A stretch of DNA of 64,000 nt from Methylocystis sp. L43 (GTDB lineage Bacteria > Pseudomonadota > Alphaproteobacteria > Rhizobiales > Beijerinckiaceae), in NCBI RefSeq assembly GCF_015709525.1, contig NZ_JADNRA010000020.1:1-64000 (forward strand). Reading direction: 5' to 3'. The position numbers and the translations under genes are program-made. Shown in pieces: positions 1 through 64,000 of the stretch. The stretch's first letter is position 1. Each line of letters begins with the position of its first letter. The notes below the pieces were generated by a model, which was not told where the DNA came from, ran no database searches, and worked only from the letters and a program-made list of their open reading frames with translations.

Positions 1-325
1 CTTGCGCGAAGCGGGCGATGACCGCGGCGTCGATCGGATCGGTCTTGGCGCGCCGACCAAGCGCCTGCGCAAAGTGACGCACCTGCGCCGGATTGACGAC
101 GACGATGGGCAGAGAGGCGGCGGCAAGCGCCGCAGCGACCACGGTCTCGAAGCCGCCGGTGGCTTCGAGCGCGATCAACGCGGGCGACAGCCCTTTTAGC
201 CGTTCGACGAGCTGCGCAACGCCTTCGCCATTACGCGCCACCATAAAGGCCGCGCCTTGCGGAAGCGCATGCACATCAAGCCGGTCTTTGGAAACATCGA
301 TCCCGACATATACAGCGTCCATCAT
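1..325 (-). mobile_element. IS110-family transposase, N-terminal part (cut by window edge)
   Basis: The minus strand reads from a double ATG at 325/322 to the window edge, giving about 108 residues. It opens with VGIDVSKDRLDVH, followed by LIALEATGGFE and later a KTDPIDAAVIARF stretch. These are the acidic motifs of the RuvC-like DEDD domain of IS110/IS1111 transposases, which catalyse site-specific movement of the element. The serine-containing C-terminal transposase_20 domain would lie outside the window. I cannot tell whether the element is intact. IS110 elements usually lack obvious terminal inverted repeats, and none is visible here. Family assignment is confident; activity is unknown. 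Confidence 0.85.
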
Positions 326-501
326 GTCCCGTCCTTGCCTAAGCGGGCTTCGCTTCGCGCGGCCCAAGCGACTGTTCGGGTTCGATGGAACGGCAGACGG
401 GCGGCCAAGCTGAGGAACGGGCTCGATCGCCCGAGGATGAGCCGGCGTCCCGTCCGCCACCGCAGCGGCAATGTTAGCCGATCCGGCACGGTTTAAGTTA
501 C

Positions 502-540
502 AAGGATGAGGGTGAGGAAACAATTCTTCACCCGATCGCC
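502..540. repeat. Dispersed intergenic repeat, copy 1 (second copy near 33225)
   Basis: This 39-bp segment between the transposase and parE is nearly the same as 33225-33264, including the GGATGAGGGTGAGGAA core and the TTCACCCGAT tail. It lies just downstream of the parE stop codon. It is probably the end of a larger palindromic intergenic repeat whose other arm is seen around 33 kb. The rest of 326-545 holds no gene that I can recognise. Confidence 0.6.
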
Positions 541-545
541 CTGAG

Positions 546-2588
546 CTAGATGTCCACGAGTTCCGTCGCGAACGCGGCGCGCTCCTGGATGAAGGCGAAG
601 CGCGCTTCCGGCCTGTTGCCCATCAGCCGCTCGACGCAGTCCGCGGTCTCCTCGCGGTCTTCCGGCTCCACGACGACTTTGAGAAGCGTGCGCTTGCTCG
701 GGTCCATCGTCGTTTCCTTGAGCTGAGCCGCACTCATCTCGCCCAGCCCCTTGAAGCGGCCGGTCTCGATTTTTCCCTTCCCGGTCAGTTCCTTGGCGAT
801 CAATTCCTCGCGATGTTCATTGTCGCGCGCATAGACGGTCTTCGCGCCTTGCGTCAGCTTGTAGAGCGGCGGCTGCGCCAGATAGAGATGGCCGTTCTCG
901 ATGAGGCGCGGCATCTGCCGATAGAAGAAGGTGATGAGCAGCGAGGCGATGTGCGCGCCGTCGACGTCGGCGTCGGTCATCACGATCACCTTCTCGTAGC
1001 GCAGATCCTCATCGCGGTAATGCGCGCCCAGTCCGCAGCCGAGCGCCTGGGTGAGATCGGCGAGCTGCTGATTGGCGAGGAGCTTGTCCTTCGTCGCCGA
1101 GGCGACGTTCAAAATCTTGCCACGCAGCGGCAAAATGGCCTGCGTCGTGCGGTTGCGCGCCTCCTTCGCCGAGCCGCCGGCGGAGTCGCCTTCGACGATG
1201 AACAGCTCCGAGCCCTGCGCCGAATTATTCGTGCAGTCGACGAGCTTGCCGGGCAGCCGCAGCTTGCGGGTCGCGGTCTTGCGGGCGATGTCCTTCTCGG
1301 CGCGGCGGCGCAGGCGCTCCTCGGCGCGCTCCACGGCGAAATCCAACAGCTTATTGGCCTGCGAGGGGGCGCCGGCGAGCCAATGGTCGAAGGCGTCGCG
1401 CACCGCGCTCTCGACGATGCGCGCCGCCTCGGCGCTCATCAGCCGGCTTTTGTTCTGGCCCTGGAATTCCGGCTCGCGCATGAAGACCGAGATCATCGCG
1501 GCCGACTGGCCCATGAGATCGTCGGCGCCGATGTCCTTGGCGCGCTTCGCCTGTCCGACCCGCTCGGCGTGATCCTTGAGCGCCTTTAGGAGCGCGGCGC
1601 GAAACCCCGCCTCATGCGTGCCGCCGTCCGGCGTCGGAATCGTGTTGCAATAGGAGTGGACGAAGCCGTCATCCTCGGCGAACCAGGAGACCGCCCATTC
1701 GAGCGAACCGTGCCCGCCTTCGCGCGTGATCTTGCCGACAAAGGGCTGGTCGGTGACAAGCGCCTTGCCGTGGATCTCGCGCGCCAGATAATCCTTCAGG
1801 CCGCCGGGAAAGCGCAGCACCGCCTCATGCGGCGTATCGGCGCCAGGCTCGATCAGCGAAGGATCGCAGCGCCAGCGGATTTCGACGCCGCCGAAGAGAT
1901 AGGCCTTGGAGCGCGACATGCGGAAGAGCCGCGCCGGCTTCCAATGCGCGCCGGCGCCGAAAATCTGCGCGTCGGGCTTGAAGCGCACCTTGGTGCCGCG
2001 CCGATTGTTGACGCGGCCAAGCGTCTCGAGCTTGCCGAGCGGCAAGCCGCGCGAAAACTCCTGGCGGTAAAGTTGGCCGGCGATCGCCACTTCGACTTCA
2101 AGCTTTTCGGCCAACGCATTGACGACGGAAACGCCGACGCCGTGCAGGCCGCCCGAGGTCTGATAGGCGCCTGAATCGAACTTGCCGCCCGCGTGGAGCG
2201 TGGTCATCACCACTTCCAGCGCCGACTTCTTGGGAAATTTCGGATGGGACTCGACCGGAATGCCGCGGCCATTGTCGATGACCGTGAGCCAGCCCTCCGT
2301 TTCGAGCGTCACTTCGATGAAGGTCGCATGGCCGGCCACGGCCTCGTCCATGGCGTTATCGAGCACCTCGGCGAAGAGGTGATGCATCGCCGCCTCATCG
2401 GTGCCGCCGATATACATGCCGGGGCGCCGGCGGACGGGCTCGAGCCCCTCCAGCACTTCGATGGAGGCGGCGGAATATTCCGCCGGCCCGCGCTTCGGGG
2501 CGGGTTTCGACGCGGGCGCCTTGCGCGGCGCGCCGCTGAACAGATCGGGTTTTGAAGCCATGAGCGATCTTAGCGCGATTCGCGACAA
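546..2588 (-). CDS. parE: DNA topoisomerase IV subunit B
   Basis: ParE is the ATPase subunit of topoisomerase IV, which decatenates daughter chromosomes with ParC. The product is up to 680 residues. The N-terminal GHKL ATPase region is seen in LEGLEPVRRRPGMYIGGTDE and the VLDNAMDEA helix. The TOPRIM domain carries EGDSAGGSAK near residue 465 and DADVDGAH near residue 538, and the protein ends with the usual ERLMGNRPEAR region. ParE is preferred over GyrB because of the shorter length, the lack of a GyrB insertion and the N-terminal extension typical of alphaproteobacterial ParE. An internal ATG at 2561 (MASKPDLFSG) is an equally plausible start. The gene stands alone here; parC is not in the window. 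Confidence 0.95.
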   Translation of the reverse strand: MSRIALRSLMASKPDLFSGAPRKAPASKPAPKRGPAEYSAASIEVLEGLEPVRRRPGMYIGGTDEAAMHHLFAEVLDNAMDEAVAGHATFIEVTLETEGWLTVIDNGRGIPVESHPKFPKKSALEVVMTTLHAGGKFDSGAYQTSGGLHGVGVSVVNALAEKLEVEVAIAGQLYRQEFSRGLPLGKLETLGRVNNRRGTKVRFKPDAQIFGAGAHWKPARLFRMSRSKAYLFGGVEIRWRCDPSLIEPGADTPHEAVLRFPGGLKDYLAREIHGKALVTDQPFVGKITREGGHGSLEWAVSWFAEDDGFVHSYCNTIPTPDGGTHEAGFRAALLKALKDHAERVGQAKRAKDIGADDLMGQSAAMISVFMREPEFQGQNKSRLMSAEAARIVESAVRDAFDHWLAGAPSQANKLLDFAVERAEERLRRRAEKDIARKTATRKLRLPGKLVDCTNNSAQGSELFIVEGDSAGGSAKEARNRTTQAILPLRGKILNVASATKDKLLANQQLADLTQALGCGLGAHYRDEDLRYEKVIVMTDADVDGAHIASLLITFFYRQMPRLIENGHLYLAQPPLYKLTQGAKTVYARDNEHREELIAKELTGKGKIETGRFKGLGEMSAAQLKETTMDPSKRTLLKVVVEPEDREETADCVERLMGNRPEARFAFIQERAAFATELVDI

Positions 2589-2754
2589 GGTGGGTCGGTT
2601 CGGCGCACGCGCATTCGCGTGGCCGACATAGGGAATTCACAAAAAAGGCAGACGAGGCTTGCGCTTGTCGCACAGGCGGCACTGAGGCATGCTCGGACCC
2701 GGCTAAATACTCACTTAAGGATTTTTGCTCAACCGAAAAAATTGGAGCTCATCC

Positions 2755-4305
2755 ATGGCGCACGACGAAGCATTAGCCGTGTACGAGGTCACCCCTCCAC
2801 CTGCCGCCGTAGCTTTCACGCCCGCTTTCTTCGTCGAAAGCACAGCGCCCGACAATATCGACGACAAGGAAAGCGCTCCGTCAACTCCTGAAAATTGCGA
2901 ATCTTCGGACATCGAAAAGATCGTCAAGGTATTGGCCAAACAGGAGAAGCCTAAACTCCTGATTACCGTCCACGGCTTCAACACGCCGCGAAAGAAAGTT
3001 CTTGAAACTTTCAAAGAATCTTTCATCGCGTTGAACGACGACGATGAGCTCAAAAACCGCGGCCTCGTTTGCATCGGTTATCGTTGGCCGTCGGAAGCGA
3101 TGGGAACCCCTTGGCGAAGCGGTTTGAACGCCGCGCCATTATTCCTCCTTGGCATTCTCTTCGTCTCGCTCGCCGCCGTATATCTCGTGAACTTCTCTTT
3201 CGAAATTTGCGACTGGTGGAAGCTCACGCGCGTCGTCGTGACGGCCGTGACGGCGGCGATGGCCGTCATTCCCCTCACCCTTTTTGGCTTGCGGCTCATC
3301 GTCTATTTTCGTGACGGCTTCCGGGCGACGAATTACGGCGTGCCGGACCTCGTCAATCTTATCCGAGACATCGACGACAGACTTCCCAAACGGCCGAACG
3401 ATGACCCCGACGATCTTATCGGAAGGGTTGAGCTGTCTTTTATCGGCCATAGCATGGGCGGCTTCGTCGTCACCAACGCCGTGCGCATTCTCTCCGACGT
3501 GTTTTCCCCACTCGCGATCGCCGCCATGCGCCATGGCCCGGAGACGCTCGGAAGCGACGAGGAGCGCAGGCAGCGCGAGCTCAGATCGAAAATTGGAAAG
3601 AATTTTGTGTTACGCCGCCTCGTTCTCGTCTCGCCCGATATTCCCTCGGAGGTGCTGCTGTCGGGTCGAAGCAATGCGCTGCATTCGTCGCTGATCCGCT
3701 TTCAGGAGGCCCATCTTTTTTCCAACGAAGGCGACGAAGTTTTGCGCGACATTTCGACGGCGGCGAATTTCTTCTCGCTGCCGACGAAGAGCCGCAGGTT
3801 CGGCTATCGGCTCGGCAATGTCGGCGTGCTGACCGGCTGGGGACTTTCCGAACAGCTGACGCTCGGCAATCTGCGCGTCGGCGCGTGCACCCTTTACGAG
3901 CTTTACGCTGAACTCGACGCCGTGCAGTCGGAAGAGTCATTCGCTCAACGGCTGACCTATTTCGACTGCACCGACAGCATCGACGCCGAGGGCCGTGGGG
4001 TGGTGACCGACGCCGCGCCTGGCGTATCGCCGAACTTATCCTGGCTTGGACATCTGCGCCTGCTGTGGGTCTATGTCAGAGGCGAGGTTGACGTCCACTC
4101 CGGCTATTTCCTGAAGCCCAGCCTCGTGCGCGCGCTGATTTATCGCTTCGCCGCCATCGGCTATGGCGACGCGGAGAAGCTTTACGGCGGTCTCGGAGCG
4201 CTAAGCGCGGAATGTGAAAAATATCAGATCAAGGCGCTGAAGCCGGGCCAGCGCAGCGTCGCGGCCGCTGCGGCGGAAGACGCGAAAGCAGCCGCCTCGC
4301 CATGA
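2755..4305 (+). CDS. Membrane-associated alpha/beta hydrolase (lipase-like)
   Basis: The product is about 516 residues. LLITVHGFNTPRKK near residue 65 looks like the oxyanion-hole strand of an alpha/beta hydrolase, and FIGHSMGGFVV near residue 230 is the GxSxG nucleophile elbow. Two hydrophobic segments at roughly residues 128-150 and 160-186 lie between these motifs, so the enzyme is probably anchored in the inner membrane. I chose the ATG at 2755 because GGAG lies just upstream; an in-frame ATG at 2725 has no such site. The stop overlaps the start of the next gene in ATGA, so the two are translationally coupled. The substrate is unknown; the Asp and His of the triad cannot be assigned by eye. 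Confidence 0.75.
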   Translation: MAHDEALAVYEVTPPPAAVAFTPAFFVESTAPDNIDDKESAPSTPENCESSDIEKIVKVLAKQEKPKLLITVHGFNTPRKKVLETFKESFIALNDDDELKNRGLVCIGYRWPSEAMGTPWRSGLNAAPLFLLGILFVSLAAVYLVNFSFEICDWWKLTRVVVTAVTAAMAVIPLTLFGLRLIVYFRDGFRATNYGVPDLVNLIRDIDDRLPKRPNDDPDDLIGRVELSFIGHSMGGFVVTNAVRILSDVFSPLAIAAMRHGPETLGSDEERRQRELRSKIGKNFVLRRLVLVSPDIPSEVLLSGRSNALHSSLIRFQEAHLFSNEGDEVLRDISTAANFFSLPTKSRRFGYRLGNVGVLTGWGLSEQLTLGNLRVGACTLYELYAELDAVQSEESFAQRLTYFDCTDSIDAEGRGVVTDAAPGVSPNLSWLGHLRLLWVYVRGEVDVHSGYFLKPSLVRALIYRFAAIGYGDAEKLYGGLGALSAECEKYQIKALKPGQRSVAAAAAEDAKAAASP

Positions 4306-4787
4306 TCGGCCTCATCGTCGCCCTCTTGAGCGTGCTGCTGCCGCTGGCGCATCTCGCGCTCAGCAAGACGCCGATGACTCGCGCGCGCGTGGTTCGCGTG
4401 CTGCTGCTTTACGCGCTGGTTCTCGACGTCGGCGTCATCGGCCTGCCGCTCGGCTTCGTCCCGCATGTCTTCTTCCCCGATCAGACGGCGCGCAGCATCG
4501 GCTGGGCGCCGGGCAGCCCGTTCCAGTTCGAAGTCGGCGTTCACGACGGCGCCTGGGGCGTTCTGGGTTTTCTCTGCATTTGGATCCGCGGCGCCTTTTG
4601 GCTCGCCACCGGACTTGGATGGTCGTTGTTCATGCTCGGGGCGACCTATGGGCACATCGAGCAAACGCTTCGCGCCGGCGATTATGCGCCCTACAACTTT
4701 TTGACGATTTTCTCCGACGGCTTTATCGCGTTCTGGCTGCTCCTGCTGCTCTATCTCCGCCATCGCTGGAACGCGGAGAAAGCCTAG
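4302..4787 (+). CDS. Small integral membrane protein (DUF6790-like)
   Basis: This 161-residue protein has about four hydrophobic segments: the N-terminal LIVALLSVLLPLAHLAL, a second near residues 35-55, a third near 85-115 and a last one near 140-155. The pattern resembles the DUF6790 family of unknown function, recalled from memory and not checked. Its ATG overlaps the TGA of the upstream hydrolase, so both products are probably made together. A role as membrane partner of the hydrolase is an inference from this coupling alone. Confidence 0.65.
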   Translation: MIGLIVALLSVLLPLAHLALSKTPMTRARVVRVLLLYALVLDVGVIGLPLGFVPHVFFPDQTARSIGWAPGSPFQFEVGVHDGAWGVLGFLCIWIRGAFWLATGLGWSLFMLGATYGHIEQTLRAGDYAPYNFLTIFSDGFIAFWLLLLLYLRHRWNAEKA

Positions 4788-4848
4788 GCGCAGATGGATG
4801 GCCGCGCCGATTCGCGCATGCGGCGACTGAATGCCGTCAGAGGGTGAG

Positions 4849-5592
4849 ATGGAAACGAAGGTCGATGAAATCGCCGAGCGCATCTATCGCCTGTCGACGT
4901 TCGTGCCGGAGATCGCGGCGCCGGCCGGTTTCACCTTCAACCAGTTCCTCATCGACGCCGACGAGCCGCTGCTGTTTCACTGCGGGCCACGTGCGCTGTT
5001 TGCGAGCGTATCGAAGGCCTTGGGCGCGATCATGCCGATCGGACGGCTGCGCTGGATTTCCTTCGGCCATGTCGAAGCCGATGAATGCGGCGCGATGAAT
5101 CTCTGGCTCGCCGCCGCGCCGCAGGCGCAGGTCGTTCACGGCCAGACCGCCTGCATGGTGTCGCTGAACGATCTCGCCGACCGGCCGCCGCGCGCTCTAG
5201 GCAATGGCGAGATCATGGACATCGGCGGAAGGCGCGTGCGCTACATTGATACGCCGCATGTGCCGCATGCGTGGGAATCGGGGCTGATCTATGAGGAGAC
5301 GACCCACACGCTCTTTTGCGGCGATCTCCTCACGCAAATCGGTCAGGGGCCGGCCATCACGCGCGACAGCGTGCTCGAAGCGGCGATGACGGCGGAGAAC
5401 GCCTTTCAGGCCACGTCGCTGACGCCGATGACCGGCCCGACGATCCGCCTGCTCGCGGCGCTGGAGCCCCGCCGTGTCGCGGTGATGCACGGCTCCAGTT
5501 TCGAAGGCGACTGCGCCGCCCTGCTCTCGCAGCTCGCGGATTTTTATGACGCGGCGCTTGCAGCGAAAAGTTCGCGCTCACCCTCCCCTTGA
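4849..5592 (+). CDS. MBL-fold metallo-hydrolase of flavodiiron (ODP) type
   Basis: The 247-residue product carries FGHVEADECGAMN, a variant of the HxExDx diiron motif of flavodiiron-protein beta-lactamase domains, then VVHGQTAC, YIDTPHVPH, LFCGDLLTQIG and VMHGSSFEGD as further metal-ligand positions. It has no flavodoxin or rubredoxin domain, so it would be a stand-alone ODP-like domain. Related proteins reduce O2 or NO or act as sensors, but the activity here is unknown. The ATG at 4849 follows AGAGGG at a good distance; the ATG at 4831 does not. The last residues (SPSP) and the TGA stop are encoded inside a dispersed repeat that starts at 5577, so the native C-terminus may have been altered. 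Confidence 0.75.
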   Translation: METKVDEIAERIYRLSTFVPEIAAPAGFTFNQFLIDADEPLLFHCGPRALFASVSKALGAIMPIGRLRWISFGHVEADECGAMNLWLAAAPQAQVVHGQTACMVSLNDLADRPPRALGNGEIMDIGGRRVRYIDTPHVPHAWESGLIYEETTHTLFCGDLLTQIGQGPAITRDSVLEAAMTAENAFQATSLTPMTGPTIRLLAALEPRRVAVMHGSSFEGDCAALLSQLADFYDAALAAKSSRSPSP

Positions 5593-5632
5593 GGGGGAGG
5601 GTCGCATTGCGCAGCAATGCGGGGTGGGGTGA
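5577..5632 (+). repeat. 56-bp dispersed repeat, copy A
   Basis: This copy and 6081-6136 differ at a single base over 56 bp. Both open with CTCACCCTCCCCTTGAGG and carry the short palindrome GCATTGCGCAGCAATGC (GCGAAGC in the other copy). It supplies the stop codon of the MBL-fold gene. Confidence 0.85.
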
Positions 5633-5700
5633 TACTGGGATGAATCCGTCAACAGGCGCGCGTCGAGCCGTCCGCTTAACGACGATCCTTTACGATGCGG

Positions 5701-5753
5701 CTCCACCCCACCCCGGCGCTGCGCACCGACCCTCCCCCTCAAGGGGAGGGTGG
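5701..5753 (-). repeat. 56-bp dispersed repeat, inverted divergent copy B
   Basis: This is an inverted, less conserved copy of the repeat at 5577 and 6081. It shares the CCCTCCCCTTGAGGGGGAGGGT core when read on the minus strand. It supplies the stop codon of the decayed DUF559 gene. Copies A and B therefore form a large inverted repeat in the gap between two convergent reading frames. Confidence 0.75.
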
Positions 5754-6040
5754 GTAAAGCGCCGTATGGATCGTGTCCAACACGCCATCGATATTGTCGA
5801 AGACGTCTGCGTTCCAGAAACGAAGAACACGGTAGCCCTCGTTGTCCAGCCAAGCCGTGCGCGCAGCGAGACGAAATCGACGACATACGGGCCGATGGGC
5901 GCCTGACGACGAAAATGCGTCTTGACGAGCGGCACGCGGTCGAGCGCGCGCCACAGGCGATCTTCGGCGCTGGTCGCATTGGCGCGAAGTCGTTTTGCGT
6001 TGGCGCGACGAAAGCCGCTAAGCCCGTCATTAGTTTTCAT
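5739..6040 (-). pseudogene. DUF559 endonuclease-domain protein, internally deleted and frameshifted
   Basis: From the ATG at 6040 (preceded by GAGG) the minus strand reads an N-terminal part ending in FRRQAPIGPYVVDFVSLRAR. This is the start of a DUF559 domain, a small PD-(D/E)XK nuclease related to Vsr. The next part expected in the family, with the catalytic Asp and the Gln-x-x block, is missing. The sequence then continues in another frame as RTAWLDNEGYRVLRFWNADV and ends TALYPPSP, which is the normal end of the domain. The junction is near 5860. The gene therefore suffered an internal deletion with a frameshift. The stop codon lies in repeat copy B. Decay seems clear; a sequencing error could not explain the missing core. 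Confidence 0.8.
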
Positions 6041-6080
6041 CGAGCCTCATTCTTACGCTTCTTTGGGCAAAGGGCGTAAC

Positions 6081-6136
6081 CTCACCCTCCCCTTGAGGGG
6101 GAGGGTCGCATTGCGAAGCAATGCGGGGTGGGGTGA
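6081..6136 (+). repeat. 56-bp dispersed repeat, copy C
   Basis: This copy has 55 of 56 bases in common with 5577-5632 and lies between the DUF559 remnant and the ABC-transporter operon. The three copies within about 560 bp bracket the decayed gene on both sides. Confidence 0.85.
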
Positions 6137-6203
6137 AGGCGCAAACGCATCGACGCCATGTCCATCCTGGGGTAAGACATTCAGCCAAAACTGTAAGGAA
6201 AAC

Positions 6204-7184
6204 ATGCAACGCTTCTTCGTCGCTCTCGCCGCCGGTCTCGCCAGCGTCTGCCTCCTCGCCGCGCCGGCGCAGGCTGAAAAACTGCGCATCGCGCTGCAGA
6301 AAACCGGCACGCTCGGCTGGGAACTTGCCGTCGCTAAGGCGTTCGGCCTCGACAAGGAGGCGAAGCTCGACATCGACGCCACCGAACTCGCCTCGACCGA
6401 CGCCGGCAAGATCGCCATCCAGGGCGGCGGCGCCGACCTCATCCTCTCCGATTGGCTGTGGGTCGCCCGCCAGCGCGCGCAGGGCGCGAAGCTGACCTTT
6501 TATCCGCATTCGTCGGCGATCGGCGCGGTGATGACCAAGAACCCCGCGATCAAAAGCGTCAAGGATCTCGCCGGCAAGACGCTTGGCGTCGCCGGCGGGC
6601 CGCTCGACAAGAGCTGGCTCATGCTTAAGGCCTATGCGCTGAAGAACGGCGTCGATCTCGACAAGTCCGCAACCGTGCTCTACGGCGCGCCGCCGCTCAT
6701 CGCCGAAAAGGCGCTGCAAGGCGAGATCGACGCGGCGCTCGAATTCTGGAATTTCGCCGCCGATCTTGAAGCGCAAGGCTTCACACGCGCCGTCGAACTC
6801 GCCGATGTCGAACGCGCGCTCGGCGCCACGGGCGACGTCGTCGTGACCGGCTATGTCTTCGACGAAGGCTTCGCAGGCAAGAACAGGGACGCGCTCGCGC
6901 GCTTCTTCGCGATGAGCAGGAAAGCTAAGGAGCTGATCGCCACGTCTGACAAGGCCTGGGCCGCCGCCGCGCAGCGGCTTCGCGGCAAGGACGCCAGGAC
7001 GCTCGAGATTTACCGCAAGCGCTATGTCGCCGGCGCGCCGAAACGCTCGATTGCGCAGGAGGAGACCGACGCGCGCACGCTCTATGGCGCGCTCGCCGCG
7101 CTGGGCGGCGAAAAGCTCGTCGGCCCGAGCCAGACGCTTGATCCGGGGACCTTCTACAAGGGCGCCGAGGTCAAGCCGCATTGA
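6204..7184 (+). CDS. ABC transporter periplasmic substrate-binding protein, NitT/TauT type
   Basis: The 326-residue product starts with a signal peptide (MQRFFVALAAGL to about the AQA at residue 23). The mature part has the LRIALQKTGTLGWELAVAKAFGL opening, a LILSDWLWVARQRAQG segment and a KSVKDLAGKTLGVAGG block, as in SsuA/NrtA/TauA-like binding proteins. It would deliver a small anion or organic ligand to the permease and ATPase encoded next. The ATG at 6204 is chosen because AAGGA precedes it and the signal peptide begins there; the frame is open further upstream but runs through a repeat. Its stop overlaps the TTG start of the permease gene. The ligand is not evident; sulfonates, nitrate and thiamine precursors are all possible. 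Confidence 0.85.
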   Translation: MQRFFVALAAGLASVCLLAAPAQAEKLRIALQKTGTLGWELAVAKAFGLDKEAKLDIDATELASTDAGKIAIQGGGADLILSDWLWVARQRAQGAKLTFYPHSSAIGAVMTKNPAIKSVKDLAGKTLGVAGGPLDKSWLMLKAYALKNGVDLDKSATVLYGAPPLIAEKALQGEIDAALEFWNFAADLEAQGFTRAVELADVERALGATGDVVVTGYVFDEGFAGKNRDALARFFAMSRKAKELIATSDKAWAAAAQRLRGKDARTLEIYRKRYVAGAPKRSIAQEETDARTLYGALAALGGEKLVGPSQTLDPGTFYKGAEVKPH

Positions 7185-7936
7185 TCCGTTTCATCTCGCT
7201 TGCGGCTCTGCTTCTGCTTTGGCAAATCGGCGCATGGCTTTCCGATCCGCGCCGAATTCCGGGACCGATGGCCGTTTTCGAGAAGATTTATGAAGAGGCG
7301 GTCTCCGGCGCGCTGTTCTCCAATCTCGCGGTCACGCTGGCGCGCGTCGTCGCCGCCTTCGCGCTCGCCATGAGTTTCGGCGCGGCGATCGGCTATGTCA
7401 TGGGTCGCAACAAGCTCGCCGACCGGCTGCTCGATCCCTGGCTGGTCACGCTGCTCAATCTGCCGGCGCTGGTCGTCATCGTCCTCGCCTATGTCTGGGC
7501 CGGCCTCACCGAAGTCGCCGCGATCGGCGCCGTCGCGCTCAACAAGCTGCCTAACGCCATCGTCGTCGTGCGCGAAGGCGCACGGGCGCTTGATCCGCAT
7601 CTTGAGGACATGGCGGAGGTCTTCCGATTTTCGCCCGCCGCGCGTCTGAAGCATCTCATCCTGCCGCAGCTCGCGCCCTATCTTGCGGCGGCGACGCGCT
7701 CCGGCCTGTCGCTCGTCTGGAAAATCGTTCTCGTCGTCGAACTGCTGGGGCGCTCAAACGGCGTCGGTTTCGAAATCAACATGGCCTTTCAGCTCTTTGA
7801 CATGAAGCTTCTGCTTGCTTACGCGCTTCCCTTCGTCGCGCTGATGCTCGGCGTCGAAACGATTCTGGTGCAGCCTCTTGAACGACACGTCTCCCGCTGG
7901 CGGCGCGGCGTCTCTCGACGTCTCGATCGCGTCTAA
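7181..7936 (+). CDS. ABC transporter permease, NitT/TauT type
   Basis: This 251-residue BinPDT-type permease spans the inner membrane with about six hydrophobic segments. The EAA loop is seen in EDMAEVFRFSPAARLKHLILPQLAPYL near residues 145-170, which contacts the ATPase. It starts with TTG inside the stop of the binding-protein gene (TTGA overlap), so its translation is coupled. It ends 59 nt inside the ATPase gene. The three genes form one importer operon with very tight packing. Confidence 0.9.
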   Translation: MIRFISLAALLLLWQIGAWLSDPRRIPGPMAVFEKIYEEAVSGALFSNLAVTLARVVAAFALAMSFGAAIGYVMGRNKLADRLLDPWLVTLLNLPALVVIVLAYVWAGLTEVAAIGAVALNKLPNAIVVVREGARALDPHLEDMAEVFRFSPAARLKHLILPQLAPYLAAATRSGLSLVWKIVLVVELLGRSNGVGFEINMAFQLFDMKLLLAYALPFVALMLGVETILVQPLERHVSRWRRGVSRRLDRV

Positions 7937-8642
7937 GGATTATCATTCCGCCAGCGGTCGGCCGCTTCGCGCGCTGGAGGGGCTGCGGCTGACGCTGCCC
8001 GCGGGACAGGCGGGCGCGGTCGTCGGCCCTTCCGGCTGCGGCAAGACGACTCTGCTGCGCCTCATCGCCGGACTCGACAAGGACTATTTCGGAACGATCG
8101 TCCTGCCCGAACACGGCCGACTTGGCATGGTCTTTCAGGAGCCGCGATTGCTGCCCTGGCGCAGCGTCATAGACAATATCCGCGTCGCCGCGCCGCAAGC
8201 GCCCGAAGACGACATCGCCGCGCTTCTCGACGAACTCGGTCTCGCCGAGCACGCGGCGCATTTCCCGCGCGAACTTTCGCTCGGCCTCGCGCGGCGCGTC
8301 GCGCTTGCGCGGGCGCTCGCCGTCAAGCCGGACCTGCTGCTGCTGGACGAACCGCTGGTTTCGCTTGACGCGGCGCTTGCCCGAGATCTGCGCGAGATGA
8401 TCGCAAGGCTCATCGACGAGCGGCGCATCACCACGCTGATCGTGACGCACGATCTGCGCGAGGCGATTGCGCTTGGAGACAGACTGTTCCTGTTGTCGGC
8501 GCGTCCCGCGCATGTCGTCGCCACGATCGATGTGCCGGCGCCGCGAAGGACGTTGGCGAAAGAGACGGCGGAAAGGCTTGAAGCGCAGGCGAGAGACGCG
8601 CTTGCCGCGGCGCACGCCGGGTCGCAGCCGGGACATCCTTAG
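7878..8642 (+). CDS. ABC transporter ATP-binding protein, NitT/TauT type
   Basis: The 254-residue ATPase has Walker A GPSGCGKTT near residue 50, the Q-loop in MVFQEPRLLPW, Walker B LLLLDEPLVSLD, and the H-loop in LIVTHDLREA. The signature motif is unusual: FPRELSLGLARRVALARAL replaces the LSGGQ consensus. It starts with TTG at 7878, 59 nt upstream of the permease stop, so the two reading frames overlap. It energises the importer of the preceding two genes. Confidence 0.9.
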   Translation: MNDTSPAGGAASLDVSIASKDYHSASGRPLRALEGLRLTLPAGQAGAVVGPSGCGKTTLLRLIAGLDKDYFGTIVLPEHGRLGMVFQEPRLLPWRSVIDNIRVAAPQAPEDDIAALLDELGLAEHAAHFPRELSLGLARRVALARALAVKPDLLLLDEPLVSLDAALARDLREMIARLIDERRITTLIVTHDLREAIALGDRLFLLSARPAHVVATIDVPAPRRTLAKETAERLEAQARDALAAAHAGSQPGHP

Positions 8643-8660
8643 CGCTCGAGCGTGTCCTGC

Positions 8661-9338
8661 TCACCAGGGAATATCTTCGCCGCGGTAGTCGAGATAGCGG
8701 CGCGTGTCGGCGAGCGTCAGCGATTCGGCGACACGAATGATTCCGGCCACGCTGTCGCGCACGTCGAGCGTGGCGTCCGCCCCGCCCATGTCGGTGCGCA
8801 CCCAACCGGGGTGCATCGCGACGACGATGACGCCTTCCGCCTTCAGATCGGCGGCGAGACATTGCGCGATCTTGTTCAGCCCCGCTTTAGATACGCGGTA
8901 GGCGACATTGAATGTCCCCTCGAGCGACATCGAACCGAGTATGCTCGACATCATGACGATGCGGGGACGAGCGCCGCGCTTTACAAGCGGCAGAAAGGCC
9001 TGGACGACGCGTAGCGGACCCAGCGTATTGACCGAGAGAAGATCGAGCGCGCCCTCGAAATCCATGTCGGTGGAGGATTGACGCTGCGGCCCATAGGCGC
9101 CGGCGTTGACGACGAGCGCATCGATCGGATCGGAAACCCGCGCGGCGGCGGCCTCGATCTCGGCCTCATTGCGAACGTCGAACTGCAGGATCGCCGCCTC
9201 GGGCGCGGCCGCTTTCAGCGCCGCCACGCCCGCCGCGCTGCGCGCGCTCGCGGTCACGCGCTCCCCTCGCGCTGAAAGCTGACGCGCAGCCTCCAATCCA
9301 ATGCCGCGGCTCGCGCCGGCGATGAGCCAATGGGACAT
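8661..9338 (-). CDS. Short-chain dehydrogenase/reductase (SDR)
   Basis: The 225-residue product is a classical-size SDR. GASRGIG at residues 8-14 is the NAD(P)-binding glycine motif, VNAGAYGP is the NAG motif, and SSILGSM with YRVSKAG gives the Ser, Tyr and Lys of the active site. A basic residue after the first glycine motif suggests NADPH use. It resembles C-factor-like carbonyl reductases that act on unknown substrates. It converges with the ABC operon, with only 18 nt between stops. Confidence 0.88.
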   Translation of the reverse strand: MSHWLIAGASRGIGLEAARQLSARGERVTASARSAAGVAALKAAAPEAAILQFDVRNEAEIEAAAARVSDPIDALVVNAGAYGPQRQSSTDMDFEGALDLLSVNTLGPLRVVQAFLPLVKRGARPRIVMMSSILGSMSLEGTFNVAYRVSKAGLNKIAQCLAADLKAEGVIVVAMHPGWVRTDMGGADATLDVRDSVAGIIRVAESLTLADTRRYLDYRGEDIPW

Positions 9339-9467
9339 GTCCTGTTCCTATGCGTTTGCATAAAATATTTTTGCTGCTTGGGAATATAGCGTCGACGCGC
9401 TGCGGGACAGGCTTGCCCAGACGTCATGTGGCGGTGCAGTATTCGCCCGTTCAAGGGGGCCTTTTTC

Positions 9468-10628
9468 ATGAACGACATGACAATTGAGGCGTCGCGGCGC
9501 GCGCCTGAACTGAGCGACATTGTTTTCACTGGCCGAGACGACGAATTTCGCGACCTTCTGCGCAAAGGCGCGCTTCTCGAGATCGTGACCTTCGGCTTCT
9601 ACCGCTTTTGGCTGGCGACCAAAATCCGCCAGCATCTGTGGTCGCATACAATGCTGGACGGCGACGCCTTCGCCTATCTTGGCACGGCGCGCGAATTGCT
9701 CATCGGCTTCCTATTCGCCATCGCGATTCTGGCGCCGATCTATCTCGCCTCCTTCCTGCTCGGCGTCGAAGCCGAACGCGCACAATCATTCGCATCGTCC
9801 GTGTTCGGCGTTTTCTTTCTGACTTTTTGGCAGTTTGCGATCTATCGGGCGCGGCGCTATCGCCTGCATCGCACGGCCTGGCGCGGGCTGCGCTTTCACA
9901 TGGACGGCTCCGGCGTTTCCTATGCGCTGCGCGCCATGGGCTGGGGCTTTGTCAGCGTCGTCACGCTCGGGTTAGCGCTGCCGTGGATGCAGGCTGCATT
10001 GGAACGCTACAAGATGCGCCATACCTATTACGGCGATCTTCGTGGGGATTTCATTGCAACCGGCGGCCGTTTCTTCAAACAGGGCTGGCTGCTTTGGATC
10101 GGCGCCGCCTTCACGGCGGCTGCTTACTTCGTCGGGCCTGTCCTCTATGAACTCACGAAGCAAGGCGCTTGGTTCCTGTTGATGCTGCCGACCCTTCCAG
10201 CCTTGGTCTTCATATATGCGCGGTTTAAGGCCCTGCAGTGGAAGTGGTGGCTGGAAGGCGTGCGCATCGGCGACGTGCGGGCGGCCTCGACCCTGCAGCG
10301 CCACGCGCTGACTAGAAATTATTGGATTTTCGTCGGCCTTTTCTTCGCTTCGCTGCTGGCGGCGGGGATCGGCGCGGCGCTCGCCATCGCCTTCCTGCCC
10401 AAAATCCTCGGCGTCGTCTTGGCTGTATTCTTCTATCTAGCGCTGATCGTGCAATATTCGATTCTGTGGCGGACTTACTTCATCCAGCGGGTGTGGCGGA
10501 TCGTCGTCAATTCGCTGACGATTCATAATCTGCACACGGCGCAAGAAGTCGCGATGCGGCTCGACGCGTCATCGCCCACCGCGCTCGGCGAAGGCTTCGC
10601 AGATAGTCTCGACGTCGCCGGGTTCTGA
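9468..10628 (+). CDS. DUF898 (YjgN-like) integral membrane protein
   Basis: The product is 386 residues with paired, repeated membrane modules. FTGRDDEFRDLLRKGALLEI followed by TFGFYRFWLATKIRQHLWSH is the typical YjgN/DUF898 opening, and the KMRHTYYGDLRGDF block closes the first module. The function of the family is unknown. The ATG at 9468 follows an AGGGGG stretch; the in-frame ATG at 9426 would add a non-homologous tail. The M48 protease gene starts 4 nt downstream, so the two are co-transcribed. Confidence 0.85.
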   Translation: MNDMTIEASRRAPELSDIVFTGRDDEFRDLLRKGALLEIVTFGFYRFWLATKIRQHLWSHTMLDGDAFAYLGTARELLIGFLFAIAILAPIYLASFLLGVEAERAQSFASSVFGVFFLTFWQFAIYRARRYRLHRTAWRGLRFHMDGSGVSYALRAMGWGFVSVVTLGLALPWMQAALERYKMRHTYYGDLRGDFIATGGRFFKQGWLLWIGAAFTAAAYFVGPVLYELTKQGAWFLLMLPTLPALVFIYARFKALQWKWWLEGVRIGDVRAASTLQRHALTRNYWIFVGLFFASLLAAGIGAALAIAFLPKILGVVLAVFFYLALIVQYSILWRTYFIQRVWRIVVNSLTIHNLHTAQEVAMRLDASSPTALGEGFADSLDVAGF

Positions 10629-10632
10629 CGGC

Positions 10633-11697
10633 GTGAACGAAAAATTCGAGGCGATCTATTTCGACGGCTTGGTCAATAAAAAGCGCCGAGTCACGCTAAC
10701 CTTCAGCGACGCGCTGGAAATATGCGAGGACGGCGCGGCTCTCTCGGCATGGTCGTACACAGACGTGCGCCGCATCCCCGCGCCAGCCGACGTGATGCGG
10801 CTACGGGCGATTGGCGCCGCGCAATTGGCGCATCTCGACATCCGCGATGACGACACTCAGCGCGAGGTCGAACGCCATTGTCCGAAGCTCGCGGATGACG
10901 CGGCGCACGACGGTTCGACGCTTAAAATTGTCGGCTGGTCGCTCGCCGCGACTGCTTCGATCATCGGCCTCGTTTGGTTCGGCGTTCCCTTCGCCGCGGA
11001 CCGCTTGGCGCCGCTCGTGCCCATTTCATGGGAAAACCGTATTGGCGAAGTGGCCGAACGGCAGATGCGCCAAATGTTCGACGGCAAGAGCTGCACAACG
11101 CCCAAGGGCTCGGCCGCGCTCGTGAAGCTCTCCAAACGCTTGCAGGACGCGTCCGGCCTTCGCGTGACGGCGACCATCGAGGCGCTCTCCGAAAAAACGC
11201 CAAACGCCTTCGCCCTTCCAGGGGGTAAGGTGTTCGTCCTTGCGGGACTATTGGAGAAGGCGCAGTCGCAAGATGAAATCTTGGGCGTGTTGGCGCATGA
11301 ACTCGGTCATTTGCAGAACCGCGATCATCTGCGCCGCATCATCGCCGATGGCGGAACCGCCTATCTCTTCGGCCTGCTGTTTGGCGACGTGGCCGGCGGC
11401 GGCGCGGTGGTTTTCGCCGGCAAGACCTTGCTCAACGCCGCCAATTCGCGGGAAGCAGAGGCGCGGGCCGACGCGTTCGCGGCGCAGACGCTCGCCCGCC
11501 TCGGCCGGCCCGCGAAACCGATGGGCGAATTGCTGCTGCGCGTGACGGGCAAGGAGAAAGACGGCTTCCTCACCATCCTCCACGATCACCCCTTGAGCGA
11601 AGACAGACTCGCCAAGCTGTCGGCCGCGGACAAAGCCACGGCCGATCCCGTGCTCACAGACGACGAATGGAAGGCGCTGAAGACGATCTGCGACTAG
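10633..11697 (+). CDS. M48-family zinc metallopeptidase with N-terminal membrane anchor
   Basis: The 354-residue product begins with GTG. The N-terminal 90 residues form a soluble region, followed by one membrane segment near residues 98-120 (LAATASIIGLVWFGVPFA). The catalytic AHELGH motif is near residue 222 and the third zinc ligand region is ANSREAEARADAFA. This is the layout of periplasmic M48 proteases such as BepA/HtpX relatives. The tight pairing with the DUF898 gene is seen in many proteobacteria and suggests a joint envelope role, which is an inference. Confidence 0.9.
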   Translation: MNEKFEAIYFDGLVNKKRRVTLTFSDALEICEDGAALSAWSYTDVRRIPAPADVMRLRAIGAAQLAHLDIRDDDTQREVERHCPKLADDAAHDGSTLKIVGWSLAATASIIGLVWFGVPFAADRLAPLVPISWENRIGEVAERQMRQMFDGKSCTTPKGSAALVKLSKRLQDASGLRVTATIEALSEKTPNAFALPGGKVFVLAGLLEKAQSQDEILGVLAHELGHLQNRDHLRRIIADGGTAYLFGLLFGDVAGGGAVVFAGKTLLNAANSREAEARADAFAAQTLARLGRPAKPMGELLLRVTGKEKDGFLTILHDHPLSEDRLAKLSAADKATADPVLTDDEWKALKTICD

Positions 11698-11703
11698 CCC
11701 TAT

Positions 11704-12591
11704 CTACGGCGCCGCGGGCGCGGGCGCCGCTTCGATCCGCGCGACGCCGTCGCGCACCGCCGCCTGCACCTTCTCGAAGGCGCGCACCTCGATCTGGCGC
11801 ACGCGCTCACGTGACACGCCGAATTCCTCGGAGAGCGTTTCGAGCGTGACAGGATCGTCGGACAGTCGGCGCGCCTCGAAGATGCGCCGCTCGCGCGGAT
11901 TGAGCACGTCAAGCGCGCCGCGCAGCGCCTTCAGGCGATTGTCGCTTTCTTCGTGAGCGACGAGCAGATGCTCCTGATCGACGCTATCGTCGACGAGCCA
12001 GTCCTGCCATTCGCCTTCGCCCTCCTCGCGCAAAGGCGTGTTGAGCGACGCGTCGCCGCCCATGCGGCGATTCATGTCAATGACGTCCTGCTTGGACACG
12101 CCAAGCCGATGCGCGATCTTTTCGACGTTCTCGGGCTTCAAGTCGCCTTCTTCGAAGGCCGAGATGCGGCTCTTGGCCTTGCGAAGGTTAAAGAAGAGCT
12201 TCTTCTGGCTCGCGGTGGTGCCCATTTTGACGAGCGACCAGGAGCGCAAAATATACTCTTGGATGGAGGCGCGGATCCACCACATTGCATAGGTCGCAAG
12301 GCGGAAGCCGCGCTCGGGCTCGAAGCGCTTGACGGCCTGCATGAGGCCGACATTGCCTTCGGAAACGATTTCCCCGATCGGCAAGCCGTAGCCGCGATAG
12401 CCCATGGCGATCTTCGCCACGAGACGCAGATGCGACGTGATCAGCTCCTGCGCGGCTTTCGCGTCTTCATGTTCGCGCCAGCGCTTGGCAAGCATATATT
12501 CCTGCTGCGGCTCCAACATTGGAAACCGCCTAATTTCAGATAGATAGCGGGCTAGGCCGTCTTCTGAGACGATTGGCAAGGCATTCGCCAT
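11704..12591 (-). CDS. rpoH: RNA polymerase sigma-32 factor (heat shock)
   Basis: The 295-residue protein directs RNA polymerase to heat-shock promoters. Region 2 is seen in AQELITSHLRLVAKIAMGYRGYG and the FRLATYAMWWIRASIQEYIL segment. The RpoH box follows in SWSLVKMGTTASQKKLFFNLRK, and region 4 in LNPRERRIFEARR with the EEFGVSRERVRQIE helix-turn-helix. The ATG at 12591 is preceded by a strong AGGAGGG site. The frame is open to 12705, but that extension is not conserved. A consensus -10 element lies about 80 nt upstream. It converges with the M48 gene. Confidence 0.95.
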   Translation of the reverse strand: MANALPIVSEDGLARYLSEIRRFPMLEPQQEYMLAKRWREHEDAKAAQELITSHLRLVAKIAMGYRGYGLPIGEIVSEGNVGLMQAVKRFEPERGFRLATYAMWWIRASIQEYILRSWSLVKMGTTASQKKLFFNLRKAKSRISAFEEGDLKPENVEKIAHRLGVSKQDVIDMNRRMGGDASLNTPLREEGEGEWQDWLVDDSVDQEHLLVAHEESDNRLKALRGALDVLNPRERRIFEARRLSDDPVTLETLSEEFGVSRERVRQIEVRAFEKVQAAVRDGVARIEAAPAPAAP

Positions 12592-12669
12592 AAGTCCCTC
12601 CTGACGAACCCCCTGAGTATGGCGGGTCCGCGAAGCGCGGCCACAAAACGCCGGCCGCGACAGGGGGAC

Positions 12670-12675
12670 ATTATA
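12670..12675 (-). promoter_or_regulatory. Likely -10 element of the rpoH promoter
   Basis: A perfect TATAAT lies on the minus strand 79 nt upstream of the rpoH start. The best -35 candidate 17 nt further upstream, TTTCCA, is weak. No sigma-32-type CTTGAA/CCCCAT pair is obvious, so housekeeping transcription is more likely than autoregulation. The remaining 12592-12845 gap has no recognised gene. Confidence 0.5.
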
Positions 12676-12845
12676 GGGCGCCCCTAGTGGGCTGGAAAAT
12701 GACAATTGCGTGAAGGGACGCTAAAGCACGGATTAAGATTCAGCAATGTGAATGACGCGTTTTCAGAGGCTCGGCCGCGCAAGTTTGCCGCGCAAGATTG
12801 GCGAAGATTCTGCCCGTTATGATTTCGCGATCTTCTGGCGAGAAT

Positions 12846-14366
12846 TCACTTCGACATGCCGCCCAGCACGCCGCGCAGAATTTGGCGCGCGATCTGTGTC
12901 CCGGCGGAACGCGCCGCCGATTGGATCGCGGCGCGCGCCGCGAGTTCGGCGGGCGACATGCGTTTCTTGTCGCCCTTGCCAAAAATGCCGCCCCATATGC
13001 CGCCCAGCGTGCCGAGCAGACCGCCGCCCGCGCCGCTTTCAGCCTCACCCTTGCCCTTCGCGCGCGCCTGCAGCATTTCGAATGCGGACTCGCGATCGAC
13101 CATCGTGTCGTATTTTCCACCATAGGCGCTCGCGGCCATGACGGCCTTCCGCTCCTGCGGCGATATCGGTCCCACGCGGGCGGAGGGCGGCGCGATCAAC
13201 GTGCGTTCGACGACTTCCGGCGTTCCCTTGGCGTCGAGCATCGACACCAGCGCTTCGCCGACGCCAAGCTGCATGATCGCTTCGGCTTCCTCGATGGCGT
13301 GATTGTCGCGAAAGGTCTCGGCGGCGGCGCGCACCGCCTTCTGATCGCGGGGCGTAAATGCGCGCAGCACATGTTGAATGCGGTTGCCGAGCTGGCCCAG
13401 AACCGTATCCGGCACGTCGAGCGGATTTTGCGTGACGAAATAGACGCCGACGCCTTTCGAGCGGATAAGACGCACGACCTGCTCGATCGCGGACAGCAGC
13501 GCCTTCGGCGCGTCGCTGAACAGAAGATGCGCCTCGTCGAAGAAGAACACGAGCTTCGGCTTATCGAGATCGCCCACTTCCGGCAGGGCTTCGAACAGCT
13601 CCGAGAGCATCCACAGAAGGAAGGTGGCGTAGAGCCGCGGCGCGCGCATCAACTTGTCCGCGGCGAGGATATTGATCACGCCGCGGCCGTCGCGATCGAC
13701 TCGCAGGAAATCCATGATGTCGAGCGCCGGCTCGCCAAAAAATTTGTCGCCGCCCTGCGTCTCCAAGACCAACAGCTGCCGCTGAATGGCGCCGACGCTC
13801 GCGGGCGCCACATTTCCGTATTTCTGCTTATATGTCGCGGCGTTCTCCGCAACATGCGCGAGCATCGCCCGCAGATCCTTCAAATCGAGCAGCAACATGC
13901 CCTGCTCGTCCGCAACCCTGAAAACGACATTCAGAACGCCCTCTTGGACGTCGTTCAAATCGAGCAGGCGCGACAGCAGCAGCGGCCCCATTTCCGAAAT
14001 GGAGGCGCGAACAGGGTGTCCCTGTTCGCCGAAGACATCCCAAAAGGCGACGGGAAATCGGTCGGGCTCGTAAGCAACGCCAATCTCCTTGGCGCGCGCG
14101 ACGAACGCCGACTTGCCTTCGCCCGCCTGCGACAGTCCCGCGAGATCGCCTTTGACGTCGGCGAGAAAGACGCAGGTCCCGGCGTTCGAGAAGCCTTCGG
14201 CGAGCAGCTGCAGCGAAACGGTTTTGCCGCCGCCTGTTGCGCCCGCGATCAAGCCATGACGGTTGCCAAGCGCGAGCAGAAGGTAGTGGTAAGCGCGCGG
14301 CTTTCCGTCCTTCATGCTTGCGCCGACGAGGATTTTGCCTGCAACGGCGCTCGGAGTTTCGCTCAT
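12846..14366 (-). CDS. DUF853 / HerA-like P-loop ATPase (YjgR family)
   Basis: The 506-residue product has Walker [11 protein letters not shown] near residue 44, Walker [14 protein letters not shown] near residue 270 and the sensor-like [13 protein letters not shown]. These belong to the HerA/FtsK-type helicase superfamily in the DUF853 (YjgR) branch. The C-terminus is rich in Gly ([17 protein letters not shown]) and then basic. YjgR proteins are annotated as possible DNA-translocating ATPases, but their role is not settled. No NurA or nuclease gene is beside it, so a HerA-NurA resection pair is not supported here. Confidence 0.85.
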
Positions 14367-14531
14367 AGTTAAAGCGCTTTCACAGTCAGGAATCGCAATT
14401 GCGCGAAGCTACACCATCGGCGCGGGACGCGCATGTCCAGCCCCTTCGGCGCCGCACAGGCGGCGACAGCGCTTGGCGAATGCAAAAGGGCGAGATAAGT
14501 TCCCGCCGGGAGAAGCTCCGGAGAAGGTCCA

Positions 14532-14885
14532 ATGAAGCTACGCTGGGCGATGATCGGCGTCGTCGCCGCCGCCGGCGTCGCGCAGGCGGTCGGCGCGACG
14601 AAGCCGCGAACGGCGCCGGCGAAGCTGGCGCAAACCGTCGATCTGGAGAACCAGCGTCCCGTGCCGCTGAAAAGCTTCGAGATCGTCATGGCGGCGACAG
14701 ACAAGACGACGCCGGAAGCCATCGTCGGGAAGCTTGATCAGCCGCTGGCCGCCGGAGGCCGCACGCGGTTTCCCATCACGGGCGCCAGAGGTTGCCGCTT
14801 TGAGGCGCGCTGGACGTTCGACGATGCGAAAGACTCAGGCGACGTCGACTTATGCAATGACGCCCATATAGTTTTCGCGGATTAA
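14532..14885 (+). CDS. Small secreted protein of unknown function
   Basis: The 117-residue product has a hydrophobic N-terminus (MIGVVAAAGVAQAVGA) that looks like a signal peptide, followed by a soluble domain with two Cys residues near the end (GCRFEARW and VDLCND). GAGAAGG precedes the ATG. I do not recognise the family. It diverges from the HerA-like gene and is followed closely by the SCO gene, with which it may be expressed. Confidence 0.6.
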   Translation: MKLRWAMIGVVAAAGVAQAVGATKPRTAPAKLAQTVDLENQRPVPLKSFEIVMAATDKTTPEAIVGKLDQPLAAGGRTRFPITGARGCRFEARWTFDDAKDSGDVDLCNDAHIVFAD

Positions 14886-14956
14886 TCCTATTCGCGGTCC
14901 GCTCAGCGGACCCGCTGCGGCGCGCGCCGCCCATGACAACAATCAGGAAACGCACG

Positions 14957-15604
14957 ATGGCCAACGGATCGAAGGGTGGCGCAAAGGGAGTCAAGCGCGG
15001 CGTAAAGGGCGCACAAACCGCCAGCGGACCAGGAATTTCGAGGCCGCTGCTGATCGGCGTCGGCGCTGTCTTCGCGCTCATGTTCGGCGCCTTTGTCTAT
15101 TTCACCAGCGGCAAGCCGACGACGTCGACGGATAACATCGGCGGACCTTTTCAGCTCACCGCGCATACCGGGCAGCAGGTGACAGAGCAGGATTTTCTGG
15201 GCCGGCCCTTCCTCGTCTTCTTCGGCTATACGCACTGTCCCGACATTTGTCACACCACGCTCTTCGAGATGTCGGAGATCTTGCGGGCGATGGGGCCGGA
15301 TGCGAAGGTCGGCGCGCTGTTCGTCACCGTCGATCCGGAGCGAGACACGCCCGAGGCTCTCAAAGATTATCTCTCCAATTTCGATCCGCGTATCATCGGC
15401 GTCACCGGTCCGCGCGCGTCGCTCGATCCCGTATTGCGCGAATATCGCATCTTCTCTAAGCGCGCGCCCGGCAAGGACGAGGACTATTCCGTCGACCACA
15501 CCACTGTCGTCTATCTGATGGACAAGAACGGCCGCTTTGTGAGCCCGTTCAACGTGGCGCGACGCCCTGCCGAAGCCGCACGTGAGCTTGAACGCCATCT
15601 GTAG
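14957..15604 (+). CDS. SCO1/SenC-family copper chaperone
   Basis: The 215-residue product has a basic N-terminus, one membrane anchor (LLIGVGAVFALMFGAFVYF near residues 31-50) and a periplasmic thioredoxin-like domain. YTHCPDICHTT supplies the CxxxC copper ligands and SVDHTTVVYLMD the conserved His. SCO proteins deliver copper to the CuA site of cytochrome oxidase. The start at 14957 follows AGGAAA, while the ATG at 14933 has no visible ribosome site. No cox gene is nearby, so the target is not shown by context. Confidence 0.9.
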   Translation: MANGSKGGAKGVKRGVKGAQTASGPGISRPLLIGVGAVFALMFGAFVYFTSGKPTTSTDNIGGPFQLTAHTGQQVTEQDFLGRPFLVFFGYTHCPDICHTTLFEMSEILRAMGPDAKVGALFVTVDPERDTPEALKDYLSNFDPRIIGVTGPRASLDPVLREYRIFSKRAPGKDEDYSVDHTTVVYLMDKNGRFVSPFNVARRPAEAARELERHL

Positions 15605-15711
15605 CGCGCGCCGTCGCCTGCGTCGGAGAGCGCTCGAAAAAGCAACGCAAGGGAAATATTTTCATCAGCTGCAATTTTGGAACTCGCGACTCATATGGCC
15701 TTTGCGCTAGC

Positions 15712-16488
15712 ATGAGCGTTATGCTTCGACTCCTGCGCGAAGGACCGGCGCCAACTGGCGGCGCGTCGATTCTCACATTGGTCCACGCCGGCGAAACAAT
15801 TCTCGTCGCTTTGCGTCGGTCACAGAATGCGCGGCGATTCACTTTGCGCGTGCGCTTCGCCGCACGCGATGCGGTGTTGACGATGCCGAAGCGGGCGTCG
15901 TTGCGCGATGCGCGAGATTTCGCTCAGCGCCACGCCGCTTGGATCGCTGCGCGTCTCGACAGGCTTCCTGCAACCATTCCCTTTGCGCATGGTTCGGTCG
16001 CGCCTCTTCGCGGCGTCGATCATATGATCGCACATTATCCGGACCGCCGCGGGGTCACCTGGATCGAGCCAAGAGACGATGCCGAGGCTCCCTTCGCGCT
16101 TTGCGTCGCCGGCCAGACCGAACATGTGCACCGCCGCGTTCAGGATCACCTGAAGCGGGAGGCGCGACGCGACCTCGAAGAGGCGGTCGCCCGCCATACC
16201 GGCGCACTCAGTCTGCCGCCCCGCGGCGTCGGCCTGCGCGATCCGATCAGCCGATGGGGATCGTGTTCGGCCTCCGGCTCGCTGAACTTTTCCTGGCGGC
16301 TGATCATGGCGCCGCCGTTCGTCCTCGATTACCTCGCCGCCCATGAGGTCGCGCATCTCGTGCATCTCGATCATTCGTCGCGATTTTGGAAGCTGACGCG
16401 GCGGCTCTGCGCCGACACGGATCACGCCGAAGCCTGGCTCTCCGCCCATGGCGCGCACCTTCACAAATATGGAGCCAAAGCGCGATGA
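15712..16488 (+). CDS. YgjP-like (SprT/M48-type) metallopeptidase
   Basis: The 258-residue product has the YgjP/DUF45 layout: an N-terminal beta-rich part with RFTLRVRFAARDAVLTMP and then WGSCSASGSLNFSWRLIMAP, and AAHEVAHLVHLDHSSRFW, in which HExxH and a downstream His would bind zinc. Such proteins are metal-dependent hydrolases often called UTP pyrophosphatase or M48 peptidase; the natural substrate is uncertain. The stop overlaps the start of the next gene in ATGA. Confidence 0.85.
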   Translation: MSVMLRLLREGPAPTGGASILTLVHAGETILVALRRSQNARRFTLRVRFAARDAVLTMPKRASLRDARDFAQRHAAWIAARLDRLPATIPFAHGSVAPLRGVDHMIAHYPDRRGVTWIEPRDDAEAPFALCVAGQTEHVHRRVQDHLKREARRDLEEAVARHTGALSLPPRGVGLRDPISRWGSCSASGSLNFSWRLIMAPPFVLDYLAAHEVAHLVHLDHSSRFWKLTRRLCADTDHAEAWLSAHGAHLHKYGAKAR

Positions 16489-17012
16489 TCGACCGCCGCC
16501 GCCTGCTCGGACTCGCCCTGCTCTTGCCCCTGCCGCTGTCGCAAGCCGCGACGGCGCTGGCCGAAGAGCCGCGCAAACGCCTGCTCGTTCTCGATTTCGA
16601 GCTGGTCGACACGTCAAACGAGCCTGTCGACCAAAGCGCCGAACATGCAAAAAGACTGGCGCGGGCGCGTGACGACATCGGGGCGGGACTCGCCGCGCGG
16701 GGCGTCTATGACGTCGTCGACCGGGCTCTCATTGCGGCGGATCTCGACGCGATCTTGAAACAAACCTACATTCGCACCTGCAACGGCTGCGAATTGTCGC
16801 TTGCCCGCAAGGCCGGCGCCGATCTCGTTCTGACGGGCGTCGTCAATAAGGTCAGCACGCTGATCCTCAGCATGGGCGTTTCAATCGCGCGCGTTTCGAC
16901 GGGCGAACTGATCTATCATCAGGGGTTCGATTTTCGCGGCGACAATGATCAATCCTGGGCGCGCGCGACGAAATTCTTCGTCGATCGTATCGCCCGCGAT
17001 CCGCTGAATTGA
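16485..17012 (+). CDS. Secreted DUF3280/DUF2380-like protein
   Basis: The 175-residue product starts with MIDRRRLLGLALLLPLPLSQ, a signal peptide. The mature part has LLVLDFELVDTSNEP and AGADLVLTGVVNKVSTLILS, the pattern of DUF2380/DUF3280 proteins of unknown function, plus a CNGC pair in RTCNGCELSLARK that could bind metal or form a disulfide. The start overlaps the stop of the metallopeptidase gene. The frame stays open upstream, but the signal peptide fixes this start. Confidence 0.7.
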   Translation: MIDRRRLLGLALLLPLPLSQAATALAEEPRKRLLVLDFELVDTSNEPVDQSAEHAKRLARARDDIGAGLAARGVYDVVDRALIAADLDAILKQTYIRTCNGCELSLARKAGADLVLTGVVNKVSTLILSMGVSIARVSTGELIYHQGFDFRGDNDQSWARATKFFVDRIARDPLN

Positions 17013-17027
17013 GCCAAGGAGGCCCGT

Positions 17028-18020
17028 ATGAGCCAGAGCGCTGGCTGTGAACCGACGGCGGCGTCGCGCCCACCCTGGTCGATGGTGGCGCAAGCCCGCG
17101 CGCGCGGCGCCTTGCTCGACGCGCTCGTGCGGCGGGCGCAGGCGCTGCCGCCCATCCGCATGGGCGTTATCCACCCTTGCGACGCGCGCTCGGTCGAAGG
17201 CGCGATCGCCGCGCGCGACAAAGGGCTGATCGTCCCCACCTTCATCGGACCGCGCACAAAAATCGAGGCGGCCGCGCGCGCGAGCGGCGTCTCGCTCGAA
17301 GGCGTCGAAATCGTTGACGCGCCACACAGCCACGCCGCCGCCGATCAGGCGGTGGAGCTGGTTCGTCGCGGCCGGCTGCACGCGCTGATGAAAGGCGCGC
17401 TGCATACGGACGAACTGATGACCGCGGTCATACGCGACGGCGCCGGCCTGCGCACGGACCGGCGGATCAGCCATGTCTTTGTGATCGACGCGCCGTACTA
17501 CCACAAGTTGCTGCTCGTCACCGACGCGGCGATCAATATCGCGCCGACGCTCGACACCAAGCGCGACATCGTGCGCAACGCCATCGATCTCGCGCATGCG
17601 ATCGGCATCGAGCGTCCCAAGGTGGCGCTGCTTTCGGCCGTGGAGACGGTCGAGGGGAAAATCCCCTCGACCATCGAGGCGGCGGCGCTGTGCAAGATGG
17701 CCGACCGCGGCCAGATCGCCGGCGCCGAGCTTGACGGACCGCTGGCCTTCGACAACGCCATCTCGCGCGAAGCGGCCGAAGCCAAGCACATAGAGTCCGA
17801 GGTCGCCGGCGACGCGGACATTCTGGTCGCGCCCGATCTCGAGGCGGGCAATATCCTGGCGAAGCAGCTCGTCTTCCTCGGCGGCGCCGATACGGCGGGG
17901 CTGGTCCTCGGCGCGCGCGTCCCGATCGTGCTGACGAGCCGCGCCGACGACGTCGATTCGCGCGTCGTCTCTTCGGCGCTGGCGCAGATTTTCACGCATC
18001 GGCCGCGCGCCGCGCCTTAG
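17028..18020 (+). CDS. Phosphate acetyl/butyryltransferase-like enzyme
   Basis: The 330-residue product belongs to the Pta/Ptb family that moves an acyl group between CoA and phosphate. The fold is seen in [31 protein letters not shown], the [12 protein letters not shown] strand and the late [20 protein letters not shown] block. Its length fits a lone catalytic domain of the kind also found in MaoC-Pta fusions. AAGGAGG precedes the ATG. No acetate or butyrate kinase is adjacent, which is unusual. Specificity for acetyl- versus longer acyl-CoA cannot be read from the sequence. Confidence 0.85.
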
Positions 18021-18086
18021 CGTTCTCGACAGAACGCCCCCCGCGTGGCAGAACGCGGCGCAAGATTTCCCGAAAAGGGCGGCTGA

Positions 18087-18211
18087 CCTTCGCCCACATG
18101 CTTCGAGACGGCTCCTGCGGAGCCTCCCCAGCATGAGGGCGCAAGCGGCGCGCTTTACGTTTCCTCATCCTGAGGAGCCCGCGGAGCGGGCGTCTCGAAG
18201 GACGAGGAAAA
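18087..18211. repeat. Dispersed palindromic intergenic repeat upstream of pheS
   Basis: Two arms face each other: a left arm with CTTCGAGACGGCTCC near 18102, and a right arm opening with CCTCATCCTGAGGAGC and closing with GTCTCGAAGGACGAGG near 18210. The same arms recur at 33057-33240. This is a mobile-looking palindromic repeat common in the intergenic DNA of this order. The rest of 18021-18231 holds no gene that I can recognise. Confidence 0.8.
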
Positions 18212-18231
18212 CGTCCACATTAGAAACCAAT

Positions 18232-19311
18232 ATGACCGACCTCGCCAAACTCGAAGAAGACACGCTGCGCCAGATCGACGAGGCCGCCGACGAGGCGGCG
18301 CTCGAAGCCGTGCGCCTCTCCTCGCTCGGCAAGAAGGGCGCAATTTCGGCGCTGCTCGCAACGCTCGGAAAAATGTCGCCCGAGGAGCGCAAGACCGAGG
18401 GCGCGAAGATCAATGCGCTAAAAGACAAGGCGGCCGAGGCGATCGCCGCGCGACGCGAACGGCTTGCTGAAGCGGCTTTGGAAGCGCGCCTTACGGCCGA
18501 GACGCTCGATATGACGCTGCCCGCGCCGGCAAGTCCGCTGGAGCGCGGTCGCATCCACCCGATTTCGCAGGTCACCGACGAACTCTCCATCATCTTTGCC
18601 GACATGGGCTTCGCGGTCGCCGAGGGGCCGGACATCGAGAGCGACGACTATAATTTCACCAAGCTCAACTTCCCCGAGGGGCATCCCGCGCGGGAGATGC
18701 AGGACACGTTCTTTCTGACCGCCGAGTCAGGCGAAAAGCGGCTGCTGCGCACCCATACGAGCCCGGTGCAGGTGCGCACCATGCTGTCGCAGGCGCCGCC
18801 GATCCGGGTCATCTGCCCGGGCCGGGTCTATCGCTGCGACTTCGACCAGACGCATACGCCGATGTTCCATCAGATCGAAGGACTCGTCATCGATGAGACG
18901 ACGCATCTTGGGCATCTCAAATGGACGCTCGAAGAATTCCTAAGGAGCTTCTTCGAAGTGAAGGGCGTAAAGCTGCGCTTTCGTCCCTCCTTCTTCCCCT
19001 TCACCGAACCGTCGATGGAGGTCGACGTTCAGTGCCGGCGCCAGGGCGGCGAAATCCGCTTCGGCGAGGGCGAGGACTGGATGGAGATTTTGGGCTGCGG
19101 CATGGTGCATCCCAATGTGCTCAGAAATTGCGGCATCGATCCCGACCGCTATCAGGGCTTCGCTTTCGGCGTCGGCGTCGACCGGCTGGCGATGCTGAAA
19201 TATGGCATGTCGGATCTGCGCGCCTTCTTCGACGCCGATACGCGCTGGCTGGAGCACTATGGATTCAGGCCGCTCGACTTCCCGACGCTCGCGGGCGGGT
19301 TGAGCAGCTAG
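18232..19311 (+). CDS. pheS: Phenylalanine-tRNA ligase alpha subunit
   Basis: The 359-residue subunit has the N-terminal coiled coil (residues 1-95) that binds tRNAPhe and the class II catalytic core: motif 2 in [20 protein letters not shown] and motif 3 in [17 protein letters not shown]. With PheT it charges tRNAPhe. The ATG at 18232 is chosen because the frame upstream runs through an intergenic repeat. The last residues (LAGGLSS) recur in degenerate form at 19838-19861, beyond a two-gene cassette that separates pheS from pheT. Confidence 0.97.
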
Positions 19312-19314
19312 AAT

Positions 19315-19551
19315 ATGCCGACGGTGCTGAGGTGGAAGGGATACCGCTTCTTCTTCTATTCTGCGGATGGTTGGGAGCCGGCGCACGTCCATGTGACGAA
19401 AGACGCGAAGGAAGCGAAAATCTGGCTTGAGAACGTTAGCGTCGCCGTGAACATGGGCTTCACCGCCCAGGATCTGAATGAGATCGTCAAGAAGACGCGC
19501 GAGGAGCGTGGGTCCTTTCTGAGGTCGTGGAATGACTACTTTGCAAATTGA
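19315..19551 (+). CDS. DUF4160 protein (possible toxin-antitoxin-like partner)
   Basis: The 78-residue product has MPTVLRWKGYRFFFYSADG and EPAHVHVTKDAKEAKIWLE, the DUF4160 signature. Its ATG lies 3 nt after the pheS stop, so it would be read with pheS. It overlaps the next gene by 20 nt. DUF4160 and DUF2442 genes are often paired and have been suggested to form a toxin-antitoxin-like module; that role is not demonstrated. Confidence 0.85.
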   Translation: MPTVLRWKGYRFFFYSADGWEPAHVHVTKDAKEAKIWLENVSVAVNMGFTAQDLNEIVKKTREERGSFLRSWNDYFAN

Positions 19552-19807
19552 AGTCGAAGACGCCCGTCCTACCGAGGCGTCATGCGACGACAGCTTCCTC
19601 ACCGTCACGCTGGCCGACGGTCGCATATTGCGCGCGCCGCTGTGGTGGTACCCACGTCTTGCTCAGGCTTCGCCGGAGGCGCGTCGTTCCGTGGAGCTGT
19701 CTCCTTTGGGGATGCACTGGCCGCAGATCGACGAAGATATCAGCGTCGCGAGCATGCTGCGCGGGCAGAAGGCGCCAGGCGCGGTCTCGCCGGAAAGGGC
19801 GCTCTGA
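19532..19807 (+). CDS. DUF2442 protein
   Basis: The 91-residue product contains FLTVTLADGRILRAPLWWYP and the WPQIDEDISVASMLRG end of DUF2442. This small family is usually encoded directly after DUF4160, as here. It starts 20 nt before the DUF4160 stop. In family proposals it would be the antitoxin-like partner, but its molecular function is unknown. Confidence 0.85.
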   Translation: MTTLQIEVEDARPTEASCDDSFLTVTLADGRILRAPLWWYPRLAQASPEARRSVELSPLGMHWPQIDEDISVASMLRGQKAPGAVSPERAL

Positions 19808-19837
19808 CCACGTTCAAGAACGGGCGCTCAACCTGCT

Positions 19838-19861
19838 GACGCCGGCAAGTTGAACAGCTAG
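19838..19861 (+). repeat. Degenerate copy of the pheS 3' end
   Basis: Read in one frame this gives DAGKLNS and a stop, matching the LAGGLSS stop of pheS at 19284-19311; the last 13 bases differ at only one position (GTTGAGCAGCTAG versus GTTGAACAGCTAG). It lies just after the DUF4160/DUF2442 pair. It looks like the displaced original end of pheS after an insertion. Confidence 0.6.
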
Positions 19862-19875
19862 CGATAATCTCTCCG

Positions 19876-20009
19876 CGTCATGGCCGGGCTTGTCCCGGCC
19901 ATCCACGCAAAGATCACCAGTAATAGAGACGCGAAACGAATGACGCCGCTCACTTTCATTATTCCGCAGCCTCACGGCGTGGATGCCCGCGACAAGCGCG
20001 GGCATGACG
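19876..20009. repeat. Palindromic intergenic repeat between the DUF cassette and pheT
   Basis: The left end (CGTCATGGCCGGGCTTGTCC, then GGCCATCCACG) and the right end (CGTGGATGCCCGCGACAAGC, then GGGCATGACG) are inverted relatives of each other over about 33 bases. Each arm also folds on itself. This is a typical dispersed palindromic repeat of alphaproteobacteria. No gene is seen in 19862-20052. Confidence 0.8.
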
Positions 20010-20052
20010 AGCCCTTGGCGCCGGCGCTCGACAACTTCAAAGTTCTCAACAA

Positions 20053-22467
20053 ATGAAATTTACCCTCTCCTGGCTCAAGGAACATCTCGACACGTCGGCC
20101 TCGCTCAGCGAGATCGTCGAGACGCTGACGCGCATCGGCCTCGAGGTCGAATATGTGCACGACCCCGCCGCGCAGCTCAAAGACTTCACCATCGCGAAGG
20201 TGATCGAGGCGAAACCGCATCCAAACGCCGATCGTTTGCGCGTCTGCATGGTCGACACGGGGAGCGGCGCGCCGGTGCAGGTCGTCTGCGGCGCGCCCAA
20301 CGCCCGCATCGGCATGAAGAGCGTCTTTTCGGCGCCGGGGACATATATTCCAGGAAAGAAGATCACGCTCGGCAAGGGCGTCATCCGCGGCGTCGAGTCG
20401 CTCGGCATGCTGTGCTCTGCGGCCGAACTCGAACTTTCCAACGACCATGAAGGGATCATCGATCTGCCCGACGACGCGCCCGTCGGCGCCGTCTATGCGC
20501 AATGGGCGGGGCTCGACGATCCGATCATCGAGATCAATCTGACGCCCAATCGCCCCGACGCCGCCGGCGTTTACGGCATTGCGCGCGACCTCGCCGCGGC
20601 GGGCCTCGGCGTTCTCAAGAACAAGGACATTGCGCCAATCGAGGGCAAGTTCCCCTGCCCCGTCCGCGTGACTCTGGACTTTTCGGAAGAGCACAAGCAT
20701 CTCGCGCCATTCTTCGGCCTCCGCCTCGTGCGCGGCGTCAAGAACGGACAAAGCCCCGCCTGGCTGCAGGCGCGCTTACGCGAGATCGGCCTTCGTCCGA
20801 TCAACGCGCTGGTCGACGTCACCAATTTTTTGACACTCGATCGCGCGCGGCCGCTGCACGTCTTCGACGCGAAAAAGGTGAAGGGCGATCTCGTCGTGCG
20901 CCTTGCGCGAAAAGGCGAGAGCCTGCACGCGCTCGACGGGCGGACATACGAACTCGACGAGAGCATGGTCGTCATCTGCGACGAGGCCGGACCGGAATCG
21001 CTTGCGGGCGTCATGGGCGGCGAGGCTTCCGGCTGCGATGAATCGACGACTGACGTGCTGATCGAGACGGCGCTGTGGGACCCGATGAATATCGCGCATA
21101 CCGGCCGCAAGCTCGGCATTGTCACGGACGCGCGCTACCGGTTCGAGCGCGGCGTCGATCCGGCTTTTGCGCTGCCGGGGATCGAGCTTGCGACGCAGCT
21201 TGTGCTGGAATTCTGCGGCGGCGAGCCGTCCGAACTCACGCTCGCGGGCGAACTGCCGCTGCTCTCGCGCGCGATCAATTTCCCCTGGAGCGAAACCAAG
21301 CGGCTCACGGGCCTCGACGCGCCGCGTGAAGACGCCGCGAAGATTCTCGAGCGCCTCGGCTTCAGCGTCGAGAGCGCCGGCGCCGACGTCGCCCATGTCG
21401 CCGCGCCGAGCTGGCGTCCGGATATCGAGGGCAAGGCGGACATCGTCGAAGAAATCGTTCGCCTGATCGGCGTCGACAATGTGCCCTCAAGGCCGCTGCC
21501 GCGCGCCGAGGGAGTCGCGCCGCCCGTGCTGACCATGATGCAGAAGCGCGCCCGCAACGCGCGCCGTACGCTCGCCGGTCAGGGCCTCGTCGAGGCGGTG
21601 ACCTGGTCCTTCGTCTCCAAGGAGCAGGCGGAGGCGTTTGGCGGCGGCAAGCCGTCGCTGGCGCTCGCCAATCCGATCGCCGCTGATCTTTCCGACATGC
21701 GGCCGAGCCTGTTGCCGGGCCTCGTGGCGGCCGCCGGCCGCAACGCCGCGCGCGGACTTGGCGATCAGAACCTGTTCGAAGCCGGCCAGATCTTCTTCGA
21801 TGCGACGGAGACCGGCCAGCGCCTCGCGGCGGCGGGCGTGCGGCGCGGATTGGCGGGCGCCGGGCGCCACTGGTCAGCGCCGGCGCGGGAGGCCGGCGCT
21901 TTCGACGCCAAGGCCGACGCCATGGCGCTGCTGAATGCGCTCGGCGTCGCGACCGGCGGTCTGCAGATCGTTTCCGGCGGCCCGCCATGGTTCCATCCCG
22001 GACGCTCGGCGACGCTGCAATTCGGACCCAAGAACATCGTCGGCCATTTCGGCGAATTGCATCCGCGGGCGCTGAAAATCATGGACGTCGAGGGACCCAT
22101 CGCGGCTTTCGAGATTATTCTCGACGCGCTCCCCGCGCCCAAGGCGAAGCCGACGAAGATCAAGCCGAAGCTGGACATTTCAGATCTGCAGCCGGTTTCG
22201 CGCGATTTCGCCTTTATCGTCGATCGCACAGCGGCGGCCGGCGATCTGGCAAAGGCGGCGCAGGGCGCCGATCGGACTCTGATCGCCGGTGTCGCTGTCT
22301 TCGACATCTATGAAGGCAAGGGCGTTCCCGAGGGCAAAAAATCCATCGGTGTGGCCGTCACGCTGCAGCCGCGCGAAAAGACCCTGACCGACGCGGAGAT
22401 CGAAGCGGTGGCCCAGAAGATCGTGGCGGAAGCGCAAAAAAAATGCGGCGCGGCGCTGAGAGGATGA
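20053..22467 (+). CDS. pheT: Phenylalanine-tRNA ligase beta subunit
   Basis: The 804-residue subunit has the usual domain order: an N-terminal B1/tRNA-binding EMAP-like domain (residues 40-150, with AKPHPNADRLRVCMVDTG), the B3/B4 editing domain (residues 210-390), the B5 domain, the catalytic-like core and a C-terminal FDX-ACB domain (residues 710-804, with VSRDFAFIVDR). It joins PheS in a heterotetramer. A typical pheST operon has the genes a few bases apart; here 741 nt separate them. Confidence 0.97.
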   Translation: MKFTLSWLKEHLDTSASLSEIVETLTRIGLEVEYVHDPAAQLKDFTIAKVIEAKPHPNADRLRVCMVDTGSGAPVQVVCGAPNARIGMKSVFSAPGTYIPGKKITLGKGVIRGVESLGMLCSAAELELSNDHEGIIDLPDDAPVGAVYAQWAGLDDPIIEINLTPNRPDAAGVYGIARDLAAAGLGVLKNKDIAPIEGKFPCPVRVTLDFSEEHKHLAPFFGLRLVRGVKNGQSPAWLQARLREIGLRPINALVDVTNFLTLDRARPLHVFDAKKVKGDLVVRLARKGESLHALDGRTYELDESMVVICDEAGPESLAGVMGGEASGCDESTTDVLIETALWDPMNIAHTGRKLGIVTDARYRFERGVDPAFALPGIELATQLVLEFCGGEPSELTLAGELPLLSRAINFPWSETKRLTGLDAPREDAAKILERLGFSVESAGADVAHVAAPSWRPDIEGKADIVEEIVRLIGVDNVPSRPLPRAEGVAPPVLTMMQKRARNARRTLAGQGLVEAVTWSFVSKEQAEAFGGGKPSLALANPIAADLSDMRPSLLPGLVAAAGRNAARGLGDQNLFEAGQIFFDATETGQRLAAAGVRRGLAGAGRHWSAPAREAGAFDAKADAMALLNALGVATGGLQIVSGGPPWFHPGRSATLQFGPKNIVGHFGELHPRALKIMDVEGPIAAFEIILDALPAPKAKPTKIKPKLDISDLQPVSRDFAFIVDRTAAAGDLAKAAQGADRTLIAGVAVFDIYEGKGVPEGKKSIGVAVTLQPREKTLTDAEIEAVAQKIVAEAQKKCGAALRG

Positions 22468-22850
22468 GGGGCCGTCGTCTCCAGCGACATGAAGGGAGCC
22501 GTGACGCGGCCGCTGGATGGCTTTTCCGCGAAGCCCCTCGCCCCGGCTTGACCTTGGCGATTGCGGCATTCCTTGCTGTCCTCGCCACCCCCGCCCTCGC
22601 CGCGCCGCGAAGCATCGACGAGTGCGAAGCGATCAAGGAAGCTGACGCCTACAACCGCTGCCTCGCCTCCTTCGGGCCGACGCGCGGCCAGCATGGGGCG
22701 ACCTACCCCGGCGTCGCCGCCGAAGGCGGCCACAGCGGGAAAGCTTCGAACCGCAGCGCCTCTCGCCCGCCGTCTCGCTCTGGCGCCGCGCGGCTTTCCG
22801 CCAGCCGGGGCGGCCGCGTTCGGATGGAGTTCACGCCGGGGCGGCGGTAA
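22464..22850 (+). CDS. Small secreted protein with basic tail
   Basis: The start overlaps the pheT stop (ATGA). The 128-residue product has a hydrophobic stretch LTLAIAAFLAVLATPALA that reads as a signal peptide preceded by a long basic part, then SIDECEAIKEADAYNRCLASFGP with two Cys residues, and an Arg/Ser-rich tail. Similar small proteins follow pheT or lie elsewhere in related genomes as hypothetical proteins. The true start may be further downstream, nearer the signal peptide. Confidence 0.6.
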   Translation: MRGRRLQRHEGSRDAAAGWLFREAPRPGLTLAIAAFLAVLATPALAAPRSIDECEAIKEADAYNRCLASFGPTRGQHGATYPGVAAEGGHSGKASNRSASRPPSRSGAARLSASRGGRVRMEFTPGRR

Positions 22851-22886
22851 CGCCGCTGAATGGGGCGACAAACATGGTTTTTCCCC

Positions 22887-22915
22887 TTGGCAAACTGCTC
22901 CACTCCCCTTAAATA
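22887..22915 (+). promoter_or_regulatory. Probable promoter of rplJ-rplL-rpoB-rpoC
   Basis: TTGGCA at 22887 and TAAATA at 22910 are separated by exactly 17 nt. Transcription would start near 22922, giving a leader of about 430 nt before rplJ. There is no other good candidate between 22851 and 23350. Confidence 0.5.
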
Positions 22916-22921
22916 GACGAT

Positions 22922-23350
22922 CCGGGGCTGGCCAATCGACCTGCGGCCCCCTTTTCAGTTTTGAGCTTCCGCCTCGACTCAAGTCCTTCCAGGGCTTAGG
23001 AAAAGGCGGTGGATAGGCCGGCGGACCCGGGGGTTCTCCCTCGTGTCCCGTCCGGCCATGTCCTGTCCGAGACTGCCGGCGCACGCAAGGGGCTTCAACC
23101 CTGTAGCGGCTCAATCGGCCCAAGGAAAGGCGGAGCGATCCGTCTTCTCGAAGGCGGCCTGCACAGACGGGGAAACCGGAATTTTAGAGGCCGCAAACGG
23201 GGTTCCCGCGTGCGTCCTTCGAATTTGGTTCGCGCCCCTTCAACCGCCGCGGCGTTGCGCCGTGACGGGGACAGGATCTACGGCGCCGCTCGCCTCAAGC
23301 GAGCGGCATGTCGCAACCGGCGGGATTTCCCGCCAGTAGAGAGAGCAACC
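22922..23350 (+). promoter_or_regulatory. Long structured leader of rplJ (L10-leader type)
   Basis: This 430-nt stretch has no recognised gene. It holds several foldable segments: one around 23014-23060 (CCGGGGGTTCTCCCTCG flanked by complementary GGCCGG/CCGGCC arms), a perfect 9-bp stem with a 5-nt loop at 23285-23307, and a perfect 7-bp stem with a 2-nt loop at 23319-23334, which ends 16 nt before the GTG of rplJ. In many bacteria the L10-L12 complex binds such a leader and represses translation. Autogenous control is therefore likely, but the K-turn motif was not verified. Confidence 0.55.
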
Positions 23351-23866
23351 GTGGACAGAGCGGAGAAAAAGGAAGCGGTCGCGGCGTTACGCGAAGTCTT
23401 TTCGAAGACCGGCGTCGTCGTCGTCGCTCACTACTCCGGCCTGACCGTGGCCCAGTTGCAAAACCTGCGCAAGCAGGCCCGCAATGCTGGCGCGACGGTC
23501 CAGGTCGCGAAGAACCGCCTCGCCAAGATCGCTCTCGATGGCGCCGACGTCGCCTCCATCGCGCCCCTGCTCAAGGGGCCGACCCTGATCGCCTATTCGG
23601 ACGATCCGGTGGCGGCGCCGAAAGTCGCCGTGGCCTTCGCTAAGGACAACAACAAGTTTGTGATCCTCGGCGGCGCCATGGGCAAGACTGCTCTGAATCC
23701 GGACAGCGTCAAGTCGCTTGCGACGATGCCGTCCCTCGACGAACTGCGCGCCAAGCTCGTGGGCCTCATCCAGGCGCCCGCGACCAAGGTCGCCCAGCTC
23801 TCGACCGCGCCAGCCGCCAAGCTCGCGCGCGTCTTCGGAGCCTACGCCAATCGAGACGCGGCCTAA
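23351..23866 (+). CDS. rplJ: 50S ribosomal protein L10
   Basis: The 171-residue protein starts with GTG ([20 protein letters not shown] in the codon sense) and contains [19 protein letters not shown] and [11 protein letters not shown], as in L10. Its C-terminal helix carries L12 dimers on the ribosomal stalk. The open frame extends upstream to 23009 but passes through the structured leader. rplK-rplA do not precede it, so the usual nusG-rplKAJL order is broken here and pheT lies upstream instead. Confidence 0.96.
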
Positions 23867-23908
23867 GAGGCCGAGAACCAGACAAACCAAATTCAAAGGA
23901 CGCAACAA

Positions 23909-24286
23909 ATGGCAAATCTTGAAAAAATCGTCGAAGACCTCTCGGCGCTGACCGTCCTCGAGGCGGCTGAACTCGCGAAGCTCCTCGAAGAGAAGTGGGG
24001 CGTTTCCGCCGCCGCCGCCGTCGCCGTCGCCGCCGCTCCTGGCGCCGCCGCCGCCGCGCCGGTCGCGGAAGAGAAGACCGAGTTCAACGTGATCCTGGCC
24101 GCGGCCGGCGAGAAGAAGATCGAGGTCATTAAGGAGGTCCGCGCGATCACCGGCCTCGGCCTGAAAGAAGCCAAGGACCTGGTCGAAGGCGCGCCCAAGC
24201 CCGTCAAGGAAGGCGCGACGAAGGACGAGGCCGAGAAGATCAAGGCCGCCCTCGAAAAGGTCGGCGCCAAGGTCGAACTCAAGTAA
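23909..24286 (+). CDS. rplL: 50S ribosomal protein L7/L12
   Basis: The 125-residue protein has the N-terminal dimerisation domain ([20 protein letters not shown]), an Ala/Val-rich hinge at residues 32-50 and the C-terminal factor-binding domain ([20 protein letters not shown]). It forms the flexible ribosomal stalk that recruits GTPase factors. It sits 42 nt after rplJ in the same operon. Confidence 0.97.
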
Positions 24287-24317
24287 CACCTCTGCCGCCT
24301 TTGGCGGCGTTGCGATC

Positions 24318-24347
24318 GTCGCAGCCCCGGCGCGCCGGGGCTGCGAC
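24318..24347 (+). promoter_or_regulatory. 30-nt perfect palindrome between rplL and rpoB
   Basis: The 15-base half GTCGCAGCCCCGGCG is followed directly by its exact reverse complement, giving a very stable GC hairpin 31 nt after the rplL stop. There is no run of T after it. A weaker CCGCCTTTGGCGG hairpin precedes it. In E. coli an attenuator and an RNase III site lie between rplL and rpoB; this structure is a candidate for the same job. Confidence 0.65.
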
Positions 24348-24463
24348 CAATAGACAAAAGGCGCTCACGGACGCGGGAACCCGCCGCAAGACGAGCGCCT
24401 GACGGGCAAGGACCTCTCGCAGCGGGACGGTCGGCCAACGAAGAAAGAGGCTCGAAAAGCGAC

Positions 24464-28600
<4,137 letters not shown>

Positions 28601-28623
28601 TCCCTGCCGATGAAGCTGCAGAA

Positions 28624-28688
28624 CGTCATTGCGAGCGAAGCGAAGCAATCCCCGATTGCTTCGCCGTTTCGCGTCTTGCGGTGACGGT
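28624..28688. repeat. REP-like palindromic element in the rpoB-rpoC spacer
   Basis: A perfect 10-bp stem GCGAAGCAAT/ATTGCTTCGC with a 5-nt loop lies at 28640-28664. It is flanked by CGTCATTGC and GCGGTGACG, which pair once G-U pairs are allowed. The CGTCATTGCGAGCGAAGCGA opening is that of a widespread intergenic repeat. It lies between two essential co-transcribed genes, 25 nt after the rpoB stop and about 70 nt before the rpoC start. Confidence 0.75.
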
Positions 28689-28757
28689 CTGAATGAGGAT
28701 TTCACGGCGCGCGGAAAAAGGCTCGAAGCCGCATTCGCAGCGCCCTAGGAGAAGACC

Positions 28758-32939
<4,182 letters not shown>

Positions 32940-32961
32940 GATCGCCTACACACTGAGACCG

Positions 32962-32990
32962 AAAAGGCCGCCCTCCGGGCGGCCTTTTTT
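32962..32990 (+). terminator. Intrinsic terminator of the rplJL-rpoBC operon
   Basis: AAAGGCCGCCC and GGGCGGCCTTT form an 11-bp stem around a 4-nt loop (TCCG), ending in a run of six T. This is a textbook rho-independent terminator 23 nt downstream of rpoC. Confidence 0.92.
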
Positions 32991-33056
32991 GTGGGACGCA
33001 CTGGGGTTTACATTGAGAGTTCCCGCCCTGCGACCCAGGGCGATAAAGTGGAGGGC

Positions 33057-33240
33057 TCCTCATCCTGAGGAGCGTGCGCAGCACGCGTCTCGAAGGACGA
33101 GGAAGCCCGTTTTCGCATATTTTTCTCACCCTCGTCCTTCGAGACGCCGCCTTCGATCTCGGGCCTGCCCGAGATCGACATTAAATCCGCAAGTCGGGTA
33201 AACCCGACTTGCGGGCGGCTCCTCAGGATGAGGGTGAGGA
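33057..33240. repeat. Composite palindromic repeat with two nested hairpins
   Basis: The left unit (33057-33104) opens with TCCTCATCCTGAGGAGC and ends with CTCGAAGGACGAGGAAG. The right unit (33127-33240) starts with CCTCGTCCTTCGAGACGCC and ends GCTCCTCAGGATGAGGGTG, the same family as at 18087. Inside the right unit sit two extra hairpins: GATCTCGGG/CCCGAGATC at 33156-33177, and a perfect 13-bp stem with a 2-nt loop at 33187-33214. The latter two look like insertions into the repeat. No gene is recognised from 32991 to 33312. Confidence 0.75.
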
Positions 33241-33264
33241 AGACAATCCTTCACCCGATTCCCC
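33225..33264. repeat. Dispersed intergenic repeat, copy 2 (see 502-540)
   Basis: This segment matches 502-540 closely and forms the tail of the palindromic repeat. The tail is therefore a conserved part of the family that follows the GGATGAGGGTGAGGAA boundary. Confidence 0.6.
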
Positions 33265-33312
33265 TGGCCTGCGACCGCTCCACCCTTCCGATCGTGTGGC
33301 CGACGCCATAGA

Positions 33313-33678
33313 TTGCTGTCCGTGTCCTCCCTGCTGTCCTCCTCTCTGTCCCTCCCCGCTCGCGCGGCGCGCGCGCTGATTTTCGTCTACCGCGTCACCT
33401 TCTCGGCCTTTGCGGGACGCTTCTGCCGCTATGCGCCCACCTGCTCCGAATACGCCGACGAAGCCATCGCGAAACATGGCTTTTGGGCTGGCGGCTGGAT
33501 GGGGTTCGCGCGCATCTGCCGCTGCCGTCCGGGCGGCGGCGCGGGATTCGACCCCGTGCCCAAGACACTGCGCGCCGACGCCAGCCCGCTCACGCCCTGG
33601 CGCTATGGCGTCTGGCGCCAGCGCCCGGTTTGCGAAGCGATCGAGTCTGAGCGCGAGACAGACTCCAGCTCACTTTAA
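33313..33678 (+). CDS. yidD: Membrane protein insertion efficiency factor YidD
   Basis: The 121-residue product has FCRYAPTCSEYADEAIAKHG and WMGFARICRCRPGGGAGFDP, the conserved Cys-rich core of YidD, which helps YidC-dependent insertion of inner-membrane proteins. An N-terminal amphipathic helix (AARALIFVYRVTF) fits membrane attachment. It starts with TTG at 33313 or GTG at 33322. In many bacteria yidD sits in the rnpA-yidC cluster; here it stands alone. Confidence 0.9.
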   Translation: MLSVSSLLSSSLSLPARAARALIFVYRVTFSAFAGRFCRYAPTCSEYADEAIAKHGFWAGGWMGFARICRCRPGGGAGFDPVPKTLRADASPLTPWRYGVWRQRPVCEAIESERETDSSSL

Positions 33679-34244
33679 TTGAGCACGACGACTTTCGTCC
33701 CGACCTTAACGCGACTGTAGAGATCGACGACGTCCTTGTTGGTCATGCGGATGCAGCCCGATGACACGGCGGCGCCGATCGTGTCCGGCTCGTTGGAGCC
33801 ATGGATGCGATATTGGCTCGAGCCGAGATAGAGCGCGCGCGCGCCAAGCGGATTTTCCATGCCGCCGGCCATATGGCGCGGCAAATCCGGTCGGCGCTTG
33901 AGCATCTGCGGCGGCGGACTCCAGTCCGGCCACTCGCGCTTGCGCGAAATCGTTTTCACGCCGGACCAGGTGAAGCCCATTCGGCCAACGCCGACGCCAT
34001 ATTCAATCGCGCGTCGATCGCCGAGCACGTAATAGAGCCGACGGTCCTTGGTCGAGATGACGACCGTGCCGCGCTTGAATTCCGGATGACGCCAATAGAC
34101 GGCCTGCCGCGGTATCGCCTGCTCGCGAAACACATTGAGGAAGTCGGCGAGCGGACCGCGATTGATCGGGCTGTCGAACGCCTGCGCCGGGGCCGCCGTG
34201 AAGAGAAGCGCGGCAAAAATGATCGATCCGCTGTTTTGGCGCAT
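33675..34244 (-). CDS. L,D-transpeptidase (YkuD domain)
   Basis: The 189-residue secreted protein has a signal peptide (residues 1-22, ending AQA). The YkuD catalytic motif is HGSNEPDTIGAAVSSGCIRM with His148 and Cys164. It would cross-link peptidoglycan stems or attach lipoproteins to the wall. It is a short single-domain form, and its stop overlaps the end of yidD by 4 nt in convergent orientation. Confidence 0.92.
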   Translation of the reverse strand: MRQNSGSIIFAALLFTAAPAQAFDSPINRGPLADFLNVFREQAIPRQAVYWRHPEFKRGTVVISTKDRRLYYVLGDRRAIEYGVGVGRMGFTWSGVKTISRKREWPDWSPPPQMLKRRPDLPRHMAGGMENPLGARALYLGSSQYRIHGSNEPDTIGAAVSSGCIRMTNKDVVDLYSRVKVGTKVVVLN

Positions 34245-34347
34245 GGTTGATCTCCCAAAAGCCGCGGAGAGAGCTTTTTGGGCGATTACGGCTGATTTCG
34301 GGTCGACGACATCGACGACATAGGTCAGATACGTTCGGTTCGGCCGC

Positions 34348-35019
34348 TCAGATCCTCGCGTTCGACGCGTCCCCGGCCTTCTTTGCGCATCGATTGAGGA
34401 TCTCGATCACTTCATCATCGCTGATCTGGCGAAAATCACGGTAGAAAAAGCCGATCGCGCCGAATGCGCGATGCGTCTCAAGACAAACGATCTCATCGAC
34501 TTCAGCGCCAAGAGACTCCAGCGCATCTGGAGGCGCGACCGGCACAGCCAGCACAAGCTTCTTCGGCGCGCGGGCGCGGACGGCGCGCAGCGCCGCGCGC
34601 GTCGTCGCGCCGGTGGCGACGCCGTCGTCGACGACAATGGCGATACGCCCTTTCGCCTCCGGTCGCTCGCGGCGGCCAAGATAGAGCTGCCGGCGCCGCT
34701 CGATCTCCTCCAGCTCACGCGCGCACACCCTCTCAAACTCTTGTTCGCTCACATCCGCCATGGCGATCACGTCCTCATTGCGCACGATGATCGGCGCGCC
34801 GCCATCCGCCACGGCGCCCATCGCCAGCTCCGGCTGGAAGGGCACGCCAATTTTCCTGACGAGCACGAGATCGAGAGGCGCCTTCAACAAAACCGCGATC
34901 GGCTCTGCGACGGGCGCTCCGCCGCGCGGCAGAGCGAAGACGACAACATCCTCGCCCTTGAATTTCTCAAGCTCGGCGGCAAGGCGATGGCCAGCGTCGG
35001 TTCGGTCGTAAAAAGTCAT
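34348..35019 (-). CDS. Phosphoribosyltransferase-family protein
   Basis: The 223-residue product has the PRPP-binding motif IVVDDGVATGATTRAAL near residue 125, preceded by VVFALPRGGAPVAEPIA and LVLVRKIGVPFQPELAMGA. This is the COG1926 type of predicted phosphoribosyltransferase, whose acceptor base is unknown. The ATG at 35019 matches the family start; the open frame extends upstream into the kinase gene, which lies only 7 nt away. The pair is probably one operon. Confidence 0.88.
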   Translation of the reverse strand: MTFYDRTDAGHRLAAELEKFKGEDVVVFALPRGGAPVAEPIAVLLKAPLDLVLVRKIGVPFQPELAMGAVADGGAPIIVRNEDVIAMADVSEQEFERVCARELEEIERRRQLYLGRRERPEAKGRIAIVVDDGVATGATTRAALRAVRARAPKKLVLAVPVAPPDALESLGAEVDEIVCLETHRAFGAIGFFYRDFRQISDDEVIEILNRCAKKAGDASNARI

Positions 35020-35026
35020 GGCGCCC

Positions 35027-36151
35027 TCACCTTCGATTGTCGGCGGCGAGCGCCGATTGCGCAAGATCGAGATAGCGCGTCGCCAGCGGCTCCCACTTCC
35101 TTGGCTCACGTGGAGAATCATCGAGAAGATGCGCCACAGACTGCCGCGCGCGCAGCACCGCGCGCCAAGCCGCGTAAAGCGACACCAGGCGTCGCGGGGG
35201 GTCGCAGGAGAGGCGCTGCGCCACTTTATCGACGAGTTCGACGCCCAGCGTGTTCGCGCCAAGCAGCGCACATTCGACGCCAAGATAGGCAAGCTCGTCG
35301 AAGGGATCGACTTGGCGCAGTTCGGCGTTGAACTCCAGACAGTCGAATATGGCGATGGGGTCGCGAAAGCAGATATGCTCCGGGCGCAAGTCGCCATGCC
35401 CGTCGACGACCCGGCCCTGAAAGGCGCGCTGCTGCAATTCTGATCGGCTGGCCGCCAGTCTTGCGTCGAGAAGGTCGAGCAGAACGGGCGTGCGCCCATG
35501 GTCGAGCGCGAAATCCCGCCGCGTCAGAACGTCTCGATTCTTTTCCTGCTCGCGAAAAAACCGCAGCGCATAATCCTCGGCGCTGATCGAGGAGCGTTCC
35601 ACGCCGCGATAAAAATTCCCCAATGTGTCGCAAAGCGCGTCCATCTGCGCCGCGCTCAAGCGATCTTCGGCGATCAGCCGGTCGAGCATCGCGTCGCGCG
35701 GCAGGCGGCGCATCTCGACAAGCCAGTCGATGACCGCGCCATTGCCGCCAAGCGCAATGCCGCCTTCCGCGCTATAAGTCAGCGGCGCGACGCCCAAATA
35801 CACATCGGCCGCGAGCCGGCGATTGAGACGCACCTCCTCGCGACAATTATGTTCGCGAGCATCGATCGTCGAGAAGTCGAGGAAGGGATAGCGAACCGGC
35901 TTCTTGAGCTTGTAGACCTTTTCGCCTGCCAGAAAGACATAGGACATATGCGTTTCCAGCACGGCCACCGACGCCGGCGCATGCGAATAGGCTCCGGGCG
36001 TACTGAGAAATCGAACCTTCTCGGCAGTTGCGGGCGAGCCCGTGTCGCCAATGGCGCTCGCTCCGCTATCGGGCATCGACTCCATCGCCGCGGTCGATTT
36101 GCTGCGGGCCGCGGCCTTCGACCAAGCCGTGGCAGGCTGTCCCACGTTCAA
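35027..36151 (-). CDS. Aminoglycoside-phosphotransferase-like kinase (COG2187)
   Basis: The product of up to 374 residues has THMSYVFLAGEKVYKLKKPV (nucleotide-binding Lys region) and the APH catalytic loop VVDGHGDLRPEHICF with IFDCLEF supplying the metal-binding Asp. Many relatives carry a second P-loop kinase domain at the C-terminus; here that domain is absent. The natural substrate is unknown, and antibiotic resistance is not implied. The start is uncertain: TTG at 36151 has no ribosome site, while ATG at 36076 follows GGAG closely. Confidence 0.8.
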   Translation of the reverse strand: MNVGQPATAWSKAAARSKSTAAMESMPDSGASAIGDTGSPATAEKVRFLSTPGAYSHAPASVAVLETHMSYVFLAGEKVYKLKKPVRYPFLDFSTIDAREHNCREEVRLNRRLAADVYLGVAPLTYSAEGGIALGGNGAVIDWLVEMRRLPRDAMLDRLIAEDRLSAAQMDALCDTLGNFYRGVERSSISAEDYALRFFREQEKNRDVLTRRDFALDHGRTPVLLDLLDARLAASRSELQQRAFQGRVVDGHGDLRPEHICFRDPIAIFDCLEFNAELRQVDPFDELAYLGVECALLGANTLGVELVDKVAQRLSCDPPRRLVSLYAAWRAVLRARQSVAHLLDDSPREPRKWEPLATRYLDLAQSALAADNRR

Positions 36152-36382
36152 AGCGAACTTCGAGCTTTTCGATCATGCGCATGATCCTCTCTTGCGCTCG
36201 GATGGCCGCTCAAGGCCCTGAAAATCGATCTGCCGCTGCGTTAGCATGAACCTCCCTCTCACAAGCGAGCGTCCTTAAGGGAATATGGCGAGGGCTGAGC
36301 GGTTTCTCCAGAAGAAGATTCATACTGCGGCGCCATGTAGGACGCCATGTAGGCTGAAACGTCCAATCCGCACGAGGTCCCT

Positions 36383-37027
36383 ATGACGCGCGACTTTACG
36401 ACCGCCGACGTCGCAATCGGCCCCCATCGATTGGAGGGTTCGCTGTACCTGCCTCAATCGCCACTGGGACTTGTCATTTTTGCGCATGGCAGCGGCTCCT
36501 CGCGCTTTAGTCCGCGCAACAGATATGTCGCCGAGCGACTCGTCGCGCAGGGATTCGCCTGTTTGTTGTTCGACCTCCTCACCGCCGAGGAAGGCGAATT
36601 CCGGCGCAACGTCTTCGACATTGAACTGCTCGGCGCGCGCGTCGGCGAGGCGATCGCCTGGACGGCAGAAAGTGACGCCGCTCGCTTGCCCATCGGGCTG
36701 TTCGGGGCGAGCACGGGCGCCGCCGCCGCGCTCGTCGCCGCGGCCGACGAACCACGCGTCGCCGCCGTCGTCTCGCGCGGCGGTCGGCCTGATCTTGCAG
36801 GCGACGCGCTGCGGCGGGTTCAAGCGCCGACATTGCTGATCGTCGGCGGATTGGACTATGGCGTGATTGAACTCAATCGCAGCGCGCAGCAGCTGCTCAG
36901 ATGCCACAACCGTCTCGACATCGTCCCCGGCGCCACCCATCTCTTCGAGGAGCCCGGCACATTGGAAAGCGCCGTCGAGCGCGCGACCAAATGGTTTGTC
37001 GAGAATCTTAGCGCGCCTCAGGCGTGA
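36383..37027 (+). CDS. Dienelactone-hydrolase-like alpha/beta hydrolase
   Basis: The 214-residue product has LVIFAHGSGSSRFSPRNRYV (oxyanion region), IGLFGASTGAAAAL (nucleophile Ser), TLLIVGGLDYGVIE (acid) and VPGATHLFEEPG (His). This is a short serine hydrolase of the dienelactone-hydrolase superfamily that often lies next to phosphoribosyltransferase-like genes in proteobacteria. The substrate is unknown. A 12-bp tandem repeat lies just upstream at 36331-36353. Confidence 0.85.
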   Translation: MTRDFTTADVAIGPHRLEGSLYLPQSPLGLVIFAHGSGSSRFSPRNRYVAERLVAQGFACLLFDLLTAEEGEFRRNVFDIELLGARVGEAIAWTAESDAARLPIGLFGASTGAAAALVAAADEPRVAAVVSRGGRPDLAGDALRRVQAPTLLIVGGLDYGVIELNRSAQQLLRCHNRLDIVPGATHLFEEPGTLESAVERATKWFVENLSAPQA

Positions 37028-37074
37028 CCCAGGAATAACACATGCCAAATTTTTCTTAAGCAGAAGGTTTGAAA

Positions 37075-38100
37075 ATGATGACGATGGCGCTGACCGAACC
37101 GCCGAGCGAAGCGGAGAGCAGCCTCGCGCTATTCGCGCTCGGCGCCAGCATATCCGTTGGCGAAGACGTCGCACAATTGCTTGGCGCTGAGCTCGCGCCG
37201 CTGGAAGACCGCGAGTTCGAAGACGGCGAATATAAGATCAGGCCGCTCGAAAATGTGCGCGGCCGCGACTGCTACGTCGTTTTCACCCTAAATGGCGACG
37301 AGGTCGCGAGCAGCGCCGACAAGCTGTGCAAACTGCTGTTCTTCATCGGCGCGCTGAAGGACGCGGGCGCTCAGCGCGTCACCGCCGTCACGCCCTATCT
37401 GTGCTTCGCGCGCAAGGACCGGCGCACCAAGCCCCGCGATCCGGTCACCACGCGCTATGTCGCGCAGCTGTTTGAAGCGCTTGGAACAGACCGCGTGGTC
37501 TGCGTCGACGTACATAACATCGCCGCTTTTCAGAACGCCTTTCGTTGCGAGACGATTCACCTTGACGCTCAGGCGCTGTTTGCGCGTCATGTCCTGGCCA
37601 ATATCGGGGACAGGCCTGTCGCCGTCGTCTCTCCCGATCTTGGCGGCGAGAAGCGCGCGGAGATTTTTCGGCTGCGGCTTGAACGCATGCTGAAGCGGCC
37701 GGTCGCCAAGGCTTTCATGGATAAATACCGAAGCGAAGGCCATGTCGTTGGCGATATTTTCGCGGGCGACGTCAAGGATCGCACCGCGATCATCATCGAT
37801 GACCTGATCGCCGGCGGCGGCACGGTGGCGCGCACCGCTGCGGCCTGCCGCGGCAATGGCGCGGCGCGCGTCTGGGTCGCGGCGACGCACGGCGTCTTTT
37901 CGCAAAAGGCTGCGTCCGCGCTAAAGAACGCGCCGATCGATCAGCTCATCATCACCGATACAGCGCCGCGGCAACCGTCCATGGCGGCCGAGCTTGGCGA
38001 CCGGTTGATTGTGGTCAGCGTCGCCGGTCTCCTGGCCGAAGCGATCAGACGCCTGCACGCAAATGGTTCGATCACGCAGCTTCTGGAGGACGGGCCCTAG
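37075..38100 (+). CDS. Ribose-phosphate pyrophosphokinase-like protein, divergent
   Basis: The 341-residue product has the PRS fold: REFEDGEYKIRPLENVRG, the ATP region CFARKDRRTKPRDPVTTRYV, and VCVDVHNIAAFQNAF in place of the DLHAxQIQGFF strand of canonical PRPP synthase. The PRPP-binding loop reads IIIDDLIAGGGTVARTA, where the usual motif is DDxxDTxGT. It is probably a paralogue of the housekeeping prs with changed use. AGAAGG is well placed for the ATG at 37075. It follows the hydrolase gene by 47 nt. Confidence 0.82.
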   Translation: MMTMALTEPPSEAESSLALFALGASISVGEDVAQLLGAELAPLEDREFEDGEYKIRPLENVRGRDCYVVFTLNGDEVASSADKLCKLLFFIGALKDAGAQRVTAVTPYLCFARKDRRTKPRDPVTTRYVAQLFEALGTDRVVCVDVHNIAAFQNAFRCETIHLDAQALFARHVLANIGDRPVAVVSPDLGGEKRAEIFRLRLERMLKRPVAKAFMDKYRSEGHVVGDIFAGDVKDRTAIIIDDLIAGGGTVARTAAACRGNGAARVWVAATHGVFSQKAASALKNAPIDQLIITDTAPRQPSMAAELGDRLIVVSVAGLLAEAIRRLHANGSITQLLEDGP

Positions 38101-38153
38101 CCGCCGGGCGCGCTTTGGTTGCGTCCTGCAGCGACTCGCGCCACAAGCCTCGC

Positions 38154-38996
38154 ATGAACTTGGAAGACATCGTCATTCGCCGAATGTCCAAGAGCGAACT
38201 TGATCGCGCGCTCGATTGGGCCGCGGCCGAGGGCTGGAATCCCGGACTTTACGACGCGGAGAGTTTCTACGCCGTCGATCCGACAGGATTCTTCATCGCC
38301 GAACGCGCGGGCGAGCCTCTGGGCTGCGTCTCGGCCGTCGTCTATGACGAGTCCTTCGGCTATGTCGGGCTCTTCATCGTTCGTCCGGCTCATCGTGGAC
38401 AGGGCGTCGGCCTTCGGCTCTTGAACGTCGCACTGCGGCATGTGCAGGGGCGCAATGTCGGGCTCGACGCCGCGATCGACCTTCAGCAGACTTATGCGCG
38501 ATACGGATTCAAATTTGCCTATCGCAACATACGTCATCGATGCGTCGGCGGCGGCGAAGCGCCTCCCGACGTGACTGAATTGGCCGACGTCCCCTTCGAC
38601 GAGATCGTGCGCTATGACCAAACGGTCTTTCCGACGTCGCGGCCGAATTTTCTTTCGCGCTGGATCGCTCAGCCGCAGAGCGCGGCGCTTGCAATGGTGA
38701 AGCAAGGCCGGCTCGCCGGCTATGGCGTGCTGCGCGCGTGTCGCGACGGCTACAAGATCGGGCCGCTGTTCGCGGATGATTTGCAAATCGCCGACGCGCT
38801 GTTTCAAGGCTTATGCGCGCGAGCCGCGCGTGCGCCGGTGTTTCTCGATACGCCCGAAGCAAACGCCGCCGCCATCGCGCTGGCGCAGCGACGCCGGATG
38901 ACCGCCGTGTTCGACACCGCGCGCATGTATACGGAAGGAACGCCGCCGGGACGCATCGAGCGCTGCTACGGCGTCACGACCTTCGAGCTCGGGTAA
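38154..38996 (+). CDS. GNAT-family N-acetyltransferase, two-domain type
   Basis: The 280-residue product has a GNAT N-domain: VGLFIVRPAHRGQGVGLRLL is the acetyl-CoA-binding motif A. A second, weaker GNAT-like half follows (GYGVLRACRDGYKIGPLFAD). Enzymes of this build acylate small molecules or proteins; the substrate is not evident. Its end overlaps the convergent SRAP gene by 31 nt. Confidence 0.85.
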   Translation: MNLEDIVIRRMSKSELDRALDWAAAEGWNPGLYDAESFYAVDPTGFFIAERAGEPLGCVSAVVYDESFGYVGLFIVRPAHRGQGVGLRLLNVALRHVQGRNVGLDAAIDLQQTYARYGFKFAYRNIRHRCVGGGEAPPDVTELADVPFDEIVRYDQTVFPTSRPNFLSRWIAQPQSAALAMVKQGRLAGYGVLRACRDGYKIGPLFADDLQIADALFQGLCARAARAPVFLDTPEANAAAIALAQRRRMTAVFDTARMYTEGTPPGRIERCYGVTTFELG

Positions 38997-39703
38997 TCAC
39001 CGGACAGGGCGCCGAGGCGATCGATAAGATCAGAGGCTGTGACGCTCGGCGCAATCAGCGTCGGATCGTCGTCGGCTTCGCCCGATCGGTTGACGCGCGG
39101 CGACACAATCCATTCCCGCAGAGCCTCGTCGGGCGGCGCGCCGAGCAACGCCCCGGGATCCTCGCCCGACATCCATGCATTCGCGTCGCGCCAGTCGAGA
39201 ATGACCGGCATGCGATCATGGAAACGGCGCATCCAGCCATTCGCTGGACCGACGATGATCGTCGCTGAGTCGATCTTCGCATCGCTCTCGACGTCGCGAC
39301 AGCTCTCGCACAGGCCGGCGAAGGCGAGCGGGCGGCCGTCGGGCGCCGTGAAATAATGCGGAGTCCTGGCGCCTTTCGCTCCGGTCCATTCATAGAAGCC
39401 CGACGCCGGGATGATGCAGCGCCGCGATGCGAAGGCCGAACGGAACATCGGCTTTTCGGCGACCGTCTCGGCGCGCGCATTGAAGGTTGCAGGCAGTTCG
39501 CGCAGGGGCTTCTTCCACCAGGAGGGCGCGAAGCCCCAGCGCATCTGGACAAGTTCGTTTCCCGCCGGCGTCGGCCGGATGACCTCGATCATCGTCGTCG
39601 GCGCCACATTGTAGCGGGGCTGCAGATTGCGCGGCTGGCCGATCAAATCGGCAAGCCGCTGGAGTTCCTCCCAGGAGAGATGCTGCGTGAAGCGCCCGCA
39701 CAT
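38966..39703 (-). CDS. SRAP-family DNA-protein crosslink protein (YedK/HMCES-like)
   Basis: The 245-residue product starts MCGRFTQ, giving the catalytic Cys2 after Met removal. It also has LQPRYNVAPTT, FNARAETVAEKPMFRSAF, RCIIPASGFYEW and the late HDRMPVIL. SRAP proteins form thiazolidine crosslinks with abasic sites in single-stranded DNA and protect them. The main family residues are present, so it should be active. Confidence 0.94.
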   Translation of the reverse strand: MCGRFTQHLSWEELQRLADLIGQPRNLQPRYNVAPTTMIEVIRPTPAGNELVQMRWGFAPSWWKKPLRELPATFNARAETVAEKPMFRSAFASRRCIIPASGFYEWTGAKGARTPHYFTAPDGRPLAFAGLCESCRDVESDAKIDSATIIVGPANGWMRRFHDRMPVILDWRDANAWMSGEDPGALLGAPPDEALREWIVSPRVNRSGEADDDPTLIAPSVTASDLIDRLGALSGDYPSSKVVTP

Positions 39704-39721
39704 AGGCGAGACCGTCCTGTC

Positions 39722-40012
39722 TCAGTAGTAGTGCCGGTGACGGCGGTAATAATATGGGCGCGGCGCCGTCGCGGCGCCAATGATCGCGCCGCCTGCTGCG
39801 CCGACCGCCGCCGTGGCGAGCGTCGGGCCGGCGAGTCCGCCTGAGGCAAGCGCGCCGATGCCGGCGCCGCCCAGACCGCCGATGACGCCGCCGCCGAGCG
39901 CGCGTTCCGCGGGCGTGTAGCAGCCATAAAGCGGCATTGAGGCCGTCAGAAGCGTCGCAAGGACGAGGGCTTTCTTGACCCGGCGGGGCGTGGCGATGCT
40001 GTGCATTTTCAT
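39722..40012 (-). CDS. Small glycine-zipper lipoprotein-like protein
   Basis: The 96-residue product has a signal peptide with a Cys near its end (LATLLTASMPLYGCYTP, a possible lipobox), a glycine-zipper stretch (GGGVIGGLGGAGIGALASG and AAVGAAGGAIIGAA) and a Tyr/His/Arg-rich tail. Glycine-zipper proteins often insert in the outer membrane. The start after AAGGGA at 40012 is preferred over the GTG at 40024. Confidence 0.7.
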   Translation of the reverse strand: MKMHSIATPRRVKKALVLATLLTASMPLYGCYTPAERALGGGVIGGLGGAGIGALASGGLAGPTLATAAVGAAGGAIIGAATAPRPYYYRRHRHYY

Positions 40013-40405
40013 TCCCTTGTTCACACTCTTCTCGCTGCGTTGGCGCTGAAGCCAAGCCTTCGCGGCGCATCGCCGAATGAACCCAGATTTGCGCCAGAAC
40101 GATGGCCCTGTCGTGAAGCCACCGGCCAGAACGAGGCCTCGATAAGGCCACAGCCGGAGCGCTCGATGACGACGCGCAGCACTTGTTTCGTCTTCCTTCT
40201 AATTGGAATATTTCGCAAATAAGAACGCTGCAAAGAGCACTTTCTGAAAGACTTCCGATGAATGATCAATTGTATTGACGCAGGAAGTCGCCTGTTAAAT
40301 CTTTATACCATGCACGCGGCGCCGCTGAGACTTTCAGCATCGAACCCTCGAGCAAAAATCAGGCGCGCAACCCCACGCGTGATGTTCCGTGCCCTCAAGG
40401 AGAGA

Positions 40406-40648
40406 ATGATGTGCGATCTGGCGCGAGAGAGAAAACGCATTGATTCGATCCTCGCCGACGCGATGAACCAAAACTCGGTTCGACTGTCGATCGATGAAGT
40501 CGAACTCGCCGGCTATGGGCTCGCGGCGCTGCGCAGCCACTATGCGCTTTCCTGTCCGGATGAATGCATGCGCAAGAGATGTGACGAATTTGCCGCGCTC
40601 ATCGCGCTGACGCGTCGCGCGCAGCAGCATGCGCTACATGCGCCATGA
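40406..40648 (+). CDS. Small hypothetical protein
   Basis: The 80-residue product starts at ATGATG, after a good AAGGAG site. It is helical, with Cys residues in MMCDLARERKR and SCPDECMRKRCDEFAAL. I do not recognise the family. It ends 32 nt before the monooxygenase-like gene. The 40013-40405 gap upstream has no gene that I can see; a TTGACG near 40275 has no convincing -10 partner. Confidence 0.5.
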   Translation: MMCDLARERKRIDSILADAMNQNSVRLSIDEVELAGYGLAALRSHYALSCPDECMRKRCDEFAALIALTRRAQQHALHAP

Positions 40649-40680
40649 AATATTCGGCAACAGGAAAGAAGGAGCGCGCG

Positions 40681-40986
40681 ATGTTCATGGCCTCGAACCA
40701 GTTCAAGGTCGTCAAGGGCTGCGAGGAAACATTCGAAACGGCTTGGCGAGAGACAAGCGTCCGGCTGCGGGAAGCGGCCGGTCTCATCGGATTTCAATTC
40801 CATCGAGGGAAGGAGAGCGGTCCGCACGTGCTCTATTTCTCGGTGACCATGTGGGAGACGGAAGAGCGCTTCCTCGATTGGCGACGCGCCGAACTCTATG
40901 GCCCGCCGAACGGCGGCGCTGGACCGCGCTGCGCCTCGAGGCTGGAGGAATTCGACGCGACTGTCTCCAGAAGCAATCCGCAATAG
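40681..40986 (+). CDS. ABM-domain protein (HmoA/IsdG-like fold)
   Basis: The 101-residue product has an antibiotic-biosynthesis-monooxygenase fold. Asn6 (ASNQF) and Trp58 (VTMWETEERFLDW) match the conserved Asn and Trp of IsdG/MhuD-type haem oxygenases. The haem-ligand His expected some ten residues later is not present (LYGPPNGGAGPR). AAGGAG precedes the ATG at 40681. It may therefore be a non-haem-degrading relative. It lies 29 nt before ahpC, so the two may share a transcript. Confidence 0.75.
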   Translation: MFMASNQFKVVKGCEETFETAWRETSVRLREAAGLIGFQFHRGKESGPHVLYFSVTMWETEERFLDWRRAELYGPPNGGAGPRCASRLEEFDATVSRSNPQ

Positions 40987-41015
40987 GCGCCGACGGCGTT
41001 TTCTAGGAGAAAGAC

Positions 41016-41573
41016 ATGTTGGGAATTGGGGACAGCATACCGCCTTTCATTGTGACTGGCGTCAAGCCGGGATTTAACGAGATCGAAGAAAACGGCGAGA
41101 CAGCCTTCGAAACGCTCAGCGAGACGAGCTTCCCAGGCATGTGGAAAATCATCTTCTTCTATCCGAAGGACTTTACCTTCGTTTGTCCGACGGAAATCGC
41201 GGCCTTCGCGCGCTTGTCGAAGGATTTCGCCGAGCGCGACGCCGTCGTTCTCGGCGGCTCCACGGACAATGAGTTCGTGAAGCTCGCTTGGCGACGCGAC
41301 CACCGTGATCTGAAGAGCTTGCCAATCTGGCAGTTCGCGGACTCGAAGGGCGATCTGATCGATGGGCTCGGCGTGCGCGCGCCTTCAGGCGTCGCCTATC
41401 GCGCCACCTTCGTCGTCGATCCTGGCAATGTCATTCAACATGTCTATGCGACGAATCTCGACGTCGGCCGCGCGCCGGACGATACGCTGCGCGTCCTTGA
41501 CGCCTTGCAGACCGGCGCGCTCTGCCCCTGCAGCCGGCTGGTCGGCGGCGAAACGCTTATCCCTGCGGCGTAA
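41016..41573 (+). CDS. ahpC: Alkyl hydroperoxide reductase C (three-cysteine peroxiredoxin)
   Basis: The 185-residue peroxiredoxin has the peroxidatic Cys57 in DFTFVCPTE and two C-terminal Cys residues, Cys170 and Cys172, in ALCPCSRL. This layout is that of Mycobacterium tuberculosis AhpC (Cys61, 174, 176), which is reduced by AhpD and not by AhpF. No ahpD gene is in the window. AGGAGAAAG precedes the ATG. It reduces peroxides and possibly peroxynitrite. Confidence 0.9.
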   Translation: MLGIGDSIPPFIVTGVKPGFNEIEENGETAFETLSETSFPGMWKIIFFYPKDFTFVCPTEIAAFARLSKDFAERDAVVLGGSTDNEFVKLAWRRDHRDLKSLPIWQFADSKGDLIDGLGVRAPSGVAYRATFVVDPGNVIQHVYATNLDVGRAPDDTLRVLDALQTGALCPCSRLVGGETLIPAA

Positions 41574-42498
41574 CCGCGGACGCGGCGCCCGGCAACTGCA
41601 GCGTCAGACATTTCGCGGCGCCGCCCGCCTTCATGAATTCCGAAAGCGGCGTCACGACGGGCGTGAATCCCGCGTCAGTCAGGCGCGAACGAAGATCGTC
41701 GGAACAGGCGTTGAGGAACACGCGCCCGGCGACTTCGACAGCGTTGCAGGCGAAAGCGAGCGCGTCTTTCTCGCCGACTTCGATCCGCTTCTCCGCTGGC
41801 GCGATGGCGCGGATCGCTTCCCGCGACGCGATGTCAAAGGCATCCGGGTAATACATCAGCCAACCGCCGCTCAGTGGGCAGAAGCAGGTGTCGAGATGAT
41901 AAAAGCGCGGGTCTACGAGCCTCAGCGCGACGGCGCGTCGGCCGAAGATTTTTTCAAGATGTTTGGGCGCCGCTTCGCCTGAGCGCCAGCCATAGCCGCA
42001 CCAGACAATGTCCCGCGCGTGATCGAGAAGCGCGTCGCCGGCGCCCTCGAACGGGACGTTCTCCGGCCAGGGCGCGATCGAGTAGCCTTGCGCTTCGAAC
42101 CATTCGCAAAACAGACGCTCTTCGGGCCGCCGTTCCTTGGCGTTGAAACGACTCACGACGGCCGTGTCGCCGATCGCAAGTCCGGCATTGGCGGTGAAGA
42201 CCATGTCCGGCAGGCCGGGCGTCGGCGCGACGAAGGCGATATCGCTATGCGCCGCCAGCTTGCCGCGCAAGTTCTCCCATTGCGCCTTCGCGCGCGGAAG
42301 CGCCGCTTGCCCAATCTGATTCTCCATCCACGGGTTGATGATGTAATCGACGCCGAAATAGTCGGGCGCGCACATCAGTAGCGCGCGACGCGCAGGCGCA
42401 GCCGCGCGCGCCTCCCTCCGCGGCGCGTCGCTCAACACAGCGGACTCAGCGTCGACGTTCATCAGCAAACTCTCTTGCATTGCACGTCCGTCGATCAT
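41557..42498 (-). CDS. ArgZ/AgrE-type arginine dihydrolase (predicted)
   Basis: The 313-residue product is an amidinotransferase-fold enzyme. LLMCAPDYFGVDYIINPWME, DMVFTANAGL, PFEGAGDAL, RFYHLDTCFCPLSGG and AGGAAKCLTL match the N-terminal half of cyanobacterial AgrE and ArgZ as I recall them. Asn104, His201 and Cys297 match ArgZ Asn71, His168 and Cys264, with a constant offset of 33. ArgZ converts arginine to ornithine, CO2 and ammonia. Generic annotation would say dimethylarginine dimethylaminohydrolase. The start overlaps the ornithine cyclodeaminase stop in ATGA. Met13 is an alternative start. Confidence 0.8.
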   Translation of the reverse strand: MIDGRAMQESLLMNVDAESAVLSDAPRREARAAAPARRALLMCAPDYFGVDYIINPWMENQIGQAALPRAKAQWENLRGKLAAHSDIAFVAPTPGLPDMVFTANAGLAIGDTAVVSRFNAKERRPEERLFCEWFEAQGYSIAPWPENVPFEGAGDALLDHARDIVWCGYGWRSGEAAPKHLEKIFGRRAVALRLVDPRFYHLDTCFCPLSGGWLMYYPDAFDIASREAIRAIAPAEKRIEVGEKDALAFACNAVEVAGRVFLNACSDDLRSRLTDAGFTPVVTPLSEFMKAGGAAKCLTLQLPGAASAVTPQG

Positions 42499-43562
42499 GC
42501 GGGCTGTTCCGTCCTTACGAGAGTTGCGACGTCTTCCTGTTCCGCCTCGAGCGGATGCAGCAATGAGAACAAATCCTTCGGGTCTGCAGGTTCAGCGATC
42601 AGCTCGATCTCGCGGCCGACGCCCGTCTCCCGCGCAAGGTCGCGCAGCAGGCGCAACACCGAAAAATCCTCGATGGCGAAACCGACGCTGTCGAAGATCG
42701 TGATCGCGTCTTTGGAGGTGCGCCCGGGCCGATGACCGCCGAGAATTTCCCGCAGTTCCGTCACCGGATGCTCTGGGCCGAGTTGCTGAATTTCGCCCTC
42801 GCTGCGCGTCTGCGGCGCATATTCGACGAATATTTCGGCGCGCAGCAGCAGGTCGCGCGCCAGTTCGGTCTTGCCTGGACAGTCGCCGCCGACCGCATTG
42901 ATATGGGTCCCAGGCCCAACCATATCGTCGGCCAGTATCGTGGCGAATTTCTTATCCGCCGTGATCGTCGTGATGATGTCTGCGCCGGATGCGGCGCTGC
43001 GCGCGTTGGCGCATCGAATGATCGTCAGGCCAAAGTCGGCCATGTTGCGCTCGAACTTCTCGACGGCGTCAGGGTCGACATCGAAGACGCGAAGCCGGTC
43101 AACGCCAAGAACGGCATGAAAGGCGCATGCCTGAAACTCCGATTGAGCGCCAAGGCCGATCAGCGCCATCGTCTTGCTGTCAGGCCGGGCGAGATGCGCC
43201 GCCGCCAGCGCCGAAGTGGCGCCGGTTCGGAAGGCGGTGGCGAGCGTCATATCGGCGAGGAGCGTCGGATAGCCGGTCTCGACGTCGGCGAGCGCGCCGA
43301 AGGCGACGACGGTCTGCAGATTGAATTGCGTGTTGCCGGGATGACCGTTGACGAATTTAAAGCCGAAGGCCTCGCCGTCGCTCGTCGGCATCAGTTCGAG
43401 GACGCCGCGCGCCGAATGGCTCGCGTAGCGCGGCGACTTCTCGAATGCGTCCCAGCGGATAAAGTCCCGACGCAGATAGTCGACGAGCCGCAACCAAAAG
43501 CGTCGCGCGCCCACCTCTCCAACAATGCGGGCGATATCTCGCGCGCTGAGAAACGTCACCAT
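42495..43562 (-). CDS. Ornithine cyclodeaminase
   Basis: The 355-residue product has FGFKFVNGHPGNT with Lys69 and HINAVGGDCPGKTEL with Asp227, which correspond to Lys69 and Asp228 of Pseudomonas putida ornithine cyclodeaminase. ALIGLGAQSEFQ is the NAD-binding glycine motif. The enzyme turns ornithine into proline and ammonia. It overlaps the ArgZ-like gene by 4 nt and is divergent from an Lrp regulator. The pair recreates as two genes the domain order of cyanobacterial AgrE. Confidence 0.9.
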   Translation of the reverse strand: MVTFLSARDIARIVGEVGARRFWLRLVDYLRRDFIRWDAFEKSPRYASHSARGVLELMPTSDGEAFGFKFVNGHPGNTQFNLQTVVAFGALADVETGYPTLLADMTLATAFRTGATSALAAAHLARPDSKTMALIGLGAQSEFQACAFHAVLGVDRLRVFDVDPDAVEKFERNMADFGLTIIRCANARSAASGADIITTITADKKFATILADDMVGPGTHINAVGGDCPGKTELARDLLLRAEIFVEYAPQTRSEGEIQQLGPEHPVTELREILGGHRPGRTSKDAITIFDSVGFAIEDFSVLRLLRDLARETGVGREIELIAEPADPKDLFSLLHPLEAEQEDVATLVRTEQPA

Positions 43563-43621
43563 ACCTTCTCCAATCAGTGCATGGCGGAGAGACTAGAACG
43601 CGGCTCCGCTAATCAAAATCG

Positions 43622-43677
43622 CCATAAATTGGCAAAAAAGCTGGAGTTTTGTCATTTCGGTCATAGATAGTGACCGT
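43622..43677. promoter_or_regulatory. Candidate Lrp-type operator region
   Basis: The 127-nt gap between the OCD and Lrp genes holds two inverted repeats: GCCA-TAAAT-TGGC at 43622-43634 and CGGTCA-TAGATAG-TGACCG at 43659-43677, around an A/T-rich AAAAAAGCTGGAGTTTT stretch. Lrp/AsnC proteins bind such partly symmetrical, A/T-rich sites next to their own gene. Which site is used is not known. Confidence 0.45.
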
Positions 43678-43689
43678 TTCGACAGAGAT

Positions 43690-44112
43690 ATGAGCATGGA
43701 CGATCTCGACCATCGACTGATCGCGCTGCTGCGGACCGACGCGCGCGCTTCTTTATCCCAGCTCGCCAAGGCGCTCGGCGTCTCGCGCGGGACAGTCCAG
43801 AACCGACTCGACAAGCTCATCGCGTCCGACGTGATCCTGGGCTTTACGGTTCGGCTGAAAAATCCTTCCGCATCCGATCGCATCCGGGCGATCATGATGG
43901 TCGAAGTCTCCGGCAAGAATTCCCGTCGCGTCGCTCAGGCGCTGCGCGGGCTCCCGCAGATCCACACGCTGTACAGCACCAACGGGCCGTTCGACCTCAT
44001 CGCGGAAATCGAGTGCGCCAATCTCGAGGAGTTCGATCGGGTGCTGTCGGGCGTGAGAATGATCGAGGGCATCGCGCGAAGCGAGACGAGCCTGCTGCTT
44101 GCGCCCGCATGA
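43690..44112 (+). CDS. Lrp/AsnC-family transcriptional regulator
   Basis: The 140-residue product has an N-terminal winged helix-turn-helix (LSQLAKALGVSRGTVQNRLDKL) and a C-terminal RAM ligand-sensing domain (RIRAIMMVEVSGKNSR and NGPFDLIAEIECANLEEFD). It is divergent from the OCD-arginine dihydrolase operon, and arginine or ornithine would be a logical effector. This is inferred from position. Confidence 0.92.
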   Translation: MSMDDLDHRLIALLRTDARASLSQLAKALGVSRGTVQNRLDKLIASDVILGFTVRLKNPSASDRIRAIMMVEVSGKNSRRVAQALRGLPQIHTLYSTNGPFDLIAEIECANLEEFDRVLSGVRMIEGIARSETSLLLAPA

Positions 44113-44172
44113 ACGCCCTCTGGCGCATCGCGCACGCATTGGGGCGCGTCAAGGCGAACGGTTCGATATCGT

Positions 44173-45612
44173 TCAGAAGAGCGCCGGCGTCGCCTTGGAG
44201 CCCGTCGGAACCGGCTTTTCGTCTCCTTCCACTGCGCGAGGCAGACAGACGCGCGCGATCAGCCCGTTCGGCTCCCGATCGAGCAGCGACACGGATCCGC
44301 CGTGGTTCTCGACGAGCGAGCGCACAATCGATAGGCCGAGTCCAAATCCGCTGTGCGCGTCGAGCGTTCGTCCCGGCTGACCGCGAACGAAGGGCTCAAA
44401 TGCAGTGTTCTTGCCGTCCGCTGACATTCCCGGTCCGTCGTCGACGACGTCCACCTCGATGAGCTCTCCCGGGCCGTCCGCGATGTAGATGTCCACGGTC
44501 TTCGCGTGATGCGTCGCGTTTTCGACGAGATTGGTGAAAATGCGCTGCACGTCGCAAATCGATCCGAAGACCATCTGGTGGCCATCGCCATGGTAGGTCA
44601 CATGATGACCAAGGTCGCAGAACTCGTCGGCGACGGTTTGCAGAACGCTGTCGAGATCGACCAGGGAACAGTCGGACGTGTCGTCTCCTTCGGCGCGCAA
44701 ATACTGCAGATTCTTGAACAGCATGGCGTCCATGAGATCGACGTCGCGCATCATCCGTTGCTGAAGGCTTTGATCTGACACGAATTCCGTTTTCAGCTTC
44801 AAGCGCGTGATGATCGTTCGCAGATCGTGACTGACCGCCGCAAGCACATGGGCTCTCGCGGCGATCATCTTGCTGATGCGCGCCTGCATACGATTGAGCG
44901 AACGGGTCAATTCGCGAACTTCCTGGGGACCTCGCTCCGGGAGCTGCGCCTTCGTATCGACATCGTTTGGAATCTGCTCAGCATATTTTGCCAGTCGTCG
45001 TAGCGGCGCCATGATTGCGTTCAGCGCCCAGAACACGAAGATCGCCGTGAATATGATAAAGGACAGCGCCGTTCGCGCCCCCTGAGTCAGAATAAACGGT
45101 TCGTCATCGGCATGTTGCCACAGCCATCGCCATATCGAACCGGGAGATTTTTGATGCTCGGCGATCGAGACCGTCGCATAGCCGCCCTTATGCAATTCGA
45201 CGGCGAGGACGCCGTAATCTTCGGGCGTTGAACTGTCGACCTTGAACACGTCTGCGCCGTTCCACAACAGTGAGTCGATGTGGCGGATTTCATTGTCAAA
45301 GGCGAGATCGCCGCCGCCCGTCGAAGATGTCGCCGCCGGAGGGCGCGACTCCTGAATCTCGATACTGGCGTAGGGAACGGCGTGAGAGAGCGCTGAAATG
45401 ACATTGGCTCTCTCCGGAAGCGGCGCGACGTCCAGAGCGAGGATTATGCTCGCGATGAAGTCTCCTTGGTCGACGATGTGCCGCCTGCCGAACACATGAA
45501 ACATGCCGATGACGATGGTCTGGAACGCCACGATCGACACGAAAATCAGCAGCGTGATTTGCACGGCCAGTTTGTTGAGCCGGAAACGCCAGGGAAGGCG
45601 AGCAGGATTCAT
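44173..45612 (-). CDS. Sensor histidine kinase (EnvZ-like)
   Basis: The 479-residue kinase has an N-terminal membrane segment (AVQITLLIFVSIVAFQTIVIG), a periplasmic domain, a second segment near residue 185 (LSFIIFTAIFVFWALNAI), a HAMP linker and HisKA. The H-box is VSHDLRTIITRLKL near residue 265, with Ile in place of the usual Pro. The ATPase has NLVENATHHA, VVDDGPGMSADG and GFGLGLSIVRSLVENHGG. It overlaps the regulator gene by 4 nt. It probably controls the divergent SulP gene; the signal is unknown. Confidence 0.9.
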   Translation of the reverse strand: MNPARLPWRFRLNKLAVQITLLIFVSIVAFQTIVIGMFHVFGRRHIVDQGDFIASIILALDVAPLPERANVISALSHAVPYASIEIQESRPPAATSSTGGGDLAFDNEIRHIDSLLWNGADVFKVDSSTPEDYGVLAVELHKGGYATVSIAEHQKSPGSIWRWLWQHADDEPFILTQGARTALSFIIFTAIFVFWALNAIMAPLRRLAKYAEQIPNDVDTKAQLPERGPQEVRELTRSLNRMQARISKMIAARAHVLAAVSHDLRTIITRLKLKTEFVSDQSLQQRMMRDVDLMDAMLFKNLQYLRAEGDDTSDCSLVDLDSVLQTVADEFCDLGHHVTYHGDGHQMVFGSICDVQRIFTNLVENATHHAKTVDIYIADGPGELIEVDVVDDGPGMSADGKNTAFEPFVRGQPGRTLDAHSGFGLGLSIVRSLVENHGGSVSLLDREPNGLIARVCLPRAVEGDEKPVPTGSKATPALF

Positions 45613-46334
45613 GCGCGCGCCACGTGAGTGGAGAAAATATAGCCCTCGGAGCGAACCGTCTGGATGAACGCGGGCTTTCTTGGATCCGCTTCTATTTTCT
45701 GTCGAAGCCGGCTGATCAGAACGTCGATGCTGCGCTCGAAGGGCCCGGTCGTCGGGCCATGCGTCATGTTGATCAATTGCTCGCGCGTCAACACCCGATT
45801 AGGATTTTCGCACAAAGCGTGCAGCAGATCGAATTCGGCGCCGGTCATGGCCACCTTTATGCCGCATGGCGCCACGACCTCTCGAGCGAGCACATCGACG
45901 CGCCAGCCGGAGAAAAGATACGCTTGCCGTGCGGCGCGCCCGTCGACGGCGTTCGCGTTCGGGGTTTCAGTTCGCCTCAAAACGGCGCGGATGCGCGCCA
46001 GCAGCTCGCGCGAATTGAAAGGCTTGACGATGTAATCGTCGGCCCCGAGCTCCAGACCCAATATCTTGTCGATGTCCTCCGACTGCGCCGTCAGTATGAT
46101 TATAGGGATGCGTCTCTCGGATCGCACCCGCCGGCAGATCGACAAGCCGTCTTCGCCGGGCAGATTAAGATCAAGGATCAGCAGGTCATAGGCGCCGGCG
46201 CTGAACGCAGCGTCCATTGCCTGGGCGTTTGCGGCTACCTTCGTCTGAATGTCGTGCGCCGCGAGATAGAGGGAGATGAACTCGCCGATTTCGGCGTCAT
46301 CCTCGACGATCAGAATTGAAACGGGAGGGGTCAA
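45609..46334 (-). CDS. OmpR-family response regulator
   Basis: The 241-residue regulator has a receiver domain with the phospho-acceptor Asp in YDLLILDLNLPGEDG, the Lys in DDYIVKPFNSREL, and an OmpR-type winged-helix output (LTREQLINMTHGPTTG, then SIDVLISRLRQKIE). It is encoded with its kinase and diverges from sulP. A direct repeat about 50-65 nt upstream of its start is a candidate binding site. Confidence 0.93.
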   Translation of the reverse strand: MTPPVSILIVEDDAEIGEFISLYLAAHDIQTKVAANAQAMDAAFSAGAYDLLILDLNLPGEDGLSICRRVRSERRIPIIILTAQSEDIDKILGLELGADDYIVKPFNSRELLARIRAVLRRTETPNANAVDGRAARQAYLFSGWRVDVLAREVVAPCGIKVAMTGAEFDLLHALCENPNRVLTREQLINMTHGPTTGPFERSIDVLISRLRQKIEADPRKPAFIQTVRSEGYIFSTHVARA

Positions 46335-46381
46335 GGGAGGCGCAATCGCTTTCGTTGGAGCTCGCCGGAAACTAATAATGC

Positions 46382-46400
46382 AGTGTTTCTAGAGTGTTTC
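46382..46400. promoter_or_regulatory. AGTGTTTC direct repeat, candidate response-regulator site
   Basis: AGTGTTTC occurs at 46382-46389 and again at 46393-46400, 11 bp apart, which is one helical turn. OmpR/PhoB-family regulators bind tandem half-sites with this spacing. The site lies in the 263-nt gap between the divergent regulator and sulP genes. The rest of the gap has no gene. Confidence 0.55.
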
Positions 46401-46597
46401 CATCACAAAAAAGACCCCGCCCCGCGACGCTTCAGTAGCTCTGGTCTGATCTCGTCGGATTTTGGAAATAAATCAGAAACAATCTCTGTGGCCTGAAAAA
46501 CTGGAGAAACACCACAGCCACTGGCCTGTCCTATGTTGCGGCCGCGCTAACCGGTCGGCGCCAAGGTTTCGACTGCGCGCGACTGCAAGGACAACAT

Positions 46598-48418
46598 ATG
46601 AAAAGCAAGGCTCAGGCTGTCACCCACGACCTCGAAGCGAGCGCGGCAGACGCGAACGCCTCTCAGCGCGCCGGATCGTCGGCGCAGGACGGATGGCTGG
46701 GCTTAGGCGGATCAGACGGAGATTTCGCCGGCGCGACAGGACCAAGTCACATCGCCGTGGACGAGAATCATGCACAAGGGACGCTTCCAACAAGGTTCAC
46801 GCCGAAGACCGGCCTCGCCGGATTGGCCCAAAATTGGCGCGCGGACGTTCTGTCCGGCTTTCTGGTGTTTCTTATCGCGCTGCCGCTATGCCTTGGCATT
46901 TCGATGGCGTCGGGCTTTCCGCCGCAGGCGGGCATCATCACCGCCGTCGTGGGCGGCCTGCTGGTGTCGCGCATCAACGGATCTTTCGTCACCATCACCG
47001 GCCCGGCGGCGGGCCTCATCGTGGTCATTCTGGATTCGGTGCAGGCGCTCGGCGGCGGCGACGCGAAAGCCGGTTACCACTACACCTTGGCGGCCATTGT
47101 TTGCGCCAGCGTCATTCAGATGCTGATGGGCGTCATGAAGGCCGGCAAGATGAGCGCCTTTTTTCCGTCCTCGGCCGTGCATGGCATGTTGGCGGCGATC
47201 GGCATCATCATCATGGCCAAGCAGATTCACGTCATGCTCGGCGTGAAGCCGGACGCGCAGACTCTGTTCGAGACGATTGGCGCAATCCCCGCAAGCATTC
47301 GCGACATGAATCCGGAAGTCGCCATCATCGGCGGCCTTGGGCTTTTGATCTTGATCGCCTGGTCGCTGGTGAAGAGTCGCCGACTAAAAATGATCCCGGC
47401 GCCACTCGTCGTCGTGATCATCGGCATGGCGCTCGCGCAATATTACGATCTCGACGATGAACATATCTATCTCTTCCTGCCCGACACGCCGTTCCTGCCG
47501 CATCACGAATTCACGATCGGTCCGAAATTCCTTGTCTCCATTCCGCAGAACTTCCTGTCCGGCTTCGCCTTCCCCGACTTTTCGCTGATTCGCTCCAGCG
47601 TATTCTGGCAGCAGGTCTTCGCCATCTGTCTCGTTGGCAGCCTGGAAAGCCTGCTCAGCGCGGCGGCGGTCGATAAGCTCGACCCCTATAAGCGCACCTC
47701 AGATCTCAACCGCGACCTCGCGGCGGTCGGCTTCGGCAATATTATATGCGGCCTGATTGGCGGCATGCCGATGATCGCTGAAATCGTCCGCAGCTCCGCC
47801 AATGTGAATAACGGCGCGCACACAGGGTGGGCGAATTTCTTCCACGGGTTGTTCCTGCTGATCTTCGTCGCCCTTTTCCCGAGGGTCATTCACGAGATCC
47901 CGCTCGCCTCGCTTGCTGCGCTGCTGGTGTTCACCGGCTACCGACTTGCCTCGCCGCTCGAGTTCAAGAAGACGTTGGCGATCGGCTGGGACCAGCTCAC
48001 CGTTTTCGTGATTACCATCATCGGTGTTCTGGCGACCGATCTCTTGATCGGCGTCGCCATCGGCATCGCCGCCGAGTTCCTGTTCCACTTCTGGCGCAGC
48101 GTCAATTGGGGGCAGGTCTTCAAGCTGCATCGCGACGTCTTGGAGAGCGAACCCGGCGTCTATCATGTCAGGATCGGCGGCGCGGCCTTTTTCGCCAATT
48201 ACCTCGCGCTCAAGGGCGATCTCGCCAAGCTTCCAAAGGGCAAGACGGTCATCTTTGATCTCTCAGACTCCTGGTGCGTCGATCATACGGTGATGGAGAA
48301 CCTTCATCACTTTTGCGAGGACTATAAAGCAAACGACGGCCACGCAGAGATTTGCGGACTGGATCAACACGTCGCGACGTCGAAGCATCCTCTCGCCCCG
48401 CGCAAGCGCACCGCCTGA
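46598..48418 (+). CDS. SulP-family inorganic anion transporter
   Basis: The 606-residue protein has a polar N-terminal extension of about 78 residues, then a SulP transmembrane core (DVLSGFLVFLIALPLCLGIS, SFVTITGPAAGLIVVILDSV and GSLESLLSAAAVDKLDPYKR) and a short C-terminal STAS-like domain (GKTVIFDLSDSWCVDHTVME). SulP proteins carry sulfate, bicarbonate or other anions; the core resembles those annotated as bicarbonate transporters, but this is not decisive. It is followed after 51-60 nt by the hydrogenase-4-like genes and diverges from the two-component system. Confidence 0.9.
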   Translation: MKSKAQAVTHDLEASAADANASQRAGSSAQDGWLGLGGSDGDFAGATGPSHIAVDENHAQGTLPTRFTPKTGLAGLAQNWRADVLSGFLVFLIALPLCLGISMASGFPPQAGIITAVVGGLLVSRINGSFVTITGPAAGLIVVILDSVQALGGGDAKAGYHYTLAAIVCASVIQMLMGVMKAGKMSAFFPSSAVHGMLAAIGIIIMAKQIHVMLGVKPDAQTLFETIGAIPASIRDMNPEVAIIGGLGLLILIAWSLVKSRRLKMIPAPLVVVIIGMALAQYYDLDDEHIYLFLPDTPFLPHHEFTIGPKFLVSIPQNFLSGFAFPDFSLIRSSVFWQQVFAICLVGSLESLLSAAAVDKLDPYKRTSDLNRDLAAVGFGNIICGLIGGMPMIAEIVRSSANVNNGAHTGWANFFHGLFLLIFVALFPRVIHEIPLASLAALLVFTGYRLASPLEFKKTLAIGWDQLTVFVITIIGVLATDLLIGVAIGIAAEFLFHFWRSVNWGQVFKLHRDVLESEPGVYHVRIGGAAFFANYLALKGDLAKLPKGKTVIFDLSDSWCVDHTVMENLHHFCEDYKANDGHAEICGLDQHVATSKHPLAPRKRTA

Positions 48419-48478
48419 TCCGTAAAGTTCACGCAAGGCGCCGCTGACGACCGCCGCGCCGATTCGAAGGTGACACGT

Positions 48479-50476
48479 ATGCCGCTCTATCTGGCGCTGA
48501 CCTGTGTCAGCGCCCTGCTCGCCGTCAGCGTCTACGCCATCCTCGACAGGCGGAACCATGACGTCAGCCGCAACGTCTATCGCCTTTGCATCGGCCTCTG
48601 CGGCGTCCTCTTCCTTGCAGCGGTCATGCCCAGGGGCGCTCATGTCGTTTCGACGGCTTTGCCGCTCGGACTGCCGTGGATCGGCATGCATTTTCGCATC
48701 GACGTCCTGACCGCCTTTTTTCTCGCTGTCGTCAATCTGGGCGGCGCGGCGGCGAGCGCCTATGCGATCGGCTATGGCGCGCATGAGAAAGAGCCGATGC
48801 GCGTGCTGCCGTTCTACCCAGCTTTTCTCGCTGGCATGAACCTCGTCGTGCTGGCCGACGACGCCTTCACCTTTCTCGTCGCTTGGGAGTTCATGTCGCT
48901 TGCGTCATGGGCGCTCGTGCTGACGCACCATCATGAGGAGGAGAACAGGCGCGCCGGCTTCGTCTATTTGTTGATGGCGAGCTTCGGCGGTTTTGCGCTG
49001 TTGATGGCGTTTGGCGTTCTCGGGGGCGTCGGCGGCGCCTATGACTTCGCCTCGATTCGCGAGTCGACCAAGGCGGGATGGACGTCGGGCCTCGTCCTGG
49101 CCCTCGCCATTGTCGGTATGGGGTCCAAAGCCGGACTCGCGCCCTTACATATCTGGCTGCCGCTCGCCCATCCGGCGGCGCCGAGCCACGTATCGGCCCT
49201 GATGAGCGGCGTTATGACGAAAGTCGCCGTCTACGGCTTCATTCGTGTCGTGTTCGATTTGCTCGGACCGCCGGCCTTCTGGTGGTCGGTCGAGCCCATG
49301 ACTTTTGGCGCAGCGAGCGCCCTCATCGGCGTTCTGTTCGCGACGATACAGAGCGATCTGAAGAAGCTGCTCGCCTACAGCACCATCGAAAACATCGGCG
49401 TCATCTTCATCGCGCTCGGACTTGCCCTGGCGTTCAAGGCCAATGGCATGGCGCTGCCGGCCGCCCTCGCCTTCACTGCCGCGCTCTTTCACGTTTTCAA
49501 TCATTCGCTGTTCAAGAGCCTGCTGTTCTTTGGCGCCGGCGCGGTGCTGAACGCGAGCGGCGAAAGAAGCATCGAGCGCCTCGGCGGTCTTATTCACTCC
49601 ATGCCGAAAACGGCGTTCCTTTTTCTCGGCGGCTGCGTCGCCATCGCCGCCCTGCCGCCGCTGAACGGCTTCGTCTCGGAGTGGCTGGTCTTTCAGGCGA
49701 TCCTGCTGAGCCCGTCGCTGCCGCAATGGACCGTGAAGCTCCTCGTTCCGGCGGTCGGCGTAGCGCTGGCGCTGAGCGCAGCGCTCGGCGCCGGCTGTTA
49801 CATACGCGCCTATGGGATAGCTTTTCTGGGACGGCCCCGCAGCGAAGCGGCGCGCCAGGCGCATGATCCAGATCGCTGGTCGCTCGCGACCATGGCGGTT
49901 TTGCTGACGCTGTGCCTCATCGCCGGTCTGCTGCCGGGCCTCCTCATCGACACGATCTCACCCGTGGCGAAAGATTTTGTCGGCGGCCGCATGCCGACCC
50001 AGGCTGAACTCTCCTGGCTCTCGATCGCGCCCGTCGCCGAAAGCCGCAGCTCCTACAATGGGCTTCTGGTCTTCCTGTTCATTCTTTTCTCCGCCTGTTC
50101 GGCGAGATGGGTCATCCACAAATTCGGCACGGCGCGGTCGCGGCGCGCGCCGGCCTGGGATTGCGGCTACTTCGAAACCAGCCCCACGACGCAATACACA
50201 GGCAGCAGCTTCGCGCAGCCGATCCGGCGCACCCTTGGCGTCATCGCCTTTTCGGTGCGGGAGCGCCTCGACATGCCGGTGCCTGGCGATACGCGAGCCG
50301 CGCGCTTGAGCGTCGAAATCAAGGATCGGATCTTCGACTATCTCTATGCGCCCCTCACGCGCGCGGTTGAGTCCTGCGCCGCCGGGCTGAACATCCTCAG
50401 TCTCCTGACGATCCAGGAATATCTCGCGCTGGTATTCGCGGCGCTCGTCTTCCTCCTGGTGCTGGTGGCGATATGA
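48479..50476 (+). CDS. Hydrogenase-4/complex-I antiporter-like subunit (HyfB/NuoL type)
   Basis: The product of about 665 residues has some 15 membrane segments. FLVAWEFMSLASWALVLTHH holds the proton-pathway Glu, and GSKAGLAPLHIWLPLAHPAA the Lys with its following helix. These are landmarks of Mrp-type ion-translocating subunits. HyfB-like subunits carry a C-terminal extension with DCGYFETSPTTQYTGSSFAQ, which is seen here. ATG at 48479 or GTG at 48470 are both possible. The next gene starts inside its stop. Confidence 0.88.
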   Translation: MPLYLALTCVSALLAVSVYAILDRRNHDVSRNVYRLCIGLCGVLFLAAVMPRGAHVVSTALPLGLPWIGMHFRIDVLTAFFLAVVNLGGAAASAYAIGYGAHEKEPMRVLPFYPAFLAGMNLVVLADDAFTFLVAWEFMSLASWALVLTHHHEEENRRAGFVYLLMASFGGFALLMAFGVLGGVGGAYDFASIRESTKAGWTSGLVLALAIVGMGSKAGLAPLHIWLPLAHPAAPSHVSALMSGVMTKVAVYGFIRVVFDLLGPPAFWWSVEPMTFGAASALIGVLFATIQSDLKKLLAYSTIENIGVIFIALGLALAFKANGMALPAALAFTAALFHVFNHSLFKSLLFFGAGAVLNASGERSIERLGGLIHSMPKTAFLFLGGCVAIAALPPLNGFVSEWLVFQAILLSPSLPQWTVKLLVPAVGVALALSAALGAGCYIRAYGIAFLGRPRSEAARQAHDPDRWSLATMAVLLTLCLIAGLLPGLLIDTISPVAKDFVGGRMPTQAELSWLSIAPVAESRSSYNGLLVFLFILFSACSARWVIHKFGTARSRRAPAWDCGYFETSPTTQYTGSSFAQPIRRTLGVIAFSVRERLDMPVPGDTRAARLSVEIKDRIFDYLYAPLTRAVESCAAGLNILSLLTIQEYLALVFAALVFLLVLVAI

Positions 50477-51426
50477 CGCTTCTTTTCAACCTTATGGCGC
50501 AGAGCGTCCAAATGCTTTTGGTGCTGGCGCTGGCGCCGCTGCTTATCGGCTACGTTCGAAAGCTGAAGGCGCGTCTCTTGCGCCGCAAAGGACCGCCGAT
50601 CATTCAACCCTGGCTCGATCTCATTCGGCTGCTGCGCAAGGAAGTCGTCCTCGCCGAAAACGCGTCGTGGCTGTATCGCGCGGCGCCCTATCTGATCTTT
50701 GCGATGATCTGGGTCTCCGCAGCGCTCGTGCCGACATTCGCCACGGGACTGACGTTCAGCTGGTCGGCCGATCTCATCGCCATCATCGCCCTGCTCGGCA
50801 GCGCCCGTTTTTTCCTTGCGCTCGCGGGCATGGACATTGGAACGAGTTTTGGCGGCATCGGCTCGAGCCGCGAGGCGATGTTCGGCTCGCTCGCGGAGCC
50901 GGCGATGATGATGATCGTCTTCACCGTCTCCTTCGTCGCCGGAACGACGCAGCTTTCCGAAATCGCCGCTTATATGGCCGGAAATCTGGAATTGCGCGCC
51001 TCCGTCGGCATGGCGCTCGTCGCGCTCCTTATCGTCGCCATTGCGGAGAATGGCCGGATTCCCGTCGACAATCCGGCGACCCATCTCGAGTTGACGATGG
51101 TGCATGAGGCGATGGTTCTCGAATATTCCGGGCGCTATCTCGCGCTCATCGAACTCGCCTCCGCGCTCAAACTGCTCCTTTATCTCTCGCTCATCGCCTG
51201 CGTTTTTTTCCCCGTTGGACTCGCGTCGCATGATGCGGGCGCGGAGGCGATGATGATCGGCCTTTGCGCATACGTCCTCAAGCTGGCGATCGGCGGCGGC
51301 GCGCTCGCGCTATTTGAAACATCCACGGCCAAGATGCGCATCTTCCGCGTGCCGGACTTTCTCGGCGCGGGGCTGATGCTTGGCCTCCTCGCGACGCTGC
51401 TGGTTTTCGTGACACGGAGCCTCTGA
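50473..51426 (+). CDS. Hydrogenase-4/complex-I anchor subunit (HyfC/NuoH type)
   Basis: The 317-residue membrane protein matches NuoH/HycD/HyfC. RRKGPPIIQPWLDLIRLLRK is the conserved cytoplasmic loop and AENGRIPVDNPATHLELTMVHEAM the quinone-site loop of the family with its acidic residues. It links the soluble arm to the membrane arm. It overlaps both neighbours (ATGA, then TGATG), so the operon is translationally coupled. Confidence 0.92.
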   Translation: MTLLFNLMAQSVQMLLVLALAPLLIGYVRKLKARLLRRKGPPIIQPWLDLIRLLRKEVVLAENASWLYRAAPYLIFAMIWVSAALVPTFATGLTFSWSADLIAIIALLGSARFFLALAGMDIGTSFGGIGSSREAMFGSLAEPAMMMIVFTVSFVAGTTQLSEIAAYMAGNLELRASVGMALVALLIVAIAENGRIPVDNPATHLELTMVHEAMVLEYSGRYLALIELASALKLLLYLSLIACVFFPVGLASHDAGAEAMMIGLCAYVLKLAIGGGALALFETSTAKMRIFRVPDFLGAGLMLGLLATLLVFVTRSL

Positions 51427-52088
51427 TGGAGCTTTTGACAATCGACATCGCCCATGTGCTCGCGGGCGCGCTCCTCCTGACGAGCTTCATGCTGCTGTAT
51501 CAGGACCGACTGTCGGGGCTCATCAATATCTACACGCTTCACGCCGTCATTCTGTCGCTGTCGGTCGCCTGGCAGGCCTATTACCAGGATGCGCCGCACC
51601 TCTATCTCACGGCCGCCATCGCAGCGATCTTCAAGGCGCTGATCATTCCCTTCAGCCTTCGCCACATCATCAAGCGCTTGCGCATCCACCGCACCGTGGA
51701 GGTCGTTGGCGGCGTCGGCATAACCATGCTCATCGGCATATTTCTCGTGGCGCTGTCGCTCGTCGTCATGCTGCCGGCGACCGCCTCCGCCGATCCGCTG
51801 TCGCGCGAAGACATTGCATTCGCCTTGGCGATCGTGCTGCTGGGGCTGTTGATGATGGTGACCCGACGCAACGCCGTGAGCCAGATTATCGGTTTCATGT
51901 CGCTGGAAAATGGTCTGGTTCTGGCGGCGGCAGGGGCGAACGGCATGCCGCTCGTCGTCGAGATCAGCGTCGCCTTTTCCATTCTCATCGCCTTCATCGT
52001 GATCGGCATCTTCCTGTTTCGCATTCGCGAGCGATTCGACAACGTCGACCTTTCTGAACTCGATCGCGTGCGCGGAGGACGTTCATGA
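51426..52088 (+). CDS. Hydrogenase-4 membrane subunit (HyfE type)
   Basis: The 220-residue protein has about seven membrane segments and the HyfE core (LSREDIAFALAIVLLGLLMM, NAVSQIIGFMSLENGLVLAA). HyfE resembles the NuoK region of complex I. It begins inside the stop of the preceding gene and ends 4 nt inside the next. Confidence 0.88.
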   Translation: MELLTIDIAHVLAGALLLTSFMLLYQDRLSGLINIYTLHAVILSLSVAWQAYYQDAPHLYLTAAIAAIFKALIIPFSLRHIIKRLRIHRTVEVVGGVGITMLIGIFLVALSLVVMLPATASADPLSREDIAFALAIVLLGLLMMVTRRNAVSQIIGFMSLENGLVLAAAGANGMPLVVEISVAFSILIAFIVIGIFLFRIRERFDNVDLSELDRVRGGRS

Positions 52089-53533
52089 GTTCCGATCTTT
52101 TCATGGTCTCGAACGCGCTTGTCGGCATTCCCGCCGTCGCGGCCATCGCCGTTGCGCTTGAACCGGCCTACCGACGCTCGGCGATCATCAATCTCTGCGC
52201 CTCCGGCGCGACGTTTCTCTTCGCGCTTGTGCTTTTCGTCGTCGAACCCGAACGCGGCGGCTATCTCTTCGTCGACGACCTCAACATCGTCTTTATTGTG
52301 CTCTCGACCTTCATCGGCTTCACCACGAGCGTCTACAGCGCGAGCTATATCGACCATGAGATCGAAACTGGCCGGTTGACCACGAGAAACGTCCGCTTCT
52401 ATCACGCGATGTATCAGTCGCTGATGTGCGCGATGAATCTGGCGCTGCTCGCCAGCAACATCGGCCTCATGTGGGTCGCGGTCGAAGTCGCGACGCTGAC
52501 AACCGTGTTGATGGTCGGCATGTACCGCACGCCGCACGCTCTCGAGGCGGCTTGGAAATATTTCATCCTCGGCAGCGTCGGGATCGCGCTGGCGCTCTTT
52601 GGCACGATCCTCATTTACATGGCGGCCGAGCCAGTGCTGGGACAGGGCTATGACGCCATGGTCTGGACGACGCTGATGTCGCAAGCGCCGCAGTTCAATC
52701 CGCGGATGCTCAACGTCGCCTTCGTGTTTCTGATGCTCGGCTACGGCACCAAGGTTGGGTTGGCGCCGATGCACGCCTGGCTTCCGGATGCGCATGCGGA
52801 AGGCCCGACGCCGATCTCGGCGGTCTTGTCCGGCCTCCTTCTGAATGTCGCGCTTTATGCGGTGCTACGGTTCAAGATGCTGCTGACGGCCAATGCGGCG
52901 GCGATTACGCCAGGCCCGCTGATGATCACCCTCGGCCTCGCATCTCTCATCATGGCGGCTTTCATGCTTTACCGCCGCGGCGACATCAAGCGGCTGTTCG
53001 CCTACTCCTCCATCGAGCACATGGGCATTATCGCCTTCGCGTTTGGCATGGGCGGACCGCTCGCCAACTTCGCCGGTCTGCTGCACATGACGATGCACAG
53101 CCTGACGAAGTCCGCGATCTTCTTCTCGGTCGGCCACATCGCGCAGGTCAAGGGCACGCAGAGAATCGCCGACATCCGAGGTCTGACGCAGAGCCAACCG
53201 GCGCTCGGCTGGTCCCTCGTCGCTGGCGTCGTCGCGATCATCGGTCTGCCGCCGCTGGGCATCTTCATGAGCGAATTTCTCGTCGTGAGTTCGACCTTCG
53301 CGCGCCAGCCGCTCCTCGCTATTCCGCTGGTTTTCGGCCTCCTGCTGGCTTTTGGCGCCTTGCTGTTGCGGCTCACCGGGATGGCGTTCGGCGAGCCAAG
53401 CCGTGACCAAGGCGAGGTGAAGGCTTCCATGTGGCCTGTCTACGCGCATCTCTCGCTTGTGCTGCTGGCGGGAATCTACCTTCCCTCTCACGTCGTGACC
53501 TGGTTCCAGAACGTCGCGCGGCTCTTGGGTTGA
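52085..53533 (+). CDS. Hydrogenase-4 antiporter-like subunit (HyfF/NuoN type)
   Basis: The 482-residue protein is a second Mrp-type ion-translocating subunit. MWVAVEVATLTTVLMVGMYR and GYGTKVGLAPMHAWLPDAHA carry the Glu and Lys pathway residues, and YSSIEHMGIIAFAFGMGG is another family landmark. With the HyfB-like protein it gives two pump modules, as in hydrogenase-4. It overlaps the HyfE gene by 4 nt. Confidence 0.92.
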   Translation: MSSDLFMVSNALVGIPAVAAIAVALEPAYRRSAIINLCASGATFLFALVLFVVEPERGGYLFVDDLNIVFIVLSTFIGFTTSVYSASYIDHEIETGRLTTRNVRFYHAMYQSLMCAMNLALLASNIGLMWVAVEVATLTTVLMVGMYRTPHALEAAWKYFILGSVGIALALFGTILIYMAAEPVLGQGYDAMVWTTLMSQAPQFNPRMLNVAFVFLMLGYGTKVGLAPMHAWLPDAHAEGPTPISAVLSGLLLNVALYAVLRFKMLLTANAAAITPGPLMITLGLASLIMAAFMLYRRGDIKRLFAYSSIEHMGIIAFAFGMGGPLANFAGLLHMTMHSLTKSAIFFSVGHIAQVKGTQRIADIRGLTQSQPALGWSLVAGVVAIIGLPPLGIFMSEFLVVSSTFARQPLLAIPLVFGLLLAFGALLLRLTGMAFGEPSRDQGEVKASMWPVYAHLSLVLLAGIYLPSHVVTWFQNVARLLG

Positions 53534-53550
53534 GTTCAAAGGATGAAAAG

Positions 53551-55068
53551 ATGAACTTCGCCAGCAAACAGATGCCGGCCCCGCCATCGCCGCCGACGTG
53601 TCTGCCCTGGCCGCGTGAGATCGTCGACAGAGCTGGTTGGCTCGCTTTCGCCGAAAGTCTTTCGAAGGGCGAGCGCGAACTCCTCAGCCTGTGGGGCGAA
53701 CCTTCGAGCGTTCACATGGCGGTGCTCGAAGAGCGGGAGCCGCGCCTACGCATCATCACATTGGAGTGTCTTGAAGGCTGCTTTCCATCCGTCGGGCGAT
53801 TGCATCCGCCGGCGTTGAGGCTCGAGCGCGCGATCCGCGATATTTATGGGCTGAGGGCCGAAAACGCGCCCGACGCGCGGCCCTGGCTCGATCATGGCCG
53901 TTGGGGCGTGCGTCATCCTTGCAACGACCCCGAAAAGATCGACTCCACCAAAGACAGCTACGAATTCCTTCCCGCGGAAGGCGAACCGCTCCATCAGATA
54001 CCCGTCGGACCCGTGCATGCCGGCATTATCGAGCCGGGCCATTTCCGCTTCTCAGCCAATGGCGAAACCGTCGTGCGGCTTGAGGAGCGGCTCGGCTTCG
54101 TTCACAAGGGCGTCGATCACCTGATGACCGGCGCCTCGATCGAGCGCGCCGCGCGTCTCGCGGCGCGCGTGTCGGGCGACAGCACGGTCGCCTACAGCCT
54201 CGCCTTTTCGCAGGCGGTTGAGGCGGCGTTCGACGTCAATGTTCCGCCGCGCGCGACATATCTGCGCGCGCTGATGGCCGAACTGGAACGCCTCGCCAAT
54301 CATTTCGGCGATATCGGCGCCATCTGCAACGACGCGGCCTTCGCATTGATGCATGCGCAATGCGGCATCGTCCGCGAACGCATTTTGAGAGAAGCGGCAA
54401 ATTGCTTCGGACACCGCCTGATGATGGATCGCATCGCGCCGGGAGGCGTCCTCGTCGATCTGGCGCGAGAGAAAGTCGCGGCGCTCTTCACGCTGATCGA
54501 GTGGATGGAGCTGATGACTCCCCGGTTCATCGCGCTCTTTGGCGACACGACGTCGCTGCAGGATCGGACCGTCGGAACCGGCGTCGTCAGCGAGGCGCTC
54601 GCAAAGCAATATGCGAGCGGGGGCTATGTTGGACGCGCCTCGGGCCGGACGTTCGACGCGCGCAAGGCGATCGGTTACGCCCCCTATCCGCAGCTGAAGT
54701 TCGAGATCGGCGCCTCGAAGGAAGGCGACGTCGATGCGCGCGTCTGGGTCCGCTTCGACGAAATCAAAGCCTCGCTGCGAATCCTCAGACAGATTCTCGA
54801 CGAGGCGCCGGAGGGGCCGATCATCGCCGCCTGGGCGCTGCCGGAAGACTGGACGCGCGAAGGCGCCGCGCTCGTTGAAGGATTCCGCGGCGACATCTTC
54901 GTTTGGCTGCGCATGCGCGCGGACGGCGTGGTGCAGCGCTGTCATTTGCGCGATCCGTCCTGGTTCCAATGGCCGCTGCTCGAAGCGGCGATCAAGGACA
55001 ACATCGTCGCCGACTTCCCCCTCTGCAACAAATCCTTCAACTGTTCCTACTCGGGGCACGATCTCTAG
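53551..55068 (+). CDS. Large-subunit homologue (HyfG/NuoCD type) lacking NiFe ligands
   Basis: The 505-residue product has a NuoC-like N-terminus and a NuoD/HycE-like body (VGPVHAGIIEPGHFRFS, ERLGFVHKGVDHLM). HycE has the NiFe ligand motif RVCGICGFAHS; here the same place near residue 205 reads RVSGDSTVAYS, without Cys. The second pair (DPCxxC) is replaced near the end by CNKSFNCSYSGHDL, Cys492 and Cys498 only, spaced by five. It therefore cannot bind a NiFe centre as hydrogenases do. ATG at 53551 follows GGATG. This fits the Ehr (hydrogenase-related) class. Confidence 0.9.
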   Translation: MNFASKQMPAPPSPPTCLPWPREIVDRAGWLAFAESLSKGERELLSLWGEPSSVHMAVLEEREPRLRIITLECLEGCFPSVGRLHPPALRLERAIRDIYGLRAENAPDARPWLDHGRWGVRHPCNDPEKIDSTKDSYEFLPAEGEPLHQIPVGPVHAGIIEPGHFRFSANGETVVRLEERLGFVHKGVDHLMTGASIERAARLAARVSGDSTVAYSLAFSQAVEAAFDVNVPPRATYLRALMAELERLANHFGDIGAICNDAAFALMHAQCGIVRERILREAANCFGHRLMMDRIAPGGVLVDLAREKVAALFTLIEWMELMTPRFIALFGDTTSLQDRTVGTGVVSEALAKQYASGGYVGRASGRTFDARKAIGYAPYPQLKFEIGASKEGDVDARVWVRFDEIKASLRILRQILDEAPEGPIIAAWALPEDWTREGAALVEGFRGDIFVWLRMRADGVVQRCHLRDPSWFQWPLLEAAIKDNIVADFPLCNKSFNCSYSGHDL

Positions 55069-55080
55069 GACACGCGCGCG

Positions 55081-55596
55081 ATGCAGAAATTCTTGCTTCA
55101 GGGCCTGCTCCGCCGCGCTCTGACCGAACCGGCGCCCATTCCCAATGCGACGTCGATCGCTGAACTCGGCTACACGCTCGGCCGAACGGCGCGCCAGAAA
55201 CTGGGACGCAGCCTGTCGATCCGCGAAGTCGACGCGGGGTCCTGCAACGGCTGCGAACTGGAAATTCACGCGCTCAACAACGCCTACTACGATCTCGAAA
55301 GATTCGGCCTGCGTTTTGTGGCGTCGCCGCGCCACGCCGACGTCTTGCTCGTCACGGGTCCAGTGACGAAAAACATGCGCGAAGCGCTTGAACGAACCTA
55401 TGCGGCGACGCCCGATCCAAAATGGGTGATCGCTGTCGGCGACTGCGCATTCGATGGGGGAATTTATTGCGAGAGCTACGCATGTGTTGGCGGCGTCGCG
55501 AAGGTCGTCCCCGTCGATCTTCATATTCGCGGCTGTCCGCCTGATCCGACGACGCTGCTCAAAGGGCTGATCGCCTTCGTTGAAACGATGAGCTGA
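55081..55596 (+). CDS. Fe-S small subunit homologue (HyfI/NuoB type)
   Basis: The 171-residue product keeps all four N2-type cluster ligands: Cys55 and Cys58 in GSCNGCELE, Cys122 in VGDCAFDG and Cys152 in RGCPPDP. Extra Cys130 and Cys135 lie in IYCESYACVGG. The complex therefore can carry an electron to the membrane arm even without NiFe. No separate 2[4Fe-4S] ferredoxin (HyfH) gene is next to it. Twelve nt separate it from the large-subunit gene. Confidence 0.9.
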   Translation: MQKFLLQGLLRRALTEPAPIPNATSIAELGYTLGRTARQKLGRSLSIREVDAGSCNGCELEIHALNNAYYDLERFGLRFVASPRHADVLLVTGPVTKNMREALERTYAATPDPKWVIAVGDCAFDGGIYCESYACVGGVAKVVPVDLHIRGCPPDPTTLLKGLIAFVETMS

Positions 55597-55634
55597 ACGA
55601 CGCCAGCGAGCGTATTGAACATGGCCGCCGCCAG

Positions 55635-55656
55635 AAAAATGGTGACGGCCATTTTT
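55635..55656 (+). terminator. Possible weak terminator after the Ehr-like operon
   Basis: AAAAATGG and CCATTTTT form an 8-bp perfect stem with a 6-nt loop 38 nt after the small-subunit stop, ending in T's. The stem is A/T-rich, so termination would be partial at best. Confidence 0.45.
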
Positions 55657-55762
55657 GCGAAATGCGCGAGCAATATTTGAGGGCACAGAGATAAACTCGG
55701 GAAAAACCTGCGCATAAAAACTTGGCTAGAACGCAAGCGTGCGAAATGTAGAGGACGCACCA

Positions 55763-57511
55763 ATGCAGACGCGCCAGAATGCCAAGATTTTTCGAGCTGA
55801 GCCTCTCTGGAGCGGCGCAAAGGCGAAGATCCATTTACTTAAAGACGTCAAGCGTTCGGCAATTGCGCTTACGGCTGCTGGCGTCGTGGCTCTATTGCCG
55901 CCACATCGCGCGATGGCCATGACGGACAAGGAGCAGCTGCAAATGCTCCTTGGTCAGGTGATGCAACTTAAAGCCCGCATGGATAAAAAGGACCGAGATG
56001 AGCAGGAGCGTCGCCGGGCCGAAACAGTAAATGCTCGCAGCGCGAACGTCAGGGAAACGGCGCTGACGCCGGTCGCCGCCGTCGCCATGCCAAGGATCCC
56101 AGATAGGTTCGTCTACAAGGGTCTGGAGATTATTCCCGGCGGCTTTCTGGCGCTTGAGTCGGTCTGGCGCAACCACTGGGTCGGCGCCGACGTCGCCACG
56201 CCCTTCAACGCCATTCCCTATGGCTTCGCGACGGCCGGACATACGGACGAGTTTCACTTCAGCGCCCGCGCGACGCGCCCCGCGCTCCTCGTGCGCGGCG
56301 ATCTCAGTCCCACGACGCATATCCAGGGCTATTTCGAAACGGACTTTCTCGGCGCGGCCCAGACGGCGAACGCGAACCAGAGCAATTCGTACAATCTCCG
56401 CGTTCGACAGGCCTATACGAATATCGACAATGACGATTATGGGCTTCATTTCACGGCAGGTCAGACCTGGTCGCTCATAACTATGAATTCAGCTGGCACC
56501 CGGCCCGACACGTCGTTGCAGCCGCCGACGATCGATCACAATTATATGCCGGGCTATGTCTGGGACCGAAATCCTGGCGTCCGCATTTACAAGGATTTCG
56601 GAAAGCAATTCTGGTTGGCTTTGGCCGCGGAAGGTTCAGCGAACACGTTCGCAGCGCCCGGCCCAGCGTTCGGCCCTGTCTCCACTCTCCTTCCCAACAA
56701 TCTCGGGATCCCCGCGCCCGCTCTACTCGCCTTGGCGACGAACGGCGGCTCGCTCAACACTTTGGATACTTATTCCTTTAATCGACTTCCCGATCTTGTC
56801 GGCAAGGTCGCATGGGATGCGCCACTCGGCGACCGGACGGTGCATCTGGAAGCGTTCGGGGTGGCGCGTGAGATGACCGAGCGCCTCTATTTCGGCAATC
56901 ATCGTATTTGGTCTGGCGCCGTTGGCGCCGGCGCAATTATCCCGATCATTCCCAAGCTCCTGGAATTCCAAGCGTCGGGCATGATCGGGCGTGGCGTCGG
57001 CCGCCTTGCATCGAGTCAGCTTCCCGATGCGACCTATTCAGTTTTCGGCGCGCTCCAGCCGCTCCATCAGCGAAGCCTCCTCGTCGGCGCAACGCTGCAT
57101 CCGACGCCGCAAACCGATGTTTTCGCTTTCGCGGGCGGCGACATCGCCGGTAAGAACTCGCAAGTCGCAGCCATCAATGGCACGATCTACGCGGGCGGAT
57201 ATGGCAATCCGCTTTATAACAATATCGGCTGCGGCCTGGAAAATCCGATATCGCAGATTACGCCGGGGGTCTCCGCCGCCGTTCCGCTCGCCGCGCTCGG
57301 CAATCCCCTTTTCGGTTGTTCCGGACAGACCCACGCGCTACGCGAAATCACCACTGGAGCCTGGCACACCTTCTACGAGGGACCGGCCGGCAAAATCAGA
57401 GTCGGCGTGCAGTTCGCCCATATCATTCGTAACGGCTTCACCGGGGTCGGCGGCGCGCCGCACGGCTCGGAAAACACCATCTTGACGAGCTTCCGCTACT
57501 TTCCCTTCTAG
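55763..57511 (+). CDS. Outer-membrane porin-like protein
   Basis: The 582-residue product has a twin-Arg-less signal region (SAIALTAAGVVALLPPHRAMA), a short coiled-coil part (LQMLLGQVMQLKARMDKKDR) and a beta-rich body with alternating hydrophobic residues, ending FRYFPF with a terminal Phe, the signature of outer-membrane barrels. The start at 55763 follows AGAGGA. It may be an anion or general porin; its position after the SulP/Ehr genes hints at supply of a shared substrate, but the gap of about 170 nt and the weak terminator leave this open. Confidence 0.75.
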   Translation: MQTRQNAKIFRAEPLWSGAKAKIHLLKDVKRSAIALTAAGVVALLPPHRAMAMTDKEQLQMLLGQVMQLKARMDKKDRDEQERRRAETVNARSANVRETALTPVAAVAMPRIPDRFVYKGLEIIPGGFLALESVWRNHWVGADVATPFNAIPYGFATAGHTDEFHFSARATRPALLVRGDLSPTTHIQGYFETDFLGAAQTANANQSNSYNLRVRQAYTNIDNDDYGLHFTAGQTWSLITMNSAGTRPDTSLQPPTIDHNYMPGYVWDRNPGVRIYKDFGKQFWLALAAEGSANTFAAPGPAFGPVSTLLPNNLGIPAPALLALATNGGSLNTLDTYSFNRLPDLVGKVAWDAPLGDRTVHLEAFGVAREMTERLYFGNHRIWSGAVGAGAIIPIIPKLLEFQASGMIGRGVGRLASSQLPDATYSVFGALQPLHQRSLLVGATLHPTPQTDVFAFAGGDIAGKNSQVAAINGTIYAGGYGNPLYNNIGCGLENPISQITPGVSAAVPLAALGNPLFGCSGQTHALREITTGAWHTFYEGPAGKIRVGVQFAHIIRNGFTGVGGAPHGSENTILTSFRYFPF

Positions 57512-57550
57512 GTCGGTCCTACGGCTTTAAGGGCGCTTCTCCCATGCGCT

Positions 57551-58578
57551 TCATTGTTCGAAAGCCCATATCCGGTTCCAGTCGCTCTTCATGCTGACGA
57601 CGAACCAACCCTGCCGCTGCGCCTCGTCATACAAAGACTGCGGAAAAGTCCCGATTCTGGTGTCGGGCAATCCGAGCGCCGGGCCATAGGCGTATTCGCG
57701 CTGGACGTCGTCGTGCAAAACCAACATGCCAAACCGCGCGCCGTCCCCGGACGTCGTGTATTCGAGCATCTGCCGGTCGCCCGTTGAGTTGCCGAATGCG
57801 GCGCGCGGCCGACGACCGATCATCAAATGGATGGCCTCGGGCTTGCCGGAACCAACGTCGCTGAGCAGCGTTTCGGGGCCCTCGATCAGAACGGGACGCC
57901 GGAGCTTGTCGTAACGATAACTTACGCTCTCCAGAGTCCGACAACCTGCTCGGGCGGAACGCCATAGGTCTTCTCTGCGTAGACCCGCACGAAATCTTGC
58001 CCGCCTCCGGTGACGATATACGTCTTGTAGCCGTTGGCGCGCAGATGCTTCATCAGCTCGAGCATCGGCAGATACGTCAGCTCGGTGTAGCGGCGGCCCC
58101 AGCGCGGGTGTCTTGCTGTCTCAAGCCATTTCTCCGCATCGGCTCTAAACCGCTCTACGCTCATGCCGCTCAGCGGCGCGGCCATGATCTTGATGAGGTC
58201 CCTCGTGGAAAGCTTCGATATCGCCGCCATGTTGCGAGAGAGCGCTGTCTTGAAGGGCTCGATCTTCGCAAGCGCCGGTCTTGCCTTTACGACGGCAGGC
58301 AGGCGATCCAGACAATACATCAACTGCGGGTATATCGGATGGGACGCCCAGAGCGTGCCATCCTGATCGAAGACCGCGATGCGCTCCTCGGGCGGCACGA
58401 ATGTCATACTTGATGGATCGGTCGTCGCTCGAATCAATTCGACGATGGCATGTTTCGCCGGACCTTCGTTCCATGACGGAAGCGGATCGCTTCCCGCCCT
58501 CACAGATGATCCCGCCAACAGGAATGTTGTGGCCATCACGGCGAGAAGGAATCCCAATCGAACCAGCGCTTTCATCAT
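57551..58578 (-). pseudogene. Secreted HAD-superfamily phosphatase, frameshifted
   Basis: The first part (58578 to 57922) has a signal peptide and the HAD motif I AVFDQDGTLWASHP, then TYIVTGGGQDFVRVYAEKTY and ends abruptly at LWRA and a stop. In another frame downstream the protein continues as SVSYRYDKLRRPVLIEG, then MMIGRRPRAAFGNSTGD (motif IV region) and DWNRIWAF to 57551. A single net frameshift near 57935 explains both parts. All catalytic motifs are present on either side. The gene is either a recent pseudogene or carries a sequencing error. A GGGAGGA site precedes the start. The gap 58579-58919 has no gene. Confidence 0.82.
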
Positions 58579-58919
58579 TCCTCCCGAGAGGCCGACAGGT
58601 CGTCCATAGAGCGCCTCCGACGAGGTCGGATGTCTGCACGACGAATGGTCGACGGCAGACGATGGGCGCGGCCATTTATAAGCGATTTGCGAGATCGGCT
58701 ATGGGCGCTGTCGCCATCGGCGAACATGAGTTTCCGCTGAGGAGCTAATTCGCAGAAGATCAATTGAGAGACCGAAGCGCGCGACAAATTTGCAACGCTC
58801 GGCGCAATTCGATGGCGAAAGACGCCAGAAGATCGGAACAGAGATTGATTTCAGTCGTTGTTAGGATGACGTTCTAGACAGGTTGTTCAGTGGTCCGTCT
58901 CTAAAGAAGGAGATTTCCG

Positions 58920-59099
58920 ATGACCACCAGAAAGCTTCAGCGAAGGCGAAACGCTATCCGATTGATTCTCCAGAACCTGGAGACTCGTCCGTTCTGCGAG
59001 GATCATCTGCCGCACTCTGGCGGATGGTTGAGCCAGCCTCGACCCAGGCTGTCGCGCAACTCCTCGTCCAGCGGCGGCACTCAAGGCGATCGCCGCTAG
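58920..59099 (+). CDS. Candidate 59-residue basic protein
   Basis: A strong AAGGAG site precedes the ATG. The frame encodes MTTRKLQRRRNAIRLILQNL and then a Cys/His region (FCEDHLPHSG) and a Ser/Gly-rich tail. I recognise no family. It lies between the HAD remnant and the kinase. The ribosome site makes it more likely real than chance, but evidence is slender. Confidence 0.35.
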   Translation: MTTRKLQRRRNAIRLILQNLETRPFCEDHLPHSGGWLSQPRPRLSRNSSSSGGTQGDRR

Positions 59100-59256
59100 A
59101 AATTTGCGGCGGCGGCGCGTGAGCGCCTCTCCGCAGCGCCCGCAATGGGGACGCGTCAGCGTTCCGGCGACGAACGCCCCGACCGTGGATGTAACGGCGG
59201 GGCGTTCTGCGTTTAGCCTGGAGGCGGATTGGAGGGCAGCAGATCTTGCCGCGGAA

Positions 59257-61539
59257 TTACTTCTCGGCTCGGGGGGATTCCGGCGCCTCCAGCACATTTT
59301 CAATCGGGCAGTCGAAGTCCCAGACGACGCCTGTGCTGTCGTATTGGAGCCTTGCATCCCCTCTAAGGTTCAATCTGATCATGTCCCGAATGACTGTGGA
59401 CCCGAAGCCCTTACGCGCAGGCGGAACGACAGTGGGACCCTCCGTCTCACGCCAGCGCATCGCGAAGCGCCGGCCTTCGCCATCGCGCTCGCGGACGCCC
59501 CATTCGATGTCGACGCGGCCATCCGAGTTGGACAGCGCGCCATATTTGACGGCGTTGGTCGCCAGCTCATGCAGCGCCATGCTGAAAGATTGCGACGCCG
59601 CGGCCGAGATGGTCAGCGGCGGGCCTTTTAGCGTGATGCGATCGTCGATCAAATCCTCCAGATGCGCGAGCTGCGCGCGCACGAGATCGCTTAGCGTGAC
59701 GCCTTGCCAATCGCTGGCGACCAGCAGGTCCTGGTTCGCGGCGAGAGACAAAATGCGCTCCTGAAACGTTTCCTCGAAGTCGCGACCTGGATCGCCCGCG
59801 GTCGCTCGTGCGATGGCCAGCACGATGCTCAACATGTTTTTCGAGCGGTGATTGAGCTCTCTCATGAGAAGAGCGCGCTGTTCCTCAGCGCGCACGCGCT
59901 CAGTCACGTCCCTCGACAGCACGGCGACTCTTGGGCTTTCCGCTTCCTCGATGCGAAAGACAAAGGCGTCATAGATCTTGCCGAGCGCTCGCGCTCTGCG
60001 GACGACGCGTTCGGCGTTCCCGGATGCCGCGACTCTGCCGATCGTATCGATCCAGTCCTTTTCCAGGCTGGGCACAAGCTCGCGACCGCTCCGCCCTTCA
60101 ACGTTCTTCAGTCCGGTGGTAGCCTCAAATGCTGGATTGACTTCAAGGAAGCGGTAGTCGATCGCATGACCGTCCTCGTCATAGAGTGGCTCGACCACCG
60201 TGAAGCTTTCGTCAATGGATTCGAACAGCAGGCGATACCGCGACTCGCTCTCGCGCAGCGCCTCTTCCGCGCGCGCCCGCTCGATCGCCGACCACGTTCG
60301 CTCGGCGACATCTTCTGCGACGGCCGCCTGAGCGGCGCTCCAGGTCCTCGGTAGCCGCGAATGAACGGTAACCACCGCGACCAGCCGGTCGTCCTTGACC
60401 AGCGGCGCGGCCAGGAAAGCGGAAACCGAACGGTTTTCGAATGACCTTAGGATCTCAGGCGCCGCCGTGCGCGGGTCATTGCGGACGTCGCTAACGGCGA
60501 TTGTTCTGCCGCGCTTGAGGTCTGCGAGCAGGGCCTCTCCCCAACTCTCGAGACGATGGCGCCCGGCGTTGCTTGGCGCCGCGCCGTCGTTCCAGTCATG
60601 CTGAACAGTTGCGTGTTCGCCGGTCTCGTCGATCTCCGCATAGGCCGCCTCGTTGGCCTCGAGATGACGGCCCAGGACCTCGCTCGCCGCAGCCTGAATG
60701 GCCAGGGGATCCGCCAATGGGCGCAAACGGTCGTTGAGATCGATCAGGAGGTTTTGCCGAGCCTCGCGGTCCCGACGGCTCACCTCGCGCGTCCGCTGCT
60801 CTGTCGTGTCGCGTATGGCGAGAAGGATCAGGTTAAGCTGGTCGAGCCGACGGCCGTTCAGCAGCATCACCCGAGGACCGAAGCCTTGGTAAACGCGTTC
60901 GATCCGGTAGTCGTCGAAACTCTGGCGGCGAGGGAGAATGTCCTCAAGCAGCCGTCGCAGCTCCGGGGTGTCCCACTGGCCATTGCCAAGCTCGTAAACG
61001 AGACGTCCTTCCGTCTCCTTGGGATCTCCACCGAAAAGTTGGTAGAAGGGCCGATTCGCCGAGTGAACCGTGAGGTCCCCGTGGAGAATCAGCAGCGCTT
61101 CACGCACGCTGTCGATCAGTTTCTCGGCGAACTCGATTCGGCCCTCGAGTTCATGACGGAGCCGCTCACGCTCGGTGTCATCGGATATCGCAAGCAGGAT
61201 GCGATCTTTTTCATCCGGCCGGCGGATGCGCTTGGCGTTAAACCACATGACGCGACGGCCGACACGTTCGAAGTCATGTTCAACGCGGCAATCCTCGATC
61301 GCACTGTTTCGCTCAACAATTTGCTCTAGAAGCCGGCGCAGCTCCGGGATGTCCCACAGCCCGTCGCAAAGCTCATAAACCGGTCGGCCGACTGTCTCCT
61401 CGCGCGTCACCTGAAACTGACTGAGGAACGCGTCATTGGCGAACTCGACCGTGAGCTGTGAATCGAGCGCCAGCAGCGGCAGGCTCACGGTCTCCAGGAT
61501 TGAACTCGCATAGGCGGAAATGTCCGTCTCGGTTGTCAT
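59257..61539 (-). CDS. PAS/GAF-containing HWE-type sensor histidine kinase
   Basis: The product of 760 residues has two PAS domains at the N-terminus (LLALDSQLTVEFANDAFL; LLILHGDLTVHSANRPFY), a GAF domain (near residues 290-440), a further PAS (LLFESIDESFTVVEPLYD) and a kinase core with LNHRSKNMLSIVLAIAR, HELATNAVKYGALS and WRETEGP, the HWE/HisKA_2 type. No membrane segment is seen, so it senses a cytoplasmic signal such as redox, light or a ligand. No response regulator is adjacent. ATG at 61539 is chosen by domain start; the frame is open to 61701. Confidence 0.9.
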   Translation of the reverse strand: MTTETDISAYASSILETVSLPLLALDSQLTVEFANDAFLSQFQVTREETVGRPVYELCDGLWDIPELRRLLEQIVERNSAIEDCRVEHDFERVGRRVMWFNAKRIRRPDEKDRILLAISDDTERERLRHELEGRIEFAEKLIDSVREALLILHGDLTVHSANRPFYQLFGGDPKETEGRLVYELGNGQWDTPELRRLLEDILPRRQSFDDYRIERVYQGFGPRVMLLNGRRLDQLNLILLAIRDTTEQRTREVSRRDREARQNLLIDLNDRLRPLADPLAIQAAASEVLGRHLEANEAAYAEIDETGEHATVQHDWNDGAAPSNAGRHRLESWGEALLADLKRGRTIAVSDVRNDPRTAAPEILRSFENRSVSAFLAAPLVKDDRLVAVVTVHSRLPRTWSAAQAAVAEDVAERTWSAIERARAEEALRESESRYRLLFESIDESFTVVEPLYDEDGHAIDYRFLEVNPAFEATTGLKNVEGRSGRELVPSLEKDWIDTIGRVAASGNAERVVRRARALGKIYDAFVFRIEEAESPRVAVLSRDVTERVRAEEQRALLMRELNHRSKNMLSIVLAIARATAGDPGRDFEETFQERILSLAANQDLLVASDWQGVTLSDLVRAQLAHLEDLIDDRITLKGPPLTISAAASQSFSMALHELATNAVKYGALSNSDGRVDIEWGVRERDGEGRRFAMRWRETEGPTVVPPARKGFGSTVIRDMIRLNLRGDARLQYDSTGVVWDFDCPIENVLEAPESPRAEK

Positions 61540-61701
61540 GCCTACTGAACTCAGATCGACGATCAGCCTTGCTGAAGGTAACGCGTTTGGACGCGAGAGG
61601 AACCCCGTAGTGCGAAAGGCATGCGCAGAGGATACGATCGTCTGGCGAATCTCGATTATGATGCCCTTCAATCGCCATTGACTGTCGATTCGAGGGAACA
61701 C

Positions 61702-62472
61702 GTGCTTTTAAAATTCTGGATGTCGCAGACGACGCTCGTCATGGCGCTCATGCTCACAGGCGCCATGGCCGCTGTCGCGCTTTTCCTGTGCTGGCTCAGC
61801 TTCGCCTCGCGCTTTGCCGCCTATGCACAGAGCTGGAAAGGCGTCGTGCCGCCCTTCGTGGCCGTCCCGGCGACCCTGTTTGGCCTGCTGATGACGTTTC
61901 TCTCGCAGGACGTCTGGGACGCGAATCGCAGCGCCTATCGCGCCATCGCCATGGAGCGCGAACAATTGGCGACGCTCGCAGCGCTTTCCGGCAATCACGG
62001 AGACCACGCGGACGATATTCCGCGCGCCGTGCGTGACTATGTGGAAACCGCCGTTGGCCTCGAATGGAAAACCATGGAAGACGGCAAAGAATCGCCGGAA
62101 ACCGAGGCCGCGCTGAACAGACTCACCCGCGCGGTCGCCAGCGCGAGAATCGAGGCGGCCTTCCAGCGCGCGCTCGTCGATACGGTGATGCGTTTGCGAT
62201 CGGCGCGGGAACAACGACTCGCGATTGCGGGGGCCTTTCCCGACGATCGCAAATGGGCGGCGGTGATCATCATCGCCTTCATCACGCAAATCGCCCTTGC
62301 CGTCGTCCATCTCGACCGCCCCAGGCCTCAGCTTCTCGCGCAGACAATTTTCGCTTTGGCGGCGATCGTCCCTATATCGCTCGTCGCCTCCGTGGACGAG
62401 CCCTATTCGCCGCCCAATGCGGTGAGCTCCGAGCCGCTGACACAGCTGCTGGAGCGCTATCCTCAAAAGTGA
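61702..62472 (+). CDS. DUF4239-like integral membrane protein
   Basis: The 256-residue product starts with GTG at 61702 after GAGGG. It has two N-terminal membrane segments (VMALMLTGAMAAVALFLCWL and PPFVAVPATLFGLLMTFL), a helical cytosolic middle (AMEREQLATLAALSG, MEDGKESPETEAALNRL) and two C-terminal segments (WAAVIIIAFITQIALAVV, LLAQTIFALAAIVPIS). This matches DUF4239, of unknown function. It diverges from the kinase gene, with its start 163 nt from the kinase start. Confidence 0.75.
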   Translation: MLLKFWMSQTTLVMALMLTGAMAAVALFLCWLSFASRFAAYAQSWKGVVPPFVAVPATLFGLLMTFLSQDVWDANRSAYRAIAMEREQLATLAALSGNHGDHADDIPRAVRDYVETAVGLEWKTMEDGKESPETEAALNRLTRAVASARIEAAFQRALVDTVMRLRSAREQRLAIAGAFPDDRKWAAVIIIAFITQIALAVVHLDRPRPQLLAQTIFALAAIVPISLVASVDEPYSPPNAVSSEPLTQLLERYPQK

Positions 62473-62593
62473 CCGGCTCACCTTTGATAGCGCCCTGCAG
62501 ACGCAGCTAAGAGTTCCAAGAAAGTTGCATTAACCTTCAACGAACGCCGGAACGCGTTCCGGCGCCGAACCCGAGTCCGATCGAGACGAGCCA

Positions 62594-63424
62594 ATGATCA
62601 AAACTCAAAAAGTGGTTGGCACCGCTTTTGTCGTGGCGGAATTCCGCAATGACGAAAACACGCAAGCTCATCCGCTCTACCGCGATCCCTTTGTCCACCT
62701 GTTCCTCGATCGGGAAACGAAACAGGCGGCGGATCGCATTTCCCAATCGTTTCCGCCGATCAGGAACAATGTGCGCCTGAGGACTCGCTACTTCGACGAC
62801 CGGCTTCGTCATCAGATCGACCAAGGGCGTCGGCAGATCCTCATACTTGGCGCCGGTCTCGACACAAGGCCGCAGCGGATCGCAGCCGAAGGAGTCGCCT
62901 ATTTTGAAATCGACGCTCCTGAAACCCAGGCGTTCAAAAAGGCGAAGCTTGAAGCAAGCAATGTCGATCCCAACACGACATATATCGGGGCGGATTATGT
63001 GACGGATGGAATGATTGATCTCCTTAGACGAAACGGATGCGATTTCCGGCTTCCCACCCATGTCATATGGGAAGGCAACACAATGTATTTGAATGAAACT
63101 TTTGTGTGTCAGATCCTGACGAGTCTCATGCGCCAAATCGAGAGCTGCTCGGTGTCCTTCGACTATATGGCGGAGGATGTGATCAGCAACGCCACCGGCG
63201 ATCCTGAGATCGCCAGCGTTGTCGCGAGATTCGCCGCCATGGGCGCCCCTTGGACGTACGGAATCGACGATCTTGCCGCACTCGCCGCGCGTTGCGGCGC
63301 AAGCGTGCTCGATCGGGCGACGCTCGCCGACCTTCATCGAACCTATTGGCCGGATCAGCCGTTAACCTCGCCCCTCTACGGGTACTATACGCTTTGCACG
63401 CTGCAGAACGCGGTGGCGTCGTAA
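62594..63424 (+). CDS. LCMT-type SAM-dependent methyltransferase
   Basis: The 276-residue product has ILILGAGLDTRPQR at residues 82-95 (motif I of the leucine carboxyl methyltransferase/TIGR00027 family), YFEIDAPETQAFKKAK and VIWEGNTMYLNETFV. Such enzymes methylate carboxyl or hydroxyl groups in small molecules and are found in secondary metabolism. No biosynthetic cluster is next to it, so the substrate is unknown. Confidence 0.87.
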   Translation: MIKTQKVVGTAFVVAEFRNDENTQAHPLYRDPFVHLFLDRETKQAADRISQSFPPIRNNVRLRTRYFDDRLRHQIDQGRRQILILGAGLDTRPQRIAAEGVAYFEIDAPETQAFKKAKLEASNVDPNTTYIGADYVTDGMIDLLRRNGCDFRLPTHVIWEGNTMYLNETFVCQILTSLMRQIESCSVSFDYMAEDVISNATGDPEIASVVARFAAMGAPWTYGIDDLAALAARCGASVLDRATLADLHRTYWPDQPLTSPLYGYYTLCTLQNAVAS

Positions 63425-63524
63425 TAAGCGCGTCGCGGCGCCGGCCGGGGAATAAGCGCAAAGATCGTCAGGGAGACAGACCAGCGCTACATGAATATCA
63501 AAAGTTATAAGACAGGAGACCCCC

Positions 63525-63794
63525 ATGCCAAAAGGCATTCAGTTCACCGGCGATTTCGAGGTATCCGCGATGCCGGCGCTCATCCCTGGCAGCTGGTATA
63601 TTGGATTTGCGTGCAAACAGTGCCGACAACGCTTTGCTTTTCTGAGCGAGCTGACAGGCACGGGCGCTCTGGAGATATCCGGGCCCGCCACATTTAAGGT
63701 GACGTGCCCGAACTGTGGCGCGCGCGGAGAATATTCGGCCACCGAAGTCATACAGTTTCAGGCGGCTCAGGGCGGCCCATCGTCGACCGCCTAG
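63525..63794 (+). CDS. Small zinc-ribbon protein
   Basis: The 89-residue product has FACKQCRQRF and VTCPNCGARGEY, giving Cys30, Cys33, Cys61 and Cys64 as a CxxC-CxxC zinc ribbon. AGGAGA precedes the ATG. No other domain is seen; such proteins are often nucleic-acid or metal-binding, but the role is unknown. Confidence 0.75.
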   Translation: MPKGIQFTGDFEVSAMPALIPGSWYIGFACKQCRQRFAFLSELTGTGALEISGPATFKVTCPNCGARGEYSATEVIQFQAAQGGPSSTA

Positions 63795-63802
63795 CTCGCG
63801 GC

Positions 63803-64000
63803 TCAACCGGCCCGCTCGTAATGGGCGGTGAAGTGCCGCAGAAATGGCGCCTGTTCTGTGATCCGGTAGGCTTCGATTGACTCGCGCCGGCGGCCAATGG
63901 CGTCGAGCACTTCGATCAGATAGTCGAAATGGCTCTGCGTATAGACCCGGCGAGGGAACGCCAACCGCACCAATTCGTGCGGCGCTGCGATCTCCTCTCC
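63803..64000 (-). CDS. C-terminal end of a tryptophanase / tyrosine phenol-lyase
   Basis: The minus strand reads 65 residues into the window. HELVRLAFPRRVYTQSHFDY and then APFLRHFTAHYERAG are the conserved end of beta-eliminating lyases such as TnaA and tyrosine phenol-lyase (PRRxYTQ and LRHFTA). These PLP enzymes split tryptophan to indole or tyrosine to phenol. The catalytic part lies outside the window, so the substrate cannot be chosen. Confidence 0.85.
   Translation of the reverse strand, partial: GEEIAAPHELVRLAFPRRVYTQSHFDYLIEVLDAIGRRRESIEAYRITEQAPFLRHFTAHYERAG

Follow-up and report, generated by a model that had tools for sequence, protein, structure and literature searches.

The stretch of DNA analysed here (the window; 64,000 nucleotides from Methylocystis sp. 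L43) carries six consecutive genes on its forward strand, hyqBCEFGI, which encode the Hyq ("endo-hydrogenase") complex as found in Azorhizobium. The first, hyqB (48470..50476), encodes a HyfB-like, NuoL-type antiporter-like membrane subunit of 668 aa (NF005086, 829.9 bits) and is followed by hyqC (50473..51426) for a NuoH-like membrane anchor of 317 aa with E-channel glutamates, whose best match in the PDB is HycD (7z0s_D, E = 4.8e-41). The HyfE-like membrane subunit encoded by hyqE (51426..52088, 220 aa) scores 87.6 bits against NF008556, below the cut-off of 136 for that model, and 24.3 bits against PF00420, just below its cut-off; the HyfF-like antiporter-like subunit encoded by hyqF (52085..53533, 482 aa) matches NF005043 at 837.9 bits. 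The last two genes encode HyqG (53551..55068, 505 aa), a NuoC/NuoD fusion and hydrogenase large-subunit homologue without any NiFe ligand, and HyqI (55081..55596, 171 aa), a NuoB-like small subunit (NF005012, 137.4 bits, above its cut-off) with HycG as its best PDB match. With its six subunits Hyq is related to both complex I and formate hydrogenlyase (FHL), and it combines the membrane subunits B, C, E and F with a NuoCD-type G and a NuoB-type I.

The B-C-E-F-G-I order is retained in the complete loci among the 80 loci that we compared with the window. Azorhizobium caulinodans shares these six structural genes and their order (hyqRBCEFGI; Ng 2009, Ciccolella 2010, Sprecher 2012); its HyqI is 67% and its HyqG 58% identical to the window's, the latter with SGDS, CNKSFNCSYAGHDL and Cys 258/491/497, which correspond to 259/492/498 in the window. 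"Hydrogenase-4-like", as the initial annotation had called the complex, is a loose label for an operon with no counterparts of HyfA, HyfD or HyfH. Nor was a ferredoxin-type subunit (HycF/HyfH) or a Hyp or HycI gene recognised in the window operon, leaving HyqI as its sole recognised Fe-S protein. Scanning the 80 loci in six frames revealed two CxxCxxCxxxC motifs in one ORF (L057, on the opposite strand and 4.6 kb away) and a single such motif in a 278-aa ORF of L082, as well as four short ORFs; neither the L057 nor the L082 ORF lies within the six-gene run.

Loss of the NiFe ligands in HyqG and a proposed remodelled pocket

The best match of HyqG among solved structures is E. coli HycE (7z0s_E, E = 7e-49). 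Residues 206-216 read RVSGDSTVAYS where HycE has RVCGICGFAHS, the SGDS codons (residues 208-211; 54172..54183, forward strand) standing in place of CGIC, and the C-terminal residues 492-505, CNKSFNCSYSGHDL (55024..55065, forward strand), replace the DPCYSCTDR region with its DPCxxC motif. Both replacements had been noticed in the initial annotation, and aligning HyqG with HycE bears them out: the four NiFe cysteines fall on S208, S211, S499 and G502, so that none is conserved. Cysteines at shifted positions were rejected, since the alignment is ungapped around all four sites. As read from its sequence, HyqG has no ligands for a NiFe(CN)2CO centre. This loss is not a matter of chance or a sequencing slip, because the replaced positions are invariant: S208, G209, D210 and S211, together with C492, N493, K494, S495, F496, N497, C498, S499 and G502, are each found in 81 of 81 large subunits (the window and 80 loci).

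HyqG has three cysteines of its own, C259, C492 and C498, again present in 81/81. Passages of Sprecher 2012 (PMC3357923) already describe a HyqG with neither CxxC motif but with three further cysteines, and call its catalytic site speculative. Among 36 chosen wider orthologues, all three are missing in nine; they were lost jointly, in one clade and in L132. D210, K494, S495 and N497 persist among these orthologues, including where the cysteines published as "completely conserved" are gone.

HycE is cleaved after residue 537, and it is on this residue that HyqG residue 505 falls when the alignment is extended without gaps. HyqG, unlike HycE, has no C-terminal extension; Pantoea HycE likewise continues past TDR, unlike HyqG of the window. 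The hydrogenase domain of HycE has been published as 182-537. The canopy Asp of HycE (D529), described as strictly conserved, is Asn497 in HyqG. The complex I residues that bind the quinone head group, H38 and Y87 of Nqo4, are replaced by I160 and G209, and thus a quinone would have to bind in a different geometry. HyqG D261 is aligned with Nqo4 Asp139.

Iron-sulphur site, proton relay and membrane subunits

The NuoB-like partner, HyqI, does carry Cys55, 58, 122 and 152, as was claimed from the first inspection of the locus, with Cys130 and Cys135 in addition. Across 81 small subunits, C55 is found in 81 and C58, C122 and C152 in 80 each, and the Fe-S ligands are retained in all 35 of the wider orthologues for which hyqI was matched; C130 (12/81) and C135 (30/81) are not conserved. 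The cluster ligands form a CxxC with hydrogenase spacing (Cys55 and Cys58 of the proximal 4Fe-4S site; codons at 55243..55254, forward strand) and not a tandem CC. A passage of Sprecher 2012 (PMC3357923) gives a cluster residue as cys-112, where the window and its relatives have 122.

Residues associated with proton movement are likewise kept. HyqG E161, R446, H251, E404 and R362 map to the proton relay of HycE (E193, R478, H284, E437 and R395, respectively); E161 is present in 35 of the 36 chosen orthologues and the other four in 36/36. Conservation of at least 97% was found for E140, K220, K251, H341, H345, K349 and E404 of the hyqB product (73 sequences), for E134, E142, E192, E206, E212 and E217 of the hyqC product (75 sequences) and for E134, K223, K342 and E397 of the hyqF product (79 sequences). 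The TM7 lysine, which is Leu208 in HycC, is present in Hyq as K220.

Genomic context and distribution

A gene for a SulP-family anion transporter (46598..48418, forward strand; Pfam PF00916, 204 bits) lies 51 bp 5' of hyqB, a spacing from which the two would be cotranscribed. In 14 of the 80 loci, each of which kinship shows to be Methylocystis-like, SulP adjoins hyq, as it does in L142. By comparison, the regulator gene hyqR is directly 5' of hyq in 57/80 loci but not in the window or the other SulP-type loci; SulP takes the place of hyqR in the Methylocystis-like lineage. The window thus differs from A. caulinodans, which has hyqR, and neither the palindrome found 5' of hyqR nor NifA/sigma54-like sites were detected upstream of the window operon. 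Our pattern scan is a weak test of promoters, because it showed a typical nif promoter in only 2/4 nif loci. Sigma54-like sites occurred in 1/70 hyq upstream regions against 8/783 background windows, and in 0/10 of those in nif-positive Hyq genomes, and NifA-like sites in 9/70 against 48/783; NifA/sigma54 control was dropped as a trait of the family. No convincing sites of this kind were found in the 500 bp before hyqR of A. caulinodans, where the 2009 Azorhizobium paper reports them; this leaves untouched the published finding that the A. caulinodans reporter depends on nifA.

Hyq/Ehr complexes are common, with Hyq present in 47 of the 299 genomes that we sampled from the phylum. HypD was not found in 27 of these 47, including three single-contig assemblies (G185, G233 and G134) and one of 3 contigs (G270), and nifD did not exceed its cut-off in 36/47, an association that ignores kinship. 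Neither a NiFe site nor the recycling of nitrogenase H2 can therefore be the general function of Hyq. RuBisCO-family genes are found in 28/47 Hyq genomes and 51/252 others, figures that also ignore kinship; the genome of the window has no RuBisCO match, and no match to cbb3 oxidase at 1e-100.

In L136, the genes upstream of hyq include those for a hexapeptide-repeat protein (Pfam Hexapep match only; possibly a gamma-carbonic anhydrase) and for a CitMHS-type transporter. A crude pattern scan detected no carbonic anhydrase in hyq loci, having also missed the L136 protein, and a link to carbonic anhydrase was dropped, given just this one protein. A pyridine-nucleotide-disulphide-type flavoprotein lies 3' of hyq only in L123, with a distant homologue (27%) in L138, and was dropped from consideration.

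Published genetics of Azorhizobium Hyq

The published passages on A. caulinodans, in which Hyq was presented in 2009 as a Ni,Fe endo-hydrogenase, report several H2 phenotypes, with both H2 uptake and H2 evolution strongly altered by hyq deletion. At 20 uM O2, H2 evolution by hup single mutants with hyq intact was lower by about 30-fold than that of hup hyq double mutants, and in nodules H2 was evolved by the double mutant only. At <1 uM O2, a hup mutant evolved 61,000 and a hup hyq mutant 14,000, and a nifK hup mutant, with hyq but no nitrogenase activity, still evolved 56,600. Strains from which the 20-gene hup/hyp operon had been deleted reportedly still recycle H2. According to the same body of work, the hyq deletions also removed hyqR, and the deficit of hyq deletion strains in diazotrophic growth remains at 20% H2, so the role of Hyq goes beyond H2 supply. 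In the A. caulinodans genome (G311) we found one HypD, at 677 kb, NiFe-large-subunit matches only at 661-674 kb (the last weak, 27.9 bits) apart from a weak match to HyqG, and no FeFe-hydrogenase.

Discussion

Hyq belongs to the loose class of energy-converting hydrogenase-related (Ehr) complexes. As described for Sulfobacillus, comammox Nitrospira, CPR and others, these have a group-4-like large subunit without metal-binding motifs, as Hyq has, and the Sulfobacillus Ehr has similar nuoH/nuoL/HyfB/HyfE-like neighbours; Hyq fits the class by its missing Ni/Fe-binding residues and its Mrp-like membrane subunits, a comparison with those organisms made by description only. That Ehr complexes with lost cysteines were known agrees with the published passages. 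With E. coli FHL and hydrogenase-4 (HycE, HyfG), Hyq shares the NuoC-fused large subunit, the proximal CxxC spacing, the E193-type glutamate and the E-channel, whereas its operon has no NiFe ligands, HycF/HyfH, HycB/HyfA or formate dehydrogenase. Complex I (Nqo4/Nqo6) resembles it in the absence of NiFe, in Nqo4 Asp139 and in the antiporter-like subunits, but has H38/Y87 for I160/G209 and a tandem CC for CxxC, and NuoE/F/G/I are absent from the Hyq operon. Reportedly, papers on Ehr include Marreiros 2013 and Coppi 2005.

We put it at about an even chance that Hyq acts as a minimal proton pump linked to quinone. In this reading it has a single Fe-S cluster and a remodelled pocket, whose substrate we infer. 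The 4Fe-4S cluster of HyqI would be the only redox cofactor, and a soluble electron carrier probably docks at the site held by NuoI/HycF in complex I and FHL. A substrate in the former NiFe pocket (SGDS and NKSFN), most likely a hydrophobic acceptor such as ubiquinone, would exchange electrons with the cluster, and the proton relay and E-channel may couple turnover to proton movement in HyqB/HyqF, in either direction. In Azorhizobium such a mechanism would support growth on N2, and the H2 phenotypes there may be indirect (through the co-deleted hyqR, or redox state) or direct. Counting against this reading are the published genetics, which speak for genuine H2 turnover, and the changed residues at the H38, Y87 and canopy Asp positions. 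The initial annotation had proposed electron transfer and ion pumping without hydrogen chemistry. Its first part is consistent with the lost NiFe set, the kept Fe-S ligands and the intact pump residues; the exclusion of H2 is unproven and, as stated, unsupported, because the orthologous Azorhizobium hyq has published H2 phenotypes. To judge by the residues, H2 chemistry by Hyq is nevertheless doubtful.

It is unlikely that Hyq works instead like the MBS sulfane sulfur reductase of Pyrococcus, with polysulfide, a disulfide or a similar small molecule reduced directly at either the proximal 4Fe-4S cluster or the trio Cys259/492/498. According to published passages, MBS is likewise hydrogenase-derived and has an altered pocket, being a relative of MBH that lost two of the four NiFe cysteines and the equivalents of H38, Y87 and E21 and reduces polysulfide at its cluster, and the joint loss of the Hyq trio fits a joint site. 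However, MBS has a three-cysteine cluster, the cluster subunit MbsN and no equivalent of MbhL E21, where Hyq has four ligands with hydrogenase spacing, E161 and no such subunit; the trio is entirely missing in a quarter of the chosen orthologues, and the leftover cysteines of MBS are described as dispensable for activity.

Improbable, too, is a true hydrogenase of a new, non-NiFe kind, in which H2 is split or made either at the Fe-S cluster or in a novel SGDS/NKSFN centre. The Hyq-dependent uptake and evolution of H2 in A. caulinodans, the evolution in the nifK hup mutant, the recycling after hup/hyp deletion and the hydrogenase inventory of that genome would all suit it, but hyqR was deleted together with hyq, nifD stays below its cut-off in most Hyq genomes, a three-cysteine site is absent from the same nine orthologues, and the published passages report no purified activity and a site that is speculative. 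That Hyq should be a fourth chemical kind of hydrogenase, with in vivo H2 turnover that needs no NiFe, FeFe or Fe-guanylylpyridinol cofactor and no Hyp maturation and relies on 4Fe-4S and a Ser/Asp/Lys/Asn pocket in which cysteines are optional, is a long shot.

We hold out equally slim prospects for Hyq and SulP, possibly a bicarbonate carrier, as an energised system of CO2/bicarbonate uptake or pH homeostasis. The adjoining SulP genes, the L136 neighbourhood, the RuBisCO counts and a published A. caldus hyfBCEFG that adjoins a beta-carbonic anhydrase point this way; the SulP link is limited to Methylocystis-like loci, the RuBisCO counts and the weak carbonic anhydrase scan carry the limits given above, and the invariant Fe-S site would stay unexplained. 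Lastly, an ordinary NiFe hydrogenase with relocated ligands, in favour of which stand the 2009 publication and the annotation of L085 (B, E and F as hydrogenase 4; G as NADH-quinone oxidoreductase subunit C), can practically be discounted in view of the ungapped alignment, the presence of only three conserved cysteines, the Hyq genomes in which HypD was not found and the lack of a recognised Hyp or HycI gene in the window operon.

To conclude, the Hyq of this methane-eating bacterium is a known cousin of the first complex of the respiratory chain, though one that is little understood. Loss of the NiFe cysteines in the family is already in print (Sprecher 2012, PMC3357923) and is not new; what we add is the distribution of HypD and nifD in 47 Hyq genomes, and zero-cysteine orthologues in which the pocket and Fe-S residues persist. 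As several Hyq/Ehr subunits are annotated as hydrogenase 4, predicted H2 metabolism can be inflated. The family unites a sequence free of NiFe ligands with published H2 phenotypes, and the Hyq genomes in which HypD was not found, together with the natural zero-cysteine orthologues, make this conflict between sequence and phenotype directly testable. The Hyq family may show how hydrogen chemistry was lost by complex I.

Results

The initial annotation described a hydrogenase-like large subunit that has lost its NiFe site, beside a NuoB-like small subunit that keeps its Fe-S site. Both open reading frames and all of the residues it named are present in the window, and both structural observations were borne out. 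Among solved structures (phmmer), the large subunit matched E. coli HycE best (E = 7e-49), and the small subunit matched HycG best (E = 5.1e-37). In the alignment to HycE, the four NiFe ligands C241, C244, C531 and C534 (published numbering; the PDB chain runs 12 residues ahead, an offset deduced from E193, R478 and C531) correspond to S208, S211, S499 and G502 of HyqG, whose last residue falls at HycE residue 537. The NiFe ligands are thus lost from the window's HyqG, and the CxxC pair (Cys55, Cys58), Cys122 and Cys152 of the small subunit, HyqI, are all present. A scan of genome contigs yielded 533 related stretches, the best 80 of which were retained as loci; across these and the window the residues substituting the NiFe ligands are invariant (81/81) and each cluster cysteine is kept in 81/81 or 80/81 sequences, so that the design is a conserved one and has not arisen by decay.

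The genes lie on contig C19 of a 4.06 Mb genome, in a run whose neighbours overlap or lie no more than 51 bp apart: a SulP gene (46598–48418, + strand) followed by hyqB, C, E, F, G and I in that order (48470–55596, + strand). This B-C-E-F-G-I order is common to the complete loci among the best 80 of 533, and the nearest named loci, from Methylocystis, are 93% identical to the window and point to this genus as its source. In Azorhizobium caulinodans, hyqRBCEFGI has been presented as an endo-hydrogenase in three papers (Ng et al. 2009, PMC2650096; Ciccolella et al. 2010, PMC2930871; Sprecher et al. 2012, PMC3357923). We recognised the A. caulinodans genome (G311, 5,369,772 bases in a single contig) through a published primer sequence; of the 391 genomes searched, all from one family, it alone matched. 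HyqG of this genome shares 58% identity with the window protein and has SGDS, CNKSFNCSYAGHDL and Cys 258/491/497, and HyqI shares 67%; these identities, with the shared motifs and cysteines, show that the window complex is Hyq. This anatomy was already published in 2012: the excerpted text reports both CxxC motifs missing from HyqG of eight genera, Cys-258, -491 and -497 as "completely conserved", and a NiFe site that is 'uncertain, if not unlikely' (Sprecher et al. 2012, PMC3357923).

Among 36 Hyq rows chosen for breadth, these three cysteines are complete in 20, partial in 7 and wholly absent in 9 (L083, L087, L129, L130, L131, L132, L136, L138 and L139), where G/A/L, I/L and L/P replace them together. 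In a quick 46-row tree, with long outgroup branches and unsure deep placement, Hyq forms one clade (SH-aLRT 98), the zero-cysteine state comprises one eight-row clade (SH-aLRT 99) plus L132, and the three cysteine states require at least four changes. Judged from sequence, the trio behaves as one unit yet is dispensable. D210, K494, S495, N497, G502 and D504 occur in all 36 rows (43/43 in a second count), F496 in 35, S208 in 33 (Cys in L139), and S211 and S499 in 32 each; all 35 rows having a hyqI match keep the four cluster cysteines.

Residues surrounding the proton route in the FHL structure (HycE E193, R478, H284, E437 and R395; PMC9474812, excerpted) correspond to HyqG E161, R446, H251, E404 and R362, each kept by 97% or more of the 81 sequences from the window and the best 80 of 533 loci, with E161 replaced by Ala in L132. 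NuoH-type glutamates and the membrane-subunit charges are retained, including the TM7 lysine (K220), which HycC has lost (same excerpt). Asp529 of HycE, 'strictly conserved' in that account, is instead Asn497 in HyqG, and the complex I His38 and Tyr87 positions are occupied by I160 and G209, so that the pocket is neither a hydrogenase nor a classical quinone site.

Hyq was called in 47 of 299 genomes drawn from the phylum (model A1 score of 400 bits or more; next matches at most 260 bits; a truncated 247-bit match in G132 was excluded). HypD is required to build the Fe(CN)2CO unit of a NiFe site. At 1e-20 it was not found in 27 of the 47, three single-contig genomes among them; nifD over the cut-off was missing from 36, and both from 26, although most of the 47 are draft or metagenome assemblies and some absences may be gaps. 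The HypD absences make Hyq as a class independent of NiFe assembly, and the nifD absences mean that it cannot serve in general to recycle the H2 made by nitrogenase. Without correction for kinship, nifD was somewhat commoner with Hyq (11/47 versus 24/252, Fisher p = 0.012), and RuBisCO-family genes were more strongly enriched (28/47 versus 51/252, p = 1.4e-7); the window's own genome gave no RuBisCO match.

The regulator gene hyqR lies directly upstream of hyq in 57 of the best 80 of 533 loci; the other 23 are 14 SulP loci and nine others, some ended by contig ends. Weak Pfam matches place the A. caulinodans regulator, which starts with MITAAQLRAARALLG, among the helix-turn-helix proteins. When up to three mismatches are allowed, 17 of 55 loci have a palindrome, TGATGTTT-N-AAACATCA, 34–102 bp ahead of hyqR (0.12 expected); it is perfect in L079 and A. 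caulinodans (L159) and is a likely candidate for the HyqR operator. Both hyqR and the palindrome are missing from the window. Divergent from SulP, the window carries an OmpR-type response regulator and a histidine kinase (HATPase_c and HAMP; 44173–46334, − strand); since both occupy the same place in 11 of 14 SulP loci, the pair may control the SulP-hyq operon.

The SulP neighbour suggests that Hyq has a partner in anion transport, possibly of bicarbonate, in the window's lineage; the solved structures related to SulP, 5da0 (a sulphate-type transporter) and 6ki1 (BicA), were low-scoring matches. Among the best 80 of 533 loci, the adjacency was not seen beyond Methylocystis-like ones. One Methylocystis MAG has hyq on two contigs (L011 and L019), one of the SulP type (85% identical) and one of the hyqR type (65%) that is followed by SulP fragments; the MAG is a mixture or holds two copies. 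Immediately upstream of the zero-cysteine operon of L136 are genes for a CitMHS/TrkA_C transporter (16404–18380, −) and a hexapeptide-repeat protein, possibly a gamma-carbonic anhydrase (15806–16363, −).

A six-frame search for CxxCxxCxxxC in ORFs of at least 60 aa across the 80 loci (1.49 Mb; median flanks 4.9 kb upstream and 9.5 kb downstream) found no NuoI/HycF-type gene within the hyq operon. The single two-motif ORF (L057, 493 aa) lies on the opposite strand 4.6 kb downstream; there were also a one-motif ORF of 278 aa in L082 and four short ORFs of 68–91 aa. Upstream of hyq, L082 (1–2745) has a second NuoB-like and antiporter-like genes with a ferredoxin-type-motif ORF. In L123, a pyridine-nucleotide-disulphide-type flavoprotein (12031–13434), about 30 bp 3' of hyqI, may serve that lineage as electron partner. 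Downstream of its hyqI, the window has a porin-like ORF (55766–57511, +; 581 aa) with no Pfam/NCBIfam match at 0.001 and a homologue aligned in L007 only; another ORF family (cluster 6) takes this place in 10 loci. A Caballeronia plasmid (L084, 6492–13876) holds a distinct Ehr-like cluster ordered C-E-F-G-I-B, with SGVD and NEASFGLTISGCAR, on a long branch outside the Hyq clade.

Discussion

In A. caulinodans, hyq deletion lengthened diazotrophic doubling from 7.2 to 8.8 h, a deficit that persisted with 20% H2, and hardly affected doubling on ammonium (2.3 to 2.4 h); the deletion, hyqRI7, also took out hyqR (PMC2650096, excerpted). H2 evolution by wild type, hup, hyq and hup hyq strains was 12, 16, 175 and 540 at 20 µM O2, and 7,100, 61,000, 2,600 and 14,000 below 1 µM O2, where a nifK hup mutant gave 56,600 (PMC3357923, excerpted). 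In nodules only the hup hyq double mutant evolved H2, and H2 recycling was reported even in strains lacking the 20-gene hup/hyp operon (PMC2930871, excerpted). Complementation or point mutants, the key control for the hyqRI7 phenotypes, do not appear in the excerpts of the A. caulinodans hyq papers. In G311 we found one HypD, NiFe large-subunit matches at 661–674 kb only, plus a weak match to HyqG, and no FeFe-hydrogenase. Nitrogenase produces H2 in any case, so in strains that have hyq but lack hup, hyq must in one way or another cause H2 to be consumed. Given H2 recycling without hup/hyp and this hydrogenase inventory, the phenotype either is indirect or reflects H2 turnover by Hyq in the absence of NiFe.

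The initial proposal of electron transfer coupled to ion pumping without hydrogen chemistry is partly supported: the ligand loss speaks for it, and the published H2 phenotypes speak against leaving out hydrogen chemistry. On our best reading, Hyq would be a minimal complex-I-like pump that couples redox turnover to proton movement and has a single Fe-S cluster and a remodelled pocket; we infer that electrons would enter from a soluble partner, that the substrate is probably quinone-like and that turnover would be reversible. Hyq in the window poses an unusually testable question.
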